DNA of 64,000 bases, taken from assembly GCF_021390495.1 (NCBI RefSeq), contig NZ_JAJEJP010000001.1:744001-808000 (forward strand), given 5' to 3'. Both the position numbers and the translations under genes were made by a program. The notes beneath the pieces were generated by a model. That model searched no databases and was not told where the DNA came from. It worked only from the letters and a program-made list of their open reading frames with translations. Shown here one piece after another: positions 1-64,000 of the stretch. Source of the stretch: Paraburkholderia sp. ZP32-5. GTDB lineage: Bacteria > Pseudomonadota > Gammaproteobacteria > Burkholderiales > Burkholderiaceae. Position 1 is the stretch's first letter, and every line of letters begins with the position of its first letter.

Positions 1-6
1 TATAAT
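1..6 (+). promoter_or_regulatory. possible -10 box upstream of rmlB
   Basis: A perfect TATAAT hexamer sits on the first six bases. Any -35 element would lie outside the window, so the promoter cannot be confirmed. The 145 bases between it and the rmlB start would be a long 5' leader with no convincing ORF of its own. Confidence 0.35.
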
Positions 7-151
7 TGTGCCTTTCATAGAATTGGTGTCCGAGTGTCTGCCGATTGTACGCAGCAGCGCGACGGCCGCCAACGGAAGCGGACACTACCACGCGGGGAGC
101 GCGGACCGGCAGAGTCACTGCGGCCCGTCACTTATATCTAGAAGGGAATTT

Positions 152-1213
152 ATGATCCTGGTAACGGGCGGTGCCGGCTTTATCGGCGCCAATTTCGTGC
201 TCGACTGGCTCGATGCATCGGACGAAGCGGTGCTCAACGTGGACAAGCTGACCTACGCGGGCAATCTGGGCACGCTTAAGTCGCTCCAGGGCAATCCCAA
301 CCACATCTTCGCGCGCGTCGACATTTGCGACCGCGCCGCGCTCGATGCGCTGTTCGCCGAGCACAAGCCGCGCGCCGTTCTGCATTTCGCCGCCGAAAGC
401 CATGTGGATCGCTCGATTCACGGTCCGGCCGATTTCGTGCAGACCAACGTCGTCGGCACCTTCACGCTGCTCGAAGCCACCCGCAGCTACTGGAACACGC
501 TGGGCGAAGCCGAGCGCGCCGCGTTCCGATTCCTGCACGTATCGACCGACGAAGTGTTCGGCTCGCTGTCCGCAACCGATCCGCAATTCTCCGAAACTAC
601 GCCATACGCGCCGAATAGCCCTTATTCGGCGACCAAGGCGGGTTCCGACCACCTCGTGCGCGCCTACCATCACACGTACGGCTTGCCGGTGCTCACCACC
701 AACTGCTCGAACAACTACGGTCCGTACCAGTTCCCCGAAAAGCTGATTCCGCTGATGATCGCCAACGCGCTCAACGGCAAGCCGCTGCCGGTGTACGGCG
801 ACGGTCAGAACGTGCGCGACTGGCTGTATGTCGGCGATCACTGCAGCGCGATTCGCGAAGTGCTCGCGCGCGGCACGCCGGGCGAGACGTACAACGTCGG
901 CGGCTGGAACGAGAAGAAGAATCTCGAGGTCGTGCACACGCTGTGCGATCTGCTCGACCAGCAACGGTCGAAATCGGCCGGCTCGTATCGCGACCAGATC
1001 ACCTACGTGAAGGATCGCCCCGGCCACGACCGCCGCTACGCGATCGATGCCCGCAAGCTCGAGCGCGAACTCGGCTGGAAGCCGGCGGAAACGTTCGAAA
1101 CCGGTCTGGCGAAGACGGTTCAGTGGTACCTGGACAACCAGCAATGGGTTGACGAAGTCGCTTCGGGCGAATACCGGAAGTGGGTTGAGACCAACTACGC
1201 GCAACGCGCATAA
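152..1213 (+). CDS. rmlB: dTDP-glucose 4,6-dehydratase
   Basis: Second step of dTDP-L-rhamnose synthesis: converts dTDP-D-glucose to dTDP-4-keto-6-deoxy-D-glucose in the cytoplasm using bound NAD. The 353-residue length is normal for RmlB. It starts with the Rossmann motif VTGGAGFIG, then shows STDEVFG (the catalytic Asp-Glu segment) and YSATKAG (YxxxK catalytic pair), typical of extended short-chain dehydrogenases. The frame stays open upstream to position 8, but the ATG at 152 is preceded by AGAAGGG and places the Rossmann motif at the N-terminus, so it is the chosen start. First gene of rmlBACD; rmlA begins 10 bases after its stop. Confidence 0.96.
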
Positions 1214-1223
1214 AGGCACGGCA

Positions 1224-2117
1224 ATGGCGCGCAAAGGCATCATTCTCGCGGGCGGCTCCGGCACCCGCCTGTATCCGATCACGCATGTCGTCTCCAAGCA
1301 GTTGCTGCCGGTCTACGACAAGCCGATGATCTACTACCCGCTGTCCACGCTGATGGTGGCGGGCATTCGCGACGTGCTGATCATCTCCACGCCGCAAGAT
1401 ACGCCGCGCTTCGAGGCGATGCTCGGCGACGGCAGCCAGTGGGGGATGAACATCCAGTACGCGGTGCAGCCGTCGCCGGACGGGCTCGCGCAGGCGTTCA
1501 TCATCGGCCGCGAGTTCGTGAACAACGATCCGTCGGCGCTGATTCTCGGCGACAACATTTTCTACGGCCACGATCTGGCGAAGCAGCTTGAACATGCCAA
1601 TCGTCAGCCGGACGGCGCCACCGTGTTCGCGTATCACGTGCACGATCCCGAGCGCTATGGCGTGGTCGAATTCGATAAGGACTTCCGCGCGCTGTCGATC
1701 GAGGAAAAGCCGGCGAAACCGCGCTCGAACTACGCGGTGACGGGTCTTTACTTCTACGACAAGCAGGTTTGCGATATCGCCGCGGACATCAAGCCGTCGC
1801 CGCGCGGCGAGCTCGAAATCACCGACGTCAATTCGCGCTACCTCGCGAACTCGGCGCTGAACGTCGAGATCATGGGCCGCGGTTATGCGTGGCTCGACAC
1901 CGGCACGCACGATTCGCTGATCGAAGCCGCGACCTTCATCGCGACGCTGCAGAAGCGCCAGGGTCTGGTGGTTGCGTGTCCGGAAGAGATCGCGTATCGG
2001 CGTCAGTGGATCGACGGCGAACAACTGCTCGCGCTGGCGAGACCGCTCGCGAAGAACGCCTACGGACAATACCTGCAAAACATTCTTACGGATCACGTCG
2101 CATGGCCATCCAGGTAA
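1224..2117 (+). CDS. rmlA: glucose-1-phosphate thymidylyltransferase
   Basis: First step of dTDP-L-rhamnose synthesis: glucose-1-phosphate plus dTTP gives dTDP-glucose and pyrophosphate. The 297-residue product has the nucleotidyltransferase signature [14 protein letters not shown] at residues 5-18 and the downstream motifs [20 protein letters not shown] and [10 protein letters not shown] expected of RmlA. The frame is open further upstream into rmlB, but the ATG at 1224 fits the family N-terminus. It overlaps rmlC by 16 bases, implying translational coupling. Confidence 0.96.
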
Positions 2118-2653
2118 CCGCAACCGCGCTGCCCGAAGTCAAGATCATCGAGCCGAAGGTGTTCGGCGATGCGCGCGGGTTTTTCTTCGAAAGCTTCAAT
2201 GCGCTCGAATTCACCGAGAAGGTCGAGGCGGGCGTCGAGTTCGTGCAGGACAATCATTCGCGCTCGGCGAGGGGCGTGCTGCGTGGGCTGCACTATCAGA
2301 TCCAGCACGCGCAGGGCAAGCTGGTGCGGGTGGTCGAGGGGGAAGTGTTCGACGTCGCCGTCGACATCCGTAAAAGCTCGCCGAATTTCGGCAAGTGGGT
2401 CGGCGTCACGCTGTCGGTCGAAAACCATCGGCAACTGTGGGTGCCGCCCGGTTTTGCGCACGGTTTCGTCGTGCTGTCGGAGTCCGCGCAGTTCCTCTAC
2501 AAGACCACCGATTACTGGTTTCCCGAACACGAGCGCAGCATCGTGTGGAACGACCCGGCGATCGGCATCGAATGGCCGATCGACTTCGAGCCGCTGCTGG
2601 CTGCCAAGGATGCGGCGGGCAAGCGCCTCGCCGACGCCGAAGTCTTCGCATAA
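2102..2653 (+). CDS. rmlC: dTDP-4-dehydrorhamnose 3,5-epimerase
   Basis: Third step of the rhamnose pathway: epimerises dTDP-4-keto-6-deoxyglucose at C3 and C5. The 183-residue protein is a cupin-type RmlC with GFFFESFN near the N-terminus, the segment [18 protein letters not shown] containing the conserved active-site histidine, and [10 protein letters not shown]. The ATG at 2102 lies inside the end of rmlA and matches the family N-terminus ([18 protein letters not shown]). rmlD starts nine bases after the stop. Confidence 0.96.
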
Positions 2654-2662
2654 GGGGATCGC

Positions 2663-3589
2663 ATGAGCGCACAGGATGCCACGCGGACGATCCTCGTCAC
2701 CGGCGTAAACGGCCAGGTCGGCTATGAGCTTGCGCGCACGCTGCAAGGGCTCGGCAACGTGGTCGCGGTCGACCGCTCGCGGCTCGATCTGTCGAACCTC
2801 GACCAGATTCGCGCGGTGGTGCGCGACGTGCGTCCGACGCTGATCGTCAATCCGGCCGCCTACACGGCGGTGGATAAGGCCGAACAGGAAAGCGAGCTGG
2901 CGCTGCGCATCAATGGCGAAGCACCGGGCGTGCTCGCCGAGGAAGCGAAGAAGCTCGGCGCCGCGCTGATCCACTATTCGACCGACTACGTGTTCAACGG
3001 CACCAGGCAAGGCGCGTACGTCGAAGACGATCCGACCGACCCGCAAAACGCGTACGGGCGCACGAAGCTAGCCGGCGAGCAGGCCATCGCGGCCACCGGC
3101 GTGAATCACCTGATCCTGCGTACGAGCTGGGTGTATGGCACGCGCGGCAAGAACTTTCTGCTGACGATGCTGCGTCTCGGCGCCGATCGTCCGGAGCTAA
3201 AGGTGGTCGCCGACCAGTTTGGCGCGCCCACCTGGTGCAACACGATCGCGACGCTGACCGCGCATCTGTGCGCGCAATCGTTCGCCGCCGAAGACAACGC
3301 AAAGTGGTGGGCCGAGCGCTCGGGCATCTATCACCTGTGCGCGGGCGATTCGACGTCGTGGCACGGTTTCGCCTCGGCGATCTTCGAACTCGCGGACCTG
3401 CCGAACAAGCCGAATACGCTGCCGATTCCCGCCGCGGACTACCCAACGCCAGCCACGCGTCCGGCCAACTCCAGAATGTCGAACGACAAGCTGGCGCGTG
3501 TGTTCGGGCTCGCCGCGCCGCACTGGCGCGACGCGCTGAAGCTGTGTCTGACGGACGGTTTTCCGAAGTCGCCGGCGGCGCGCTCCTGA
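2663..3589 (+). CDS. rmlD: dTDP-4-dehydrorhamnose reductase
   Basis: Final step: NAD(P)H-dependent reduction of dTDP-4-keto-L-rhamnose to dTDP-L-rhamnose. The 308-residue protein shows the short-chain dehydrogenase glycine motif VTGVNGQVGYEL, the STDYVFNG motif and YGRTKLAGE with the catalytic Tyr and Lys, all characteristic of RmlD. It is preceded by AAGGGGATCGC and ATG. Last gene of the rml set; a 346-base gap with repeats follows before manC. Confidence 0.95.
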   Translation: MSAQDATRTILVTGVNGQVGYELARTLQGLGNVVAVDRSRLDLSNLDQIRAVVRDVRPTLIVNPAAYTAVDKAEQESELALRINGEAPGVLAEEAKKLGAALIHYSTDYVFNGTRQGAYVEDDPTDPQNAYGRTKLAGEQAIAATGVNHLILRTSWVYGTRGKNFLLTMLRLGADRPELKVVADQFGAPTWCNTIATLTAHLCAQSFAAEDNAKWWAERSGIYHLCAGDSTSWHGFASAIFELADLPNKPNTLPIPAADYPTPATRPANSRMSNDKLARVFGLAAPHWRDALKLCLTDGFPKSPAARS

Positions 3590-3935
3590 GCCCGGCGCTC
3601 ATACGTGTTGTCGTGCCCGCATCTGTCGTGGCGCGACCTTGACCGTAATACGTTGCGATGCGTTCGCCGCGTCGCCCTGTTGTGCCAAATAGTGCAAAAC
3701 GGTGCTTGACGGTGCGAGCGGTACTGACGGTGCCTGACAATGGCGAAAGGGTGCGGCGGTAGAATATGGCTCGGCGGGATCGCGGTACGGTGCCCGCCGA
3801 TGCGATTCGCGTAGCCGGCTTCGCAATATGCAGATAAAGCGTACGCATACCGCATGACCCGCTGATTTTCGCGGGTTATGCCGATTCATTTAAATCGGTG
3901 CAACCGCGTAATAAATACGGTACTGAGAGGGAGCT
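3590..3935 (+). promoter_or_regulatory. non-coding leader between rmlD and manC
   Basis: This 346-base gap has no credible gene. It contains a run of GTGC repeats with 9-10 base spacing (3682-3740), a GGCGGTAG octamer at 3755-3762 that resembles an ops element or could overlap a TAGAAT -10 box, and a small hairpin ACCCGC/GCGGGT near 3857-3877. It probably carries the promoter and leader of the manC-wzm-wzt operon. Confidence 0.5.
3682..3740 (+). repeat. helically phased GTGC tandem repeat
   Basis: GTGC begins at 3682, 3692, 3702 and 3712, a variant GTAC at 3721, and GTGC again at 3730: spacings of 10, 10, 10, 9 and 9 bases. Several units continue as GTGC-nn-(G/A)AC. One-turn spacing would put all copies on the same face of the helix, which suggests an array of protein-binding half-sites or a slippage-generated repeat. 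Confidence 0.6.
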
Positions 3936-5351
3936 GTGAGTTTGTTACCGATCATTCTGTGCGGCGGAGCAGGGTCGCGGCTCTGGCCTGTGTCGCGCGA
4001 ATCGCATCCGAAGCCGTTCATCCGTCTCGCGGACGGCGAGAGCCTGCTGCAGAAAGCCTTCCTGCGTGCGGTGGCGTTGCCTGGCGTGACGGAAGTGCTG
4101 ACGGTCACCAACCGTGAGCTGTTCTTCAAAACCGAAGACGATTTCCGCGAAGTGAACGCGAACGGCATTGTGACGTCGTTCATCCTCGAACCGTTCGGCC
4201 GCAATACGGCCGCGGCGGTCGCGACAGCGGCCTTGCATACGGCCAAGGCGCACGGTGAAGACACGGTGATGCTGGTGCTCGCCGCCGATCATCTGATCGC
4301 CGATCAGGCCGCGTTCGCCGCGGCGGTCGAGCGGGCTCGCACGCTCGCGCAGACCGGCAAGGTGGTGACCTTCGGCATGCATCCGGATACGCCTGAAACC
4401 GGCTACGGCTATATCGAAGCCGACGGCGAGAACGTGGTGCGCTTCGTCGAGAAGCCGTCGCTGGACAAGGCCCGCGAATATCTGGCGTCGGGCAGGTTCG
4501 TGTGGAACTCGGGCATGTTCTGCTTTACCGCGGGCACGATCCTGAAGGAGATGCGCGCGCATTGCCCGGACATTCTCGATGCCTCGGCCGAATGCATGGA
4601 CAAGTCGCCATCGGCCGAGGGCAAGACCGGTGCGCAGGTGCGCCTCGAACCGGGCTGCTTCGGCGCGGTGCCGGAGCTGTCGTTCGACTACGCGGTGATG
4701 GAGAAATGCCAGCACGCGGCCGTCGTGTGCTGCGATCTCGGCTGGACCGACGTCGGTTCGTGGACCGCGCTGTCCGATCTGTCGCCGGCGGATGCGAGCG
4801 GCAATCGCGTCGAAGGCGAGGCGCTGCTGGTCGACGTGAAGAACTCATATCTGCGCAGCAGCGGCCGGCTGATCGGCGCGGTCGGCGTCGACAACCTGAT
4901 CGTGATCGACACGCCCGATGCGCTGCTCGTCGCGAACAAGGAGCGCGCGCAGGACGTGAAGCAGATTTTCGCGGAGCTGAAGTCGCGCGGTCATGAGACG
5001 TACAAGGTGCATCGCACCGTGCATCGGCCGTGGGGCACGTACTCGGTGCTCGAAGAAGGGCCGCGCTTCAAGATCAAGCGCATCGAGGTGAAGCCGGGTG
5101 CGAGCCTGAGCCTGCAGATGCATCATCACCGCAACGAGCATTGGGTCGTGGTGAGCGGCATGGCGAAGGTCGTCAACGGCGAGAAGGCGTTTTTCGTGTC
5201 GACCAACGAGTCGACCTATATTCCGGCGGGCCACAAACACCGCCTCGAAAATCCGGGCGTCGTCGAGCTCGTGATGATCGAAGTGCAAAGCGGCGAATAT
5301 CTCGGCGAAGACGATATCGTTCGCTTCGACGACATTTACGGACGTACCTGA
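3936..5351 (+). CDS. manC: mannose-1-phosphate guanylyltransferase / mannose-6-phosphate isomerase
   Basis: Bifunctional type II PMI-GMP enzyme making GDP-mannose. The 471-residue length is typical. The N-terminal nucleotidyltransferase domain has CGGAGSRLWPVSRESHPKPF at residues 9-28 and FVEKPS; the C-terminal cupin isomerase domain has MHHHRNEHW and the YIPAGHKHRLENPG segment. It starts at a GTG preceded by GAGAGGGAG with proper spacing. The next gene begins two bases after the stop, so it heads the exporter operon. No GDP-mannose dehydratase or phosphomannomutase is seen in the window, so GDP-mannose is either used directly or modified by enzymes encoded elsewhere. Confidence 0.95.
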   Translation: MSLLPIILCGGAGSRLWPVSRESHPKPFIRLADGESLLQKAFLRAVALPGVTEVLTVTNRELFFKTEDDFREVNANGIVTSFILEPFGRNTAAAVATAALHTAKAHGEDTVMLVLAADHLIADQAAFAAAVERARTLAQTGKVVTFGMHPDTPETGYGYIEADGENVVRFVEKPSLDKAREYLASGRFVWNSGMFCFTAGTILKEMRAHCPDILDASAECMDKSPSAEGKTGAQVRLEPGCFGAVPELSFDYAVMEKCQHAAVVCCDLGWTDVGSWTALSDLSPADASGNRVEGEALLVDVKNSYLRSSGRLIGAVGVDNLIVIDTPDALLVANKERAQDVKQIFAELKSRGHETYKVHRTVHRPWGTYSVLEEGPRFKIKRIEVKPGASLSLQMHHHRNEHWVVVSGMAKVVNGEKAFFVSTNESTYIPAGHKHRLENPGVVELVMIEVQSGEYLGEDDIVRFDDIYGRT

Positions 5352-5353
5352 AG

Positions 5354-6172
5354 ATGGATATCAGTTTTACCAACGACGCGGAAGATCTGACGCGTCACAA
5401 CCAGAACGACGATCTGCTGGTCGGCATGAAGGCCGTGCGCGTGTGGGGCACGCTCGGCTGGCACGACATCCGGCAGCGCTATCGCCGCTCGGTGCTCGGG
5501 CCGTTCTGGTTCACGCTCAGCACGATCATCATGGTGGTCGTGCTCGGCGCGCTGTATTCGACGCTGCTGCATCAGGAAATCTCCGACTACCTACCGTATC
5601 TCGCGGTCGGTCTCGTCGTGTGGGCATATCTCGCCTCGGTCGCCAACGAAGGGTGCATGGCCTTTATCGGCTCGGCCTATCTGATCAAGCAGATCAGGCT
5701 GCCGCTCACGGTGCACGTGTGCCGCATCGCGTGGCGCAACTTCGTGATTCTGCTGCACAGCCTGCCGGTGGTCATTGTGCTGCTGGTGATCTTCGGTCAC
5801 TGGCCAGGTTGGGAGTTCGTGCTGGTGCCGTTCGCGCTCGCGATCCTGCTGCTGCACGGCGTGTGGCTCGGCGTCACGCTCGGCGTGCTGTGCGCACGCT
5901 TTCGCGACATTCCGCCGATCGTCACGAATCTGATTCAAGTGGTGTTCTTCTTCACGCCGGTCATGTGGTCGCCGGAAATCCTGAAGGACCGCGCATGGGT
6001 CGCCGAATACAACCCGCTGTATCACCTGATCGAAACGGTGCGCGCGCCGCTCACCGGCCGTCCGACCCACTGGGAATCGTGGGCGTGGTCGATTGGCCTC
6101 CTGATCGTCGGCTTTGCGTTCGCGCAGATCCTGATGAAGCGTTTCCGTAATCGCGTTCCTTACTGGCTTTGA
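5354..6172 (+). CDS. wzm: O-polysaccharide ABC exporter, membrane permease
   Basis: ABC-2 type permease of 272 residues that moves undecaprenyl-linked O-polysaccharide across the inner membrane with Wzt. It has the characteristic cytoplasmic segment WHDIRQRYRRSVLGPFW before the first membrane helix, then about six hydrophobic segments, and the FFFTPVMWSPEIL motif near residue 200 that is conserved in KpsM/Wzm/TagG proteins. ATG at 5354 directly follows manC; wzt begins four bases after its stop. It points to an ABC-dependent export route for the polymer made by this half of the cluster. Confidence 0.93.
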   Translation: MDISFTNDAEDLTRHNQNDDLLVGMKAVRVWGTLGWHDIRQRYRRSVLGPFWFTLSTIIMVVVLGALYSTLLHQEISDYLPYLAVGLVVWAYLASVANEGCMAFIGSAYLIKQIRLPLTVHVCRIAWRNFVILLHSLPVVIVLLVIFGHWPGWEFVLVPFALAILLLHGVWLGVTLGVLCARFRDIPPIVTNLIQVVFFFTPVMWSPEILKDRAWVAEYNPLYHLIETVRAPLTGRPTHWESWAWSIGLLIVGFAFAQILMKRFRNRVPYWL

Positions 6173-6176
6173 TATT

Positions 6177-6956
6177 GTGAGTTCTTCATCGATTGTCGCT
6201 CGTAACATCTCCGTCGAATTTCCGATTTACGAGAACTCGCATCGCTCGCTGAAAAAAGCGGTGCTCAATCTGACGACGGGTGGCCGGATCGGCCAGGACG
6301 CGGGTCGCCATGCGATCGTCCGCGCGATCGACGATTTGAGCTTCACCTTCACGGAAGGCGAGCGCATCGGCCTGATCGGCCACAACGGCTCGGGCAAGAC
6401 GACGCTGCTGCGCACGCTGTCGGGCGTCTATGCGCCGGTGCGCGGCGAACTCAAAGTGCAGGGCAAGATCGCGTCGCTGCTCGACGTGTCGATGGGCCTC
6501 GACCCCGACGCGACCGGCTTCGAAAACATCTATCTGCGCGGCATTCTGGATGGCCTGAAGCCCGCGCGCATCCGCAGCAAGATCGACGAGATCGCCGACT
6601 TCAGCGAACTCGGCGACTACCTGAATCTGCCGGTGCGCACCTATTCGAGCGGGATGATGCTGCGCCTCGCGTTCGCGATCTCGACGAGCGTCGAAGCCGA
6701 CATCCTGATCATGGACGAGTGGCTGAGCGTCGGCGACGCCGAGTTCAGCGTGAAGGCGGCCGAGCGTCTGGAAGGTCTCGTCGGCAAGGCGGCGCTGCTG
6801 GTGGTCGCGTCGCACGATCCGTCGCTGGTCGCGCGCGTGTGCAACCGCAAGATCTCGATGGAGCACGGCAAGATGGTCGCCGACGAGCCGGTGCTGCCGC
6901 CGGAAGAAAAAACCGACGAGCCGCTCGTCAGCCACACCGCGCAGTTGCCGCATTGA
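6177..6956 (+). CDS. wzt: O-polysaccharide ABC exporter, ATPase
   Basis: ATP-binding partner of Wzm, 259 residues. Walker A GHNGSGKTT is at residues 68-76, the signature region YSSGMMLRLAFAIS at about 156-169, and Walker B with catalytic Glu (ILIMDEW) at about 176-182. It begins at GTG. The protein ends soon after the nucleotide-binding domain, so it lacks the long C-terminal carbohydrate-binding domain of Wzt proteins that recognise a capped chain end; this is the short type. Downstream 6957-7192 shows no gene. Confidence 0.93.
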   Translation: MSSSSIVARNISVEFPIYENSHRSLKKAVLNLTTGGRIGQDAGRHAIVRAIDDLSFTFTEGERIGLIGHNGSGKTTLLRTLSGVYAPVRGELKVQGKIASLLDVSMGLDPDATGFENIYLRGILDGLKPARIRSKIDEIADFSELGDYLNLPVRTYSSGMMLRLAFAISTSVEADILIMDEWLSVGDAEFSVKAAERLEGLVGKAALLVVASHDPSLVARVCNRKISMEHGKMVADEPVLPPEEKTDEPLVSHTAQLPH

Positions 6957-7192
6957 TGGCGCGAGCGCGCGGCGCGAACGGTGCGATGCGTCGCGCTGAC
7001 CGCGGCGTGCTGCACGTGATGCGCGAGATGTGCCGTGCGAGCCTGGCCGTGGCCGGCTCTTCACGCTTTGAAGTATCGAGTTCTTCGAGAGCTGGCTGGA
7101 CATCATCAGTGCAGCCCAGCGGCGCAGTTTAGAAGCGCAGTCCAGAAACACCCGCGGGGCCGAGCCCCGAGGCGCAACAAGGTTCGAATTTC

Positions 7193-8575
7193 ATGCGAGC
7201 TAATCACCCATTTCTGCGCTACTCCGAATCCCTGCTGGTGCGTCAGCCGTTTCGCACACTGAAGGGTTTTGCGGGCGGCTATATCGCGTATCCGATTGCG
7301 GAGAACGCCGAAAAACGCAACGTGCGATCGAAAATCCGCGAGTTGCGCGAGCACTATCGACTGCCGGTTCCGCACCGCCGTCGCATCGCGCTCGAACGGC
7401 TCGTCGCGACGCTCGAATTCGCCGGCGCGAAGGTGCCTTACTACCGCGACCTGTTTCTGGCGAAGCGGTTCGATCCGGCGAAGGTCCGCAACGATCCGTG
7501 CTACCTCGAAGAACTGCCATATCTGACCAAGGACATCATCCGCGAGCAGGGGCCGCGTCTGCTGTCGGGGCCGCTCGAAGCGGGCAAGCACCACGCGTGC
7601 AAGACCGGCGGTTCGACCGGGCTGTCGACGACGATCTACTACGACCAGCAAGGCGCCGATTATTCGTCGGCGGTCACCAACTATTGCCGCGAGCGCATCG
7701 GCAAGCTGCGTCATCGCTCGGAGCTGCACTTCGCGTGCCGCTTTCCGGATCAGGCCGTGCCGCAATGGCCGTCGCGTGAAGACTTCAAATGCTTCGCGAT
7801 GAATCGCAGCAACATCTTCTTCGACCGCATCGACGACCAGGGTCTCGAGGAAATGTGGCGCATGCTGAAGCGCCGCCGGCCGTATCTCGCGCATTCGCAT
7901 CCGTCGACGATGTACGCGCTCGCGTGCTACGTCGAGCGCAAGTACGGTGGCGGCAAAGCATTCCAGGTGTTCGAGTCGAGCGGCGAGCTGCTCGAACCGC
8001 ATGCGCGCGAGATGATCGCGAAGGCGCTGCGTTGCCGCGTGATCGACCGCTACGGTCTCGCGGAACTCGGCGTGATGGCGTACGAACTCGACGGTCACGA
8101 AGGCGGCTTCCAGATCCTCGAATCCGAAGGCTGGCCGGAAAGCCGCGTCGCGCCCGATAACCCCGACGGCGCGCATGAGCTCGTGTTCACCGGTTTCCGC
8201 AATCGCCTGATGCCGCTGATTCGCTACACCACGGGCGACCTCGCGCGCGTGCAGGAAACGCACAAGGGCTTTTTCCTGACCGACGTGGTCGGGCGGATTC
8301 ACGACGTCGTGCCGATCAATGGCGTCGCGCATCCGACCCACCATATCCAGGACATGCTCGATCATCGGGTCGGCGGCATCCAGGAATTCCAGATCGATCT
8401 GCGCACGAGCCCGCCGACGTTGCGCATCGTGCTCGAACCGCATGCGAACGCGGACGACACGACGGCGAAGCTGCGCCACTTCTGGCAGGACGCGTTCACG
8501 ATCGCGTACGTCGGTCACGACGATTTCGTGCGCGTGGGCAGCCGCGCCAAATTCCGTCACGTGGTGACCGCATGA
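7193..8575 (+). CDS. CapK/PaaK-like adenylate-forming enzyme
   Basis: A 460-residue protein of the phenylacetate-CoA ligase-like (PaaK/CapK) branch of adenylate-forming enzymes. The phosphate-binding loop is seen as KTGGSTGLST at residues 137-146, with later motifs IDRYGLAELG and YTTGDLARV typical of this superfamily (AMP and ribose contacts). CapK proteins are common in capsule and O-antigen loci, but their substrates are mostly undefined; an acyl or amino-acid activation for sugar decoration is plausible. The next gene overlaps it by four bases (ATGA), so the two are translationally coupled and probably act together on the same modification. Confidence 0.8.
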   Translation: MRANHPFLRYSESLLVRQPFRTLKGFAGGYIAYPIAENAEKRNVRSKIRELREHYRLPVPHRRRIALERLVATLEFAGAKVPYYRDLFLAKRFDPAKVRNDPCYLEELPYLTKDIIREQGPRLLSGPLEAGKHHACKTGGSTGLSTTIYYDQQGADYSSAVTNYCRERIGKLRHRSELHFACRFPDQAVPQWPSREDFKCFAMNRSNIFFDRIDDQGLEEMWRMLKRRRPYLAHSHPSTMYALACYVERKYGGGKAFQVFESSGELLEPHAREMIAKALRCRVIDRYGLAELGVMAYELDGHEGGFQILESEGWPESRVAPDNPDGAHELVFTGFRNRLMPLIRYTTGDLARVQETHKGFFLTDVVGRIHDVVPINGVAHPTHHIQDMLDHRVGGIQEFQIDLRTSPPTLRIVLEPHANADDTTAKLRHFWQDAFTIAYVGHDDFVRVGSRAKFRHVVTA

Positions 8576-10185
8576 TCGGCGTCGCGTTTGCGGATGCGCG
8601 CGCGGACGCCGGCCAGTACGTGCTGGCGGCGCTGCGGCGCTCGGTCAGCGCGACCCAGGCACAGGCGATCACACGCGGCATGCTGCATGAGATCGCACCG
8701 GATATCGTGGTCGCCGTCGATGCGCCGGATGCGTGGAGTGCGGATCTGATCGCATTCGTAGAAGGGAAAACAGGCAGCCATACAAGCGGCCAAACCAGCC
8801 CGCGCCCGCGCAAGCTGATCGTGTTCGGCCATATGCCGATCGCCCTCGCTGACTATCTGCGCTATCGGCCGACGAGCCTGTCGCCCGAATTCGCGCCAGC
8901 GAGCCGCAGCGAGCCGGCGCCTGCATACGAGTCGCGCGAAAGCGCGGCCGCGGTGCGCTATAGCGCATTGGCGCAAACGCTCGGCGGCCAGCCGTGGCAT
9001 CGCCCGTTCGAGCGCTTCGACTTCACCGACGAATGGAACAACCTCGGCTACGGTGCGATCCGCGCGGACGGCTCGATCTGGGCGCTCGCCGAAGCGCCCG
9101 AAGTGCCCGCCGAGGCCGAGCTGGCCGCGGTCGTCGTCAACGGTGAGCGCCAGTTCGCGTACGCAGCGCTATGGGATGCCGGCGCGGCGGGCGTGCTGTG
9201 GTTCAACCGCCCGGTCGGCCCGTGCGATTCGTTCGAATGGCGCCTCGTCGAGCAATTTCTGTCGGGCTATCGCGCCGACGCACTGCCGTGTCAGCCGGTC
9301 TTGAGCGAGTTGCCGTGGGGCTACGACGCGGCGATCACGTCGCGGCTCGATTGCGATGAAGACGTCGAATCGGCGCGGCCGCTGTGGCAGGCCTATCAAC
9401 GCCTCCGCGTACCGTTCTCGCTCGCGGTGCACACGCACAATCTGCAGCGCGGCGATCAGCACGAGATCCTGCGCGAACTGCTCGCCGACCGACAGCAGGG
9501 CGCGGTGCTGTCGCACACTGCCACGCATTCGCCGAACTGGGGCGGCAGCTACGACACCGCGTTCGCCGAGGGCGCGCAATCGGCTGAACTGCTCGAACGG
9601 GCGACCGGCGTGCCGGTGCGCTACGCGGTATCGCCGTTTCACCAGTCGCCGCCGTATGCGATGCGCGGGCTGATCGACGCGGGCTATTCGGGTTGCGTCG
9701 GCGGCATCATTCGCAACGATCCCGAGTTTCTGAGCGCGCGCGGCGGCGCGCTGGCGGGTTTGCCCGAAGGCTTTATCGGCCATAGCCAGCAGTGCATGCT
9801 GCACGGCGACTGCATGCTGAAAAAGGGCGATCCGCTCGCGATCTTCAAGCAGGCATTCGATAACGCGTACGCAACCAACACGCTGTTCGGCTATCTCGAC
9901 CATCCGTTCTCCGAGCGCTACGCATACGGCTGGTCCGATGAAGCGGCGCGCATCGACGCGCACGAGCGGCTGATCGCGTACATACGCGGTGTCGCGCGCC
10001 GGCCGCTGTTCCTGCACGAAGAGGCTGCGCTCGATTTCCTGCGTTTCAGGTCGCTCGCGCGGATCGTCGAACAGGACGGCGCGTTCAGCGTCGTCACGCC
10101 GTTCGCGGATACGACGCCGCTCACGCTAGGCGTCGAGTTCCGGGGTACACATACGCAGGTCGAAGCGGGGAAAGCACTGCAATGA
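8572..10185 (+). CDS. putative polysaccharide deacetylase-like (NodB-fold) protein
   Basis: A 537-residue protein. The C-terminal half looks like a carbohydrate esterase 4/NodB-type metal-dependent deacetylase: SRLDCDED at residues 257-264 would supply the catalytic/metal Asp residues and SHTATHS at 314-320 the HxxxH metal pair. The N-terminal ~240 residues are not recognised. No signal peptide is visible, so it should act in the cytoplasm, perhaps on a nucleotide- or lipid-linked N-acetyl sugar. It overlaps the CapK-like gene and wecB by four bases each, suggesting deacetylation linked to acyl replacement. The family call rests only on two motifs. Confidence 0.62.
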   Translation: MIGVAFADARADAGQYVLAALRRSVSATQAQAITRGMLHEIAPDIVVAVDAPDAWSADLIAFVEGKTGSHTSGQTSPRPRKLIVFGHMPIALADYLRYRPTSLSPEFAPASRSEPAPAYESRESAAAVRYSALAQTLGGQPWHRPFERFDFTDEWNNLGYGAIRADGSIWALAEAPEVPAEAELAAVVVNGERQFAYAALWDAGAAGVLWFNRPVGPCDSFEWRLVEQFLSGYRADALPCQPVLSELPWGYDAAITSRLDCDEDVESARPLWQAYQRLRVPFSLAVHTHNLQRGDQHEILRELLADRQQGAVLSHTATHSPNWGGSYDTAFAEGAQSAELLERATGVPVRYAVSPFHQSPPYAMRGLIDAGYSGCVGGIIRNDPEFLSARGGALAGLPEGFIGHSQQCMLHGDCMLKKGDPLAIFKQAFDNAYATNTLFGYLDHPFSERYAYGWSDEAARIDAHERLIAYIRGVARRPLFLHEEAALDFLRFRSLARIVEQDGAFSVVTPFADTTPLTLGVEFRGTHTQVEAGKALQ

Positions 10186-11303
10186 AAGTGATGGTGGTGA
10201 TGGGCACGCGGCCCGAGGTCATCAAGCTCGCGCCGCTGGTGCGCGCGTTGCGCCGCGAGTGCGAGACGATCGTCTGCGCGAGCGGGCAGCACAAGGACAT
10301 GGCCGCGCAGGCGCTCGAATTCTTCGGCATCGAGCCGGACCTGACGCTCGAGACGATGCATCCGGGGCAGTCGCTGAACGCACTCGCGTCGCGTCTGATC
10401 GCCGCGCTCGATCGGGCGCTCGATGAAGTGCGTCCCGACTGGGTGATCGTGCAGGGCGATACGACGACCGCGTTTTGTGCGGGCTTCGCGGCGTTTCAGC
10501 GCGGCATCCGCGTCGGCCACGTCGAGGCGGGGCTGCGTACCGGCGACCTCGCGAGTCCGTTTCCGGAAGAGGCGAATCGCAGCCTGCTCGGCCGCATCGC
10601 GACGCTGCATTTCGCGCCGACCTCGCGCGCGCGCGGCAGCCTGCTCGCCGAAGGCGTGGCGGCGGAGAAGATCATCGTCACCGGCAATACCGTCGTCGAT
10701 GCAATCGCCGAAGTGCGCGATAGTTGGAACGTGACGCCGCCGGCGAGCCCGCTGCCTGAGTGGCACGGCGCGCAGAAGCAGCACGTGCTCGTCACCTGCC
10801 ATCGGCGCGAAAATTTCGGCGACGTGCTGCAGGACATCTGCCGCGTGTTGCGCGATCTGTGCGAGCGCTATAGCGATTACCGCTGGGTGTTCCCGGTGCA
10901 TCTGAATCCGGCCGTGCGCGGGCCCGTGCATCGCGAACTCGATGGCATTGCGAACCTCGCGCTGATCGAGCCGGTCGACTATCCGACCAGCCTGCATCTG
11001 ATCAGCGGCAGCGCGGTCGTGGTCAGCGACTCGGGCGGCATTCAGGAGGAAGCGCCGACCTTCGGCGTGCCGGTCGTCGTGATGCGCAATCACACCGAGC
11101 GGCGCGAAGGCGTCGACGCGGGCTTCGCGACGCTCGCCGGCCAGAGCGCGGCCAGTATCGAAAGCGCGGTGTGCGGCTGGCTCGACGATCCGGCGCGGCG
11201 CGCGGCGCTGCGCAATCGCGCGAATCCGTATGGCGACGGCCACGCGTCGCAGCGCATCGTCGAGAGCCTGCGCGGCCGGCCGGTCGAGGTGTTCGTTGGC
11301 TGA
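10182..11303 (+). CDS. wecB: UDP-N-acetylglucosamine 2-epimerase (non-hydrolysing)
   Basis: Interconverts UDP-GlcNAc and UDP-ManNAc. The 373-residue product begins MKVMVVMGTRPEVIKLAPL, the family N-terminus, and carries GHVEAGLRTGD, FPEEANR, the VVSDSGGIQEEAPTFGVPVV loop and RNHTERREGV, all diagnostic. ATGA overlap with the upstream deacetylase-like gene and an eight-base overlap with the downstream glycosyltransferase show a tightly coupled operon. No UDP-ManNAc dehydrogenase is seen in the window, so ManNAc itself or a modified form may be used. Confidence 0.94.
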   Translation: MKVMVVMGTRPEVIKLAPLVRALRRECETIVCASGQHKDMAAQALEFFGIEPDLTLETMHPGQSLNALASRLIAALDRALDEVRPDWVIVQGDTTTAFCAGFAAFQRGIRVGHVEAGLRTGDLASPFPEEANRSLLGRIATLHFAPTSRARGSLLAEGVAAEKIIVTGNTVVDAIAEVRDSWNVTPPASPLPEWHGAQKQHVLVTCHRRENFGDVLQDICRVLRDLCERYSDYRWVFPVHLNPAVRGPVHRELDGIANLALIEPVDYPTSLHLISGSAVVVSDSGGIQEEAPTFGVPVVVMRNHTERREGVDAGFATLAGQSAASIESAVCGWLDDPARRAALRNRANPYGDGHASQRIVESLRGRPVEVFVG

Positions 11304-12558
11304 CGGCAAGCGCGGCGCGCTTCCGCTGGTTCCGGCGCAGGACTGCGTGCTGTTTTCGACCGCGGATTGGGACGAACCGTACTGGACCAACAAGCAGCAC
11401 ACGGCGAGCATCCTCGCCGCGCGCGGCTGGCGGATCCTGTACGTGGAGAGCGTCGGCTTTCGCGCGCCGAAGGTCGGCAGCGGCCGCGACTGGTCGCGGC
11501 TGTGGCGGCGGCTGTGGCGCGGTGTGCAGTCGCTGGTGCTGGGGCCGCCACGCCGCGCGGACAACGTCTGGGTACTGTCGCCGCTGATGGTGCCGGCCGG
11601 GCATCACGTGCCGTTCGTGCGCTCGCTGAATCAGGCGATGCTGCGCTTTTCCGTGAACCGCTTTGCCCGTTCGCACCGCTTCGACAAACCGGTCGTGTGG
11701 ACGTATCACCCGTACATGCTCGATGCGATCGCGACGCTGCCGCGCGGGCCGCTCGTCTATCACTGCGTCGACGATATCGCGGCGATTCCGGGCGTCGACG
11801 TCGACGCGTTTCGCAGCGCGCAGCAGGATCTGCTCGGGCGCTGCGAAGCGGTGTTTACGACCGCGCAATCGCTGAAGGACGTGTGTTTGCCGTTTAACCG
11901 CAACACGCATTTCTTCGGCAACGTGGTGGACGACAAGCACTTCGGCGAAGCGCGCACCGACGGGCCGCTGCCCGCCGAGCTGGCCGCGATCGCCGAGCCG
12001 CGGCTCGTCTATCACGGCGTGCTGTCGGACTTCAAGGTCGACTTCCCGTTGCTGCTGAAGACCGCGCAGGCGCGGCCGCAATGGCAGTGGGTGATCATCG
12101 GCGAGGAGCGCGAAGGGCAGCGCAGCGAACTGTTCGCGCAACTCGCGCGCCTGCCGAACGTGCATCTGCTCGGCTACCGGCCGTATCAGGCGCTGCCGCA
12201 ATACCTGCGCGGGATGCGGGTTGGCGTGCTGCCGACGTTGATCAACGAGTACACGCACTCGATGTTTCCGATGAAGTTTTATGAATATCTGTCAGCGGGT
12301 CTGCCTGTCGTGTCGACGCCGCTCGATTTCGCGAGAGAATCGCGCACGGGGCTCGAGGTGGGTGGCGATGCCGATGCGTTCATCGCGGCGCTTGAAAAGC
12401 AGCTCGCGCGCGGCAAGCTGAGCGCGGACGAAGCGCGCGCGGCGGTCGGCGAGAATACTTGGGAAGCGCGACTGGACAAGATGCTGGCGATCACGTTTCA
12501 GGGCTCCCAGGCAGATGGCGGCAGTGCGCGGCCATGCGGCGCGGAGGTGCGCACGTGA
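11296..12558 (+). CDS. glycosyltransferase (GT-B, family 1/4-like)
   Basis: A 420-residue cytoplasmic glycosyltransferase. N-terminal features include WDEPYWTNKQH and the VYHCVDDIAAIPG segment seen in GT-B enzymes that transfer onto lipid-linked glycans. The C-terminal donor domain has LGYRPYQALPQYL, MFPMKFYEYLSAGLPVVSTP and a conserved Glu. The start is taken at TTG 11296, preceded by GAGG six bases upstream and overlapping wecB by eight bases; an in-frame GTG further in is an alternative. The sugar and acceptor are unknown. Confidence 0.82.
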   Translation: MADGKRGALPLVPAQDCVLFSTADWDEPYWTNKQHTASILAARGWRILYVESVGFRAPKVGSGRDWSRLWRRLWRGVQSLVLGPPRRADNVWVLSPLMVPAGHHVPFVRSLNQAMLRFSVNRFARSHRFDKPVVWTYHPYMLDAIATLPRGPLVYHCVDDIAAIPGVDVDAFRSAQQDLLGRCEAVFTTAQSLKDVCLPFNRNTHFFGNVVDDKHFGEARTDGPLPAELAAIAEPRLVYHGVLSDFKVDFPLLLKTAQARPQWQWVIIGEEREGQRSELFAQLARLPNVHLLGYRPYQALPQYLRGMRVGVLPTLINEYTHSMFPMKFYEYLSAGLPVVSTPLDFARESRTGLEVGGDADAFIAALEKQLARGKLSADEARAAVGENTWEARLDKMLAITFQGSQADGGSARPCGAEVRT

Positions 12559-13703
12559 GGGTCGTTCATGTGTACCGCACGTACTTTCCCGATCCGCCCG
12601 GCGGCTTGCAGGAAGCGATCCGGCAGATTGCGTTGTCGACGCGCGAGCGTGGCGTCGAGCCGCGCATCCTGACGCTGTCGCCGACACCGCGTCCGACCGT
12701 CGTCGACTATCCGGAAGGGCAGGTGATCCGCGAGAAATCGTGGGCCGCGCCGGCTTCGTGCGATCTCGGCGGACCGGGCTCGGTGATCCGCTATCGGCAG
12801 ATGGTCGAATGGGCCGATGTCGTGCATTTCCATTTTCCGTGGCCGTTCGCCGATGTGCTGCATCTGCTTGGGCGCACGAACAAGCCCACGGTGATGACGT
12901 ATCACTCGGACATCGTGCGGCAGAAGGCGCTCGGCGCCGTCTATGGACCGCTGATGCGGCGCACGCTGCGCAGCATGTCCGCGGTGGTCGCGACGTCGCC
13001 GGCCTATGCGCGCACCAGCGAGACGCTGGCCGCGAATGTATCGAAGGACCGCCTGAAGACGATTCCGCTCGGCATCATTGATTACCGCGACGCGCCGCAG
13101 CCGGCTGACGCGCAACACAAAGTACAAACGCGGCTCGGTCTCGCGCCTGGCGAACCTTATTTTCTGGCGCTCGGCGTGCTGCGCTATTACAAGGGCCTGC
13201 ATACGCTCGTCGAGGCGGCGCGGCATGTGAAGGCGCGCATCGTGATTGCCGGGTCCGGGCCGGAGCGCGATCGTTTGGCCGCGTTGGCGCAGCAGCACGG
13301 CGCGAGCAACGTCGTGTTTGCCGGCCAGGTCACGCATGACGAAAAGGTCGCGCTGCTGAAGGATTGCCGCGCGATGGTGTTGCCGTCTCACCTGCGCTCC
13401 GAGGCATTCGGCATGGTGCTCGTCGAAGCGGCGATGTTCGACAAGCCGATGGTGTGCTGCGAGGTGGGCTCGGGGACATCGTTCGTCAACGAGAACGGGG
13501 TGACGGGGTTTGTCGTCGCGAAGGAACAGGCACAAGAGCTGGCTCGCGCGATGAATGCGCTGCTCGACGACGACACGCTGGCAGCCACGATGGGGCGCGC
13601 CGCGCGTGCCCGCTATGAAAAGCTGTTTTCCGGCGAGGCGCTCGGCAAGGCTTATAGTGCGCTGTACCAGGAAGTCGCGCAAAACCACATGGGGAAAGGT
13701 TAA
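12555..13703 (+). CDS. glycosyltransferase family 4
   Basis: A 382-residue GT-B glycosyltransferase. It begins at a GTG that overlaps the previous stop (GTGA). N-terminal RVVHVYRTYFPDPPGGLQE has the glycine-rich acceptor-side loop. The C-terminal half has the GT4 elements ILxLGVLRYYKGLHTLVEA, IAGSGPERDRL, and the SEAFGMVLVEAAMFDKPMV segment with the conserved EX7E pattern. Four bases separate its stop from the HAD-UbiA gene, tying the arabinose-type block to the same operon. Confidence 0.88.
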   Translation: MRVVHVYRTYFPDPPGGLQEAIRQIALSTRERGVEPRILTLSPTPRPTVVDYPEGQVIREKSWAAPASCDLGGPGSVIRYRQMVEWADVVHFHFPWPFADVLHLLGRTNKPTVMTYHSDIVRQKALGAVYGPLMRRTLRSMSAVVATSPAYARTSETLAANVSKDRLKTIPLGIIDYRDAPQPADAQHKVQTRLGLAPGEPYFLALGVLRYYKGLHTLVEAARHVKARIVIAGSGPERDRLAALAQQHGASNVVFAGQVTHDEKVALLKDCRAMVLPSHLRSEAFGMVLVEAAMFDKPMVCCEVGSGTSFVNENGVTGFVVAKEQAQELARAMNALLDDDTLAATMGRAARARYEKLFSGEALGKAYSALYQEVAQNHMGKG

Positions 13704-13707
13704 CGGA

Positions 13708-15132
13708 ATGCAATGGAAGACACTGGCCGTCGATCTGGACGGCACGTTGATACGATCGGACATGCTGATCGAGACGGCATTCGCTTTTCTGAAGGCCAAT
13801 CCGTTGCATTTCTATCGACCGTTGCTGTGGCTCGCGCAAGGCGGCAAGGCGCATCTGAAGGCCAAACTCGCGGACGCGACTCACGTCGACGTGACGACGT
13901 TGCCATATGACCCGAAGGTGATCGAATGGCTGAAGCACGAACGCTCGGCGGGCCGCTCGCTGGTGCTCGCCACCGCTAGCGACGCGCGCTACGCGGAGGC
14001 AATCTCGGGCCATCTCGGCCTGTTCGACAAAACGCTCGCGACGGACGGCAAGGTCAATCTGTCGTCGGGCCGCAAGCGCGATGCGCTGGTGCGCGAGTTC
14101 GGTGATAAAGGCTTCGACTACGCGGGCAACTCGCATGACGACATCGCAGTATGGGAGGCCGCGGAGCGTGCATACGTGGTGAACCCGGCGTTCGGCGTCG
14201 AACGGCGCGCGCAAAAAATCGGCAACGTCGAGAGCGTGCTGCAAACCCGCAAGAATCCGCTGCGCGTATGGCTGCGAGCGTTGCGCATGCATCAGTGGCT
14301 GAAGAATCTGTTGATCTTCATTCCGCTGCTGGCTTCGCATCAGGTGTCGTCGCTCGAACTCGATCTGCGCGGCGTGCTGGCCTTCGTGCTGTTCGGGCTG
14401 TGCGCGTCGAGCGTGTATCTGTTGAACGATCTGCTCGATCTCGATGACGACCGGCACCATCCGACCAAGCGGCGGCGGCCGTTCGCATCGGGGGCGCTGT
14501 CGATCGTCTGGGGCCTCGTCGCGTTTCCGGTGTTTGCGGTCGGCGCATTTGCCGGTGCGCTGATCTGGCTGCCCTGGCGCTTTGCCGCGGTGCTGGCCGC
14601 CTACTACGTGCTGACGATGGCGTATTCGTTCCTGCTCAAGCGGCGCGTGATGCTCGACGTCGTGGTGCTGGCGATGCTTTATACCGCCCGCATTATCGCC
14701 GGCACGGCTGCGTTCAGAATGACGCTGACGTTCTGGCTGCTGGCCTTCTCGATGTTTCTGTTCCTGAGTCTCGCGCTCGTGAAGCGCTACGCCGAATTGC
14801 ATGCGACGCGTGCGGCGGGCAAGGCGAAGGCACGCGGGCGCGGCTATGTGGCCGATGACCTGTCGATGATCTCGTCGCTCGGCGCGGCATCCGGCTATCT
14901 GGCCGTGCTGGTGCTCGCGCTCTATATCCAGGACTCGCAAACCACGCATCTGTACCGGCATCCGCAGGTGATCTGGCTCGCGTGCCCGTTGCTGCTGTAC
15001 TGGATCAGCCGCACGTGGCTGATCACGCACCGCGGCCTGATGCATGACGACCCGGTCGTGTTCGCGGCCAAAGACCGGACCAGTCTGCTCGTCGTCGCGC
15101 TGATGGGTCTCGTGTTCTGGCTCGCCATATGA
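13708..15132 (+). CDS. HAD phosphatase - UbiA prenyltransferase fusion (DPPR synthase-like)
   Basis: A 474-residue fusion. Residues 1 to about 175 are a HAD hydrolase: nucleophile motif VDLDGTL (Asp9, Asp11) and motif IV GNSHDD at 140-145. Residues ~185-474 are a polytopic UbiA domain with NDLLDLDDDR at 240-249 followed by HPTKRRRP at 251-258, the subclass signature of polyprenyl-phosphate 5-phosphoribosyltransferases (M. tuberculosis Rv3806c). Such an enzyme attaches phosphoribose from PRPP to polyprenyl phosphate, and the HAD domain could remove the 5-phosphate. The ATGA overlap with the DprE1-like gene supports the first two steps of polyprenyl-phosphoryl-arabinose synthesis. Confidence 0.85.
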   Translation: MQWKTLAVDLDGTLIRSDMLIETAFAFLKANPLHFYRPLLWLAQGGKAHLKAKLADATHVDVTTLPYDPKVIEWLKHERSAGRSLVLATASDARYAEAISGHLGLFDKTLATDGKVNLSSGRKRDALVREFGDKGFDYAGNSHDDIAVWEAAERAYVVNPAFGVERRAQKIGNVESVLQTRKNPLRVWLRALRMHQWLKNLLIFIPLLASHQVSSLELDLRGVLAFVLFGLCASSVYLLNDLLDLDDDRHHPTKRRRPFASGALSIVWGLVAFPVFAVGAFAGALIWLPWRFAAVLAAYYVLTMAYSFLLKRRVMLDVVVLAMLYTARIIAGTAAFRMTLTFWLLAFSMFLFLSLALVKRYAELHATRAAGKAKARGRGYVADDLSMISSLGAASGYLAVLVLALYIQDSQTTHLYRHPQVIWLACPLLLYWISRTWLITHRGLMHDDPVVFAAKDRTSLLVVALMGLVFWLAI

Positions 15133-16448
15133 CGAAGGCGCTCAGATCCTGGGGACGCTATCCGGATTGCCCGCAAGCGGGCCACCCGGCGCAGTGGCGC
15201 GACGATCTGCAAGCGGTGTGGAGCCGTGTAGCGAGCGCGAACGGCACCACGCTCGCCTATGGGAACGGACGCAGCTATGGCGACAGCTGCCTCGCGGCCA
15301 GCGATCAGGTCGTGCATACTCGGCCGCTCGATCGGCTGATTGCCGTCGACTGGCAGACCGGTGTGCTGCGGGCGGAAGCCGGCACGACGCTCGACGAAAT
15401 CCTGCAGGTGGCGGTGCCGCGCGGCTGGATGCTGCCGGTCACGCCCGGCACCAAGTACGTGACGCTCGGCGGCGCGGTCGCCAACGACGTGCATGGCAAG
15501 AACCATCACGTGCGAGGTACGTTTGGCCGGCACGTGCGGTGTTTCTGCCTGTTGCGCAGCGACGGCACGCGGCTCGAGTGCACGCCGGATTCGCATCCCG
15601 AATTCTTTGCCGCGACGATCGGCGGTCTCGGGCTCACCGGCGTGATCGCGTGGGTCGAAATCCAGTTGATGCCGATCCGTTCGAGCCAGATCGCGGTGAC
15701 GAGCATCCGCTTCGATAACCTCGACGAGTTCTTCTCGCTATCGGAAGAACTCGACAGCAAGCATGAATACAGCGTCGCGTGGATCGACTGTTTGAGCCGC
15801 GGCGCCGCGCTCGGCCGCGGCATCTTCATGGTCGGCGATCATGCGCAAACGGGCAGCCTCGAATTGCCGGTCAAGAAAAAGCGCACCGTGCCGATCACGC
15901 CGCCCGTGTCGCTGATCAATCCGCTCACGCTGCGCGCGTTCAACACGCTGTACTACCAGCGTCAGCAGCGCAAAACCGTGTATAGCGAAGTCGACTACGA
16001 CAGCTACTTCTATCCGCTCGACAGCCTGCTCGAATGGCATCGCATCTACGGCAAGCGCGGTTTTCAGCAGTACCAGTGCGTGCTGCCGCAGGCGCGTTCG
16101 CGCGATGCGATGCATGCGATTCTGGAGACGATCGGCAAAAGCGGCACCGGCTCGTTTCTCGCGGTGCTCAAGCGCTGTGGCGATCTGGTGTCGCCGGGAC
16201 TGCTGTCTTTTCCGATGGAAGGCGCGTCGCTCGCACTGGATTTTCCGCAGCATGACGAAGGCAACCGCGTGCTGTTCGAACGGCTCGATGCGATCGTCAG
16301 GGAAGCGGGCGGACGCATCTACCCGGCGAAGGACGCGCATATGTCGGCGCGCGATTTCCAGAGCGCCTATCCACAATGGCATCAATTAGAGGCACTGCGC
16401 GATCCGGCGCTGATGTCCCGTTTTTGGCAACGAACCACACAGACATGA
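15129..16448 (+). CDS. dprE1: decaprenylphosphoryl-ribose 2'-oxidase-like FAD enzyme (DprE1-like)
   Basis: A 439-residue FAD-linked oxidase of the vanillyl-alcohol-oxidase fold. YGNGRSYGDS at residues 44-53 and GGAVANDVHGKNHH at 114-127 are the FAD-binding motifs shared with mycobacterial DprE1; RIYPAKD places a Lys at about 401 where DprE1 has its catalytic Lys418. At the position of the benzothiazinone-reactive Cys387 the sequence reads SLALDFP, so Ala replaces Cys by eye alignment. It would oxidise C2' of polyprenyl-phosphoryl-ribose. Start ATGA-overlaps the UbiA fusion and its stop overlaps the DprE2-like start. Confidence 0.85.
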   Translation: MTKALRSWGRYPDCPQAGHPAQWRDDLQAVWSRVASANGTTLAYGNGRSYGDSCLAASDQVVHTRPLDRLIAVDWQTGVLRAEAGTTLDEILQVAVPRGWMLPVTPGTKYVTLGGAVANDVHGKNHHVRGTFGRHVRCFCLLRSDGTRLECTPDSHPEFFAATIGGLGLTGVIAWVEIQLMPIRSSQIAVTSIRFDNLDEFFSLSEELDSKHEYSVAWIDCLSRGAALGRGIFMVGDHAQTGSLELPVKKKRTVPITPPVSLINPLTLRAFNTLYYQRQQRKTVYSEVDYDSYFYPLDSLLEWHRIYGKRGFQQYQCVLPQARSRDAMHAILETIGKSGTGSFLAVLKRCGDLVSPGLLSFPMEGASLALDFPQHDEGNRVLFERLDAIVREAGGRIYPAKDAHMSARDFQSAYPQWHQLEALRDPALMSRFWQRTTQT

Positions 16449-17185
16449 AAAAAGTCCTGATAGTCGGCGCGACTTCCGCCATTGCCATCGCCTGCGCGCG
16501 CCGTTGGGCGGCCGAAGGCGCGGCATTGTTCATCGTCGGGCGGCATGCCGAGCGCCTCGACCAGATCGGCGCCGATCTGGTCGCGCGGGGCGCCGCGTCG
16601 GCAACAAGCCACGTACTCGACATGAACGATTTCGACGGCCACCAGGCGATGCTCGATGCCTGCACGGCGGCACTCGGCGGTATCGACGTCGCGTTGATCG
16701 CGCACGGCACGCTGTCGGATCAGAAATCCTGCGAGCAGGACGTGAAGGTTGCGCTGCGCGAGCTGTCGACCAATGGGCTGTCGGTGATTGCGCTGCTGAC
16801 GCCGCTCGCCAATCTGATGGAAGGCGCGAAGACCGGTGTGATCGCGGTGATTTCGTCGGTGGCCGGCGACCGCGGACGGCCGTCGAACTATCTGTACGGC
16901 ACCGCGAAAGCCGCGGTGAGCACGTTCTGCGAAGGTCTGCGCGCGCGCCTGTTCAAATCCGGCGTGCATGTGCTGACCATCAAGCCCGGTTTCGTCGCGA
17001 CGCCGATGACCGCCGGCTTGCCGCTGCCCGGCCCGCTCGTCGCGACGCCGGAGCGGGTCGCGAACGATATCGTGCGCGCGGTCGAGCGCAAGAAAGATTC
17101 GATTTATACGCCGTGGTTCTGGTCGGGAATCATGCTGATCATCCGCTCGGTGCCGGGCTTCCTGTTCAAGCGGACGTCGCTGTAG
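16445..17185 (+). CDS. dprE2: decaprenylphosphoryl-2-keto-arabinose reductase-like SDR (DprE2-like)
   Basis: A 246-residue classical short-chain dehydrogenase. KVLIVGATSAIA is the NAD(P) glycine motif, IAVISSVAGDRGRPS carries the catalytic Ser, and YGTAK at 151-155 supplies Tyr and Lys. With the DprE1-like oxidase it would complete ribose-to-arabinose epimerisation at C2 on the lipid carrier. ATG at 16445 overlaps the upstream stop by four bases, although the frame is open further back. The function is inferred mainly from the neighbouring UbiA and DprE1-like genes; an SDR alone would be ambiguous. Confidence 0.8.
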   Translation: MKKVLIVGATSAIAIACARRWAAEGAALFIVGRHAERLDQIGADLVARGAASATSHVLDMNDFDGHQAMLDACTAALGGIDVALIAHGTLSDQKSCEQDVKVALRELSTNGLSVIALLTPLANLMEGAKTGVIAVISSVAGDRGRPSNYLYGTAKAAVSTFCEGLRARLFKSGVHVLTIKPGFVATPMTAGLPLPGPLVATPERVANDIVRAVERKKDSIYTPWFWSGIMLIIRSVPGFLFKRTSL

Positions 17186-17316
17186 ATCGCACGCGGTACG
17201 GGCAAAGGAACTTCGTTCGGCGAAGGATGCGCGTGCCGCACCGTTTACAATGGCGGGTTCAAGTACGGTTGACCTTTGGCTGCCGGTTCTTCAAAGATTA
17301 GCTTAACGACAGATCA

Positions 17317-18255
17317 ATGAACAATACACGCATCATTCTTCCCGGCGGCGCGGGTCTGGTTGGCCAAAACCTCGTCGCGCGGCTCAAGCAGCGCGGCTAC
17401 ACGAACCTCGTCGTGCTCGACAAGCATCGCGCGAATCTCGACGTACTGCGCGGCGTGCATCCGGACATCACGATCGAATATGCCGATCTCGCGGAACCGG
17501 GCGACTGGGTCCGCTATTTCGACGGCGCCGAAGTGGTGGTGATGCTGCAGGCGCAGATCGGCGCCCCGACCATCGAGCCGTTCATCCGCAACAACATCAC
17601 ATCGACCGAGCTGGTGCTGGAAGCGATCAAGCGCTACGACGTGCCGTACACCGTGCACATCAGTTCGTCGGTCGTGAACTCAGTGGCGAAGGATTTCTAT
17701 ACGGACACCAAGCGCAAACAGGAAGAGATCGTGCTTGCGTCGGGCATCGAGTGCGTGGTGCTGCGTCCCACGCTGATGTTCGGCTGGTTTGATCGCAAGC
17801 ATCTGGGCTGGCTGTCGCGTTTCATGCAGCGCGTGCCGGTGTTTCCGATTCCCGGCAGCGGCCGTTATATGCGTCAGCCGCTGTATGCGGGCGATTTCTG
17901 CAACGTGATCATCAGTTGCATCGAGTCGCGCAAGAGCGGTGCAGCATTCAATATCAGCGGCCGCGAAAAGGTCGATTACATCGACATCATCCGGCAGATC
18001 AAGCGGGCGACCAAAGCTCGTTGCGCGATCATCCGCATCCCGTACGGACTGTTCTACGTGTTGCTGAAGATCTACGCGCTGTTCGACAAGAACCCGCCGT
18101 TTACGGCGTCGCAATTGAAGGCGCTGACCGCGGGCGACGAGTTCGAAGTGATCGACTGGGAAGGCATTTTCGGCATCAAGGCGACGTCGTTCGCCAACGC
18201 CGTCGACGAAACCTTCAACGATCCGGTGTACAGCAGCATCGCGCTCGAATTCTGA
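17317..18255 (+). CDS. NAD-dependent epimerase/dehydratase family protein
   Basis: A 312-residue extended SDR: IILPGGAGLVGQNL is the Rossmann motif, ISSSVVNSVA the Ser region, and YTDTKRKQE the YxxxK pair. The C-terminal domain has VLRPTLMFGWFDRKH and GRYMRQPLYAGDF. Its substrate is unknown; it could act on a nucleotide sugar or a lipid-linked sugar. It follows the DprE2-like gene after 131 bases with no clear promoter, and precedes an FAD oxidoreductase by about 13 bases, so these two probably form a functional pair placed between the arabinose genes and the GtrA gene. Confidence 0.75.
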   Translation: MNNTRIILPGGAGLVGQNLVARLKQRGYTNLVVLDKHRANLDVLRGVHPDITIEYADLAEPGDWVRYFDGAEVVVMLQAQIGAPTIEPFIRNNITSTELVLEAIKRYDVPYTVHISSSVVNSVAKDFYTDTKRKQEEIVLASGIECVVLRPTLMFGWFDRKHLGWLSRFMQRVPVFPIPGSGRYMRQPLYAGDFCNVIISCIESRKSGAAFNISGREKVDYIDIIRQIKRATKARCAIIRIPYGLFYVLLKIYALFDKNPPFTASQLKALTAGDEFEVIDWEGIFGIKATSFANAVDETFNDPVYSSIALEF

Positions 18256-18268
18256 ACTGGACGTGAGT

Positions 18269-19552
18269 ATGAGCAACGAAAAAATTGCGGTGCTGGGCGC
18301 GGGCCCGATGGGACTGGGCGTCGCGTATCAACTCGTGAAGGACGGCCGCAAGCCGGTCATTTTCGAGGCGGACGACCGCGTCGGCGGCATGGCCGCGTGT
18401 TTCGATTTCGGTGGCTTGTCGATCGAGCGCTACTACCATTTTCATGCGATCTCCGACCACGCGTTCTTCGAGGTGCTGCGCGAACTCGGCATCGAAGACC
18501 AGTTGAAATGGGTCGAGACGAAGATGGGCTATTACTACCAGGGGCATGTGCAGGCATGGGGCAACCCGATCGCGCTGCTCAAGTTCAAGGGGCTCAGCTT
18601 CAGCGCCAAGTTCCGCTACGGGCTGCACGCATTCCTGTCCACCAAGCGCAATGACTGGCGCCCGTTGGACCATGTCGAGGCCTCCGGCTGGATTCGTCGC
18701 TGGATCGGCGAGGAAGCATGGGAAGTGCTGTGGCGCAAGCTGTTCGACTACAAGTTTTACGACTACGCGTACAACCTGTCGGCCGCATGGATCTGGAGCC
18801 GGATTCGCCGTATCGGCCGCTCGCGCTACGACCTGTTCCGCGAAAAGCTCGGCTATCTGGAGGGCGGCTCGGATACGCTGCTTGAAGGCATGCGGCGCTA
18901 CATCGAGGCGAACGGCGGTGAATTCCGTCTCGGCTCGCCCGCGCAAAAGGTGGCGATCGAAAACGACGCGGTCGCGGGCGTCCAGGTGAATGGCGAACTG
19001 CTGCCGTTCGACAAGGTCATCAGCACGATTCCGTTGCCGTATGTGCCGCGCGTGATGCCTGATTTGCCCGCCGATGTCGCGACCGCGTTCAGGAGCGTGA
19101 AGAATGTCGCGGTGGTGTGCGTGATCGCGAAGCTGAAGAGAGCGGTGACGCAGAACTTCTGGCTGAACGTGAACGATCCGGATATGGATATCCCCGGCAT
19201 CGTCGAATACACGAACCTGCGCCCGCTCGACGAGCACGTCGTGTACGTACCGTTCTATATGCCTGGCGAGCACGCGAAGTATCAGGACGCGGACAGCGTG
19301 TTCATCGACAAGGTGAAGCGCTATCTGATGCGGATCAATCCGGCACTGAGCGAGCAGGATTTCATCGACGTGCGGGCAAGCCGCTACCGCTACGCGCAGC
19401 CGATCTGCGAGCCGGGCTTCCTCGATCGCCTGCCGCCGATCCAGTTGCCGGTCAAGGGGCTGCTCGTCGCCGATACGTCCTATTACTATCCGGAAGATCG
19501 GGGTATTTCGGAAAGTATCGGCCTCGCTCGCAAGATGGCGAAAATGCTATGA
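18269..19552 (+). CDS. FAD-dependent amine-oxidase-like oxidoreductase
   Basis: A 427-residue flavoprotein with an N-terminal dinucleotide motif VLGAGPMGLG, then FEADDRVGGMAACFDFGG, the usual pattern of the amine oxidase / UDP-galactopyranose mutase / phytoene desaturase superfamily. The C-terminus LLVADTSYYYPEDRG followed by ESIGLA matches the second FAD-contact region of that superfamily. The reaction is not known; mutase or desaturase chemistry on a glycolipid is possible. ATG 18269 is chosen, with an in-frame GTG six bases earlier as alternative. Its stop overlaps the GtrA start by four bases. Confidence 0.75.
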   Translation: MSNEKIAVLGAGPMGLGVAYQLVKDGRKPVIFEADDRVGGMAACFDFGGLSIERYYHFHAISDHAFFEVLRELGIEDQLKWVETKMGYYYQGHVQAWGNPIALLKFKGLSFSAKFRYGLHAFLSTKRNDWRPLDHVEASGWIRRWIGEEAWEVLWRKLFDYKFYDYAYNLSAAWIWSRIRRIGRSRYDLFREKLGYLEGGSDTLLEGMRRYIEANGGEFRLGSPAQKVAIENDAVAGVQVNGELLPFDKVISTIPLPYVPRVMPDLPADVATAFRSVKNVAVVCVIAKLKRAVTQNFWLNVNDPDMDIPGIVEYTNLRPLDEHVVYVPFYMPGEHAKYQDADSVFIDKVKRYLMRINPALSEQDFIDVRASRYRYAQPICEPGFLDRLPPIQLPVKGLLVADTSYYYPEDRGISESIGLARKMAKML

Positions 19553-19971
19553 CGGCTGAATCAATGGGTATCAAGCGGAAACTGGCGTCGCCGCAATTCC
19601 TGAAGTTTCTGCTCGCGGGCGGCGTGGCGGCCGCGGTGAATTTCGGCAGCCGGATTGTTTTCAATCACTGGATGCCGTTTTCCGCCGCGATCGTGGTCGC
19701 TTATATCGCGGGCATGATCACCGCGTTCGTGCTGACGAAGCTGTTCGTGTTTACCGAAAGCGAGCGCCCGACATGGCAGTCGGCGGTGTTCTTCACGCTC
19801 GTGAATGTGGTTGCGGTGCTGCAGACGTGGGCAGTTAGCGTGGCGCTCGCGTACTACGTGCTGCCGTGGCTGAATATCACGTGGCATCCGAAGGAGATTG
19901 CTCACTTCGTCGGCGTTGTCGTGCCGGTGTTTACGAGCTACATCGGCCATAAGAAGCTGACGTTCAAGTAA
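19549..19971 (+). CDS. GtrA family membrane protein
   Basis: A small (140-residue) integral membrane protein with four predicted helices. FLKFLLAGGVAAAVNFGSR and the C-terminal FTSYIGHKKLTFK are hallmark GtrA features. GtrA proteins take part in moving polyprenyl-phosphate-linked monosaccharides across the inner membrane, and the mycobacterial member Rv3789 is linked to arabinan synthesis. Here it ends the operon that holds the polyprenyl-phosphate-arabinose genes, which fits export of that donor to the periplasm. ATG 19549 overlaps the preceding stop (ATGA). Confidence 0.88.
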   Translation: MTAESMGIKRKLASPQFLKFLLAGGVAAAVNFGSRIVFNHWMPFSAAIVVAYIAGMITAFVLTKLFVFTESERPTWQSAVFFTLVNVVAVLQTWAVSVALAYYVLPWLNITWHPKEIAHFVGVVVPVFTSYIGHKKLTFK

Positions 19972-19991
19972 CGCTTAGTGAGTCTGATATG

Positions 19992-20036
19992 AAGTGGCCG
20001 TGCGCCGCCAGCTTGAGGCGACGTACGGCCACTTTG
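19992..20036. terminator. convergent hairpin terminator
   Basis: AAGTGGCCGT (19992-20001) pairs perfectly with ACGGCCACTT (20025-20034) and an inner CGCC/GGCG can extend the stem. It lies between two convergent genes, directly next to the stop of the - strand gene. On the + strand only a short T run follows, so efficiency is uncertain. Confidence 0.65.
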
Positions 20037-21659
20037 TCATTTCTGCAGAGTGCAGAAGCGGTCGCCGACCAGCGCGTAAGCGCGCAGGTCTTTCTCGCCG
20101 GGCTTCGCGAAGCCGACCCAGCCTGCGTCCCTGGGCGCGTTCTTCACGTTGGCCTTCACGTCATCACGTCTTTTGCCGGACACGCCGTATCCGACCGTTT
20201 CGCCGGCGGGGTTCACGAGAACAATCAGCAACGAACTACGGCGATGAGTGGGCGCGACGACCCAACCGGACGCGGTGATGCCGACGCTGTCGGGCGTGAC
20301 CGTATCGAGAAAGCCGGTGCAGCGCGAGTCATCGACGAAGTCTTTACTGAACCTGACGAGGCCGGCGTCGTGGAGCCAGCCGCGCGAATAAGGTCCAATT
20401 TCGTATTCCGCGGCGAACTTCGCGTCGTCCACATAGACGGAGTGAGCGCTGAGCGGGAAGATCAGACCGTCCAGTTCCTGATGGTCGAGGCCGATCTTTT
20501 GCGACAGCACCGCCAGTTTCCAGCGGTACAGAACCTCGATATCGCCGTTCACGTTGTGCTGGAATTTAGCGAGGAACGTGAGAAAGACGAGCGGGATGAG
20601 TACCACGAGCGTGCGCGCGCGCTTCGTCGACGCGAGATCGAGGGCGAGTAACGACAGCACCAGAAAGCCCAGCAGTGCGGGCAGCGTATAGCGGCTCGCC
20701 ACCGCGGCCGGCAGACCCATCATCCAGCGCCCCTGGGTGGCGCCGACGGCCGACGCGACGACAAGACCATAGCCCGCGATCAGAAACGAGCGATACGGTG
20801 TGAAAAGACGCTTCCTGTACAGATGGAGTGTGGCAACCGCGGCCAGAACGAGCAGACCAAAGCCGGCGATTCCAGCCAGTTCGAGGCGATTCGTGATCCA
20901 GAAGACCGGGTTACCCAGAAAGATCAGGAAGAACTTCGGCCGGGCCAGCGAGACGTGAGCGACCGCGGGATCGAGCGGCAGAATCGGCTTGACGAAGTGA
21001 TAAAAATAAACCGCGTTCGCGATAGCGCCTGCTACCAGGACTGTCGCGATTTCGCGCCACGACCGACGCAGCAGCACCCCTTGCACCGCCATCACGAAGA
21101 ACGTCGCGACGCCGTTGCCCATGCTGAGTTCCGCGCACACGCAGAAGAACAGCCCCAGCGCGACCCGCCTTACGCTGTTGGTCGGCCGCGAGTAAAAAGC
21201 GAAAGCCAGCATCGCGAACAGATAGATCGCGATGAACTGGCTTTGAAAGCCCCATTTAAGGTTGTCGTTCTGTGTCCACGAAAAGATGAACGAAAAAATG
21301 ATACCGATGATGAGGAACGGCGAATATCGAACCGTGTGCCACTTTTTATGTTCAAGCCAGATCGTCACACCGAGGCACACGACCAGCAAATAAATGGCGA
21401 CGATATTAAATACGTTCCAGCCGCCGAACACGTAGATATCGAGGAAAAACAGAATCCGTGGAATGACGATGCGGTGGTCCATATGCTGCGACCAGAAGAA
21501 CCCGTAGTCACCATTCACTATGGCCTGGTAGAAGCCGATATAGCCATTCCACTGATCCCAGAAAGGGATCGGCGAAAAATAGTGAAATCCCCCATAGATG
21601 GAGGTCGCTACGATAAAGATGCCCAGTAGCGCGCCCCACAGAGAATAGATGCGCTGCAA
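20037..21659 (-). CDS. polytopic membrane protein, putative GT-C glycosyltransferase
   Basis: A 540-residue protein with about ten to twelve hydrophobic segments and a hydrophilic C-terminal domain of roughly 120 residues. The first extracytoplasmic loop has PFWDQW (residues 32-37) and SQHMDHR (57-63), a pattern common in uncharacterised GT-C-like proteins, where the loop Asp acts as base and polyprenyl-phosphate sugars are donors. The start is TTG 21659: AGGAG lies exactly six bases upstream and the membrane segment follows directly; the longer open frame adds only a non-conserved-looking basic extension. It converges on the GtrA operon. Donor and acceptor are unknown; a polyprenyl-phosphate-arabinose-dependent transferase is a reasonable hypothesis. 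Confidence 0.68.
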   Translation of the reverse strand: MQRIYSLWGALLGIFIVATSIYGGFHYFSPIPFWDQWNGYIGFYQAIVNGDYGFFWSQHMDHRIVIPRILFFLDIYVFGGWNVFNIVAIYLLVVCLGVTIWLEHKKWHTVRYSPFLIIGIIFSFIFSWTQNDNLKWGFQSQFIAIYLFAMLAFAFYSRPTNSVRRVALGLFFCVCAELSMGNGVATFFVMAVQGVLLRRSWREIATVLVAGAIANAVYFYHFVKPILPLDPAVAHVSLARPKFFLIFLGNPVFWITNRLELAGIAGFGLLVLAAVATLHLYRKRLFTPYRSFLIAGYGLVVASAVGATQGRWMMGLPAAVASRYTLPALLGFLVLSLLALDLASTKRARTLVVLIPLVFLTFLAKFQHNVNGDIEVLYRWKLAVLSQKIGLDHQELDGLIFPLSAHSVYVDDAKFAAEYEIGPYSRGWLHDAGLVRFSKDFVDDSRCTGFLDTVTPDSVGITASGWVVAPTHRRSSLLIVLVNPAGETVGYGVSGKRRDDVKANVKNAPRDAGWVGFAKPGEKDLRAYALVGDRFCTLQK

Positions 21660-21665
21660 TCGATA

Positions 21666-21670
21666 CTCCT
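21666..21670 (-). promoter_or_regulatory. ribosome binding site that fixes a TTG start
   Basis: AGGAG on the - strand, six bases before TTG 21659, is the best Shine-Dalgarno site in the region and supports the TTG start of the GT-C-like gene over the longer open frame. Confidence 0.6.
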
Positions 21671-21727
21671 GGCCCAAAAAGTTGGGGCGAACATAACAAA
21701 TCGGGTAGTTCCCGTCCAGTCTTGATT

Positions 21728-21760
21728 GGTTGGGGCGGCGTGCCGCTGGCCGCCCCAACC
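21728..21760 (-). terminator. perfect 12-bp inverted repeat, likely terminator
   Basis: GGTTGGGGCGGC (21728-21739) and its exact complement (21749-21760) form a 12-bp GC-rich stem with a nine-base loop, 16 bases after the stop of the - strand methyltransferase. There is no T run, so it may be a weak or Rho-assisted terminator, or a partial attenuator before the GT-C-like gene. Confidence 0.55.
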
Positions 21761-21775
21761 GGCACGCACGTGTTA

Positions 21776-22933
21776 TCAGTGAACGTCGAGTATCGCCGGC
21801 GTGCGGCAATGGGTGAGCGATAAAGGCTGAAGCAAGCGTCCTTCCCGCCAGCCGAAATGCTGATAATGCTCGTGCGCGTCTACGCCGGCCGCGGCCACGT
21901 CGGGATTGGCGGCGAGATAGTCGTGTGCATCGAAGCCGGGCGGTAGCGCAACCGGTTCATCGGGATCGAGTTCGCTGCGCTGTCCACAAACGCGCGCCGC
22001 GCTCTTGTCTGTATCGTGTATCGCGTGCAGTTCCTTCAACTTGCGGTGCGCACGCCAGAACGGTACCGTCGGCGTCGCATCGCTAGCCAGCCGCTCCATC
22101 CGCCGCCAGCTATCGGCGATATAGGCACGATCCCGTGAGCGCCGCATCACGACAGAAAACTCGATGTCGTTATAAAGCGTGTCGCAGAATTGCTCGCAGG
22201 CGAAATCGATCAACTCCATTTCGCTGAGATCGGCGATCAGCTTCGCAAACGAGTGCGGCGTGAAAACCCAGCAGTGAATGTCGTGATAGGTGCCGTTTTC
22301 GAACGCGTCGCGTGCGAGATGCAACGCGCCTTGCCATGTATGATGCCGCCTCGCTGAATCCACGTTGATCCGTCGTTGCCATGCGTCCAGAGCGGAGACT
22401 TCGGCAGCGGACAGACAGTGATCGAGCAGCGAATAAGGCTGCGGTATCCGCGCCCGCGCGATATAGCTCGCCAGAACTTCAGGCAGACGGCTTTCGCGGC
22501 GGAAGTAGTCGAACGTGAAGCGTCTGTCGGGTACGACGAGACGCACCTCGCCGGTGGGTTTCAGAACAGCGGCCAGTTCTCTGAGCCATGTGACGAGATC
22601 GGGGACATGCTCGACGACGTGCGACGCGACGACATAGTCGACATACCGGCCGTTGATCGCCTCATGCAGCGTATTGCGCCCCCACACCGCGTCGACGTCG
22701 ACGATCTCATCGATGTTCAGATGAGGGTCGTCCTTGTACTTCTGACGAAGGTGGGGCGTATCCGTGTGGTCCACATAGATGACTTCACCACCATCGCAGC
22801 GGCGTACGAGCGGCCAGCAAAGCGGGCCTATTTCGACGCCGACGCTGCCCTTGACGTCCAGGCCTTTCAGCAGACGGCAGCGCCTGTTGTCACGAATTTC
22901 ATTGATGCCGAGACTATTGTCTTCCTTCGCCAT
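21776..22933 (-). CDS. SAM-dependent methyltransferase with C-terminal NPDV-type tail
   Basis: A 385-residue protein. The N-terminal part is a class I methyltransferase: VGVEIGPLCWPL is a motif I-like glycine loop, followed by VVASHVVEHVPDLVTWLREL and LKPTGEVRLVVPD (post-motif regions of Methyltransf_11 type). The last ~60 residues contain FDAHDYLAANPDVAAAG followed by HYQHFGWREGR, a short module that recurs at the ends of many bacterial secreted or glycan-related proteins. The ATG at 22933 has a strong GAGGAGG. It likely methylates a sugar or a glycan end. A 76-base gap separates it from the dehydrogenase. Confidence 0.8.
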   Translation of the reverse strand: MAKEDNSLGINEIRDNRRCRLLKGLDVKGSVGVEIGPLCWPLVRRCDGGEVIYVDHTDTPHLRQKYKDDPHLNIDEIVDVDAVWGRNTLHEAINGRYVDYVVASHVVEHVPDLVTWLRELAAVLKPTGEVRLVVPDRRFTFDYFRRESRLPEVLASYIARARIPQPYSLLDHCLSAAEVSALDAWQRRINVDSARRHHTWQGALHLARDAFENGTYHDIHCWVFTPHSFAKLIADLSEMELIDFACEQFCDTLYNDIEFSVVMRRSRDRAYIADSWRRMERLASDATPTVPFWRAHRKLKELHAIHDTDKSAARVCGQRSELDPDEPVALPPGFDAHDYLAANPDVAAAGVDAHEHYQHFGWREGRLLQPLSLTHCRTPAILDVH

Positions 22934-23009
22934 GTTGCCTCCTCGTAGTGGACGGCACAGCACTAAGTTGACTAATGTCCCCCGCGTTACATCAGATTTT
23001 TTTGTTTCC

Positions 23010-24083
23010 TCACGTATGAACCTGGACCTTGATCGAGTCCGAACTCTTGTCACAAGCCAGTTGAAAAGCTTCCTGAATCTGGTCGAGACTCAGGTCGTGC
23101 GTGATCATCGCGCGCAGCGTGTCGCCCTTGCGCGCGAGCAGATCGATTGCCACGGCGAAATCGTGTTGACCGTCGATATAGCCGTAGCAGTTCGGCAGAT
23201 GAATCGTCAGTTCCTTGATGTGCGGCGCGATGATCTCGATGCCCTTGAAGCCATGGTCGAACGCGCCGAGCACCGCCACCTGGCCCAATGGGCGCACGAA
23301 CTGGCACGCGTAGTCGAGTGTGTCGCCTGTGCCGCCGACGGCTTCGATCGCGTAGTGCGCGCCTAGCCCATCGGTTGCCTGCTGGACGATGGCCAGTGCC
23401 TCGGCGCGATCGGCCGGCAGGATCGCGGTGGCGCCCATCGCCAGCGCCGCGCGCGCCTGGGCCGCGTGTTTGGCGACCACGTAAACCTTTTCGCTTCCCG
23501 CATCCAGTGCGGCAGCCAGTGCCGCGAGACCGATCGTGCCCGCGCCGACCACCACGCCGACCGTGCCCGCCGCGATACGCATCTTGCGGCAGGCATGCAC
23601 ACCGACGGCAATCGGCTCGACGATCGCGCCGAGCCGGTCGTCGACTGCATCGGGCAGCGGGAACACGCCGGCTTCTTTCGTGCGGACATATTCGGCAAAG
23701 CCGCCGCCGAACGGAAATTCGCGCGCGCGGCAGTGGATCGGCGTGCCGAGCTTGCAGTATTCACACTTGCCGCATGCGGTGCCCATCACCATGTCGATCG
23801 TGACCCGCTGCCCGACACGCACGCTCGTCACGCCAGCGCCGATTTCGACCACCGTGCCGCTCAATTCATGGCCGTTCGGAAAGCTTTGATGGGCGTCGGC
23901 GTTGCGATACGCATGCAGATCGCTGCCGCAGATGCCGACACTCGCGACCTTGACGATCACGGTGCCGGGCAGCAATTCAGGTATCGGCATGCGGCCGATC
24001 TTCATCGTGCGCATGCCGTCCTGCAAGCCAGCCCGCATGGACGCGCCTTCGGTGCGATGCTCGAGCGCGTTCGTTGCAGTCAT
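23010..24083 (-). CDS. zinc-dependent alcohol/polyol dehydrogenase
   Basis: A 357-residue medium-chain dehydrogenase of the sorbitol/threonine dehydrogenase type. VGICGSDLH supplies a catalytic zinc Cys, NGHELSG the catalytic His-Glu, and CGKCEYCKLGTPIHC the four structural-zinc cysteines. The Rossmann motif is VVVGAGTIGLAALA. It would oxidise a secondary alcohol with NAD(P); in this setting the substrate may be a sugar or polyol precursor. ATG 24083 is preceded by GAGGAG. The upstream methyltransferase gene is 51 bases away and transcribed in the same direction. Confidence 0.85.
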   Translation of the reverse strand: MTATNALEHRTEGASMRAGLQDGMRTMKIGRMPIPELLPGTVIVKVASVGICGSDLHAYRNADAHQSFPNGHELSGTVVEIGAGVTSVRVGQRVTIDMVMGTACGKCEYCKLGTPIHCRAREFPFGGGFAEYVRTKEAGVFPLPDAVDDRLGAIVEPIAVGVHACRKMRIAAGTVGVVVGAGTIGLAALAAALDAGSEKVYVVAKHAAQARAALAMGATAILPADRAEALAIVQQATDGLGAHYAIEAVGGTGDTLDYACQFVRPLGQVAVLGAFDHGFKGIEIIAPHIKELTIHLPNCYGYIDGQHDFAVAIDLLARKGDTLRAMITHDLSLDQIQEAFQLACDKSSDSIKVQVHT

Positions 24084-24134
24084 CGGTGAATCTCCTCGGT
24101 TCGGTAAAGACGTGGCTCGCTGCGCTAGCGCCGG

Positions 24135-25091
24135 TTAGCGGTTCTTCCTGATCCAGAAGCTGGCGCCGGGATTGCGCATGAAAAGCGGCATGCGCGCGTT
24201 CATCAGATCGGCGTGGAAGTGGCCCATGAAGGTGTTCATCAGCACCACCTCGAACGCGCTGTTGTACTGCAGGAACGCACGCAGCAGATACGCTTCGTTC
24301 CATGCGCGGCCCTCGTAGATCCACTGCGGCGGATATTCGAGCGGCAGAAACACGTCATGGAAATGGATGTGCACGCCGGGCGCCAGCATCGGCAGGATAT
24401 CGAAGACGATGCGGTTGACGTCGCTGCCGATCTTGCTCACATGCGAGGAATCGACGAACAGGATGTCGTTCGCTTGCAGCTCCGCGAATACCGACAGATC
24501 GACGTCCTGGGCGAGCGACTTCACGATCTTCGAAGTGGTCTTGTCTTTGTCGGTCAGCAGCGACAGCAACCGTTCGTTGTTGGGTTCGACGAACGTGCAC
24601 TTGATCTGCCCGTCGAAGAACAGGTCGTTGGTATCGAGCGACACAGCGGACGAAAAGCCCGAGCCGATTTCAACGATGCGGCGCGGCCGCAAATGACGAA
24701 TCATGCAGTACAGCGACGTCGCATCGCCGTACGAGAACATCACGTTTTCGAAGTAGAAGCGCAAGCCGTCTTTCTTGTGCGGCTCGAACGGCATCTCGCC
24801 GTAGTACTTGTCGGCGAATTCCTCGACGAGCCGCAACTGGGCCGCTTCGTTGAATTCGATGCCGGGCAGCGTGCGCTGAACGTTGCCGAACAGGCGCGCC
24901 TCGTCTTTCTGGATATCAGTAATCGACGGGATCGGCGAATAGTAGTGACCGGGCGGCACGTCGCCGAGATTCGAAAAGTGCGGAATGTTGGTCTGAAGCG
25001 AGTCTCGATACTTGTCGCGTTCAGCAATCAGTTCTGCGACTTCAGGATGTGTTGCTGCCAGTGAACTGAGAAGTTCGGTCGATGCCGACAT
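24135..25091 (-). CDS. class I SAM-dependent methyltransferase
   Basis: A 318-residue protein. IVEIGSGFSSAVSLDT is a motif I SAM-binding loop, followed by CTFVEPNNERL (acidic ribose-binding residue) and ILFVDSSHVSKIGSD plus HIHFHDVFLPLEYP, the pattern of the Methyltransf_24 family found in O-antigen and sugar-modification loci. The ATG at 25091 follows GGGAG and begins MSASTELL; the open frame extends a further 47 codons, but without a comparable ribosome site. First gene of the - strand group that ends at the GT-C-like gene; the target sugar is unknown. Confidence 0.8.
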   Translation of the reverse strand: MSASTELLSSLAATHPEVAELIAERDKYRDSLQTNIPHFSNLGDVPPGHYYSPIPSITDIQKDEARLFGNVQRTLPGIEFNEAAQLRLVEEFADKYYGEMPFEPHKKDGLRFYFENVMFSYGDATSLYCMIRHLRPRRIVEIGSGFSSAVSLDTNDLFFDGQIKCTFVEPNNERLLSLLTDKDKTTSKIVKSLAQDVDLSVFAELQANDILFVDSSHVSKIGSDVNRIVFDILPMLAPGVHIHFHDVFLPLEYPPQWIYEGRAWNEAYLLRAFLQYNSAFEVVLMNTFMGHFHADLMNARMPLFMRNPGASFWIRKNR

Positions 25092-25507
25092 CTTGCGTCT
25101 CCCGCGCGGTGGATTTCGTGGAGGCAGTTTATGAAGGGCGAATCCGGTGTGATAGCCCGGCTGCCCGTAGCGTACTGAACTGATGAAGTCTAACGTACCG
25201 AGGCCCGCGCACCCAAGTATTCCTAGCATCAATTATCGCGAGCAGGGTAACGATGCAGCGCGCACTTACCGTTGCTTACAAAATATTCGTCGTAGCAATC
25301 CGCCCCGGTACTGGCGCGCGCGACAACGTGCGTTTCGCTCCCGCCCAGACGGCTGTTTGCGCTACGATTTGACGTAAAATCAGGCCCCTGCCGATAACGG
25401 TCCGGGGCGGTTTCGCGGGTGGTCGCTAACACCTGGAATGCCTGGATTGCGCACCGTCCTGCGCGGCGGCACCTACGATACCGGACGATTCGGGACGGAG
25501 CCCGCTT
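25092..25507. promoter_or_regulatory. divergent intergenic region
   Basis: 416 bases between divergent genes, with no convincing ORF. It should hold promoters for both directions. On the + strand TTGACG (25369-25374) and GATAAC (25393-25398) with an 18-base spacer are a possible promoter for the 25508 gene; the match is only moderate. Confidence 0.35.
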
Positions 25508-26497
25508 ATGCATTTCAAAATTCTCCTGACCACTCACAGTACTGCGTTCATGACGAGCGGTGGTGGTGAGTCGGAACTCGTGCAGGTCGCCGAACTCCTG
25601 AACGAGTCGGACGTACAGGCCGACATCTACGGGATCCGCAGCCGGCCGCTGCGCTTTTACGACGCCGTCATGCATTTCTCCGTTCACGCGGACGGCGAGG
25701 CGATCGTTCGCGAAACGGTCAATCAGGGCAAAAAGGTCTTTCTGTGGCCCAACGTCTGGTGGCTAAGCGCGCCGGACCCGGTGGAAATCAGCCGGATCGA
25801 AGCGTTCGTCGCGCGTGCCGAGCGGCTGCTGTTCAAATCGTCGACGGAACTCGAGCATTTCAGGCGCTACATCAACGTCGATCCGGCCCGTTGCGTGGTG
25901 GTGGGCTCCGGTATATCTGACCGGTTCCTTCTGCCCGCCGATAAAGATTTACTGCCTACGGTCTGTGACGTATCCGATTACGTGTTGTGCCTCGGCCTGA
26001 TCGAGCCGATCAAGAATCAGCTCGAACTGATCAAGGCGCTCAACCAGTTGCAGATCAACGGTCTGATGGTGGGCGGTTTCCGGGACGAGGCGTACTACCG
26101 GCAGTGCGTGCGCGACGCGCATCGCGGGATTCATTTCCTGCCCTTCATCCAGCCTTGCAGCGCGCTGTTGCGCTCCGCGCTTGCCAACGCACTGGTCGTG
26201 GCGGAGCCGAGCTTCGATCCGCCTGGCCGCTCCTGTCTCGAAGGCGCATTCGTGAAGAAGCCGCTCGTCATGGTCGATGGGGCCTGGCAGCGCGAGCACT
26301 TCGGCGATGATGTCTGGTACGCGGCTTCCACCGATGCGCCGGACATCGTTCCGGCGATTGCGGCCGCGCTTGCCGACACGGACAGAGAAGAAAAGATCGC
26401 AAACAACTATGAACGCGTCTATGCACGGCACTCGTCGGGCACGGTAGCAGCAGACTTAATCAAACACCTGACCGATGCCGGCCTCACAAACTACTAA
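25508..26497 (+). CDS. glycosyltransferase family 4
   Basis: A 329-residue GT-B-type protein, somewhat short for the family. The N-terminus FKILLTTHSTAFMTSGGGE has the glycine-rich loop near residue 17; the C-terminal half has YVLCLGLIEPIKNQLELIKAL and SFDPPGRSCLEGAFVKKPLVM, the latter containing the conserved donor-binding Glu region. It starts at ATG 25508 with GGAG upstream. The next gene starts within its last 23 bases. Its architecture resembles the 35266-36237 protein, with the same GGGE motif and NQL region, so the two may be paralogues. Confidence 0.83.
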   Translation: MHFKILLTTHSTAFMTSGGGESELVQVAELLNESDVQADIYGIRSRPLRFYDAVMHFSVHADGEAIVRETVNQGKKVFLWPNVWWLSAPDPVEISRIEAFVARAERLLFKSSTELEHFRRYINVDPARCVVVGSGISDRFLLPADKDLLPTVCDVSDYVLCLGLIEPIKNQLELIKALNQLQINGLMVGGFRDEAYYRQCVRDAHRGIHFLPFIQPCSALLRSALANALVVAEPSFDPPGRSCLEGAFVKKPLVMVDGAWQREHFGDDVWYAASTDAPDIVPAIAAALADTDREEKIANNYERVYARHSSGTVAADLIKHLTDAGLTNY

Positions 26498-27548
26498 GAT
26501 CCCGCGCCTGCTCGTCGTCCAGCGGCGCTCGATGACTGACGGGCGAATGAATTCGCGCACCATCGGCGCGCGCTTCGCGCCGTTGCTGTCGTATATGCAG
26601 CGGCACCAGCTGATCGAATGGGAGCAGATCTCCGAGGCCGAAGTCGGCGTCAGTCATCTGCATCGCTTCGACGTGGTGCTGTTCAACAAGCACGTGTCGA
26701 ACCTGTCGCTGAAGATCATGCGGATGGCGAACGAACTCGGCCTCCATACGATTTACGATCTCGACGACTGGCTGCTCGATCTGCCGTCGTGGAGCGTGCT
26801 CGAAATGAACGAGGACGTGCTCTACAACGTGCTCGCAATGATTCGCGAGGCGAGCGCGGCCACCGCGTCGAATCAGCTGCTGCAGGAACGCATGCGCAAG
26901 GTGCGGCGCTCGGACGTGCTGATCATCCCGAACGGCTTCGACGGCGAGGCTTTCGATCTGTCGCCCGGGCTGTGGCAGGAACAGCAGCCGCCGAAGATCA
27001 TCTTCTCCAATCTCGACGGCATCAAGCTCGTGAGCTTCCGCAAGGATTTCTTCGCGACCTTGCGCGCTTTCCTGACGCGCCACGAAAACGTATCGATCGA
27101 CTTCTGGGGCGATCTGTTTCCCGAACTCAATACGATCCCGCACATGACGTATCGCGGTAGCCGCGGCAATCTCGAGTACAAGAAAGCGCTCCGCGACGAA
27201 GGGTACACGTTTGCGATCGTCCCGCTCGGCGCGGAAGAAGACCCCGACACGCTGTTCTTCAACTCATGCAAGTCGCCGATCAAATACGCGGACTACGGCA
27301 GTCTCGGCATCCCGAGCATCTATTCGGACTGTCCGACTTACCGCGAGAACGTCAGGCATCGGCAGACCGGGTACATTGCAGCGAACACGGCGGACAGCTG
27401 GGCTCAGGCGCTGGAGGACATGTTCACCGACGCGAAGTTGCGGCAGTCGATCCGCGAGCAGGCCTATGCCGACGTGTTCGATCGTTTCAGTGTCCGGCGC
27501 ATTGCGGCGATGTTCATGAAAGCCTTACCCGGCCCGAAGTCCGACTGA
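26475..27548 (+). CDS. glycosyltransferase (GT-B, family 4-like)
   Basis: A 357-residue cytoplasmic protein. The N-terminal domain has YDLDDWLLDLP, a DLDD motif also seen in the 61082 glycosyltransferase (SDLDDLMSRR). The C-terminal domain has VIIPNGFD-like IIPNGFDGEAF, the SPIKYADYGSLGIPSIYSD segment equivalent to the donor-binding loop, and a final helical region. It overlaps the previous gene by 23 bases. The sugar specificity cannot be read from sequence. Confidence 0.8.
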   Translation: MPASQTTKIPRLLVVQRRSMTDGRMNSRTIGARFAPLLSYMQRHQLIEWEQISEAEVGVSHLHRFDVVLFNKHVSNLSLKIMRMANELGLHTIYDLDDWLLDLPSWSVLEMNEDVLYNVLAMIREASAATASNQLLQERMRKVRRSDVLIIPNGFDGEAFDLSPGLWQEQQPPKIIFSNLDGIKLVSFRKDFFATLRAFLTRHENVSIDFWGDLFPELNTIPHMTYRGSRGNLEYKKALRDEGYTFAIVPLGAEEDPDTLFFNSCKSPIKYADYGSLGIPSIYSDCPTYRENVRHRQTGYIAANTADSWAQALEDMFTDAKLRQSIREQAYADVFDRFSVRRIAAMFMKALPGPKSD

Positions 27549-27618
27549 GCTGACGCCAGGCACTCGCATACACCGAGATACACCCAAGCGTACCCACGCA
27601 CCCACGCAACCGACTCTT

Positions 27619-28209
27619 ATGGATCTTCTTCTCATTCGCCACGGCCAATCGTTTGCCAACGTGGCCGGTCTGCTCAACTCGACCGAGCAGGACGAGTTGA
27701 CCGAACACGGGATGCAGCAGGCCGCGCAGCTGCGCGTGCTGATGGAAAGCCGCGGCCTCGTGCCGGACCGCGTTTTTTCGAGCCCGTGGCGGCGCGCCCT
27801 GCAAACCACCGAGGTGCTGTTCAACGGCAAGTGCGACTGGACGGTCGACAGCCGTCTCGGCGAAACCAATGCGGGCCGGTTCGCGACATGGAAAGCCGAA
27901 GACTTCCGGCTCGCGTTTCCCGACTGGGGCAAACATCTGTCGGACCGTTACGACGGTGGCGAATCGCATCTCGAGCTGGCCGCGCGATCGGTGAACTGGG
28001 TCGAGGAGGAGGTGCTGCGGCACGCTGACCAGCCGGGCCTGATCGCCGCCGTATGTCACGCGGGGCCGATCTCGGTGATCTCTCAGTATCTGCTGAATAT
28101 CCCGTTGTCGAAATTTCCCAACGTGCTGGTGCCGAATGCATCCATCACGCTGTTCCGGCAGAACGTGCATACCGGAAACTTCTATTTGCAGATCGCGGGG
28201 CTGTCATGA
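27619..28209 (+). CDS. histidine phosphatase (phosphoglycerate mutase-like) family protein
   Basis: A 196-residue protein with LLIRHGQSFAN at residues 4-14, the RHG phosphohistidine motif of the branch-2-like histidine phosphatases, and the second catalytic region AAVCHAGPIS near residue 143. It could remove phosphate from a sugar phosphate or act on a small metabolite. Its stop overlaps the next gene by four bases (ATGA), so it and the unknown protein at 28206 are probably made together. Finding such a phosphatase inside a glycosyltransferase group is unusual. Confidence 0.85.
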   Translation: MDLLLIRHGQSFANVAGLLNSTEQDELTEHGMQQAAQLRVLMESRGLVPDRVFSSPWRRALQTTEVLFNGKCDWTVDSRLGETNAGRFATWKAEDFRLAFPDWGKHLSDRYDGGESHLELAARSVNWVEEEVLRHADQPGLIAAVCHAGPISVISQYLLNIPLSKFPNVLVPNASITLFRQNVHTGNFYLQIAGLS

Positions 28210-29096
28210 GTGCATCGATCAGGATTTTCGAGCCGCTTTACGCGCCGGGGCAGGTGCTCTCCGAGAAGGTCTTTCACCCGCTGGTACTGCACAACAATGC
28301 TCACGCTGCGTGGCGCGAGTTCTACATCATCGTCGACATGTACCGCAAGGGCATGCACCTTGAGCAGGACTTCACCGCGCTGTTCTCGCCGAAATTCGCG
28401 TTGAAGGCGCGTATGGACGGCAGCCGGTTCATCGAGTTCGTCGAAGCGAATACCGATGCCGACGTCTGCATGATCAATCCATTTCCGCAACTCGCGTATG
28501 TCTCGCACACTGCATGGATGCAAGGCGAGCATGCGCATCCGGGACTCGTCGAACGCAGCCAGAATCTGCTCGACGCGGTCGGTATCGACTGGAATCTGCG
28601 CGAGGCGCCGCGTCAGTCCGCGCATACGCTGTGCTATTGCAATTTCTGGGTCGGCTCGCAGTCGTTCTGGGAAAACTATGTCGGCAAGGTGCTGGAGCCG
28701 ATCGCCACGTTCCTCGAAACGCAAAGCGATAGCGAAGCCGCGCGTGGCGTGCTGGAGCCTACGATTCATTCCGACGATGCACCGTTTTTGCCGTTCGTCG
28801 CCGAGCGTCTGTTCAGCACGTATCTGTCGCTGCATCCGCAAGTGAAGGTGGCCGCGTATCCGATCGAGGGCGACGAGGTGCTGGACTACTGTGTCAGCGA
28901 TTTCGAAAAGGACATCGTGCGGTATATGCAAAAGCCGATCGATGCCGCGGATCGCGCACCGGTCTTTCCGCCCGAGCAGATAGCGTTGATGGACCTGCTG
29001 TGCACGCTGTCGCAGAAGTACGTGCGCGCGCACTTTTCGTTTACGCCGCATCCGCATACCGGGCAACCGATCGACTTCGAGCGCGGCGGCAAGTAA
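28206..29096 (+). CDS. conserved-looking hypothetical protein of polysaccharide locus
   Basis: A 296-residue soluble protein that I do not recognise. It is rich in aromatic residues, with LCYCNFWVGSQSFWENYVG near residue 140 as its most distinctive segment and HSDDAPFLPFVAERLFSTYL after it; there is no signal peptide or membrane helix. The aromatic segment resembles regions in some capsule glycosyltransferase-associated proteins, but this is only an impression. The ATGA overlap with the histidine phosphatase gene implies a common role. Confidence 0.6.
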   Translation: MSASIRIFEPLYAPGQVLSEKVFHPLVLHNNAHAAWREFYIIVDMYRKGMHLEQDFTALFSPKFALKARMDGSRFIEFVEANTDADVCMINPFPQLAYVSHTAWMQGEHAHPGLVERSQNLLDAVGIDWNLREAPRQSAHTLCYCNFWVGSQSFWENYVGKVLEPIATFLETQSDSEAARGVLEPTIHSDDAPFLPFVAERLFSTYLSLHPQVKVAAYPIEGDEVLDYCVSDFEKDIVRYMQKPIDAADRAPVFPPEQIALMDLLCTLSQKYVRAHFSFTPHPHTGQPIDFERGGK

Positions 29097-29137
29097 CGCG
29101 TCGACAGCGCGATCCAGTAGATGCGCGCCGTCACTCG

Positions 29138-30259
29138 TTATCTTCTTTTCTCCACCGATGCGGCCGGCGCGCTTGCACGCGCGCGCGAAGGGCCGTTCAT
29201 CACCACGCCCACGCCGGTGAATAGCGTGCGCCACACGTCGTCGCTGGAACGTTGCAGCACGCCGTCGGCATGCCGCACGTAAGCGAGATCGATCGGGCTG
29301 CGGCCGACGGATTGCCCCAGCCGCTGCATCACGACCGGCACCCATGCGGCGAGTTCGGCATTCGCGTCGAATACACAGTCGCGCGGACAGATCTCCTGAG
29401 CGGCCGTGCCGCCGCGCACGAATACCGGCTTGCCGTAGTGCATCGCCTCGAGCACCGGCACGCAGAAGCCTTCATGCCGGCTCATCGCGAGCAGGCCGCT
29501 GGTCGACTCGTAACACTCGAACAGGTCGGCGTCGTCGAGCATGCCCTTGAAGTCGACCCGTTCGAGCACGCCGAGGCGGCGCGCGTGGTTGATCAGGAAC
29601 TTCAGGTAATCGTAATTCGGCGTGCTGCCGACGATACTGAGCGTTGCGTTGAAGTCGCGCTGTTTCAGCAGCGCCAGAATCTCGATGCCGTCTTCGACGC
29701 GTTTATGCGGCACCACGCGGCCGACCATCAGCAGATTCGGCTCCTGCCGCTTGCGGCCTTTACGTGGCGTCTCGCGCCGGAATACGTACATGTCCGGAAA
29801 CACCGGCGGCACGATCGTGATGGCATCAGCATCGACATCGACGATGCCGGCGAGGCTCTGCGCGGTGCCGCGCGAGTTTGCGACGAGCGCGTCGAAGCCC
29901 GCGAGCAGCGGCAGTTGCGCGAGCGCCTTGTCGCACAACTGCGCGGTGCGCGGTTCGAGCGCGCGCAGCAGTTGCGGGTCGGTCACGCCGTGGAAGTAGC
30001 AGATCTTCTTGCAGTCGAGCGCGAGAATGCGCTCGAGATGCGGATCGAAGATCGAATAACTCAACAGCACGACGTCGTCCCGGCGGACGTCGTCGAATAA
30101 CGCTTCAAGCGGGCGGACCCCGTTCGTTCCCTCATCGAATCCGCTTGCATACAACTCGGCCTTCATGCCGAGACGTTCAGCCATTCGAACGAAACCGATG
30201 CAGTGATTACCGACCGCATCGCCCGAGAAAATGTCCGGAGCACATACCCGCAGCGTCAT
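29138..30259 (-). CDS. glycosyltransferase family 4
   Basis: A 373-residue GT-B enzyme. VCAPDIFSGDAVGNH is the N-terminal loop; the donor domain has NLLMVGRVVPHKRVEDGIEIL, LSIVGSTPNYDYL and MSRHEGFCVPVLEAMHYGKP, which contains the conserved EX7E glutamates. It is the last gene of a four-gene - strand operon; its ATG overlaps the stop of the repeat-containing glycosyltransferase by four bases. It faces the 28206 gene, with a 41-base convergent gap. Confidence 0.87.
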   Translation of the reverse strand: MTLRVCAPDIFSGDAVGNHCIGFVRMAERLGMKAELYASGFDEGTNGVRPLEALFDDVRRDDVVLLSYSIFDPHLERILALDCKKICYFHGVTDPQLLRALEPRTAQLCDKALAQLPLLAGFDALVANSRGTAQSLAGIVDVDADAITIVPPVFPDMYVFRRETPRKGRKRQEPNLLMVGRVVPHKRVEDGIEILALLKQRDFNATLSIVGSTPNYDYLKFLINHARRLGVLERVDFKGMLDDADLFECYESTSGLLAMSRHEGFCVPVLEAMHYGKPVFVRGGTAAQEICPRDCVFDANAELAAWVPVVMQRLGQSVGRSPIDLAYVRHADGVLQRSSDDVWRTLFTGVGVVMNGPSRARASAPAASVEKRR

Positions 30260-33066
30260 TTTGCTTTCGCCTCCGCAATGTCCGTCAACCGTTGAGCATA
30301 GGCGCGCGCGACCGCCTGAACCGAGTAGTCGCGCTCGATGCGTGCCTTGCCTGCCTGGGCGATGCGCTCACGCAGAGGCGCATCGTCGATCATGCGTTTG
30401 AGCTGTTCGGCCGCGATCGACACTTCCGGATCGCACCAGTACTGGCCTTCGGCGAACAGATAGTCGCCGGGCCGCAGCGGTATGAGCTCGCCGTCCACGA
30501 GGAACGCGGTGTCGGCTTCGCAGAAGTCGACGTTACCCGAGAAGTTCGTGACCACGACCGGCTGCCCCAGCACCATCGCCTCGGCGATCACGCGGCCGAA
30601 GCCTTCGCTGCGATGGAGCGAAATGTAGGCGTCGCAGCAGGCCATGAAGTCGGTCGAATCCTGCCGGCTCAGGCGCTCGGACACGATATGGATGCGGCTG
30701 TCGCCTGCGGTCAGATCGAGCACTGCGCGCCACACCGGATCGTCGTCGCGCACGTTCATCGCCTTGATCACGAGGCCGACGCCTGGCGAGCTCGCGCCGA
30801 ATGCCTGCTTGAAAGCCTGCACGCCGGCGAGCGGATTCTTGCGGCTTAGCCACGAGTTGCCGTCGAACATCAGGTAGAACAGGAACTCGTTGGCGGGCAA
30901 ACCGAACCGCTCGCGTTTCGGCTCGACCGGCGCGGGCACCTCGACCGCCATCGGCATCCGATAAACCGGCGTGTTGCCAAGACGGCTGTAGACGCTCTGC
31001 ACGAAGCGGCTTTGCGCCCAGATCTCGTCGACCATCTGATGCACGTTGCCGAACGCGTCGGGCCAATGAGGCAGTTCCCACGGCCACGCGCCGATCTTGT
31101 GAGTCGGCGCGTCGATCAGATGGCGGCCGCCCTCGATCGCGAGACGCACCATCTCGGGCGCCGGCAGACAGATCAGGCTGATGTTGTACTTGAGCTCCTC
31201 GCTGATCAGATGATCGACCGAGTGTTCGAGCTTCGCGGGTCCCGCCATCGGCGCATTGAGCAGCGTGACCGGCGTGGACGACATTTGCAGCACGCGCGCG
31301 GCCATCCGCGCGTCTTCGCCGAGACCGAGCACGCCTTGCGGGAAGCCGATCACGTTGACGCCGAAGCCGTAGCCGCCACCTTCGACGCGCGCGTGATAGC
31401 GAGCCGGTTCGCGCTCGTCGTCATCGGTGTCGTCGTCGGCGCTGTCGGCAACCTCGGCCGAATCGGCCCAGCGTACCTTCAGCGAGCCGACGAGCGGATA
31501 CTCGGTCGACGCCCATTCGTTCCACCAGTTCACGAGCTGATCGCGGCCCGCCGCGGTGGCCAGGTCGTAGGCCTCGCGCAGGTCGGGGCGGTCGCTCGCA
31601 ATCATCATCAGGAAGCGCGGCAGCAATGTGGCGTCGGCCGGCTGCTGGTCGTCGATCCTCGCGAGTTCTTCGGCCAGATGCGTCGGCGACCATTTGATCG
31701 CGGAGTATTCGTCGTGTCCGTGCTTGTCCCACCACGAAATGAAGCCAAGCCGCGCGCTGAAGCTGTTCAGATTGAACGATGCCTGCAGGTCGGGCCGCTC
31801 GTTCCAGATCAGCAGCAAAAAGCGCGGCAGCAGCGGCAATACACCTTGCTCGCCGGCTTGCATGTTGAACAGTTCGTCGGGCAGCGGCGGGATGGTCCAG
31901 TGCAGCGCCGGATACTGGGGCTCGCCGCTCTCCACCCACCACGACAGGCACTTCAGCCGGCCAGTGAAACTGTCGAGCGAGCAGAGCTCCTGCATATCGC
32001 GGCGCTCGTCGTGCAGCATGCGCAGGAAGCGCGGCACCGGCAGCCAGTCGGGATGCGTGCCCCATTCCGGTTCGAACATCTGCGCGGGCGTCGTGGGCGG
32101 CACCCATCGGATCGAGCGGTACTGATGCTGGCCATGTTCGATCCACCACGACAGGCAGCTCAGGCGCCCGTTGAGCGAGTGCAGATCGAAAGTCGCCTGC
32201 AGGTCCGCGCGCTCCTTGAAAATCTCGCAAAGGAAGCGCGGCACATACGGGCCGCCGTCGGCGGGCGGCACTTCGGGTTCGAGCATGAAGCCGCCGATCG
32301 GCGGCTGCGACCACTTGATGCGCGGATATTCGCGCTGGCCGTGGTCTTCCCACCAGCTCAGCGCGGTGACCCGCGACGTGAAGCTGGCGAGGTCGAAAGC
32401 GGCGCGCAGATCGGGCCGCTCGGTAGTGATCAGCGCGAGAAAGCGCGGAAACGGCATCGCGCTGGAATCGGGCGCGTCGATCGGCTCCATCAGCGTGGTC
32501 CACGCGATCGGCGGGCGCCACGTTACGCGCGGACAGGTGATCTGGCCGTGCTCGTCCCACCAGTCGAGGCAGTTCAGATAGCCGGTCAGCGTGTTCAGGT
32601 TGAAGGCGCGCGTCAGATCGCCGCGATTGCGCACGATCATCGTCATCAGCTTCGGCAATTGCAGGCCGGCTTCTTCGAGCACCGTGTCGGGCTCGAGCAG
32701 CGTTTCGCTCAGATGTTTCGCGTCGAGCACGCTCGGCCGGGTCGAACCCAGCCAATACGTGACGGCATCCGGATGGCGCTCGATCAGCGTGTCGTTATCG
32801 AGCTGGCGCAGGTATTCGAGGTCTTCGCGGCGCAGTACCCAGTCGAAGTCCGGATACGTGTCGCGCGCCGACATTTCCCACCAGAAGTACAACGTGACCC
32901 GGTCATTGAGCGCTTTGGAATTGAAGCGCGCGAGATCGGCTCTGAATTTCATCAGAAAGTAGATCGCGCTCGGCAGGCAGAAGAGTTCCCCCGGCGATGG
33001 ATGGCGGTATTCCCCGAGCCACCCGGTCTTGGTTTTTTTGGGTCCCAGATTAAGCAAGATTTCCAA
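30256..33066 (-). CDS. large glycosyltransferase with N-terminal WW-type tandem repeats
   Basis: A 936-residue protein. Residues 138 to about 530 hold six tandem repeats of exactly 69 residues, each with PRFL (or PKLM), a (D/E)RxDL segment, SF/SL-x-x-R and a Trp-Trp pair followed by acidic residues and (Y)PxxxW; a divergent copy lies at residues 37-76. An Asp-rich linker (about 541-557) follows. From about 566 to the end is a GT4 glycosyltransferase: GYGFGVNVIGFPQGVLGLGE, FMFD-like YLMFDGNSWLSRKNP, SLHRSEGFGRVIAEAMVLGQ. The start at TTG 33066 overlaps the upstream gene; AAGGA lies nine bases before an alternative TTG at 33057. The repeats may bind glycan or a partner. Confidence 0.82.
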   Translation of the reverse strand: MEILLNLGPKKTKTGWLGEYRHPSPGELFCLPSAIYFLMKFRADLARFNSKALNDRVTLYFWWEMSARDTYPDFDWVLRREDLEYLRQLDNDTLIERHPDAVTYWLGSTRPSVLDAKHLSETLLEPDTVLEEAGLQLPKLMTMIVRNRGDLTRAFNLNTLTGYLNCLDWWDEHGQITCPRVTWRPPIAWTTLMEPIDAPDSSAMPFPRFLALITTERPDLRAAFDLASFTSRVTALSWWEDHGQREYPRIKWSQPPIGGFMLEPEVPPADGGPYVPRFLCEIFKERADLQATFDLHSLNGRLSCLSWWIEHGQHQYRSIRWVPPTTPAQMFEPEWGTHPDWLPVPRFLRMLHDERRDMQELCSLDSFTGRLKCLSWWVESGEPQYPALHWTIPPLPDELFNMQAGEQGVLPLLPRFLLLIWNERPDLQASFNLNSFSARLGFISWWDKHGHDEYSAIKWSPTHLAEELARIDDQQPADATLLPRFLMMIASDRPDLREAYDLATAAGRDQLVNWWNEWASTEYPLVGSLKVRWADSAEVADSADDDTDDDEREPARYHARVEGGGYGFGVNVIGFPQGVLGLGEDARMAARVLQMSSTPVTLLNAPMAGPAKLEHSVDHLISEELKYNISLICLPAPEMVRLAIEGGRHLIDAPTHKIGAWPWELPHWPDAFGNVHQMVDEIWAQSRFVQSVYSRLGNTPVYRMPMAVEVPAPVEPKRERFGLPANEFLFYLMFDGNSWLSRKNPLAGVQAFKQAFGASSPGVGLVIKAMNVRDDDPVWRAVLDLTAGDSRIHIVSERLSRQDSTDFMACCDAYISLHRSEGFGRVIAEAMVLGQPVVVTNFSGNVDFCEADTAFLVDGELIPLRPGDYLFAEGQYWCDPEVSIAAEQLKRMIDDAPLRERIAQAGKARIERDYSVQAVARAYAQRLTDIAEAKAK
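31489..32658 (-). repeat. six 207-bp (69-residue) coding repeats
   Basis: Within the 936-residue glycosyltransferase, the PRFL/PKLM box begins at residues 138, 207, 276, 345, 414 and 483 and the Trp-Trp pair falls at 169, 238, 307, 376, 445 and 514. The spacing is 69 residues every time, with no insertion or deletion, while the residues in between have diverged considerably. Confidence 0.85.
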
Positions 33067-35269
33067 TCCTTGAAGGCCAAGCGAAGGAAAAGTCGTCGGC
33101 AGTCAGCGTCAGATTGGGGGAATAGCACGGATCGTTCATCAACAGATGCCCCCAGCGTTGCCTGACCAATTCGGATTCCTGGTTGAAGCGGCTAATTTTT
33201 TCCGGCGTGTCCTCGGCGCCGCGGGTTGCCGATTCGTGATGATAAAGCTCGGCGTATGGCGTCCACACATTGCGGTACCCGGCTTGCCGGACCCGAAGGC
33301 AAAAATCAATGTCGTTGTAGGCAACGTGTAATTGTTCGTCGAGGCCGCCGACTTCCTTGTAGATCGACTGACGGATCAGCAGGCACGCGGCGGTCACCGC
33401 GCACATCGCGTTGCGCAGGCGCGCGCGCGCGAAGTAGCCGGGATGGGTGTTCGGGAAATGCTTGTGCGCATGGCTCGCGATGCCGCCGACGCCGAGCACC
33501 ACGCCGCCGTGCTGGATCGTGTCGTCCGGATACAGCAGCTTCGCGCCCACCGCGCCGACGTTCGGCTGCAGCGCGACCGACACCATCTCTTCGAGCCAGT
33601 CGGCGTTGATCACTTCGATGTCGTTGTTCATCAGGCAGACGAAGTCCGCCGTGCTCGCGAGCGCGACGCCATTGTTCAGCGCCGAGTAGTTGAACGGCGA
33701 ATCGTCACGCACGACGCGGATGCGCCGGTCTTTTTGCAGCCGCTCGAATAGCTCGTGGGTGGCCTGCTCGACCGAGCCGTTGTCGATGATCGTGATGCGA
33801 AAGTTCGGGTAGCTCGATTTGCGCAGCACCGATTCCACGCATTGCTCGACGAGGCCGGCGGAATCGCGCGTCGGAATGATGATCTCGACCGACGGCAGCA
33901 CTTCGGGTAGCTCGTACACGACCTTGTTGAACGCATCGGTGCCGGGTGCGTGTTCGGTATGCGCGTTGATCCGGTTGCGCGCGAGGTGTTCGTCTAGCGC
34001 GCGCATCGCCGCGGTATGCGCATACGGCTTTGCCTCGTGGCCGGCCGCGGTGCTTTCCGGGATCATGCGCCAGTGGTACAGCGCGCGCGGCACGTGATAC
34101 ACGGTGTGATGACCGGCGCGGTCGATCACGCGCAACGCGAGGTCGTAATCCTGCGAGCCTTCAAAGCTGGCTCGGAAGCCGCCGACTTCTTTCACAGTCG
34201 ACGTGCGGTACACGCCGAAATGCGAAATCATGTTCTGGCTCAGGAACAGGTCGTAGTTGAAGTCGCATTTGAAGTACGGGTCCGAGCGCACGCCGTCGAT
34301 CGAAATCTTGTCTTCGTCGCTATAGATCACCGCCGCGTCGGGATGCGCGTTGATCATTTCGGCGACGCAGTACAGCGCGAGCGGATGCAACTCGTCGTCG
34401 TGATCGAGCAGGCCGATGAATTCGCCGATGGCCAGTTCCAATGCCGTGTTGCTCGATGCGCTGATATGGCCGTTCGTCGTGCGGTACGCGACCTTGATGC
34501 GCGGATCTTTCGCGGCGTAGCTATCGAGCACCTCTTTCACTTCGGGGTTCGTCGAGCAGTCGTCGGCGATACAGAATTCCCAGTTCTCGTAGACCTGCGC
34601 GACGACCGAATCGATCGCGATGCGCAGCCATTTCGCCGGCGTGTTGTAGGTCGGCATGACGATGCTGATCAGCGGCTGCAGCGCCCACTGCTGCGAGCGC
34701 GCGCGCAATTCGGGGTACAGCGCCGCGGGCGGTTCGTGCCGCTCGATCCATTCCTGGTACGTGTGGCCGGCACTCGGCACCGGCGCGGGTTGCGCACCGC
34801 CGCGCCACGACGCCATGCGGCGCGCGCGTTCGAGCAGTTCCTGCGGACAGTCGCTGTCCGCGATCAGTTCGACGTTGAAGCCGTTCACCGAGAACAACCC
34901 CGAGCGGGCGATCGGGTCGACCCGCAACGGCCCGACGAGCGGCGGAAACGCGACCACCTGATCCACTTTGCCTTCAGCGCCGACCGTGAGCCCGATCGTC
35001 GCGTGCTCCGACATGCCCGCGCCCGCGTCGAAATAGATCATGCATGGCGATGCCGGCATGTCCTCCTTCAACAGTTCGAACGAAATGCGCGCGGCGCGCC
35101 CCGAGAGTTCTTCCCAACCGGTGAGTTCGAACTGTGGATCGCCATTGATCGCCTTCCACGCAAACTCAGGATTCGAGGACGCCTCGACGTTGTTCAGCGG
35201 ACGAAGTTCGAAGCGCTTCACGGGGTTCTTCACGGATTTCGTCACAGGTTTCTTCACGGGGTTCGTCAT
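33050..35269 (-). CDS. tandem GT2 glycosyltransferase (two GT-A domains)
   Basis: A 739-residue protein. Residues 1-200 are an unassigned N-terminal domain. The first GT2 domain has LISIVMPTYNTP, the ADDCST motif and GLLDHDDELHP (DxD-type) ; the second starts EIIIPTRDSAGLVEQC and has IDNGSVEQ, LMNNDIEVI and CLLIRQS. Both domains keep acidic nucleotide-binding motifs, so it may add two linkages, as in other double-domain polymerising transferases. The N-terminus is encoded by four 12-bp repeats. Its start overlaps the upstream stop by four bases and its end overlaps the repeat-containing glycosyltransferase. Confidence 0.87.
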   Translation of the reverse strand: MTNPVKKPVTKSVKNPVKRFELRPLNNVEASSNPEFAWKAINGDPQFELTGWEELSGRAARISFELLKEDMPASPCMIYFDAGAGMSEHATIGLTVGAEGKVDQVVAFPPLVGPLRVDPIARSGLFSVNGFNVELIADSDCPQELLERARRMASWRGGAQPAPVPSAGHTYQEWIERHEPPAALYPELRARSQQWALQPLISIVMPTYNTPAKWLRIAIDSVVAQVYENWEFCIADDCSTNPEVKEVLDSYAAKDPRIKVAYRTTNGHISASSNTALELAIGEFIGLLDHDDELHPLALYCVAEMINAHPDAAVIYSDEDKISIDGVRSDPYFKCDFNYDLFLSQNMISHFGVYRTSTVKEVGGFRASFEGSQDYDLALRVIDRAGHHTVYHVPRALYHWRMIPESTAAGHEAKPYAHTAAMRALDEHLARNRINAHTEHAPGTDAFNKVVYELPEVLPSVEIIIPTRDSAGLVEQCVESVLRKSSYPNFRITIIDNGSVEQATHELFERLQKDRRIRVVRDDSPFNYSALNNGVALASTADFVCLMNNDIEVINADWLEEMVSVALQPNVGAVGAKLLYPDDTIQHGGVVLGVGGIASHAHKHFPNTHPGYFARARLRNAMCAVTAACLLIRQSIYKEVGGLDEQLHVAYNDIDFCLRVRQAGYRNVWTPYAELYHHESATRGAEDTPEKISRFNQESELVRQRWGHLLMNDPCYSPNLTLTADDFSFAWPSRIGNLA
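35219..35266 (-). repeat. four 12-bp in-frame repeats at a gene start
   Basis: Directly after the ATG of the double-GT2 gene, four 12-base units with the common frame (A)A/C-GAA-nnCC-GTG encode TNPV, KKPV, TKSV and KNPV. The peptide is basic and low-complexity, unlike the rest of the protein. Confidence 0.65.
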
Positions 35270-36237
35270 TTATTCAGCAGGGAATCGTAGAGCGCTTTCA
35301 GCGGAGACAGCACGGCTTGCCAGCTCAGGTCGCGCGCGTTGCCATCGGCGCTGCCGCGCGGTTGCGCGAGCGCTTCGCGAATCGCGTGGACGATGCTGTC
35401 GACATCGAACGGATCGAGGTACGCGACATGCCGCGCGAAGTACTCTTCGGTCGAGCCGACCCGGGTCACGGCGATGCGCGCGCCCGCCGCATGCGCTTCG
35501 AGCGCGGCAAGGCCGGGTGTCTCCAGCGTGCTTGGCAGCACGAACGCTTCGCAGGCGGCGTAGGCCGAGCGCAGCAGCGGCGAATCGTGAGCGAGCGTGC
35601 CTGCGTAGACGACCTGTTCGCCGCCTTCGGCGAAGCATGCCTTCGCATATTCGGGATCGCGCTGATGGCCGATCAGCACGAGCTTGAGTTCCGGGAACGA
35701 CTTCATTGCCTTCACGAGCGCGAGCTGGTTCTTGCGCGGCTCGATATTGCCGACGTTCAGGATGAAGCGATCCGCGATGCCGAATTCGCGGCGGAACAGT
35801 TCAGGCGCGACCGGCTCGTAGAAGCTCTGTTCGACGCCATTGAGCACGCTGACGAATTTCTCGCGCGGCAGATCGAAGACGCGCGCGAGCGTATCGCACT
35901 CGATCTCCGAGTTGGCGACCACGCGGTCGGCCAGCGAAAACTGATGATGGATTTCGCCGATCGGATAGAGATGCCTGGTTTCTTCGGTGACCCACAGGCT
36001 CGACGACACGACGAGCGGCAAGCCTAGTTGCTTGACGAAGTTGCACAGGTGCACCGAGCCGCCGACGCACGAGAAGAAATGCACGACATCGTGTTCCAGA
36101 AAGCGCGGCTTCCATGGATCGAACAGCGTGACGTCCACGCCATGCGCGGGCAGATGCCTGTGATAAGCCAGCAGCTGGATCTCTCCGCCGCCGGGCGTAT
36201 GGAAAGCCATCGGGTAAGTGGCGAACAGCACTTTCAT
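35266..36237 (-). CDS. glycosyltransferase family 4
   Basis: A 323-residue GT-B protein and first gene of the 36237-29138 operon. N-terminal VLFATYPMAFHTPGGGEIQ has the GGGE loop. The donor domain has FILNVGNIEPRKNQLALVKA, LVLIGHQRDPEYA and LPSTLETPGLAALEAHAAGARI, where the conserved glutamates sit. It begins with ATG 36237. The downstream gene overlaps by four bases. It looks like a paralogue of the 25508 glycosyltransferase. Confidence 0.87.
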   Translation of the reverse strand: MKVLFATYPMAFHTPGGGEIQLLAYHRHLPAHGVDVTLFDPWKPRFLEHDVVHFFSCVGGSVHLCNFVKQLGLPLVVSSSLWVTEETRHLYPIGEIHHQFSLADRVVANSEIECDTLARVFDLPREKFVSVLNGVEQSFYEPVAPELFRREFGIADRFILNVGNIEPRKNQLALVKAMKSFPELKLVLIGHQRDPEYAKACFAEGGEQVVYAGTLAHDSPLLRSAYAACEAFVLPSTLETPGLAALEAHAAGARIAVTRVGSTEEYFARHVAYLDPFDVDSIVHAIREALAQPRGSADGNARDLSWQAVLSPLKALYDSLLNK

Positions 36238-36895
36238 AGGCGGGGCCCTAATGGCTCAGACAAATTGTTTTCTCCAGACCAGCACGTTTTATTCCACATA
36301 TCGACGGTTTCGGACACCCTGTCTCCGTGATCCAGGCCGAATGAACCGGCGCTGCGCGAGCCGCCCAGGGGGCGGCCGGTGCAGCGAGGGCGGAGCATTC
36401 ACATGGAGGTGTGCCGCGCCGTCGCGCGGCGATCAGGCGTTGGTTCGTCGGCGCGCGGGCGATTGCCTGTTCGCGCGGCCTTGGGACAGGCCTGATCGTG
36501 CTGTTGTCGAGCACGTTTGGATCGATACCACGAATTCCACATGCGCGAAAATGTTTGAGTTGTTACGAAGTGTACGAATTGCGCGCCAGCGAGGGCACGT
36601 CCGTTTTATTATCACGGCCCGGGCGTGAGCCGCGTGTGCGGTGCCGCCCAGTGGCCGATGCCATTTATTCTAGCGCCCGGCTGCCGGCCCGCGAATAGGG
36701 CCGCGACGGGTTGGCGCCCGCATACAATACGGTCCCAGCCAGACTTCCCGAGAAAGCACCGTCGATGCCAGATTGTATCGTGTCTCATCCGCCTTTCCCG
36801 CCCTGTCCGGGTAGGGTTGGTCCTGGCGGTGCCAGTATCGGTTCGTCGATCCAATCGCATCGCGCGGACCTCGCCGCGTGTTCTGGAGCACGCCG
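36238..36895. promoter_or_regulatory. divergent non-coding region
   Basis: 658 bases between the divergent operons 36237 (-) and 36896 (+), with no credible gene. It includes a short GC-rich hairpin (GCCGCCC/GGGCGGC, 36360-36376) and an isolated TACAAT at 36723-36728 without a good -35 partner. It is expected to hold promoters for both operons. Confidence 0.4.
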
Positions 36896-37855
36896 ATGAG
36901 CCTGCAGGTTCTGGTCACCGGCGCCAATGGCTTCGTCGGCAAAGCGGTGTCGCGCGCGCTGCTGCGGCGCGGCGACAGCGTGCTCGGCGCGGTGCGGCAA
37001 GTGCATAGCGCCGCCGAGGGCGTGCGCGAATGGCTGCTCGATGTCGACGACTTCGCGGGCATCGAGCAACGCTGGCCGGTCGGCGTCGGTTGCGATGCGG
37101 CGATCCACCTCGCCGCGCGGGTCCACGTGATGCATGAGAGCGTCAGCGATCCGCTTGCCGCCTATCGCGCAACCAACGTCGACGGCGCATTGCGCGTCGC
37201 CGCCGCGGCACGCGGCGCGGGCGCGCGCCGCTTCGTGTTCGTGAGCAGCATCAAGGCGATGGCGGAGGCGGGCCCGGGTCGTCCGATCGGCGAAGCGGAC
37301 ACGCCGGCGCCGGTCGATCCGTACGGCATCTCGAAACTGGAAGCGGAGCGCGCGTTGTTCGACTATGGCCGCGCGTCGGGTCTCGAGATCGTGGTGGTGC
37401 GCCCGCCGCTCGTCTACGGGCCGGGCGTGCGCGCGAATTTTCTGCAGTTGATGAACGCGATCGCCAAGGGTGTTCCGCTGCCGCTCGGCGCGATCAAGGC
37501 GCGCCGCAGCCTTGTGTTCGTCGACAACCTTGCCGATGCGCTCGTGCATTGCGCGACCGATCCGCGCGCGGCTGGCGAGACCTTTCACGTGACGGATGGG
37601 CGCGATCTCAGCTTGCCGGAACTCGTGCGCGCGCTTGCCATGCAACTGCATGCGCCGGCGCGGCTCGTGCCGGTGCCGGCCGGCGTGCTGCGGATGGCCG
37701 GCCGCCTGAGCGGGCGCTCGGCGCAGATCGACCGGCTGATCGGCGAGTTGCGCGTCGACAGTTCGCGTATTCGCGAACGTCTCGGCTGGGTGCCGCCATA
37801 CACGGTCGAGCATGGCTTGCTCGAGACCGCCGCGTGGTATCGCGCCACGCATTGA
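36896..37855 (+). CDS. NAD-dependent sugar epimerase/reductase (WbpV/WbiG-like)
   Basis: A 319-residue extended SDR: LVTGANGFVGKAV is the Rossmann motif, FVSSIKAM the Ser region and YGISK the YxxxK pair. The type and the position just before WbpL- and WbpM-like genes match enzymes that reduce or epimerise UDP-4-keto-6-deoxy-GlcNAc, for example to UDP-QuiNAc, for use by the initiating transferase. ATG 36896 has GGAG nine bases upstream; a GTG at 36878 is possible. A 95-base gap separates it from the next gene. Confidence 0.82.
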   Translation: MSLQVLVTGANGFVGKAVSRALLRRGDSVLGAVRQVHSAAEGVREWLLDVDDFAGIEQRWPVGVGCDAAIHLAARVHVMHESVSDPLAAYRATNVDGALRVAAAARGAGARRFVFVSSIKAMAEAGPGRPIGEADTPAPVDPYGISKLEAERALFDYGRASGLEIVVVRPPLVYGPGVRANFLQLMNAIAKGVPLPLGAIKARRSLVFVDNLADALVHCATDPRAAGETFHVTDGRDLSLPELVRALAMQLHAPARLVPVPAGVLRMAGRLSGRSAQIDRLIGELRVDSSRIRERLGWVPPYTVEHGLLETAAWYRATH

Positions 37856-37950
37856 GCCTTGGCTCGAACCCGATCTGAATTTGCGTTGGAGCCGCATTGA
37901 ATCGCCGTTGGAAAGCAGCAAACCTCGCAGCTAACTCATAAAACCTATCG

Positions 37951-38973
37951 ATGCCACCCGCTTCGCATTCCGACTTTTCCATCGTTGCCCTGCTGCCATG
38001 GGGCGTCGCCGCGCTGGCCGCATGCGCCGCGATCCTGTGGGCGCTGCTGCGCAGCGGTCTCGCGTGGCGCCTCGCGACCGATATCCCCAACGACCGCTCG
38101 CTGCACACCCGCCCGACGCCGCGCGTCGGCGGCTGGGGCATCGTGCCGGTCACGGTGGTGCTGATCGGGCTCGCGGCGCCGTCGCTGTGGCTGCCCGCGC
38201 TGGCCGCCGCGCTGCTCGCCGCGCTGTCGCAGATCGACGACCGCCGCGGCTTGCCGGCGCGCGTGCGCTTCGGCGGTCACGCGGCGGCGGTCGCGGCGCT
38301 CGTCGCGGTCTATCCGGCCGACGTCCCGTGGTGGGCGCTCCCGTGCATGGCGGTTTTACTCGTGTGGCTGGTCAATCTCTACAACTTCATGGATGGTTCG
38401 GACGGCCTCGCGGGCGGCATGGCGCTGTTCGGTTTCGGCGGCTATGCGCTGGCCGCGTCGGTGTCGCTCCGTCCGGATGCGGCGCTCGCGGCAGCGAGCC
38501 TGATCGTCGCGGGCGCGGCGGCGGGCTTTCTGCTGTTCAACTTTCATCCAGCGCGCATTTTTCTCGGTGATGCCGGCTCGATTCCGCTCGGTTTTCTCGC
38601 TGGTGCGCTCGGCTATTGGGGCTGGCGCGAGGGCGTCTGGCCGGTGTGGTTTCCGGCGCTGTGCTTCGCGCCATTTATCGGCGATGCCTCGGTGACGCTT
38701 GTTAAGCGCTTGCTGCGTGGCGAAAAATTTTGGCAGGCGCACCGGGAACACTACTATCAAAGACTGGTGCAGTCCGGATTGGGACACGCATCGACCGCGT
38801 GGATTTGGTATTTGTTCATGGCGGTAGGCATAATGCTTGCTATTTGCGCGCTACAGTTCGCTCTCCTGTATCAATGGCTGGCGGTCGCGGGATGGGCTGC
38901 CGTGCTGGTCGTCGCAGGGCTGTGCATTGACCGCCGCTGGCGGCGCCATATGTCCCATTCCGGGCAAACCTGA
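37951..38973 (+). CDS. wbpL: WbpL-type undecaprenyl-phosphate sugar-1-phosphate transferase
   Basis: A 340-residue polytopic membrane protein of the MraY/WecA superfamily that starts a lipid-linked glycan by moving a HexNAc-1-phosphate onto undecaprenyl phosphate. Motifs seen in order: QIDDRRGLP (DDxx), LYNFMDGSDGLAGG, ARIFLGDAGSIPLG and QAHREHYYQRLVQ, as in P. aeruginosa WbpL and Burkholderia WbiH. About ten membrane segments. It lies between the epimerase/reductase and the WbpM-like gene, an arrangement that supplies its own UDP-6-deoxy-HexNAc substrate. Confidence 0.9.
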   Translation: MPPASHSDFSIVALLPWGVAALAACAAILWALLRSGLAWRLATDIPNDRSLHTRPTPRVGGWGIVPVTVVLIGLAAPSLWLPALAAALLAALSQIDDRRGLPARVRFGGHAAAVAALVAVYPADVPWWALPCMAVLLVWLVNLYNFMDGSDGLAGGMALFGFGGYALAASVSLRPDAALAAASLIVAGAAAGFLLFNFHPARIFLGDAGSIPLGFLAGALGYWGWREGVWPVWFPALCFAPFIGDASVTLVKRLLRGEKFWQAHREHYYQRLVQSGLGHASTAWIWYLFMAVGIMLAICALQFALLYQWLAVAGWAAVLVVAGLCIDRRWRRHMSHSGQT

Positions 38974-38984
38974 GGTTCTGCGCA

Positions 38985-40865
38985 ATGAAAACATTCAAAG
39001 CCAGATGGCTTTCGTTTAGTGCGTTTGCGTTCGACCTATGCGCGGTAGCCTTGGCCTGGCTGCTGGCCTACGTGATCCGCTTCAACGGGCCGGTGCCCGC
39101 GCCGTTCTGGTCGAGCGGCTTGCATGCGCTCGTCTGGGTGCTGGTGATCTACGCGGTGATGTTCCGCAGCTACGGGCTCTACCGCGGCATGTGGGTGTTC
39201 GCGAGCCTGCCCGATCTCGTGCGCATCGCGAAGGCGATCGCCGTCGGCGCGCTCGTCGTGATGATTGCGTCGGCGCTGTTGCAGCCCGCGCCGATCGTGC
39301 CGCGCTCGGTGCTGATCGTGTCGCCGATGCTGCTGTTCCTGACGATGGGCGGTTCGCGTGCGCTCTATCGCGCGGCCAAGGAGTTCTATCGCTATGGCGG
39401 TCTGGTCGGGCAAGGCAAGCCGGTGCTGGTGCTCGGCGCCGGCAATGCCGGCGCGAACCTCGTGCGCGAGCTGAAACGTTCGGGCCAATGGCGTCTCGTC
39501 GGCCTGCTCGACGACGATCCGATCAAGCAGGGCCGCGAAATCTACGGCTACCGCGTACTCGGCTCGATCAGCGATCTGCAGAAAATCAGCGCCGATCTGA
39601 AGGTCGAGCACGCGATCATCGCGGTGCCGTCGGCGTCGGTCGAAGCGCATCGGCGGATCGCGACGCTATGCGTGCGCGCCGGCGTCCGGGCGATGACGCT
39701 GCCCGCGCTCACGCAGCTCACACAAGGCCAGGCGTTCCTGTCGCGGGTTCGCCAGATCGATCTCGAAGACCTGCTCGGCCGCGACCCGGTCACGATCGAT
39801 ACCGAACACGTCGAGGCGCTGCTAAAGAACCGCGTCGTGATGGTGACGGGCGCGGGCGGCTCGATCGGCTCGGAGCTGTGCCGGCAGATCTTGCGCTTCG
39901 GCCCGGTGCAACTGGTCGCATTCGATATCTCCGAGTTCTCGATCTACCGGCTCAACGAAGAGTTGCGCGACAAGTATCCGGAAGTGTCGGTGGTGCCGAT
40001 CATCGGCGACGTGAAGGATTCGCTGCTGCTCGATCAGGTGATGGCGCGCTATTGCCCGCACATCGTGTTTCATGCGGCGGCCTACAAGCACGTGCCGCTG
40101 ATGGAAGAGATCAACACGTGGCAGGCGGTGCGCAACAACGTGCTCGGCACGTACCGCGTCGCGCGCTCGGCGATCCGTCACGAGGTCGCGCACTTCGTGC
40201 TGATCTCGACCGACAAGGCCGTCAACCCGACCAACGTGATGGGCGCGAGCAAGCGGCTCGCCGAGATGGCGTGCTCGGCGCTGCAGCAGCAGGGCGCGCG
40301 GCGCACGCAGTTCGAGACGGTGCGCTTCGGCAACGTGCTCGGCAGCGCCGGCAGCGTGATTCCGAAGTTCCAGGAGCAGATTGCGCGCGGCGGGCCGGTC
40401 ACGGTCACGCATCCTGAGATCACGCGCTTTTTCATGACGATTCCGGAGGCCTCGCAATTGGTGTTGCAGGCATCGAGCATGGGGCGCGGCGGCGAGATCT
40501 TCATTCTCGACATGGGCAAGCCGGTGCGTATCGCCGATCTCGCGCACGATCTGATTCGCCTGTACGGCTTTACCGAGGAACAGATTCGCGTTGTGTTCAC
40601 CGGCCTGCGGCCCGGCGAAAAACTCTACGAAGAGCTACTCGCGGACGACGAAACGACCACGCGCACGCCGCATCCGAAGCTGCGTATCGCACAGGCGCGC
40701 GAGGTCCCCGACAGCCTGATCGACAATCTGCTGCCGTGGCTGATGCAGCATCGCGTACCGTCCGACGATGAAGTGCGCCGCGACCTGCGGCGCTGGGTGT
40801 CCGAGTATCAGCCGGCGACCGCAACCACGCTGCGCAGCGTGAGCCCGGTGCCAAGGGCGTCGTAA
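38985..40865 (+). CDS. wbpM: WbpM/CapD-type UDP-HexNAc 4,6-dehydratase
   Basis: A 626-residue inner-membrane enzyme. About four N-terminal membrane helices are followed by a CoA-binding-like domain (VLVLGAGNAGANLVREL) and a C-terminal SDR domain with VMVTGAGGSIGSELCRQI, STDKAVNPTNVMGASKR and RFGNVLGSAGSVIP. The MGASK segment has Met in place of the usual catalytic Tyr, as in WbpM. It makes UDP-4-keto-6-deoxy-HexNAc for the adjacent epimerase and WbpL. Starts 11 bases after wbpL. In Burkholderia O-antigen clusters the same trio is called wbiG-wbiH-wbiI. Confidence 0.93.
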   Translation: MKTFKARWLSFSAFAFDLCAVALAWLLAYVIRFNGPVPAPFWSSGLHALVWVLVIYAVMFRSYGLYRGMWVFASLPDLVRIAKAIAVGALVVMIASALLQPAPIVPRSVLIVSPMLLFLTMGGSRALYRAAKEFYRYGGLVGQGKPVLVLGAGNAGANLVRELKRSGQWRLVGLLDDDPIKQGREIYGYRVLGSISDLQKISADLKVEHAIIAVPSASVEAHRRIATLCVRAGVRAMTLPALTQLTQGQAFLSRVRQIDLEDLLGRDPVTIDTEHVEALLKNRVVMVTGAGGSIGSELCRQILRFGPVQLVAFDISEFSIYRLNEELRDKYPEVSVVPIIGDVKDSLLLDQVMARYCPHIVFHAAAYKHVPLMEEINTWQAVRNNVLGTYRVARSAIRHEVAHFVLISTDKAVNPTNVMGASKRLAEMACSALQQQGARRTQFETVRFGNVLGSAGSVIPKFQEQIARGGPVTVTHPEITRFFMTIPEASQLVLQASSMGRGGEIFILDMGKPVRIADLAHDLIRLYGFTEEQIRVVFTGLRPGEKLYEELLADDETTTRTPHPKLRIAQAREVPDSLIDNLLPWLMQHRVPSDDEVRRDLRRWVSEYQPATATTLRSVSPVPRAS

Positions 40866-40952
40866 AGGGTAATGGCAAGCGCTGATAACGCGCTTGCCTC
40901 TCGGACCTTGAATCCGGCATCCGCGCGTAAGCATCCGCGCGCAACGCGCGTT

Positions 40953-41648
40953 TTACAGATGCTTGAGCAGACCGCCCGCCACCTTGCGCAGTTCGTCGAA
41001 CTGCGTGACCAGTTCAACGCACAGAATGAAGCCAAGCGTCGCGGCGGGCGCGGGGCAGCGTTCGATCCATCGAAGCAGCGGAACCGAGTAGCGCACGCGG
41101 ATCGCGTCGCGCGTCATCAACACGGTGATCACGACGCCGACCGCGGCGCCCACCAGCAAGTCGGTCGGATAGTGAAAGCCGAGATAGGCGCGCGGCAGGC
41201 AAACCACGAGCAGCGTATAGATGATTGCCAGCGCACCGATGCCGCGCCACACGATGAAGATGCCAGTCGCGATCGCCATCCATAGCATCGCGTGGTCGCT
41301 CGGGAAAGAACTCCAGTTGGTCAGCGCGGCGTCGTGGGTCGACGTCGTCGCAAACTGCAGATGCAGTTCGGGGTTATAGATCGGCCGCACTCTGAACGGC
41401 AGCACGTGAGTCAACAGCCTTCCGACGAAGAGCGCCACGAGGCCGCTCGCAAACGTGGCGAGAACGATTTGCCGCCGCCACGCGAGGCGCGGATGCGGCT
41501 GAAACCAGATCCACAAGAGAATAGGAACGAGTATTAATCCCTTGAATGAGTAGAGGTCGGCGACGACCTCGATGGATTTGGTGACAAACGGGCCGAAGTG
41601 AATGTGGGACAGATACGTTTCGATGGATGAATCGAAGATGTTCATCAT
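40953..41648 (-). CDS. PAP2-type phosphatase, integral membrane
   Basis: A 231-residue protein with about five membrane helices and the PAP2 triad: VLPFRVRP, SSFPSDHAM and RAYLGFHYPTD, giving the Lys/Arg, His and Arg-His-Asp active-site set (first motif slightly atypical, lacking the usual Lys). Likely recycles undecaprenyl pyrophosphate or dephosphorylates a lipid-linked intermediate in the membrane. Two adjacent ATGs (41648, 41645) are possible starts; a GTG at 41687 would lengthen it. It ends 87 bases from wbpM, convergently. Confidence 0.82.
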   Translation of the reverse strand: MMNIFDSSIETYLSHIHFGPFVTKSIEVVADLYSFKGLILVPILLWIWFQPHPRLAWRRQIVLATFASGLVALFVGRLLTHVLPFRVRPIYNPELHLQFATTSTHDAALTNWSSFPSDHAMLWMAIATGIFIVWRGIGALAIIYTLLVVCLPRAYLGFHYPTDLLVGAAVGVVITVLMTRDAIRVRYSVPLLRWIERCPAPAATLGFILCVELVTQFDELRKVAGGLLKHL

Positions 41649-41998
41649 TCTGTCATTTAATTGGAGTAATGCCACGCAGGGTAGCACGACCTCATGGTCG
41701 CGCTACACGTTCTAGTGTCTGTTTCCGCACGGCATTTTTTACTGCAAGTTTTGTTGGTTTTGAGCGGCTGGCAATCTCTACTGCGCAACTTTAAATTCCG
41801 CTCTCGGATGCCTTTGGGGCTTGTCGGCTTCGCTAAGATTGCGTCAGGTTGCGTGGCGCAACGACGGTGCCGCAGGTATCGGAAGGCATCGCCTGGATGC
41901 CGCCATGCGAGGCCGGAACAGGTGGTGAAACAGCAAGAAAAAAGGCGCCTCGGGCGCCTTTTTCCATGGTCTTGCGTGGTCGCAGCAGCCTGCTGCCG
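41649..41998. other. non-coding gap with terminator
   Basis: 350 bases between two - strand genes. A terminator at 41938-41964 ends the WecA-like gene; the remainder should carry the PAP2 gene promoter, but no convincing -35/-10 pair was found. Confidence 0.4.
41938..41964 (-). terminator. Rho-independent terminator
   Basis: AAGGCGCC (41942-41949), loop TCG, GGCGCCTT (41953-41960), flanked by an A run on one side and a T run on the other. The - strand copy ends in a run of six T and follows the WecA-like gene by about 35 bases; it would also work on the + strand. Confidence 0.85.
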
Positions 41999-43099
41999 CT
42001 AATGCTTCGTCTTTCTCACCACCATCCAGCGCGGCGACTTGAAGCGCACGATGCTCACGTACAGCCACACATAGGTCGCCGCGAACACCACCACGAAGCA
42101 GAACAGATGCAGCGTGTGCCGCCAGAACAGCGTCGCCGGCACCACGGCGATCAGGCACAGCAGCCATAGATACGGCGAAGTCAGCGAATTGCGGCGCGTC
42201 AGCTCGCGCGCGGTACGTGTGCCGACCGCCCAGCGCATTAGCCGCTTATAGACCAGCATATGCAGATGCACGCCGTCCGGAATGCCCGGCGACATCCCGC
42301 GAATGAACTTCTTGCGATAGATCGAGAAGCAGGTCTCGAAGATCGGATACATGAACAGCAGCACCGGATACCACGCGGACACGTCGCGATTGCGCATCAC
42401 CAGCATGATCGACAGTTCGGCGAGCATGAAGCCGATGAAGTAAGCGCCGCCATCGCCGAGAAAGATCAGCCCGGCCGGGAAATTCCAGATGAAGAAGCCG
42501 AGCACCGCGCCCATCATCATGAACGACGCGGACAGCACGACCGGGTCGTGAACCTGGAACGCGACGTAGGCGAGCGACGCGAACATCATGAACGCGACCA
42601 TCGACGCGAGCCCGTTGAAGCCGTCGATGATATTGATCGCATTGGCGAGCGCCGCGACCGCGAGCACCGTGACCGCGAACGAAATTGCCGCGTAGGACAG
42701 CAGGAAATCGAGCGGCGGCACGCTGATGCGCGTGACCGCGATATCGAGCAGAAAAAACGCGAGCGCGGCGGCGGCCATCGTGCAGAGCAGGCGCGCTAGC
42801 GGCGATACGCGCTTGGTCAGATCCTCGATGAGGCCCGAGCCGAAGGCCGGCATCCCGCACGCGATCAAGCCGAGAATGCTGCCCGACACGGCCGGATACG
42901 CGTGATGCAGCTGCACCGCGGAGACGATCAGGCCGATCAGAATGCCGGTGCCGCCGATGCGCGGCACCGGGTGCACGTGAAATTTCTGTACGCCTGCGAG
43001 ATCGGTATCGGTCGAGAATTTTTCATGCAGATGCGCGTAGCGCACGATCAACAGCGTGATCAGCAGAGAAACCAGAAAGCCGAGCGCAAAACTGAGCAT
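41999..43099 (-). CDS. WecA-like undecaprenyl-phosphate sugar-1-phosphate transferase
   Basis: A 366-residue polytopic MraY/WecA-family enzyme, the second one in the window. Motifs: FHVHPVPRIGG near the N-terminus, GLIEDLTKRV, NAINIIDGFNGLAS, LIFLGDGGAYFIGF and the cytoplasmic DGVHLHMLVYKRL. It attaches a first sugar-1-phosphate to the lipid carrier. ATG 43099 is chosen because it starts directly before the first membrane helix; a TTG at 43135 is an alternative. It is transcribed alone and ends at a strong terminator. It may serve the Wzx/Wzy-type polymer, with WbpL serving the ABC-exported one, but the reverse is also possible. Confidence 0.87.
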   Translation of the reverse strand: MLSFALGFLVSLLITLLIVRYAHLHEKFSTDTDLAGVQKFHVHPVPRIGGTGILIGLIVSAVQLHHAYPAVSGSILGLIACGMPAFGSGLIEDLTKRVSPLARLLCTMAAAALAFFLLDIAVTRISVPPLDFLLSYAAISFAVTVLAVAALANAINIIDGFNGLASMVAFMMFASLAYVAFQVHDPVVLSASFMMMGAVLGFFIWNFPAGLIFLGDGGAYFIGFMLAELSIMLVMRNRDVSAWYPVLLFMYPIFETCFSIYRKKFIRGMSPGIPDGVHLHMLVYKRLMRWAVGTRTARELTRRNSLTSPYLWLLCLIAVVPATLFWRHTLHLFCFVVVFAATYVWLYVSIVRFKSPRWMVVRKTKH

Positions 43100-43538
43100 G
43101 AAAGTGGGCCTGAGCGAAGACGCGGAATTATACAAACGAAACGCATCGCGACCGGCGTGCGTCGCGGGACGAAGCTTTCACCGCCAGGGTGCGAAAAATC
43201 CCAGATAGTGATGCAAAAACCGGCCGCAAAGCCAAGCCAGTATGGGCTTCCTATGGATTTCCCTGATGCGGAAAACGTTTGCAATGGCCGTAAACCTGGA
43301 TGCGGCGAAGTGTAATCGCGCAACGACCGCTCAGCGTTCATTCAGGCGATTCGCGATGTGATTCGGTCATGCATCGCTGAATGAACCGCCGAACCAAACC
43401 GCCGTATCAGATCCGTCGAGCCTACCTTCGGCTCGCGTGACGACTGGCGGTTGCCCGGCGGCTGACGATCCGTTCGCGCGCTTGGCCAATGTGTCGCCGC
43501 AATCATGCAAGACCCAGGCAGGACGTACCGGAGATCCA
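43100..43538. promoter_or_regulatory. divergent non-coding region with inverted repeats
   Basis: 439 bases between the divergent WecA-like and chemoreceptor genes. It holds a long imperfect inverted repeat, TTCATTCAGGCGAT (43337-43350) against ATCGCTGAATGAA (43373-43385), and a smaller hairpin CGAGCC/GGCTCG (43417-43435). Either may be an operator or a transcript structure in the chemoreceptor leader. Confidence 0.45.
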
Positions 43539-45104
43539 ATGCTAAACAACATCACAATTCGTGGCGGGCTCACGCTGGTCGTCAGCGTATTCGTCGCCTT
43601 CCTTCTGACGGTGATCGCAGTCGGTTACGGCGCATTGAAGCTCGCCAACAATAGCCTCGATGAAGCGCAGCATAGTGCCGTCGCGCTGTCGCATCTGAAG
43701 GCGAGTTCGGAAAAGCTTCTGCAGGTGCAGCTCGCGTTGGGCACGTTTCAGACGCTGTTCAGCGTCGGCAAGCAGACCGACGGCATGCTGCCGGCAGCGC
43801 ATAAGGTGCTGGCGGACTCGAACAACGACTTCCGCAATTACATGGCCGGACCGTTCGAGAGCGATGCCGAGCGCAAGCTCGCGCAGAGCGTCGGCGACGC
43901 GCGCGCGGCGCTGGTCGACAAGGCGCTCGAACCGGAATTCAAGGCGCTGACCGATTACGACTTCAACACGTTCCGCAACCTGCAGGGCGACACGGCCAAC
44001 AACCTCTACTCGACTTACTCGAAGGCGATCGACGCGCTGGAAAACGCGCAGCTCGACAACCAGCAGCAACAGGCGGCCACCGGCGCGCGACGCTTCCAGC
44101 TCGCGACGCTGCTGTTCGGCGCGATCGCGGTGATCGCGCTGGTAATCGGCGTGGCGGCACGCGTCGCGTTGTCGGCGGCGCTGATCAAGCCGGTCAACGC
44201 AACGGTCCAGCACTTCGAGCGGATGGCGGCCGGCGATCTGAGCGGCGCGATCAAGGTCCGCTCGCGCAACGAGATGGGCCAGTTGCTCGGGGCGCTGACG
44301 CGCATGCGCGACGGCCTCGTCGACACCGTTGCGAAGGTGCGCGGCAGCACGAGCGCGATCACGCAGGGGGCGAACGAAATCGCGGCCGGCAACGCCGATC
44401 TGTCGGCGCGTACCGAGCAGCAGGCGGCCGCTTTGCAAGAGACCGCGGCGAGCATGGAGCAACTGTCGGCGACCGTGAAGCAGAACGCGGACAACGCGAA
44501 GCAGGCGAACCGTCTCGCGCACGGCGCGCTCGATACGGTCACGCGTGGCGGCACGGTGGTGTCGCGCGTCACCGAGACGATGGACGGCATCAGCGAGTCG
44601 TCGCGCAAGGTCACCGAGATCATTGGCATGATCGAGGGGATCGCGTTCCAGACCAATATCCTTGCATTGAACGCGGCGGTCGAAGCAGCGCGCGCGGGCG
44701 AGCAGGGGCGCGGCTTCGCGGTGGTGGCCTCGGAAGTGCGCAGCCTCGCGCAGCGCTCGGGCTCGGCGGCCAAGGAGATCAAGGAGCTGATCGGTGAATC
44801 GGCGGCCAAGGTCGAACAGGGCGCGTCGCTCGTGTCCGATGCGCAGAAGACGATTCAGGAAGCGATGAAGGCGGTCGAGCGCGTGACCGGTGTGATGAGC
44901 GAGATCGAAGCATCGGCGCTCGAACAGAGCGACGGCATCGAGCAGGTCAACAAAGCGGTGTCGCAGATCGACGAGGTCACGCAGCACAACGCGGCGCTCG
45001 TCGAGCAGGCGGCGGCTGCGGCGAAGTCGCTCGAAGAGCAGGCGATCGTTCTGAAAGAGGCGATTGCCGTGTTCCGGCTCGAAGAGTCGGGCGTGCCGGC
45101 TTAG
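43539..45104 (+). CDS. methyl-accepting chemotaxis protein
   Basis: A 521-residue transmembrane chemoreceptor. Membrane helices at about 9-31 and 187-210 enclose a periplasmic four-helix-bundle ligand domain; then HAMP (about 214-266) and the long coiled-coil signalling domain whose hairpin tip reads [20 protein letters not shown]. It ends [11 protein letters not shown] with no NWETF tether for CheR/CheB. The start is ATG 43539 with GGAGA upstream, although the frame is open earlier. It is unrelated to polysaccharide synthesis and is the only signalling gene here. A 219-base gap follows. Confidence 0.94.
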
Positions 45105-45323
45105 CACGCAAGCGGCGGACATGCGTGGCCGCCGCTTGCATCCGCTTTCATCGCGCGTTGCCGGCTACCTTAGAATCCCGTTTTCGATCATCACGTTGCT
45201 CCTGTCGCCGGCGTCTTGCGCGTTCTTCGTCAAGTGATGGATCGACGCGCTGTGCTGCGCGGCGCCGTGCCGTGCCGCGCCGGATCGGAGCAACGTGCTG
45301 GATAAAACGAAAACAGGTGCTCG

Positions 45324-46877
45324 ATGTTCAAAGGGTTGGCGGTATTTGTTGTTGCGACGATCTGCGTCGGCTTGTTCATCATCGGCTTCGGTCAGACTTT
45401 CGCGTCCGTCTCGTTGCACGAAGTCGGTGACTTTGCGGCGAACTCATTGTTGATCACCGACGCGGCACATCTGAAGCTGCTGGTTGGAAACTACTCGCGC
45501 GTCGGTTTCAATCATCCGGGTCCCGCGTTTCTCTATGTACTTGCCGCGGGTGAGGTCTTCTTTTTCAAACTGACGCACTGGGTCGCGTCGCCGTTTTCCG
45601 GTCAGCTTCACGCGGTCGCACTGCTGTCCGGTTTCTGGATCGCGACGATCGGCGCGCTTCTGCTCCGAATGCAGCGCGCGGCCAAAGGCGCCGCCGCGAC
45701 GGCGATCGTCACCACGGCGCTATTCGTCGGCGTGACTGCCTATATCAACTACCAGGCGTTTGTGGGACCGTGGTTCCCGCATCTGTACTACTTCGCGTTT
45801 GCGGCGTTCACGGTGGCCATCGGTGCATTGATCATGGGGCGCGCGGATGGGCTCGTATTGCTTGCCGTGAGCCTCGGATTTCTCGTCAACGGTCATGCGT
45901 CTTTTCTCGGCATGACCGTGATCATGCTGGCGTGCGCGCTGATAGCCAATACATGGGTCACGTCGCGTTCGGGTTCTAGCCAGAGCAGGGTGTTGAGCCG
46001 GCAGTACTTCGCAAGCAATCGTCGAACGATCGTTGCGGCAGTGGCGATCGTCGTGCTTTTTCTCGTGCCTCTCGCGCTCCAGACGATCCTTCATTTTCCA
46101 GGACCGCTCGCCGAATACGCGGCTTTCGGACACGCGCACAAAGCCAATCGTCTCGCGGATGCCGTGCGCTTTGCCGGTCTTTTCTGGAGCAATGGCATCT
46201 TCGGTATTCTGTTCGGCGCGGTGGCCTGCGCGGTGCTCGTGACCAATCACCCGGCACGGGACAATGAAGGGCGTATCGCACCCGAGCGCGCGTTGTCGTT
46301 GGCACTGGCGAGTGCGACGGTGGCCTTTGTCTTTTATGCCGTTGTCGGCGTCGACGACCTTTCGTTGACCTATGTCGGCATCTTCTATTACGCGGTTCCC
46401 GCGCTCGCGCTGAGCTTGCTGTTGAAGCGTTTGATCGACAACGTGGTGATTACGACGTTGCCTGTTGCGGTACTCGTTTGCGTGGCCGTTGGAGCGTTCA
46501 CCGCGATTCGCATTCATCAACCGCCTGAGTACGCTGCTCAATACAACGACCCTCGGATTCCCGCCGCCTATACCACTATCCGTGATCTCGACGCGGGCAA
46601 CGGCGTGCTGGTTTTCGATCTCGATAACAGCACGAACTGGGAACAGCTGTGGACTACGTTGGTGGGTGTAGAGGCGTATGCGAAGCGCGAGGGCCGCGTG
46701 CCGTTTTGTATCGCGCAAAACTGGCAGCTGTTGTTTACTCCCGCAGCGCGTTGCACGGCTGATCAAATACAAAGCGCTCACACACGCTGGCTCGTGTCGG
46801 CGGTACCGAAGGAAGGATTGACCGGCGCGGTGAACGTGGCCGGCCTGTATGTTTATCCGCGCGGCGCAGCTCATTAA
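45324..46877 (+). CDS. polytopic membrane protein, putative GT-C glycosyltransferase
   Basis: A 517-residue protein with about ten hydrophobic segments. The first external loop contains HEVGDFAANSLLI and RVGFNHPGPAFLY (residues 59-71), a pattern repeated in uncharacterised GT-C-like membrane proteins of proteobacteria. A soluble C-terminal domain of about 110 residues follows. It may use a polyprenyl-phosphate sugar donor in the periplasm. ATG 45324 is preceded by AACAGGTG. Fold class and function are inferred only from the loop motif and topology. Confidence 0.6.
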   Translation: MFKGLAVFVVATICVGLFIIGFGQTFASVSLHEVGDFAANSLLITDAAHLKLLVGNYSRVGFNHPGPAFLYVLAAGEVFFFKLTHWVASPFSGQLHAVALLSGFWIATIGALLLRMQRAAKGAAATAIVTTALFVGVTAYINYQAFVGPWFPHLYYFAFAAFTVAIGALIMGRADGLVLLAVSLGFLVNGHASFLGMTVIMLACALIANTWVTSRSGSSQSRVLSRQYFASNRRTIVAAVAIVVLFLVPLALQTILHFPGPLAEYAAFGHAHKANRLADAVRFAGLFWSNGIFGILFGAVACAVLVTNHPARDNEGRIAPERALSLALASATVAFVFYAVVGVDDLSLTYVGIFYYAVPALALSLLLKRLIDNVVITTLPVAVLVCVAVGAFTAIRIHQPPEYAAQYNDPRIPAAYTTIRDLDAGNGVLVFDLDNSTNWEQLWTTLVGVEAYAKREGRVPFCIAQNWQLLFTPAARCTADQIQSAHTRWLVSAVPKEGLTGAVNVAGLYVYPRGAAH

Positions 46878-46878
46878 G

Positions 46879-46926
46879 TCGCTCACTAAGTCGTCTACTA
46901 AGTCGTCTACTAAGTCGTCTACCAAG
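46879..46926 (+). repeat. four 12-bp tandem repeats
   Basis: TCGCTCACTAAG, TCGTCTACTAAG twice, then TCGTCTACCAAG, directly after the stop codon of the 45324 gene. The stop itself lies in a degenerate unit (TCATTAAG), so the array has grown at the gene end. Confidence 0.8.
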
Positions 46927-47711
46927 CCGCTCTCAACCACTCCGCGAAACGCGATCTTGCGATCCGTTTCGTGCGATCAGTCTGTCGTGTCGTGGTGTCA
47001 TCGCGTCCTTCTGTTCGTCAGGCGGCACCGACTGCCTGACGTGATACGTCTACCCATTCCACCTCGCGCTTGCGCCGCTCCTTTCTATTCGGACAGTCGG
47101 TCCGAATAACACTTTCCGTGGCCCGTAGGCGTTCATTCTTCGCCGTTCCGACTTGCCGCCGGCGCTGCTGACGGTCAGCCCGCGCTCCAATCTTTGAACG
47201 CGCAAATGAGAACGACAACGCCGCGCGTCACCCTCTACCCAGTCTTTTCCCGTCGAAATCGGATCCGGCATCGAGCCGGTCCGCACGCACGCCAGACGCT
47301 CTCGGAATTTCGCTAAAGAGCACCGACCGTGTTCGGTGATGCGGCATTTCGTCTGCGCGAAAACGGCGTGATTCGCTTGCAGACCCGCGCGCCACGGTCA
47401 CGGATGTTGTGTTGTGCAGCGCACGGATCGCGCGGAGAACGAACCTTAATCTACCTACCAACGGCACTGCACGAGGGCTCGCGATGCGTAGCGTTCCGTA
47501 GCAAGCCGATACATGCATAGGCTCGTGAGCCGAAGCATGAAAGAACTTCTGCATAAGGTTGACCGATCAGTGCGGTCGCATGCCACCGACGAGTATGCAC
47601 TCGCGACTGATCTTCCAATCCGCTATGGCAGGGGCAACAACAATAACTTGAGTCCGCAAGGACAGGGGCGGCACTCGCAGTCCGGACAGACGGGACGACG
47701 AGCGTTGAGAG

Positions 47712-47752
47712 TGAGCGGTGATAACGGCGAATCCGGCCGCTCAGCATTTTTT
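47712..47752 (+). terminator. terminator or attenuator ahead of aminotransferase operon
   Basis: TGAGCGG (47712-47718) pairs with CCGCTCA (47737-47743), followed by GCA and six T. It lies only 40 bases before the aminotransferase ATG, with no gene upstream for about 830 bases, so it may act as an attenuator in the leader and not as a gene-end terminator. The stem is short and the loop long. Confidence 0.5.
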
Positions 47753-47791
47753 CCTATCGTTGCGTTTTGCCGTTGATCATAGGAAACAACA

Positions 47792-48919
47792 ATGAACCTC
47801 AAATATCCGGTCTACGCTCCGTACCTCAATGGTCGCGAGAAAGCTCTGGTGATGGACTGTCTCGACTCGACGTGGATCTCTTCGAAGGGCAAATACGTCG
47901 GCCAGTTCGAGGAATCGTTTGGATCGTGGATCGGCGCGCGTCATGCGGTGACGGTCAGCAACGGCACAGTCGCGCTGCACGTCGCGCTGGCCGCGTTGGG
48001 TATCGGCCCGGGCGACGAAGTACTGGTGCCGACCTTGACCTACATCGCGTCCGCGAACGCGGTGAAGTACACCGGCGCGGATGTGGTTTTCGTCGATAGC
48101 GAACGCGCGTACTGGCAGATCGACATCGAGGATGCCGAGCGCAAGATCACCAGCAGGACCAAGGCAATCATGGTCGTGCATCTGTACGGTCAGGCGACCG
48201 AGATGGACGCCGTGATGGCGTTGGCGAAAAAACACTCGTTGTATGTAATCGAAGACTGCGCGGAAGCAATCGGCACGCGCTTTGACGGCACCCATGTGGG
48301 CACGATCGGCGATGTCGGCTGCTTCAGTTTTTTCGGCAACAAGACGATTACGACCGGCGAAGGCGGCATGGTCGTCACCAACAACGCCGAACTGGACCGC
48401 AAAATCCGGCACCTGAGAAGTCAGGGTGTGAGTAGCGAGCGCGAGTACTGGCACGATGCGATCGCCTTCAATTATCGAATGACGAATATTGCCGCGGCGA
48501 TCGGCTGCGCGCAGATGGAGTCTATCGACGACCTGATCGCGAAGAAGCAGCAAATTGCCGAATGGTATCGCGAGGGTCTGGCCGGATTGCCCGTACAGGT
48601 GCACGCGGTCAACCCGCGCACGCGGCACAGCTACTGGATGGTATCGATCCTGGTCGAAGAGGCCGCCGATCGTGACGCGTTGCGCGCGGCGCTCCTGCAC
48701 GACGGTATCGAAACCCGTCCGCTCTTCTATCCGGTCCATCAAATGTCGATGTACGCGGCGCCGGGCCAGCATTTTCCGGTGGCCGACGAGATCGCGAGCC
48801 GGGGCATCAACTTGCCGAGCTATCCCGCACTAACGCGCGACGACATCACGTTCATTTGCGAACGGGTGCGGGAGTTCCTGAGCGGACAGCACGCGAAAGC
48901 CGAGTCGTTAGCAGCGTAG
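47792..48919 (+). CDS. DegT/DnrJ/EryC1-type sugar aminotransferase (perosamine synthase-like)
   Basis: A 375-residue PLP enzyme. SNGTVALHVALAALG near residue 57, EDCAEAIGTRFDG (Asp155 contacts the PLP ring) and FSFFGNKTITTGEGG with the Schiff-base Lys184 place it in the sugar-nucleotide aminotransferase family, closest in appearance to GDP-perosamine synthases. It would aminate C4 of a 4-keto-6-deoxy sugar nucleotide. It heads the GDP-heptose gene set, with a 74-base gap before hddA, yet no GDP-sugar 4,6-dehydratase is present nearby. Confidence 0.88.
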   Translation: MNLKYPVYAPYLNGREKALVMDCLDSTWISSKGKYVGQFEESFGSWIGARHAVTVSNGTVALHVALAALGIGPGDEVLVPTLTYIASANAVKYTGADVVFVDSERAYWQIDIEDAERKITSRTKAIMVVHLYGQATEMDAVMALAKKHSLYVIEDCAEAIGTRFDGTHVGTIGDVGCFSFFGNKTITTGEGGMVVTNNAELDRKIRHLRSQGVSSEREYWHDAIAFNYRMTNIAAAIGCAQMESIDDLIAKKQQIAEWYREGLAGLPVQVHAVNPRTRHSYWMVSILVEEAADRDALRAALLHDGIETRPLFYPVHQMSMYAAPGQHFPVADEIASRGINLPSYPALTRDDITFICERVREFLSGQHAKAESLAA

Positions 48920-48993
48920 TCGCGCGCTCGATCAAGGTCGCGATGAATCAGGCGGCTTCGGACAGCCGCTCTATTGCCGAGGAAGGATAAATC

Positions 48994-50028
48994 ATGACGC
49001 ACTTTATCGCCCGCTCCCGCGCGCCCCTGCGGCTTGGACTGGCTGGCGGCGGAACCGACGTCTCGCCTTATTCCGACCGCTTTGGCGGACTGACGCTCAA
49101 CGTCACCATCGACAGGTTTGCCTATGCGTCGATCGTGCCGCGCGACGACGCGAGGATCGAGTTGACCGCCGCGGACACGCAGGTGCGCTGGATCGGAGAG
49201 ATCACGCCCGAACTCCCGCAAATCAAGGGGCTGGGCTTGCATGTCGGCGTGTACAACCGGATCGTCAGGCAATTCAATGGCGGACATCCGCTGGCCGTAT
49301 CGATCACCACGCATTCGGAAGCGCCTCCGGGATCCGGACTGGGCTCGTCGTCGACCGTCGTGGTGGCGCTCGTGCAGGCGTTTTGCGAGCTGCTGTCACT
49401 ACCGCTCGGCGAATACGACGTCGCGAAACTCGCTCACGACATCGAGCGGATCGATCTGGCGCTCGCGGGCGGCAAGCAGGACCAGTACGCGGCAACGTTC
49501 GGCGGCCTGAACTTCATGGAGTTCTACGGCGACAAGGTGATCGTGAATCCGCTGCGGATCAAGCAGGATACGAAGGCCGAACTGGAAGCTTCGCTGGTGC
49601 TGTTTTATACCGGCGTCTCGCGCGAATCGGCCAACATCATCAAGGAGCAGACCAACAACGTGGTCGAGAACCAGACCGATCCGCTTGCTGCTCTTCATGA
49701 AGTCAAAGCTGAAGCGACCCGGATGAAAGAGGCCGTGTTGCGTGCCGACTTCGGCGGCATTGCCGCCGCGCTGCGCGACTCGTGGGAAGCGAAAAAGCGC
49801 ATGGCCAAAGGCATTTCCAATCCGTCGATCGACGAGTTGTGGCGGATTGCCACTAACGCCGGCGCGAAAGCCGGCAAGGTGTCGGGCGCCGGCGGCGGGG
49901 GTTTCATGATGTTCTTCGTCGATCCGATCGATCGCCCGGCCGTAACACGCGCGCTTGGCAGCCGCGATGGCCAGGTCATGTCCTGCACGTTCACAGAAAA
50001 CGGTGCCCAATCATGGAGAATATCGTGA
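48994..50028 (+). CDS. hddA: D-glycero-D-manno-heptose 7-phosphate kinase
   Basis: A 344-residue GHMP kinase making D,D-heptose 1,7-bisphosphate. RAPLRLGLAGGGTDVSPY at residues 9-26, the phosphate loop PPGSGLGSSSTVVVAL and the C-terminal KVSGAGGGGFMMFF match the GHMP motifs 1-3, and the N-terminal GGGTD segment is typical of the HddA branch. ATG 48994 with GGAAGG upstream. The gmhA gene starts 16 bases before its stop. Belongs to GDP-D-glycero-alpha-D-manno-heptose synthesis. Confidence 0.9.
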   Translation: MTHFIARSRAPLRLGLAGGGTDVSPYSDRFGGLTLNVTIDRFAYASIVPRDDARIELTAADTQVRWIGEITPELPQIKGLGLHVGVYNRIVRQFNGGHPLAVSITTHSEAPPGSGLGSSSTVVVALVQAFCELLSLPLGEYDVAKLAHDIERIDLALAGGKQDQYAATFGGLNFMEFYGDKVIVNPLRIKQDTKAELEASLVLFYTGVSRESANIIKEQTNNVVENQTDPLAALHEVKAEATRMKEAVLRADFGGIAAALRDSWEAKKRMAKGISNPSIDELWRIATNAGAKAGKVSGAGGGGFMMFFVDPIDRPAVTRALGSRDGQVMSCTFTENGAQSWRIS

Positions 50029-50612
50029 GCATTTCCGTTATCGAAGAAATCGAAAAGACCGTTGAAGTTCTGAGCACGCTGGCAAGGAGCCCGCGCGTCA
50101 TCGAGCAGGTCGAAGCGTTGGCGCGCGAGATCACGACGAGGCTGAACAATGGCAACAAGATATTGCTCGCCGGTAATGGCGGAAGCGCAGCGGATGCACA
50201 GCATATTGCCGGCGAATTCGTCAGCCGATTCAATTTCGATCGACCGGGCCTCGCGGCATTCGCGCTGACCGTCGATACCTCGGTGATGACGGCAATCGGC
50301 AACGACTACGGCTATGAAAAGCTGTTTGCGCGACAGCTCGAAGCCGTTGCCAAACAGGACGATGTTTTCTGGGCGTACTCGACGTCCGGCCGCTCGCCGA
50401 ACATTCTGCGCGCGCTCGAAGTCGCGAAGGAGCGCAAGATGTTCAGAGTCGGCTTCACGGGCAGCCATGAAGAGGGCGCCGCGAAGATGCGCGCGCTGAC
50501 CGATCTGTGCATCGAGATTCCGTCGAAGTCCACGCCGAAGATCCAGGAGGGCCATCTGGTGTGCGGCCATATCGTCTGCGGTATCGTCGAGCAGAACATC
50601 TTCGGATCATGA
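50013..50612 (+). CDS. gmhA: sedoheptulose 7-phosphate isomerase
   Basis: First enzyme of heptose activation, turning sedoheptulose 7-phosphate into D-glycero-D-manno-heptose 7-phosphate. The 199-residue SIS-domain protein has LLAGNGGSAADAQHIAGEF at about 51-69, YSTSGRSPNI and the C-terminal GHLVCGHIVCGIVEQ, all family hallmarks. It overlaps hddA by 16 bases and hddC by four (ATGA). A housekeeping gmhA for lipid A-core heptose may exist elsewhere; this copy is dedicated to the polysaccharide locus by context. Confidence 0.93.
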   Translation: MENIVSISVIEEIEKTVEVLSTLARSPRVIEQVEALAREITTRLNNGNKILLAGNGGSAADAQHIAGEFVSRFNFDRPGLAAFALTVDTSVMTAIGNDYGYEKLFARQLEAVAKQDDVFWAYSTSGRSPNILRALEVAKERKMFRVGFTGSHEEGAAKMRALTDLCIEIPSKSTPKIQEGHLVCGHIVCGIVEQNIFGS

Positions 50613-51346
50613 GCAGCATGCTGCCTTGCATGATCCTGGCGGGCGGACTGGGCACGCGATTACGGCCGGTTCTCGGCGAAGGTCTTCCTAAGGCGATGGC
50701 CAGCGTCGGCGGCCAGCCGTTTCTCGCGTGGATGTTGCGCTGGCTGGAACAGCAACGGGTGACCGATGTCGTGCTGTCGCTCGGTTATGGATGTGGCGAG
50801 ATCGTCGACTGGCTGCAGCGGCAATCGCTGGAATTGTCCGTGACCATCATCGAGGAAGACGAGCCGCTCGGGACCGGCGGCGCGATCATGCATGCGCTGC
50901 GCAGCTATGGCGCGCCGCGGATGATCGTGCTGAACGGCGACACGATCACGAATCTGGATTTGCCCGCTTTCGCCGGCTTTTTCAACGCCACGAGTGCGGA
51001 TCTCGCCATCGCGGCGACCAGCGTGCCCGATGCGTCACGGTACGGAACACTCGAATTCGACACCGGCTCGAAGCGCCTGATCGCGTTCGAAGAAAAGCGG
51101 CCGGTAGCGGCGCCGGGCTTCATCAATGCCGGCGTGTACGCGGTCGACGCGGCGCGTCTGCTCGGCTTCGATCTGCCCAAACGCTTTTCGTTTGAAGACG
51201 ATTTCCTGCGCCGGCAGATCGGCTCGCTCGACATGCGGGTCTTTCCAGACATCACGGAGTTCATCGATATCGGTATTCCGTCGGACTATGCGCGCGCCCA
51301 GCAGGTGGTGCCGCTGATGTGTGAACGATCCGCCCATGACTCGTAA
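50609..51346 (+). CDS. hddC: D-glycero-alpha-D-manno-heptose 1-phosphate guanylyltransferase
   Basis: A 245-residue nucleotidyltransferase giving GDP-heptose. MILAGGLGTRLRP is the nucleotide-binding signature, with EDEPLGTGGAI, VLNGDTITN and FINAGVYAVD downstream. A nucleotidyltransferase of this type is ambiguous on its own; adjacency to hddA, gmhA and gmhB indicates HddC. Start ATG 50609 overlaps gmhA (ATGA); an open frame continues upstream but inside gmhA. Confidence 0.88.
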   Translation: MSSMLPCMILAGGLGTRLRPVLGEGLPKAMASVGGQPFLAWMLRWLEQQRVTDVVLSLGYGCGEIVDWLQRQSLELSVTIIEEDEPLGTGGAIMHALRSYGAPRMIVLNGDTITNLDLPAFAGFFNATSADLAIAATSVPDASRYGTLEFDTGSKRLIAFEEKRPVAAPGFINAGVYAVDAARLLGFDLPKRFSFEDDFLRRQIGSLDMRVFPDITEFIDIGIPSDYARAQQVVPLMCERSAHDS

Positions 51347-51977
51347 AGCGCTATTTCTCGATCGGGACGGCGTCGTCAACGTCGATATCGGCTACCTGCA
51401 CACGTCCGACGAATGCGTGTTCAACGAAGACATCTTCGGACTCGTCAGAACGGCGAATCACGCGGGCTATGTGGTGGTGCTCGTCACGAACCAGGCGGGC
51501 ATCGGGCGCGGCTATTTCACCGTCGATCAGTTCCACGCGTTCACCGACTGGATGCTCGACGAATTCCGATGCAGGCACGCGCGCATCGACCGGGTCTATT
51601 ACTGTCCGCACCATCCGGAGTTCGGGCTCGGCGAGTATCGGCAGGCGTGTGCTTGCCGTAAGCCGCAATCGGGCATGTTCGAGCAGGCGCGCGTCGACTT
51701 CGATCTGGATATGCAAGGATCACTGATGGTCGGCGACAAGCCGTCGGATCTGCAGGCGGCGGCGCGAGCGGGCGTCGCGCAGCGTTTCCTGCTGGCACCG
51801 GCGGGCGAGTATGACCTTGAACTGAGTGCGGCGCTCGGCACGCGCATCGACGGGCTACCGGAATTGCTCGACCGGTTCACGCATGAGTCGATGCATGAGC
51901 CGTTGCATGACACGCGGAGTCCGTCGGACTCCGCCATGGACATCGCCGCGAACGTTATTTCGGCAGCTCGACGCTAA
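51336..51977 (+). CDS. gmhB: D-glycero-D-manno-heptose 1,7-bisphosphate phosphatase
   Basis: A 213-residue HAD phosphatase. ALFLDRDGVVN has the catalytic Asp pair, VLVTNQAGIGRG motif II, and the zinc-binding YCPHHPEFG ... CACRKPQSG cysteine/histidine loop is diagnostic for GmhB. It removes the 7-phosphate before guanylylation. ATG 51336 is used; an in-frame GTG at 51321 adds five residues. The C-terminus carries a 4-residue repeat (THES, MHEP, LHDT) from a 12-bp tandem repeat and is longer than usual. The last 23 bases overlap the convergent gene at 51955. Confidence 0.9.
   Translation: MTRKALFLDRDGVVNVDIGYLHTSDECVFNEDIFGLVRTANHAGYVVVLVTNQAGIGRGYFTVDQFHAFTDWMLDEFRCRHARIDRVYYCPHHPEFGLGEYRQACACRKPQSGMFEQARVDFDLDMQGSLMVGDKPSDLQAAARAGVAQRFLLAPAGEYDLELSAALGTRIDGLPELLDRFTHESMHEPLHDTRSPSDSAMDIAANVISAARR
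51879..51914 (+). repeat. three degenerate 12-bp in-frame repeats at gmhB 3' end
   Basis: ACGCATGAGTCG, ATGCATGAGCCG and TTGCATGACACG follow each other in frame, each with a central GCATGA, and encode the pattern x-His-(Glu/Asp)-x three times near the C-terminus of GmhB. Confidence 0.6.
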
Positions 51978-53259
51978 TCGGCGCGGACACGACATTCCTG
52001 AAGAATGGCTTACCGACCGCCTTCAGATAGAGCGTGCCGGAAGTACCAGCCGGCAGCGCGATTGAAGCGGTCGCTGGCGCATAGCTCTTGATCAGACGAA
52101 ATTCACCGCCTTCGACCGACTGATACAGCTCGAGATGATCGACCGTGTCGGCGTGCGACATGTCGACGGCGAGCGTATTACCGGAAAGATGCGTCTGCAG
52201 TGTGACGCAGTTGTCGATTCCGGATTCGAGTGCCGTGCCTTCCTCGTAATCGTTCCACGTGATCAGCTGGACGAAAGGTAGCTGGCGTGTGGTGCTGTAG
52301 TTCTGATTGATGACATCGAAGGTCTGCAGCCACGTGGCGCCGCAAGCTTGTGGCATGTAATGCTTTTCGTTCGGCTTCGCCCATGCGGCCAGCAGGTCGT
52401 CGAAGCCTTTGAACACGCCGCCGGTGGCGATCTTCGTCGGCTCGGTGCGTGCGTATCGGTAGAACTCCTTCAACTGGTCCAGATCCGCGACGCTTTTCTT
52501 GTGCGCGGCGAAGCCGGGCGCAATCCACACGAAAGCGCCCGCGCTGCTGTCCCGATCGAAGCCCTGCTTGTGGATGTGAACCCAGGATATCTCTGGGTGC
52601 GCCGCCTGAATGCGTGACCAGTCGACCTTGCCGGACCAGTCGAGACCAAACTCGTACACCACCGGATGGCCGTCATATCGCAGGTATTGCGGCGACGAAA
52701 AGTACGTGTGCGACAGATAGTCGAGTTGTGACAGCACCGTTTGAGTGACGTCGCAACCCTTGCAATGATTGAAGTTGTAGGTGCCGGCGTCGACCATGAT
52801 CGAGAACGACATAGCGGGAAATTTCGCCAGCTCGGGCATCGATTTACGCCATGCAACGTCGATCGGCTCGGGCTGGCCGTTGCCATCGTGCTGACCGTAC
52901 CAGTCGACGATCACGCCATCGACACCACGCGCTTGCATGTCCTTGAAGGTGCGAAATGCCTGTTCCGGATCGTCCGAGCGATAGCCGACCGCGACCCCTC
53001 GCGATTCGGGATTGAACCACCACGGCAAATAATGCGCGAGCACCTTGGTCGTGTGACCGGGATATAGAAGCGTATGAATATTGACGTCTGAAACCGACGT
53101 CGATCCGCCAAGATTACCGTTACGTGTAGCCGCGAAGGTATGACTTGCCGATGTATTGGCCGGCGCGAGATTTCGAATTAGCGCTTCACATTTTGCAGTG
53201 AGGGGTAGCGCACTGAAACAGAGGGTTAACGCGGGCAGTATCCATTTGACTGTAGTCAT
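51955..53259 (-). CDS. secreted glycoside-hydrolase-like protein (GH71/GH99-like)
   Basis: A 434-residue protein with an N-terminal signal peptide (hydrophobic stretch to about residue 22). The catalytic-type domain has VLAHYLPWWFNPESRG, GVDGVIVDWYGQHDG, SFSIMVDAG and FVQLITWNDYEEGTALES; this ordering resembles the TIM-barrel of GH71/GH99 endo-glycosidases, which act on alpha-linked polymers. The C-terminal ~90 residues look like a beta-sandwich. It is encoded between the two assembly modules and may trim or release the polymer in the periplasm. The family assignment is tentative. Confidence 0.6.
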   Translation of the reverse strand: MTTVKWILPALTLCFSALPLTAKCEALIRNLAPANTSASHTFAATRNGNLGGSTSVSDVNIHTLLYPGHTTKVLAHYLPWWFNPESRGVAVGYRSDDPEQAFRTFKDMQARGVDGVIVDWYGQHDGNGQPEPIDVAWRKSMPELAKFPAMSFSIMVDAGTYNFNHCKGCDVTQTVLSQLDYLSHTYFSSPQYLRYDGHPVVYEFGLDWSGKVDWSRIQAAHPEISWVHIHKQGFDRDSSAGAFVWIAPGFAAHKKSVADLDQLKEFYRYARTEPTKIATGGVFKGFDDLLAAWAKPNEKHYMPQACGATWLQTFDVINQNYSTTRQLPFVQLITWNDYEEGTALESGIDNCVTLQTHLSGNTLAVDMSHADTVDHLELYQSVEGGEFRLIKSYAPATASIALPAGTSGTLYLKAVGKPFFRNVVSAPISVELPK

Positions 53260-53451
53260 AACCGATAGTGTGGCTAGAAAGTTTGCATTCTATGAGTTAT
53301 TCGGGGGCGTTGGCATTCCAGTCCAATAGGGTTTTTTAACCGTCAGTTTCATCTTCCGGACGCATAGACACGCAAGCCCTGGTGTCCCAGGTACCGCCAG
53401 GCGGTTTCCGCCCGACGCCAGCTCAGCGTTTTCAATAATCGGAGTTTGCAT

Positions 53452-55659
53452 ATGCGCAACGATGTCGGTCATGGGCCAAGCGCCACTATTGTTCAGGATG
53501 TGTCGACATTCTCGATGTTCGACGTATTGGAAAATGTTCTGACTTATCGCTATCTGTTCGTTAGCGTACTTTTGTCAGGGCTATTGCTTGGCTGCGCATA
53601 TGTGTTATTGGCTTCGCCGATGTATTCGGCGAATGCGCTGATTCAGATCGAGGACAAGAAAAGCAGTGCGCTGGGTTCTTTGTCCACGGTCACGCGCGCG
53701 CTGGATGTGAACGGCTCGCCGATTCTCGGCGAGATCGACGTCGCGCGTTCGCGGACCGTCGTCACGCAGGCGGTCGAAGCGTCGGCCTCGCAAACCACCG
53801 TCACGGTCAAGAACACGTTCCCGCTGGTGGGCCGCTGGCTCGCCACGGTGCTGCCGCGTGACCCGGATGGACTCGCCAGTGCGCCGCTCGGCCTCACGAG
53901 CTGGGCATGGGGTGGCGAAAATCTGAAGATCGGCTCCTTCGATGTTCCTCCGTCGCAGACCGGCAAACCGTACAAGCTCGTGTACGACGGCGAAGGCCAA
54001 TGGACGTTGCTGGACCGCACCGGTACCGAAGTGCTGAAGGGCAAGGTCGGCGAACTCGCTGTCTCGGGCGACTACCGGATGCTGCTGACGGCGGTGACCG
54101 CGCGCCCGGGCACCGAATTCACGCTCGCCCGGCACGGCACGCAGTCGACCGTCGACCGGATCATCAAGAAGCTCAACGTCGCCGAGACCAAACGCGAATC
54201 GGGCGTCTTCGAGGTGGAGTTCGGCGACAGCAGCCCGTTCTACGCCGCGCGCCTCGTCAACGCGATTGCCGACGCGTATCTGAAGAACAACGATACGCGC
54301 CGCGCGCAGGACTCGGAACGCAGTCTGAAATTCCTGAACTCGCAGATCCCGATTGTGCGTGCGCGGCTGCAAAAAGCGGAAGACGCGCTCAACGCGTTTC
54401 GTCTGCGTGAAGGCAGCATCGACGTAAGCGGCGAAATCAAAGGCTTGCTCGATCAGTCCGCGGCGATCGAGAAGGCCAAACTGGAAACCAACCTGACTTA
54501 CCAGGAGCTGCGCTCCAAGTACCAGCTCGGTCAGCCGCCGCTCGATGCGGTGCTGGGCAAGCTGAAGGAACTGGACACCGCTTCGCATAAGCTGTCCGAC
54601 CGCATCGCGCAACTGCCCAACTTGCAGCAGGAGCTACTGCGTCTGTCGCGCGATGTCGACGTCGAAAACCAGTTGTATGTCGGCCTGATGAACAACGCAC
54701 AGCAGTTGCAGATTGCTACCGCGAGCAGCGGCGGTAATGCGTCGATCGTCGATTACGCGGAAGTCGCGGAAAAGCCGAGCCGTCCGAATGCGATGCTCGC
54801 ACTGCTGCTGGGGGGCGCGGCCGGCGGCCTGTTCGGTTTCGTCGCCGTGCAACTGAAGGCGCTCGGTGCCGGCCGGATTCGCGATCCGAAGCGTCTGGAA
54901 CAGATCGTCGGTATCGATACGCTCGGTATCCTGCCGGTTTCACCGGCCCAGCAAATCGCGGCGGCCAAGCCCGAGCATACGTTCCTGATCAGCGCCGAGG
55001 AAACCGAAACGCCGATCATCGAAGCGATGGAAAGCCTCGTACTGGCCGTGCAATGCTCGCTGGCGGAAAAGGACGGTAGCAAGGTCGTGCTGATCACGTC
55101 GGCGGTGCCCAACCAGGGCAAGTCGATGATCTCGGCCAACCTCGCGTATCTGCTGGCCGAAAAGGGACTCAAGACGTTGCTGCTCGATGCGGACATGCGC
55201 AAGTCCAAGGTCCATCGCTATCTCTCCGCCAATACCAGCGTCGGTTTATCAGGGGTCCTCGACGGCACGCTCGATTCAGCCGATGTGATTGCCAAGCCGA
55301 CCGAGAATTTCCACGCGTTGCCGGCCGGCAAGAAAACCAGCAAGGCGGCCAAGCTGTTGAGAGGCGACAACTTCGGACCGGTGATCGCTTCGCTGCGGGA
55401 AGAGTACGACGTGGTGATCGTCGACTCTCCGCCGGTCCTGCCGGTCACGGACGCCGCCGCGCTGTCGAGATTCGCGGACATGACGCTCTTCGTCACACGG
55501 CAAGGAGAAGTCAGCTACGCGGAAGTCGCCGAATCGATGTCGCGTCTCGCGAAAGTCGGCACGAAGGTCGACGGTCTCGTGTTCAACGGCTTTACCCCAT
55601 CGCCGCTGCGCTATGGGTATTACTCGAATGCTTACCGGTACATGTCTGAGCAAGACTGA
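53452..55659 (+). CDS. wzc: Wzc-like polysaccharide co-polymerase / tyrosine autokinase
   Basis: A 735-residue inner-membrane protein controlling chain length and export in Wzy-dependent assembly. Membrane helix at about 33-55, a periplasmic coiled-coil Wzz domain, a second helix near 450-470, then a cytoplasmic BY-kinase: SAVPNQGKSM (Walker A, about 549-558), LLLDADMR (A') and VVIVDSPP (Walker B). The C-terminus has five tyrosines at about 721, 723, 724, 728 and 730, the autophosphorylation cluster. ATG 53452 follows GGAG. No wza or wzb is found in the window. Confidence 0.92.
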   Translation: MRNDVGHGPSATIVQDVSTFSMFDVLENVLTYRYLFVSVLLSGLLLGCAYVLLASPMYSANALIQIEDKKSSALGSLSTVTRALDVNGSPILGEIDVARSRTVVTQAVEASASQTTVTVKNTFPLVGRWLATVLPRDPDGLASAPLGLTSWAWGGENLKIGSFDVPPSQTGKPYKLVYDGEGQWTLLDRTGTEVLKGKVGELAVSGDYRMLLTAVTARPGTEFTLARHGTQSTVDRIIKKLNVAETKRESGVFEVEFGDSSPFYAARLVNAIADAYLKNNDTRRAQDSERSLKFLNSQIPIVRARLQKAEDALNAFRLREGSIDVSGEIKGLLDQSAAIEKAKLETNLTYQELRSKYQLGQPPLDAVLGKLKELDTASHKLSDRIAQLPNLQQELLRLSRDVDVENQLYVGLMNNAQQLQIATASSGGNASIVDYAEVAEKPSRPNAMLALLLGGAAGGLFGFVAVQLKALGAGRIRDPKRLEQIVGIDTLGILPVSPAQQIAAAKPEHTFLISAEETETPIIEAMESLVLAVQCSLAEKDGSKVVLITSAVPNQGKSMISANLAYLLAEKGLKTLLLDADMRKSKVHRYLSANTSVGLSGVLDGTLDSADVIAKPTENFHALPAGKKTSKAAKLLRGDNFGPVIASLREEYDVVIVDSPPVLPVTDAAALSRFADMTLFVTRQGEVSYAEVAESMSRLAKVGTKVDGLVFNGFTPSPLRYGYYSNAYRYMSEQD

Positions 55660-55733
55660 ATAGCGTCCATAGACGACGTGCAACCTCGGGGTAGTCAAGC
55701 GACAGGCGCGCGTCGTCGCAATCAGGGATCTAC

Positions 55734-56987
55734 ATGGGACTTCTTTCGATGCTGACGGGACCGGTAACCAGCCGACTGGACAATCAGAGTCAGTCGCTGC
55801 GTGTGGTGCCGAATACGAGTGACGATGTGCGAGTCGTCTGGTTCATGGGCCCGAGTTCGAGCAGTTGGAACGGCGTGAGTCAGCATAGCCTGATATTTAT
55901 CCGGGCCCTAAACAGGACCACTGGATTCAATGTCGAGACGATCGAGATTCCCGCGCCGGCCCGCTCACTGAAACGCTACTGGTGGCAGTTCGTCGTGTAC
56001 CCGCGACTGGCAATCCGCGCGTCGCGCTCGAGCAGCATGGTCGTGCTTTATCAGGAGGATCTGAGCTTCCTCGTGCCGCTCATCCGGCTTGCGGGCGGCA
56101 AGGTCGCGGTGTTTTTCCATCACGTGCAGCGTAAAGGGCAGGCGCGCGGGCTGATGGAGCGGCTCAAGGAGTTCTATATCCGCGTGATCCGGCGGCAGGT
56201 CGCGGGGGCGAATCTGGTGCTCGTCGAGAGTGAAGTGACCTCGACGGAATTGCGCGAGGTGGTGCCGGTCGCGCCCGAACGCATCCTGATCATGCCTTGC
56301 CCATTCGAGGACAAGTACTCGCCGCTCGATGAGCCTACGCCACGCGCCGCACGCGCCCGCTCTCGCGAGATTCTGAAAGAGCGCATCGGCCTGGATATCG
56401 GCGACGCGATCCTGTTGCTGAACGTCGGCTCGGACGAGACCCGCAAGAACAACGTGACGCTGTTTCGCGCGTTGGCGCGGATGCAGCGCAAGGATGTCGT
56501 CATCGTTCGCGCGGGCCAGCCGTTCAACCTCGCCAATCGCAAGGAATGCACGACGCTCGCCAGTGAGTCGGGCATCCGCGCGCATTTCTTCGATTCCGTC
56601 AGCGACGACGATCTCGGCTACCTGTATCAGGCTGCGGACATGTACGTGTCCGCGTCATTGCACGAAGGTTTCGGGCGCACCGTGATCGAGGCGCAGATCG
56701 CCGGTATTCCGGTCGTCGCGTCCAACATGCCGGTCTATCGGGCGTCGATGGGGGAGTCGTTTCTGCCGGTCGGCGATCCGACCGATCCCGACGCATGGGC
56801 AACCCAGATCAATCGTCTCGCGACCGACCCTGCTCTTGCGGATCGCCTGATCGAACGCGGCAGGCTCAACGTGCGGCAGTACTTTTCGGACGTGCTGTGC
56901 GCTTCGCTGCGTGACGGTCTGATGAAGGCAGTTGGCGCTGATGCTGACGTTGACGCTGTTAATGGCAAGCACACGGCTGCCAATTGA
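55734..56987 (+). CDS. glycosyltransferase family 4
   Basis: A 417-residue GT-B enzyme. VVWFMGPSSSSWNGVSQHS is the N-terminal acceptor loop; the donor domain has ILLLNVGSDETRKNN, ASLHEGFGRTVIEAQIAGIPVV and the conserved glutamates. The N-terminal ~30 residues before VRVVWF are extra. The gene follows wzc after 74 bases and precedes the Wzy-like gene by 14 bases, so it belongs to the Wzx/Wzy operon. Confidence 0.87.
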   Translation: MGLLSMLTGPVTSRLDNQSQSLRVVPNTSDDVRVVWFMGPSSSSWNGVSQHSLIFIRALNRTTGFNVETIEIPAPARSLKRYWWQFVVYPRLAIRASRSSSMVVLYQEDLSFLVPLIRLAGGKVAVFFHHVQRKGQARGLMERLKEFYIRVIRRQVAGANLVLVESEVTSTELREVVPVAPERILIMPCPFEDKYSPLDEPTPRAARARSREILKERIGLDIGDAILLLNVGSDETRKNNVTLFRALARMQRKDVVIVRAGQPFNLANRKECTTLASESGIRAHFFDSVSDDDLGYLYQAADMYVSASLHEGFGRTVIEAQIAGIPVVASNMPVYRASMGESFLPVGDPTDPDAWATQINRLATDPALADRLIERGRLNVRQYFSDVLCASLRDGLMKAVGADADVDAVNGKHTAAN

Positions 56988-57001
56988 AAACCGGACCGGC
57001 C

Positions 57002-58438
57002 ATGCAAATCCGACAGGCCATCGAGCCGACTCTTTCGCTGAAGCACCTGATCCTGCCGATCGTGACGCTGCTCGCGCTGCTGTTCAACACGGCGCTGCCG
57101 CATCTCGGCTACGCGCAGGCGAGCGCGACATGGACCTTCGTGCTGGCGGCGCTCGCGGTCATCTATCTGGTCGCGACGCGACCGCTCTTTTCGGTCTCGA
57201 TGCTCTACTTCATGATGATCGCGATGACCGCCTTCGTTGCCGGCATCGGCATCGAGGCGGGCGGGCTGATGATCGAAACGGGCGTGCGGGGTGAACCGAA
57301 CGGTGCTTTTAGCCGCCTGCTGCTTTTCTATGTCGTGTTCGTCGGTTGCGCGCTGTACGGCTTTAACCGCTCGTTGAACATTCGCGATCCGAAGGTTCGG
57401 GTCGCGCTGATCACCGTTGACTCGCGCAGCGTGGCGCTCGGATTCGCACTCGCGCTGACGATCATCGGCGCGGGCGTGGCAGCCGGATTGACGCAAGGTT
57501 TCGCGCTGCTCAACGGCGTGAACCGATACACGCTACGCAACGAAAGTACCGGCACCGATAGCGTGTTGTTCAACACGTTCCTGAACAATCAGGTCTTTCT
57601 TGCGCTGCTGCTCGGCGCGCTTGCCACCAGCAAGAACGCGTTGGTCAAATGGTCGTCGATCGTGCTGATCATCGTGACGACCATCCTGTACGTGCTTCAC
57701 GGCGAGCAGTTCATGTCGGTGCTGCACTTCGGTCTGTCGGTGCTTGCTCCGGTGGTCGCCGTGCTGCTGATGAGAGGCAAGCCGGTGCTGCGGTATATGG
57801 CGATCGGCGGCGGCGTCGCGCTGATCATCGGTGCTGCTTCGGTATTTTCCGCTTACCAGGGGCAGGGGCTCGATGTGCAAAACACGATCACGGACCGCTC
57901 GCTGCTGCAGGGGCAGGTCTGGTACGTGGTCGACTACGACGCGCATCTGTTCAGCGCACCGCAGTTAGGCGGTACGCCGGCTTTCTCGCGCTTCGCGCAG
58001 TCGCTGCTGGAGCTGAATCAGCCAGGCTTCGACGACCCCATCGGCTACAGCGGCTTGCGCGACGTGATGCTCGCATACGGCGATCCGCAACTGATGAACA
58101 CGTATATCAAGGACGACGTGACCTTCACGATGGGACAGATGGCGATCCCTGTCTTCTGGTTCGGGTTCGTCGGCGGCGCGATCTTCATCGCGTTCACGGG
58201 CGTGATCTATGGGGCGCTGTGCGCATTGCAGATCGTGTTCGCGTTACGCGGCGGCGTGATCATGCTTTGGCTGGTCGTCAAGGTACTGAGCTACGCAAGC
58301 TCCGGCATCCAGCAAGGCGACTATTGGTCCTTCTTCGGTGTCCGCACGCTGTTTTATGTGGCGTTGGCATTCCTTTGGTGGGTGCTGGTGGATTCGCGCG
58401 CCACGCCGACCAAACTGAAACGGCTGGTGGCAGAGTGA
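57002..58438 (+). CDS. putative O-antigen/EPS polymerase (Wzy-like)
   Basis: A 478-residue polytopic protein with about ten to twelve membrane helices and a large periplasmic loop between about residues 300 and 380. Wzy polymerases share topology but little sequence, so the call rests on topology, size and position between a glycosyltransferase and the Wzx-like gene, downstream of a Wzc-like gene. ATG 57002 (MQIRQAIEP) is used; a TTG at 56984 overlapping the previous stop is possible. Its stop overlaps the flippase start (GTGA). Confidence 0.7.
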   Translation: MQIRQAIEPTLSLKHLILPIVTLLALLFNTALPHLGYAQASATWTFVLAALAVIYLVATRPLFSVSMLYFMMIAMTAFVAGIGIEAGGLMIETGVRGEPNGAFSRLLLFYVVFVGCALYGFNRSLNIRDPKVRVALITVDSRSVALGFALALTIIGAGVAAGLTQGFALLNGVNRYTLRNESTGTDSVLFNTFLNNQVFLALLLGALATSKNALVKWSSIVLIIVTTILYVLHGEQFMSVLHFGLSVLAPVVAVLLMRGKPVLRYMAIGGGVALIIGAASVFSAYQGQGLDVQNTITDRSLLQGQVWYVVDYDAHLFSAPQLGGTPAFSRFAQSLLELNQPGFDDPIGYSGLRDVMLAYGDPQLMNTYIKDDVTFTMGQMAIPVFWFGFVGGAIFIAFTGVIYGALCALQIVFALRGGVIMLWLVVKVLSYASSGIQQGDYWSFFGVRTLFYVALAFLWWVLVDSRATPTKLKRLVAE

Positions 58439-59688
58439 AATCTTTTCGAACCCTGCTGTTTTCGTCGCTGTCCGGCGTCGTGTGCGAGAAAGGAATAGGC
58501 GCGCTCGCGGCGGTCGCGAGCAACCACCTGTTCGCCACGCTATATGGCGCGCAATTCTTCGGCGAATTGCAGTTTGCGTTGTCGCTCGCGTATGTCGTCA
58601 GCAGCGCCGCGCTGATCTTCAGCGCGCAAGCGGTATCGCCGATCTTCGGCCGACATCCACGGCTGCGGCACCTCGTGTTCTACCGTGCATTCCGTCTACG
58701 TCTGGGCTCGACGCTCAGCGTGACGCTGCTGTTTCTGGTGATCGTCGCGCTGCTGACCGAATCGTCGAACAGCGCGTTGATGCTGGTCGCCGGACTCGTG
58801 ATGCTGTGCGAACCGATCGCGCTCGGCTCGCTGATGGCCTACGCGGAAACCAAGCCATGGGTGATCACGCGCGCCAAAGCCTACGCGAGCGGCGTGCGGG
58901 TGCTGTGGCTGCTGGGCGCCGCGCACGCGTCGGTCGGGGCGGTGGTCGCGTCGTTTGCATGGCCGCTCGAAGCATACGTCGCCGTTGTTGCGCCGTTCAG
59001 CCGCTATCGGACACTCGCGTTCAATCGGCCGCCGTCGCTGCACGGTTCGGAAATGATCAAACGAACGCTGATCGTGCGCGGACTCAGGATGTGGCCGGCG
59101 ATTGTCGCGAGTGTGCTGGTGTTGCGGATGGATCGTCTGCTGCTGGGCACGCTGATGTCGAAGGCGGACCTCGGCATCTATGCGGCCGCTGCATCGCTCG
59201 TCGAGCAGTGGAACTCCGTCGGTACGACGCTCGCGCTGGCGCTTGCGCCGGCCATGGTGTTCGCCGCTCGCGGCGATGAACAGCTTCGCAAAGCGATCAG
59301 GCTCAGCGCATATCTGGCGGTGATCGCTGCGATTGCGCTGGTCGGCAGCCTGTTCGTCGGGCGGCCGGTATTCCTGCTGATCTATGGCCATGCATTCGAA
59401 GCCGGCATTCCCGTGATGATCTTCGGCACCGCGTGCTCGATTGCGACGTTCGTCGACGCCGGGCTCACGACGTGGCTGATCGGCGCGCGGCATTACCGGT
59501 TGATGACCATCAAATTGCTCGTGACGATCGCAGCGATCGGCATTGCGCCATTCGTGATGCCCACCGCGTTGATGATGTATTCGCCGGCGGTGGGCACGGC
59601 GTTATCAATCGTCCTGTTCTGGGCTGCCGTTTTTTTTGGGCAGGGGCAACGTTTAAGGGTGCGCAATGAAGGTCTGTCTGTGCAATAA
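58435..59688 (+). CDS. polysaccharide flippase (Wzx-like)
   Basis: A 417-residue membrane protein with about twelve helices that fits the polysaccharide-transporter (PST/MATE) superfamily: LFSSLSGVVCEKGIGALA at the N-terminus, LRMDRLLLGTLMSKADLGIY and PAMVFAA in the middle. It would flip lipid-linked repeat units to the periplasm for the Wzy-like polymerase. Starts at GTG 58435, overlapping the preceding stop by four bases. The next glycosyltransferase starts 23 bases before its stop. Confidence 0.85.
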   Translation: MKSFRTLLFSSLSGVVCEKGIGALAAVASNHLFATLYGAQFFGELQFALSLAYVVSSAALIFSAQAVSPIFGRHPRLRHLVFYRAFRLRLGSTLSVTLLFLVIVALLTESSNSALMLVAGLVMLCEPIALGSLMAYAETKPWVITRAKAYASGVRVLWLLGAAHASVGAVVASFAWPLEAYVAVVAPFSRYRTLAFNRPPSLHGSEMIKRTLIVRGLRMWPAIVASVLVLRMDRLLLGTLMSKADLGIYAAAASLVEQWNSVGTTLALALAPAMVFAARGDEQLRKAIRLSAYLAVIAAIALVGSLFVGRPVFLLIYGHAFEAGIPVMIFGTACSIATFVDAGLTTWLIGARHYRLMTIKLLVTIAAIGIAPFVMPTALMMYSPAVGTALSIVLFWAAVFFGQGQRLRVRNEGLSVQ

Positions 59689-60907
59689 CCGGTTTCCGCC
59701 GCATGTCGTCGGCGGCACCGAGATGGTCGTCTACGATCTCGCGATTCAGCTTCGCGACCGCGGGCACGACGTGAGCATTTTCACGTTGTCGGATTCGCGC
59801 TCGGCTGAAAACGCGCTCGTGGATGGTCTTCGTGTGCACAGCATGCCGAATACGAACATCTACAACCAGTTCTTTCATGCCGAGCGCAGCGGGCTGAAAA
59901 AGGCCGTGTTCGGTGCGTTGGATACCTTCAATCCACTCGTCTTCCTGTACGCACTGCGCCATTTGCGGCGCCTCGATATCGACGCGCTGTGTACGAACAA
60001 CCTGAAGGGAATGGGACCGGCGATATGGCTTGCCGCATGGTGCTTGCGGATTCCGGTCGTGCATGTGCTGCATGACTATTGGTTGATTTGTCCGACCTCG
60101 ACGATGTTTCGCGACGGCCACGCCTGTGAGCAAGCGTGTCGCGGATGCCGGAGCGTGTCGACGCCGAAGGCGTGGTTCTCGCGGCTCGTTGGGCACGTAG
60201 TCGGCGTCAGCAACTTCGTGCTGGAACGCCATCGGCGGCAAAACTTTTTCGGTGCCGCGCAGCCCTGCGTCATTCATAACGCGCGGCAGCCGTTCAACGC
60301 TGTTCCTCCGACATTTACCGAAGCGCGCACGCCATTCCGGCTCGGCTTTATCGGCCGCCCCGACGCGACCAAAGGTATTCGCGAGTTCTTTGCGGGCGCG
60401 GCCGCGGCGCAAACCGCCAACATCGAGCTGCATATCGCGGGGCGCGACAACGAAAAGATTCTGGATCAGCTGATCGCCGAGTACCCCGATTTGCGGGTCG
60501 TGCGCTACGGCTTCATGCCGGCGAAAGACTTTTATCCGTTGGTCGATCTCGTCGTTGTTACTTCGATGTGGAACGAGCCATTTGGAATGGTCGCGTTCGA
60601 GCCCTGGGAATTTTTCAAGCCGTCCATTGCGTTTACGTCCGGTGGGCTGCCCGAAGTATTCACCGCCTTTCCCGAACTGACGGTGCCGCGAGGCGACGTC
60701 GAAGCACTCGGAACGCTCATTCGCCGCTTTATCGACGACCCGGCTTTCTACCAGCAGATGGCCCGTCGTTGCCACGAGCGGCGCGATCACTTTCTGCCGC
60801 CGCGGCAACTACAGCAGTTCGAAGCGGTGCTGCGGGTCGCCGCGAGACAGGACCGGCAGGAAGCGGCCGTGGGCGCGATCGAAGCGGATCGGGACGCTCG
60901 CAGCTGA
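59666..60907 (+). CDS. glycosyltransferase family 4
   Basis: A 413-residue GT-B enzyme. VCLCNNRFPPHVVGGTEMVV gives the GGTE loop; VLHDYWLICP and CRGCRSVST form the cysteine-bearing insert common in this GT4 subgroup; the donor domain has LGFIGRPDATKGIREF and TSMWNEPFGMVAFEPWEF with the glutamates. It overlaps the Wzx-like gene by 23 bases. The 174 bases after it contain no gene before the final glycosyltransferase. Confidence 0.88.
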   Translation: MKVCLCNNRFPPHVVGGTEMVVYDLAIQLRDRGHDVSIFTLSDSRSAENALVDGLRVHSMPNTNIYNQFFHAERSGLKKAVFGALDTFNPLVFLYALRHLRRLDIDALCTNNLKGMGPAIWLAAWCLRIPVVHVLHDYWLICPTSTMFRDGHACEQACRGCRSVSTPKAWFSRLVGHVVGVSNFVLERHRRQNFFGAAQPCVIHNARQPFNAVPPTFTEARTPFRLGFIGRPDATKGIREFFAGAAAAQTANIELHIAGRDNEKILDQLIAEYPDLRVVRYGFMPAKDFYPLVDLVVVTSMWNEPFGMVAFEPWEFFKPSIAFTSGGLPEVFTAFPELTVPRGDVEALGTLIRRFIDDPAFYQQMARRCHERRDHFLPPRQLQQFEAVLRVAARQDRQEAAVGAIEADRDARS

Positions 60908-61081
60908 CCCGGCGGATCGAATGGAATGGGCGCTCGTTAGCAAAGCGGTTAATGCGAACAGAGCGTGAGTGGCTTCATGAGGATGGCGGTATTTGCATTG
61001 GCAGCGCGGTACTTCAGATGATCGGAACCTGAGTCCGCAGCTCATTAAGAGATTCAAGAACTATCTCGGTTCGGAGGCGCC

Positions 61082-62398
61082 ATGAGAAAACGCGTACTGA
61101 TGGTAATGACCCGCGACATCCCACCGGCAGCATCGAATGGACGCGAACGCACGTTGTGCTTCATTCGCAAAGCGATCGGTATGAATGCGGATGTGCGTGA
61201 ACTCAAGATTCATTCCGTATTTGAAGCCGGCACGTTGTCCGCCAAACTGCGCGCCGCGCTCAGGATGGCCGGCGGCGTACTCACCGCCAGTCCTTGCGCG
61301 CTGCAAGTCGCGATGTTCGCCAGTGTCGACGGCAAGAGGCGGCTTGTCGAAGCGATTGAAGAGTACAAGCCCGATGTGATCTATTTCGATGGCATCCGGA
61401 TGGTCGACTATGCGGCGTTTATTCGTCGGCGTTATCCGTCGAGCCACATCATCAGCGACCTGGACGACTTGATGTCGCGACGCGCCAATATTCTGCGGAC
61501 CGGCAATTTCGCGTTGTCCGTTGGCTACCTTGCGAAGTCGATTCCGCCGGCCGTCGTCTCGCTGATCAATTCGCGGTTCGCTCGCAACATGTTGCTCAGA
61601 TATGAGGAATATGCACTGAAGGGCCATGAGCGACGGGCGGCGGCTGCGTCGAATGCGGTGACGCTGGTGTCGACGACGGATGCCGATGCGTTGGAACGTA
61701 TTCTTCCCGACGCGGTGAAAAAGCGGGTACATGTGATCGCACCGCCGGTCGATTCGATCAAGCCGATGGTGCGGCCCGTCGATCCGGTCAGATTCGTATT
61801 CGTCGGCGCGGACAGCCAGTTGCAGAACCGGCTTGCCATCGAGTACCTGGTGGCGTCATGGAAAAAGCTCGAGTTGAACTTGCCGCTGGTTATTTACGGG
61901 CGGATGTCGCGTCAATACGAAGCGGTACCGAACGTCGTGTTCGCTGGCTTTGCCAAGACGCTCGACGAAGTCTACGCGCCGAACTCGATCGCCCTATGTC
62001 CGACATTCCTGCGCGGCGGTATCAAGTCGAAGGTACTGGAGGCGATCTCGTTCGGTTGCCCGCCGGTTGGCAATGACGCGTCGTACGAAGGTCTGAATTT
62101 CGATGACGAAGCGCTGGCAATGGATGAAGGGCGACTGCAGCGCTTTCTCGCCGATCCCTTTGCGGATCTCAATGATGTGATGGAAGCGGCGACGCGGTTT
62201 GCAGCGTTCTGCGAACGCAACTTCAGCATGCCGGTGTTCGCGCACCGGTGGGGCGATCTGCTGCGTCCGATGTATGTTCCGGAGACGGAGACCGGTGTCG
62301 TCATCGGCGAAGGCCAGTTGTCCGCAATTCCGATAGAGACTGGTGCAGCGCAGTACCCTGCCACGCAGCCGGTGAAGCGGGCTAGTGTGTCACGGTGA
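61082..62398 (+). CDS. glycosyltransferase (GT-B, family 4-like)
   Basis: A 438-residue cytoplasmic protein. VLMVMTRDIPPAASNGRER at the N-terminus, the SDLDDLMSRRA segment also seen as DLDDW in the 26475 protein, and the donor-domain IALCPTFLRGGIKSKVLEAI and FGCPPVGNDASYEGL. It begins at ATG 61082 with GGAGG upstream. It ends the operon: a strong terminator lies 60 bases after its stop. Confidence 0.85.
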   Translation: MRKRVLMVMTRDIPPAASNGRERTLCFIRKAIGMNADVRELKIHSVFEAGTLSAKLRAALRMAGGVLTASPCALQVAMFASVDGKRRLVEAIEEYKPDVIYFDGIRMVDYAAFIRRRYPSSHIISDLDDLMSRRANILRTGNFALSVGYLAKSIPPAVVSLINSRFARNMLLRYEEYALKGHERRAAAASNAVTLVSTTDADALERILPDAVKKRVHVIAPPVDSIKPMVRPVDPVRFVFVGADSQLQNRLAIEYLVASWKKLELNLPLVIYGRMSRQYEAVPNVVFAGFAKTLDEVYAPNSIALCPTFLRGGIKSKVLEAISFGCPPVGNDASYEGLNFDDEALAMDEGRLQRFLADPFADLNDVMEAATRFAAFCERNFSMPVFAHRWGDLLRPMYVPETETGVVIGEGQLSAIPIETGAAQYPATQPVKRASVSR

Positions 62399-63878
62399 GG
62401 GTTGAGAGGACGCTGGAAACTCGAGCGCGATCGTTTTGACCAGGTAGTCCTGTAAGTACAAACGCCCCGCATGCGAAAGCATGTGGGGCGTTTGTCGTTT
62501 TGGGCTGGTTGCCTTTCGATATCCGCTGTCGCCAGGCGGAAAAAGGCATAGTGTATTAATCGGACGAAGTAAGGTGTAATGTGCGGGAATAAAAACGATT
62601 TCAATTCTCAGGGTTTGGCGGGATTTGGCTATCGTTCTTGAGTGAATTAAAAAGAATCGTTTCAGGGAATTATTCATTAATTATCAAATTGTGCAATTTG
62701 GGGCCGAGATATTTTTATTATTATCAGTGGATCTATCATGTCATACGTCACGATGGGAATGAATTTTGCGCACCACTTTGAGTGAGGCAAGGCGTGATAG
62801 GAATATACCGACGTGATGGCTATTTATTACTATCGCGTCATTGGCTGATGGCGACGTATCAAAATTAACACGTGTGCATAGCGATTTGCCCTCGGAAATT
62901 GCTGTCTCTTATCGGCTGATTTTCGCCGCCAGTTCCTCTATTGCGTCCATAGCGGGGTTGATGCACTCGGATGAGTCCTTGCTCCTGTGCTGGCGGCGAG
63001 GCCGCCTGCGTGGCCTGTAGCCGGCATGCTGATGGCGTTGTCGGGCTCGTCTTTCATCGCGCCGCTGAATTTCCCTGTACGGTTTATCTTTAACGATTTC
63101 CGGGCTGTATTTTTTAAGCGGTGCGCTGCTATTCGAGTGCAGCGAGGGAAAGGGAGTTTTTTCCTATTTGCGTGATTGAGCTGACCGTATTGTCGACTTC
63201 CCGTGTTGATGCGTTTATCGAATGTTGTCTGGCCTATCGTTTAATTGACAGTGGAGACTGAGAGGGTAATTGAAAATAAAATCTCTGTTTATTGTTGGCA
63301 TCTCGTTTTTCTAGAGATGTCTTTATCTTAATCTATTTATTGCATTGTCTTGCGTTAAGCTCCGTGTACGTGGAGCTATACAAGGTATTGAAATCGGATC
63401 ACAACTCGAATGGTGCCGCTCAACTGATTCCCGCTACCTCCGCTAACTCGCCTGCCGGCGGTTTGATGAACGCGTTGATCGCAAAGAAGATCTTCCTTGC
63501 TTCGCAAAGCATGTGTCAGCGGAAGGCGAAGAGATCCGTGCAACGCGCCTGACACCGTGTCGTACGTCGCTATCCTGGTGAGCACCGGCGTGGACGCACG
63601 GCCACCCCGCGAAAGTACTCCTGAGTCGCGCCGGCGAATTGGAATCGGCGCAACGAGGCATCTGTTTCGAGCTTATATCGCAACGCAAGGGTGAAAAGAA
63701 AAAGATCAAAGCTTTGTATCTGCTATTGCGTAGCAGCAATTATCCAGAGCATTTAAAAATCACGACAATCATACGTAGCAACCGCGCAGAAGTAGCGATA
63801 TGGGTGTTATCGAACAGATGGCCAACATCGGTATTTTTAAGATAACAACATTGTGGTCGGAACAACATTGGAGGAGAC
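62399..63878. other. AT-rich non-coding region
   Basis: About 1.5 kb without a gene I can support. After the terminator, roughly 62560-63370 is visibly richer in A and T than the genes around it. Short open frames (for example 62987-63175 and 63292-63552) have no ribosome site, no recognisable motif and composition unlike the neighbouring genes. It may be a degraded acquired segment or a large regulatory region. Confidence 0.5.
62458..62502 (+). terminator. strong Rho-independent terminator
   Basis: ACAAACGCCCC (62458-62468) pairs with GGGGCGTTTGT (62484-62494); GCATGC and GCATGT extend the stem around a GAAA tetraloop, and CGTTTT follows. It closes the Wzx/Wzy operon and is nearly symmetric, so it may act in both directions. 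Confidence 0.88.
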
Positions 63879-64000
63879 ATGCAAACAAACTTTTCCCTTC
63901 CCGACCGTCTCGAACAAAACAGCTTACTCACCGATCAGATTGCCGCTCTTTGGGAGCGAGGCTTCGGTTCGTTTGAGAACATTGCTTCCCTTCATGAAAT
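63879..64000 (+). CDS. 5' end of an unidentified gene (cut by window edge)
   Basis: An open frame from ATG 63879 with an excellent GGAGGAG site runs to the window end (40 codons plus a partial one). It begins MQTNFSLPDRLEQNS and continues as a soluble helical-looking sequence with ALWERGFGSFENIASLHE. Two copies of AACAACATTG (63844-63853, 63861-63870) lie directly upstream. I do not recognise the product from this fragment. Confidence 0.65.
   Translation, partial: MQTNFSLPDRLEQNSLLTDQIAALWERGFGSFENIASLHE

Follow-up and report, generated by a model that had tools for sequence, protein, structure and literature searches.

The window, by which we mean the whole 64,000-nucleotide stretch of Paraburkholderia sp. 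ZP32-5 DNA that was analysed, contains a six-gene cassette embedded in an O-polysaccharide locus, together with a convergent membrane protein gene. The relevant features are the following.

5030..6956, + strand: Wzm/Wzt ABC exporter pair of the O-polysaccharide locus (PF01061, PF00005); Wzm ORF 5030-6172, its true start probably near 5354, and Wzt 6177-6956
10182..13703, + strand: region directly upstream of the cassette, with a WecB-type epimerase (10182-11303) and two GT4-type glycosyltransferases (ORFs 11230-12558 and 12459-13703)
13708..15132, + strand: HAD-UbiA fusion, 474 aa (profiles, motifs, PDB match)
15129..16448, + strand: DprE1-like FAD oxidase, 439 aa (profiles, PDB match, residue alignment)
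16445..17185, + strand: DprE2-like SDR reductase, 246 aa (profiles, PDB match, motifs)
17186..17316, no strand: short gap between DprE2 and Epi, the site of a GT-C-type gene in many relatives
17317..18255, + strand: Epi, an extended SDR of the NAD epimerase family (PF01370, 70.5 bits; motifs)
18263..19552, + strand: FAD, a PRK07233-type flavoprotein and the predicted partner of Epi
19549..19971, + strand: GtrA-family protein, a predicted flippase of the type B subfamily (PF04138, 58.5 bits)
19992..20034, no strand: inverted repeat, likely a two-way terminator (18-nt arms, 89% complementary, 7 nt spacer)
20037..21659, - strand: predicted GT-C-fold membrane protein, 540 aa, with a TTG start after AGGAG

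The UbiA gene starts 4 bp past the stop codon of the second glycosyltransferase gene, and the UbiA/DprE1, DprE1/DprE2 and FAD/GtrA gene pairs overlap by 4 bases each. The ORF coordinates thereby confirm what the original prediction had said of the first three genes, and also that the GtrA gene is the last of the run. The proposed coupling to an ABC-type O-polysaccharide locus is likewise supported, both by the 4 bp spacing and by the wzm/wzt relatives upstream; Wzm scores 271.6 bits against a galactan-exporter permease model, which is under the cut-off of 380. The inverted repeat is located between the convergent GtrA and GT-C genes. A scan for sigma-70 promoters between 13500 and 22000 found none, a result of little weight in DNA of this kind; no Rfam family came up to its gathering score, ARAGORN found no tRNA, and none of 50,697 phage records matched the UbiA protein at E<=1e-15. 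The Epi and FAD genes, both inside the interval covered by the original prediction, were passed over in it, as was the GT-C-fold gene just beyond its right edge.

The HAD-UbiA fusion is predicted to be a polyprenyl-phosphate phosphoribosyltransferase carrying a phosphoribose phosphatase domain, which would lead from PRPP to undP-ribofuranose. It exhibits the HAD motif DLDGT at residue 9, and both parts of the UbiA motif quoted earlier are present, NDLLDLDDDR from residue 240 and HPTKRRRP from residue 251; a UbiA-type synthase with an NDxxDxxxD motif and a phosphoribose phosphatase, which are among the features of the three-component systems, are both predicted here. The seven residues mutated in ORF15 of Citrobacter youngae, namely D18, N247, D248, D251, D255, R366 and E369 (PMC11127046), correspond to D9, N240, D241, D244, D248, R360 and E363, as placed by motif and spacing and not by alignment with ORF15. 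Among NCBIfam profiles, the protein matches PRK08238 with 675.7 bits (cut-off 351) and the decaprenyl-phosphate phosphoribosyltransferase model PRK12324.1-4 with 150 bits (under the cut-off of 207), and in the PDB it matches the Rv3806c-type enzyme 8j8j (E=5.7e-30).

The DprE1-like protein is predicted to oxidise undP-ribofuranose at C2. It matches DprE1 in the PDB (E=1.4e-68) and reaches 360.9 bits against the NCBIfam DprE1 model, under the cut-off of 500. Ten DprE1 positions, which we take to be active-site residues, were compared in this FAD oxidase: seven are kept (Y60, H132, K134, Q334, Q336, K367 and K418, equivalent to Y50, H122, K124, Q314, Q316, K348 and K401), and three are changed (Y314, N385 and C387, equivalent to F, S and A), so that the assignment to DprE1 is borne out at most, but not all, of these positions. 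The DprE2-like protein, which would carry out the keto reduction to undP-arabinofuranose, passes the cut-off of PRK07102 (353.5 bits, cut-off 267) and stays under that of the DprE2 model (178.2 bits, cut-off 250). The best of its 385 SDR matches in the PDB is the DprE2 chain 21gq_C, 40 bits ahead of the next, and its motifs are SSVA at 137 and YGTAK at 151, the latter being the YxxxK of the SDRs. Motifs, profiles and solved-structure matches therefore support the enzyme set that had been proposed for the conversion of polyprenyl-phosphoryl-ribose to polyprenyl-phosphoryl-arabinose: the right families are matched, but the cut-offs of the phosphoribosyltransferase, DprE1 and DprE2 models themselves are not reached.

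Epi, with the motifs GGAGLVG at 10, SSS at 116 and YTDTK at 128, is predicted to be a second conversion enzyme. Both Epi and FAD are tightly linked to the pathway. UbiA-DprE1-DprE2 are found beside FAD orthologues (at least 45% identity) in 32 of 33 loci, the sole exception being cut by a contig end, and the same loci contain Epi in 32 cases and GtrA in all 33; FAD locus L111 is without Epi, and the gene order deviates in L109, L110 and L111. All 20 full-length FAD orthologues among the matches listed from 117 same-genus genomes adjoin UbiA, DprE1, DprE2, Epi and GtrA. Among the matches listed, the named FAD loci (at least 80) contain UbiA in 70/80, DprE1 in 71/80, DprE2 in 72/80, Epi in 79/80 and GtrA in 78/80, and in the ten without UbiA among these listed matches a contig end lies 0.2-6.1 kb before FAD. 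Epi and GtrA are both missing from L177, which is cut, and GtrA is missing from L182. One of the named loci, L142, belongs to the laboratory strain Paraburkholderia xenovorans LB400 and has the cassette with Epi and FAD. The order UbiA-DprE1-DprE2-Epi-FAD-GtrA is also kept in seven of seven plasmid matches (FAD identity 45-72%). None of ten FAD-family proteins at 27-33% identity lies near this pathway, and the family at large therefore has other functions. At the family level, FAD was found in 14 of 299 genomes and 5 of 25 genera, the neighbours being viewed for 7 of the 14 matches. We found no report of the Epi/FAD combination or of arabinofuranose in a Burkholderia O-antigen in the open-licence literature, supplements excepted, and the accessible portion of PMC12826051 has nothing on either.

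Loci comprising UbiA-DprE1-DprE2 with Epi/FAD are referred to here as type B, and those without Epi/FAD as type A. The GtrA protein differs between the two: the other, type A subfamily is present in 17 of 17 DprE1/E2 loci without FAD and in none of 33 FAD loci. A single branch, fully supported by SH-aLRT, separates the two subfamilies; this split is partly built in because the types were assigned by similarity. A UbiA tree of 57 proteins of our own selection implies at least five changes between the type A and type B states, and a single type A clade is rejected (p-AU 5.7e-7).

In their backbone genes, four type A loci lie nearer to the window than four type B loci do, but not in UbiA. The type A loci L050, L055, L057 and L060 are 96-97% identical to the window in wzt and 93-94% in wecB, and 70-71% in UbiA, whereas the type B loci L035-L038 are 91-93% identical in wzt, 85-86% in wecB and 91-93% in UbiA. 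The cassette has been swapped at this locus. For the sister loci without Epi/FAD, plain arabinose is the better guess.

The transferase that the original prediction left unnamed is probably the convergent gene, whose GT-C fold is taken from a predicted model; Foldseek alone gave no match for this model at E<=0.001, and the assignment comes from a second look. DprE2 precedes Epi in 29 FAD loci (at least 45% identity), with a spacing of 21-135 bp in 10, including the window, and of 1.6-3.7 kb in 19. In 15 of those 19 (15 of the 29 measurable loci), this space is occupied by a gene whose product is homologous to the GT-C protein of the window. The family is found in only 22 of the 33 FAD loci, and in three of the five type A loci with the same backbone genes (L050, L055 and L060) a different large membrane protein follows. 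C. youngae ORF12 (GT136), compared by architecture alone, exhibits a GT-C body and a C-terminal beta domain, as does the protein of the window.

Based on these observations, we consider it rather likely that the locus encodes an O-antigen decoration system of the pentofuranose type already known, extended by an SDR and a flavoprotein that likely convert lipid-linked arabinose further before export. HAD-UbiA would make undP-ribofuranose from PRPP, and the DprE1-like and DprE2-like proteins would turn ribose into arabinose at C2. FAD and Epi, as a second flavin-oxidase/SDR pair, would then alter another centre of the lipid-linked sugar, most likely by a second epimerisation. The GtrA flippase matched to that product may export it, and the GT-C protein may attach the sugar to the O-polysaccharide in the periplasm. 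As two enzymes are locked to the pathway and accompanied by their own flippase subfamily, D-arabinofuranose is probably an intermediate and not the end product; the original view of it as a finished residue is unsupported as stated. An added SDR that resets the side-chain pentose has a precedent in C. youngae ORF13 (PMC11127046).

A more specific proposal, to which we give somewhat less than an even chance, is that FAD and Epi constitute an undescribed oxidase-reductase or mutase-epimerase pair. This pair would convert polyprenyl-phosphoryl-D-arabinose to a pentose donor that is new as a lipid-linked sugar, for instance D-lyxose (by C3 inversion) or L-xylose (by ring expansion and C4 inversion), and a dedicated GtrA flippase would go with it. 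The cassette would trade places as a whole with its plain-arabinose counterpart and so switch O-antigen type, both within the Proteobacteria and outside them. The reading of FAD as a UGM-like ring mutase is not favoured, UGM being about 4 Z units under the best structural match and its sequence match being weak, and is retained only as part of this more specific proposal. L-Xylp is D-Arap inverted at C4, and with L-xylose as the product the pathway would connect PRPP with a sugar that has been reported in O-antigen side chains. The accessible text of one study describes beta-L-Xylp as a non-stoichiometric side chain in the O-polysaccharide of Ralstonia solanacearum (PMC10450222). R. solanacearum does not occur among the named FAD loci listed (at least 80), and none of these loci could be linked to an O-antigen structure. 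With regard to lyxose, the word lyxofuranose reportedly occurs in a paper on the Coxiella burnetii O-specific polysaccharide (PMC9503072). Lyxf is present in no solved carbohydrate structure, according to Kelly et al. (PMC11127046).

The final sugar could instead be D-arabinofuranose, with Epi and FAD serving something else, such as a backbone sugar or the polyprenyl chain. UbiA, phosphatase, DprE1 and DprE2 yield polyprenyl-arabinose in mycobacteria, and DprE1/E2 homologues are found in candidate systems of Araf-containing glycans according to Kelly et al. (PMC11127046). Moreover, the fold of FAD is nearest to those of isoprenoid desaturases and protoporphyrinogen oxidase, which leaves room for the lipid, or something else, as the substrate of FAD. 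We nevertheless find this unlikely: at 45% identity or more, and where there is enough flanking sequence, FAD always accompanies UbiA-DprE1-DprE2, and its presence goes with a changed flippase subfamily. A role in the backbone is unlikely because the upstream O-antigen backbone genes are common to type A loci that are without the pair.

That the sugar goes to a different acceptor, for instance pilin or some other protein or an exopolysaccharide, and that gene position alone ties it to the O-antigen, appears quite improbable. Type B cassettes occur in several contexts, and the accessible parts of two reports state that TfpW attaches D-Araf to the type IV pilin of Pseudomonas aeruginosa (PMC11841053) and that Nod factors receive it through the noe genes (PMC5080398). 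On the other hand, the UbiA gene follows an O-antigen glycosyltransferase gene by 4 bp, and the same run from wzt to the glycosyltransferases precedes UbiA in 9 of 40 genus stretches, a non-random sample since these regions were hand-picked from 76 matching genomes, mostly as best UbiA matches. Finally, that UbiA is an ordinary quinone/haem prenyltransferase with unrelated neighbours is hardly conceivable and was rejected, since the protein does exceed the general UbiA cut-off but has phosphoribosyltransferase motifs and a HAD fusion, its best profile match is not among quinone/haem enzymes (24.9 bits for the NCBIfam haem O synthase model against the 150 bits given above), so that on profile scores it does not group with them, and two proteins elsewhere in the genome match the general UbiA profile much more strongly (230.5 and 219.3 bits versus 70.5).

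An O-antigen cassette with a proposed further conversion of arabinose can be placed among several known systems. Pentofuranose decoration systems, which yield Ribf, Xylf or Araf, were described in 2024 (PMC11127046). The three-component systems of C. youngae O1/O2 described there share with the window the HAD (PRP)-UbiA fusion and the location in an O-antigen locus, and their flippase and GT-C protein have predicted counterparts here, and the systems of Kelly et al. use an SDR for Xylf and have DprE1/E2 homologues in the Araf candidates. In contrast to C. youngae, where the flippase is of the MATE type, the window has a predicted GtrA-type flippase, and a second SDR and flavoprotein pair joins DprE1/E2. 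Kelly et al. also mention systems of greater complexity in Xanthomonas and Bacillus, where several epimerases or GT-Cs are candidates, and the Epi/FAD pair may already be depicted in that work (PMC11127046).

The mycobacterial pathway (Rv3806c, DprE1, DprE2, Rv3789 and GT-C arabinosyltransferases) likewise comprises UbiA-, DprE1- and DprE2-type enzymes, a small GtrA/SMR-type protein and a GT-C; here, in contrast, there are a fused HAD phosphatase and two extra enzymes, the lipid is presumably undecaprenyl and the acceptor presumably the O-polysaccharide. For the group IV pilin of P. aeruginosa, the accessible text proposes a DPPRS orthologue for the lipid-linked Araf donor and a GT-C transferase (TfpW), but the acceptor is pilin, there is no fused phosphatase and the text seen does not mention an Epi/FAD pair. 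In the Azorhizobium/Rhizobium noeC(N)HOP system, noeC, noeH and noeO are orthologues of the mycobacterial donor-pathway genes, whereas the acceptor is a lipo-chitooligomer and the pair is not mentioned in the accessible part of the source (PMC5080398). In the gtrA-gtrB-gtr(type) glucosylation cassettes, too, genes for the donor and its flippase accompany a GT-C gene specific to the serotype, but there a GtrB-type UDP-sugar transferase produces the donor, which in the window would come from PRPP.

The six-gene operon is conserved in alpha-, beta- and gammaproteobacteria, and the extra flavoprotein-SDR pair and matched flippase on an arabinose route predict a further product. Loci with the same backbone and either cassette provide a natural comparison for serotype switching, and Epi and FAD are two marker genes by which arabinose-type and extended-type loci can be told apart. 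One type B locus, L171, has an additional type A GtrA gene on the opposite strand.

With regard to the genes of the cassette, the prediction that a HAD-UbiA fusion, a DprE1-like protein and a DprE2-like protein overlap by four bases each was borne out in the window (C1:744001-808000, in a genome of 9.09 Mb), where these genes are followed by Epi, FAD and GtrA.

Genes of the cassette
13708-15132, HAD-UbiA fusion
15129-16448, DprE1-like protein
16445-17185, DprE2-like protein
17317-18255, Epi, an extended SDR
18263-19552, FAD, a flavoprotein
19549-19971, GtrA, a predicted flippase

A spacing of 4 bp separates the UbiA start from the stop codon of the glycosyltransferase gene before it. The region upstream of the cassette comprises genes of the rmlA, rmlD and manC types, the two genes of an ABC exporter, a gene for a WecB-type epimerase and two genes for glycosyltransferases of the GT4 type. 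The conserved O-antigen-locus proteins encoded at 7193-8575 and 8572-10185 showed no Pfam match at E<=0.001; judged by eye, they are AMP-ligase-like and deacetylase-like, and they are kept between wzt and wecB in relatives with the same backbone genes.

In a profile search, the UbiA protein scored 675.7 bits against PRK08238 (cut-off 351), 150 bits against the decaprenyl-phosphate phosphoribosyltransferase model, which is under the cut-off, and 24.9 against haem O synthase. Its only PDB matches at E<=0.001 are 8j8j and 8j8k, two forms of decaprenyl-phosphate phosphoribosyltransferase. Based on motif and spacing, the residues that Kelly et al. 2024 (PMC11127046) describe as mutated in the Citrobacter youngae fusion (D18; N247, D248, D251, D255; R366, E369) correspond to D9; N240, D241, D244, D248; R360 and E363. 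Residues 5-420 of the DprE1-like protein align with solved DprE1 (E=1.4e-68). Among ten DprE1 positions which we take to be parts of the active site, seven are kept (Y60, H132, K134, Q334, Q336, K367 and K418) and three differ, with F, S and A at the positions corresponding to Y314, N385 and C387, respectively. The last of these, C387, which aligns with alanine in the DprE1-like protein, is the benzothiazinone-binding residue of DprE1. The top PDB match of the DprE2-like protein is DprE2 (108.6 bits; runner-up 68.6). Both proteins fall under the curated cut-offs of the mycobacterial equivalog models, which fits a branch apart from the mycobacterial enzymes.

This kind of system is already known from the pentofuranose side-chain systems of Kelly et al., who report DprE1/E2 homologues in the systems put forward for Araf glycans and also note that some systems are more elaborate, having several epimerases (PMC11127046). 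As far as we searched, the new elements are how strictly Epi and FAD are linked to the pathway, the change of flippase that goes with them, the cassette exchange between loci with shared backbone genes, and the candidate GT-C protein in the window.

UbiA matches (E<=0.001) were found in 76 of 117 same-genus genomes. The FAD matches listed in these 117 genomes include at least 20 full-length orthologues (>=83% identity), the others being proteins of 28-31% identity or short stretches, and UbiA, DprE1, DprE2, Epi and GtrA lie beside FAD at all 20 orthologue loci. A further 13 orthologues (>=47%) came from the order and phylum samples, as did 10 proteins of 27-33% identity. Across the resulting 33 orthologue loci, UbiA, DprE1 and DprE2 are each present in 32, the exception being L129, where the sequence breaks off 1.1 kb before FAD. 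Epi is likewise present in 32 (missing in L111) and GtrA in all 33; gene order deviates in L109-L111. None of these five partners was found at the 10 distant FAD-family proteins. One of the latter, L113 (32%), adjoins, by eye, a GtrB-like GT2 and two GT-C-like large membrane proteins, and thus members of the wider FAD family, too, may act in the neighbourhood of polyprenyl-phosphate sugars.

Among the matches listed in the GTDB scan, 80 FAD loci, overlapping in part with genomes of the other samples, include UbiA in 70, DprE1 in 71, DprE2 in 72, Epi in 79 and GtrA in 78; at all ten loci without UbiA, the sequence begins at a contig end only 0.2-6.1 kb before FAD. The hosts include Paraburkholderia, Burkholderia dolosa, B. 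anthina, Cupriavidus, Pseudomonas, Erwinia, Pantoea, Methylobacter, Luteibacter and Variovorax; locus L198 is from a Candidatus Manganitrophus genome, and L180 from a partial MAG contig of Anaerolineales. On plasmids, the order UbiA-DprE1-DprE2-Epi-FAD-GtrA is observed in 7/7 matches, five of them from Rhizobium or Agrobacterium.

The 40 chosen genus stretches comprise 17 type B loci (with FAD), 17 type A loci (DprE1 and DprE2 without FAD/Epi) and 6 with UbiA alone. The small GtrA-subfamily protein c11 (PF04138, 29.6 bits for the one protein tested) occurs in all 17 type A loci and in 0/33 FAD orthologue loci. On a UbiA tree of 57 hand-chosen proteins, 17 of them from type A and 40 from type B loci, cassette type switches at least 5 times and a single type A clade is rejected (p-AU 5.7e-7). 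On the flippase tree, where two c11 rows are less than half filled, the types separate on one branch with full support, a split partly built in by assigning types by similarity. The Epi/FAD pair and its own flippase thus move jointly, independently of UbiA history. L171 is the sole locus among the 80 listed that also carries c11, on the opposite strand before UbiA. HAD-UbiA relatives at L066, L067, L068, L072, L073 and L074, without DprE1/E2 or Epi/FAD within the stretch fetched, are possibly ribofuranose-type systems.

The backbone genes of the window are common to nine genus stretches. Compared with the window, type A loci L050, L055, L057 and L060 show 96-97% identity in wzt, 93-94% in wecB and 70-71% in UbiA, whereas type B loci L035-L038 show 91-93%, 85-86% and 91-93%; type A L054 is in between (94%, 89% and 70%). 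As type A loci are nearer in wzt and wecB yet farther in UbiA, the whole cassette was probably swapped at a standing O-antigen locus, as in a serotype switch.

The GT-C candidate is a convergent minus-strand gene (20037-21659); one locus (L134/L035) has a pair from its family, the in-operon copy being 29% and the convergent copy 51% identical to that of the window. A second glycosyltransferase gene run is located on the minus strand at 28182-36237, with GT-family matches for four of five proteins tested, all but that at 28182-29345. A CapD/WbpM-type dehydratase (38985-40865) and a Wzc-type tyrosine kinase (53446-55659), with a chemoreceptor gene (43437-45104) between them, point to a further surface-polysaccharide cluster.
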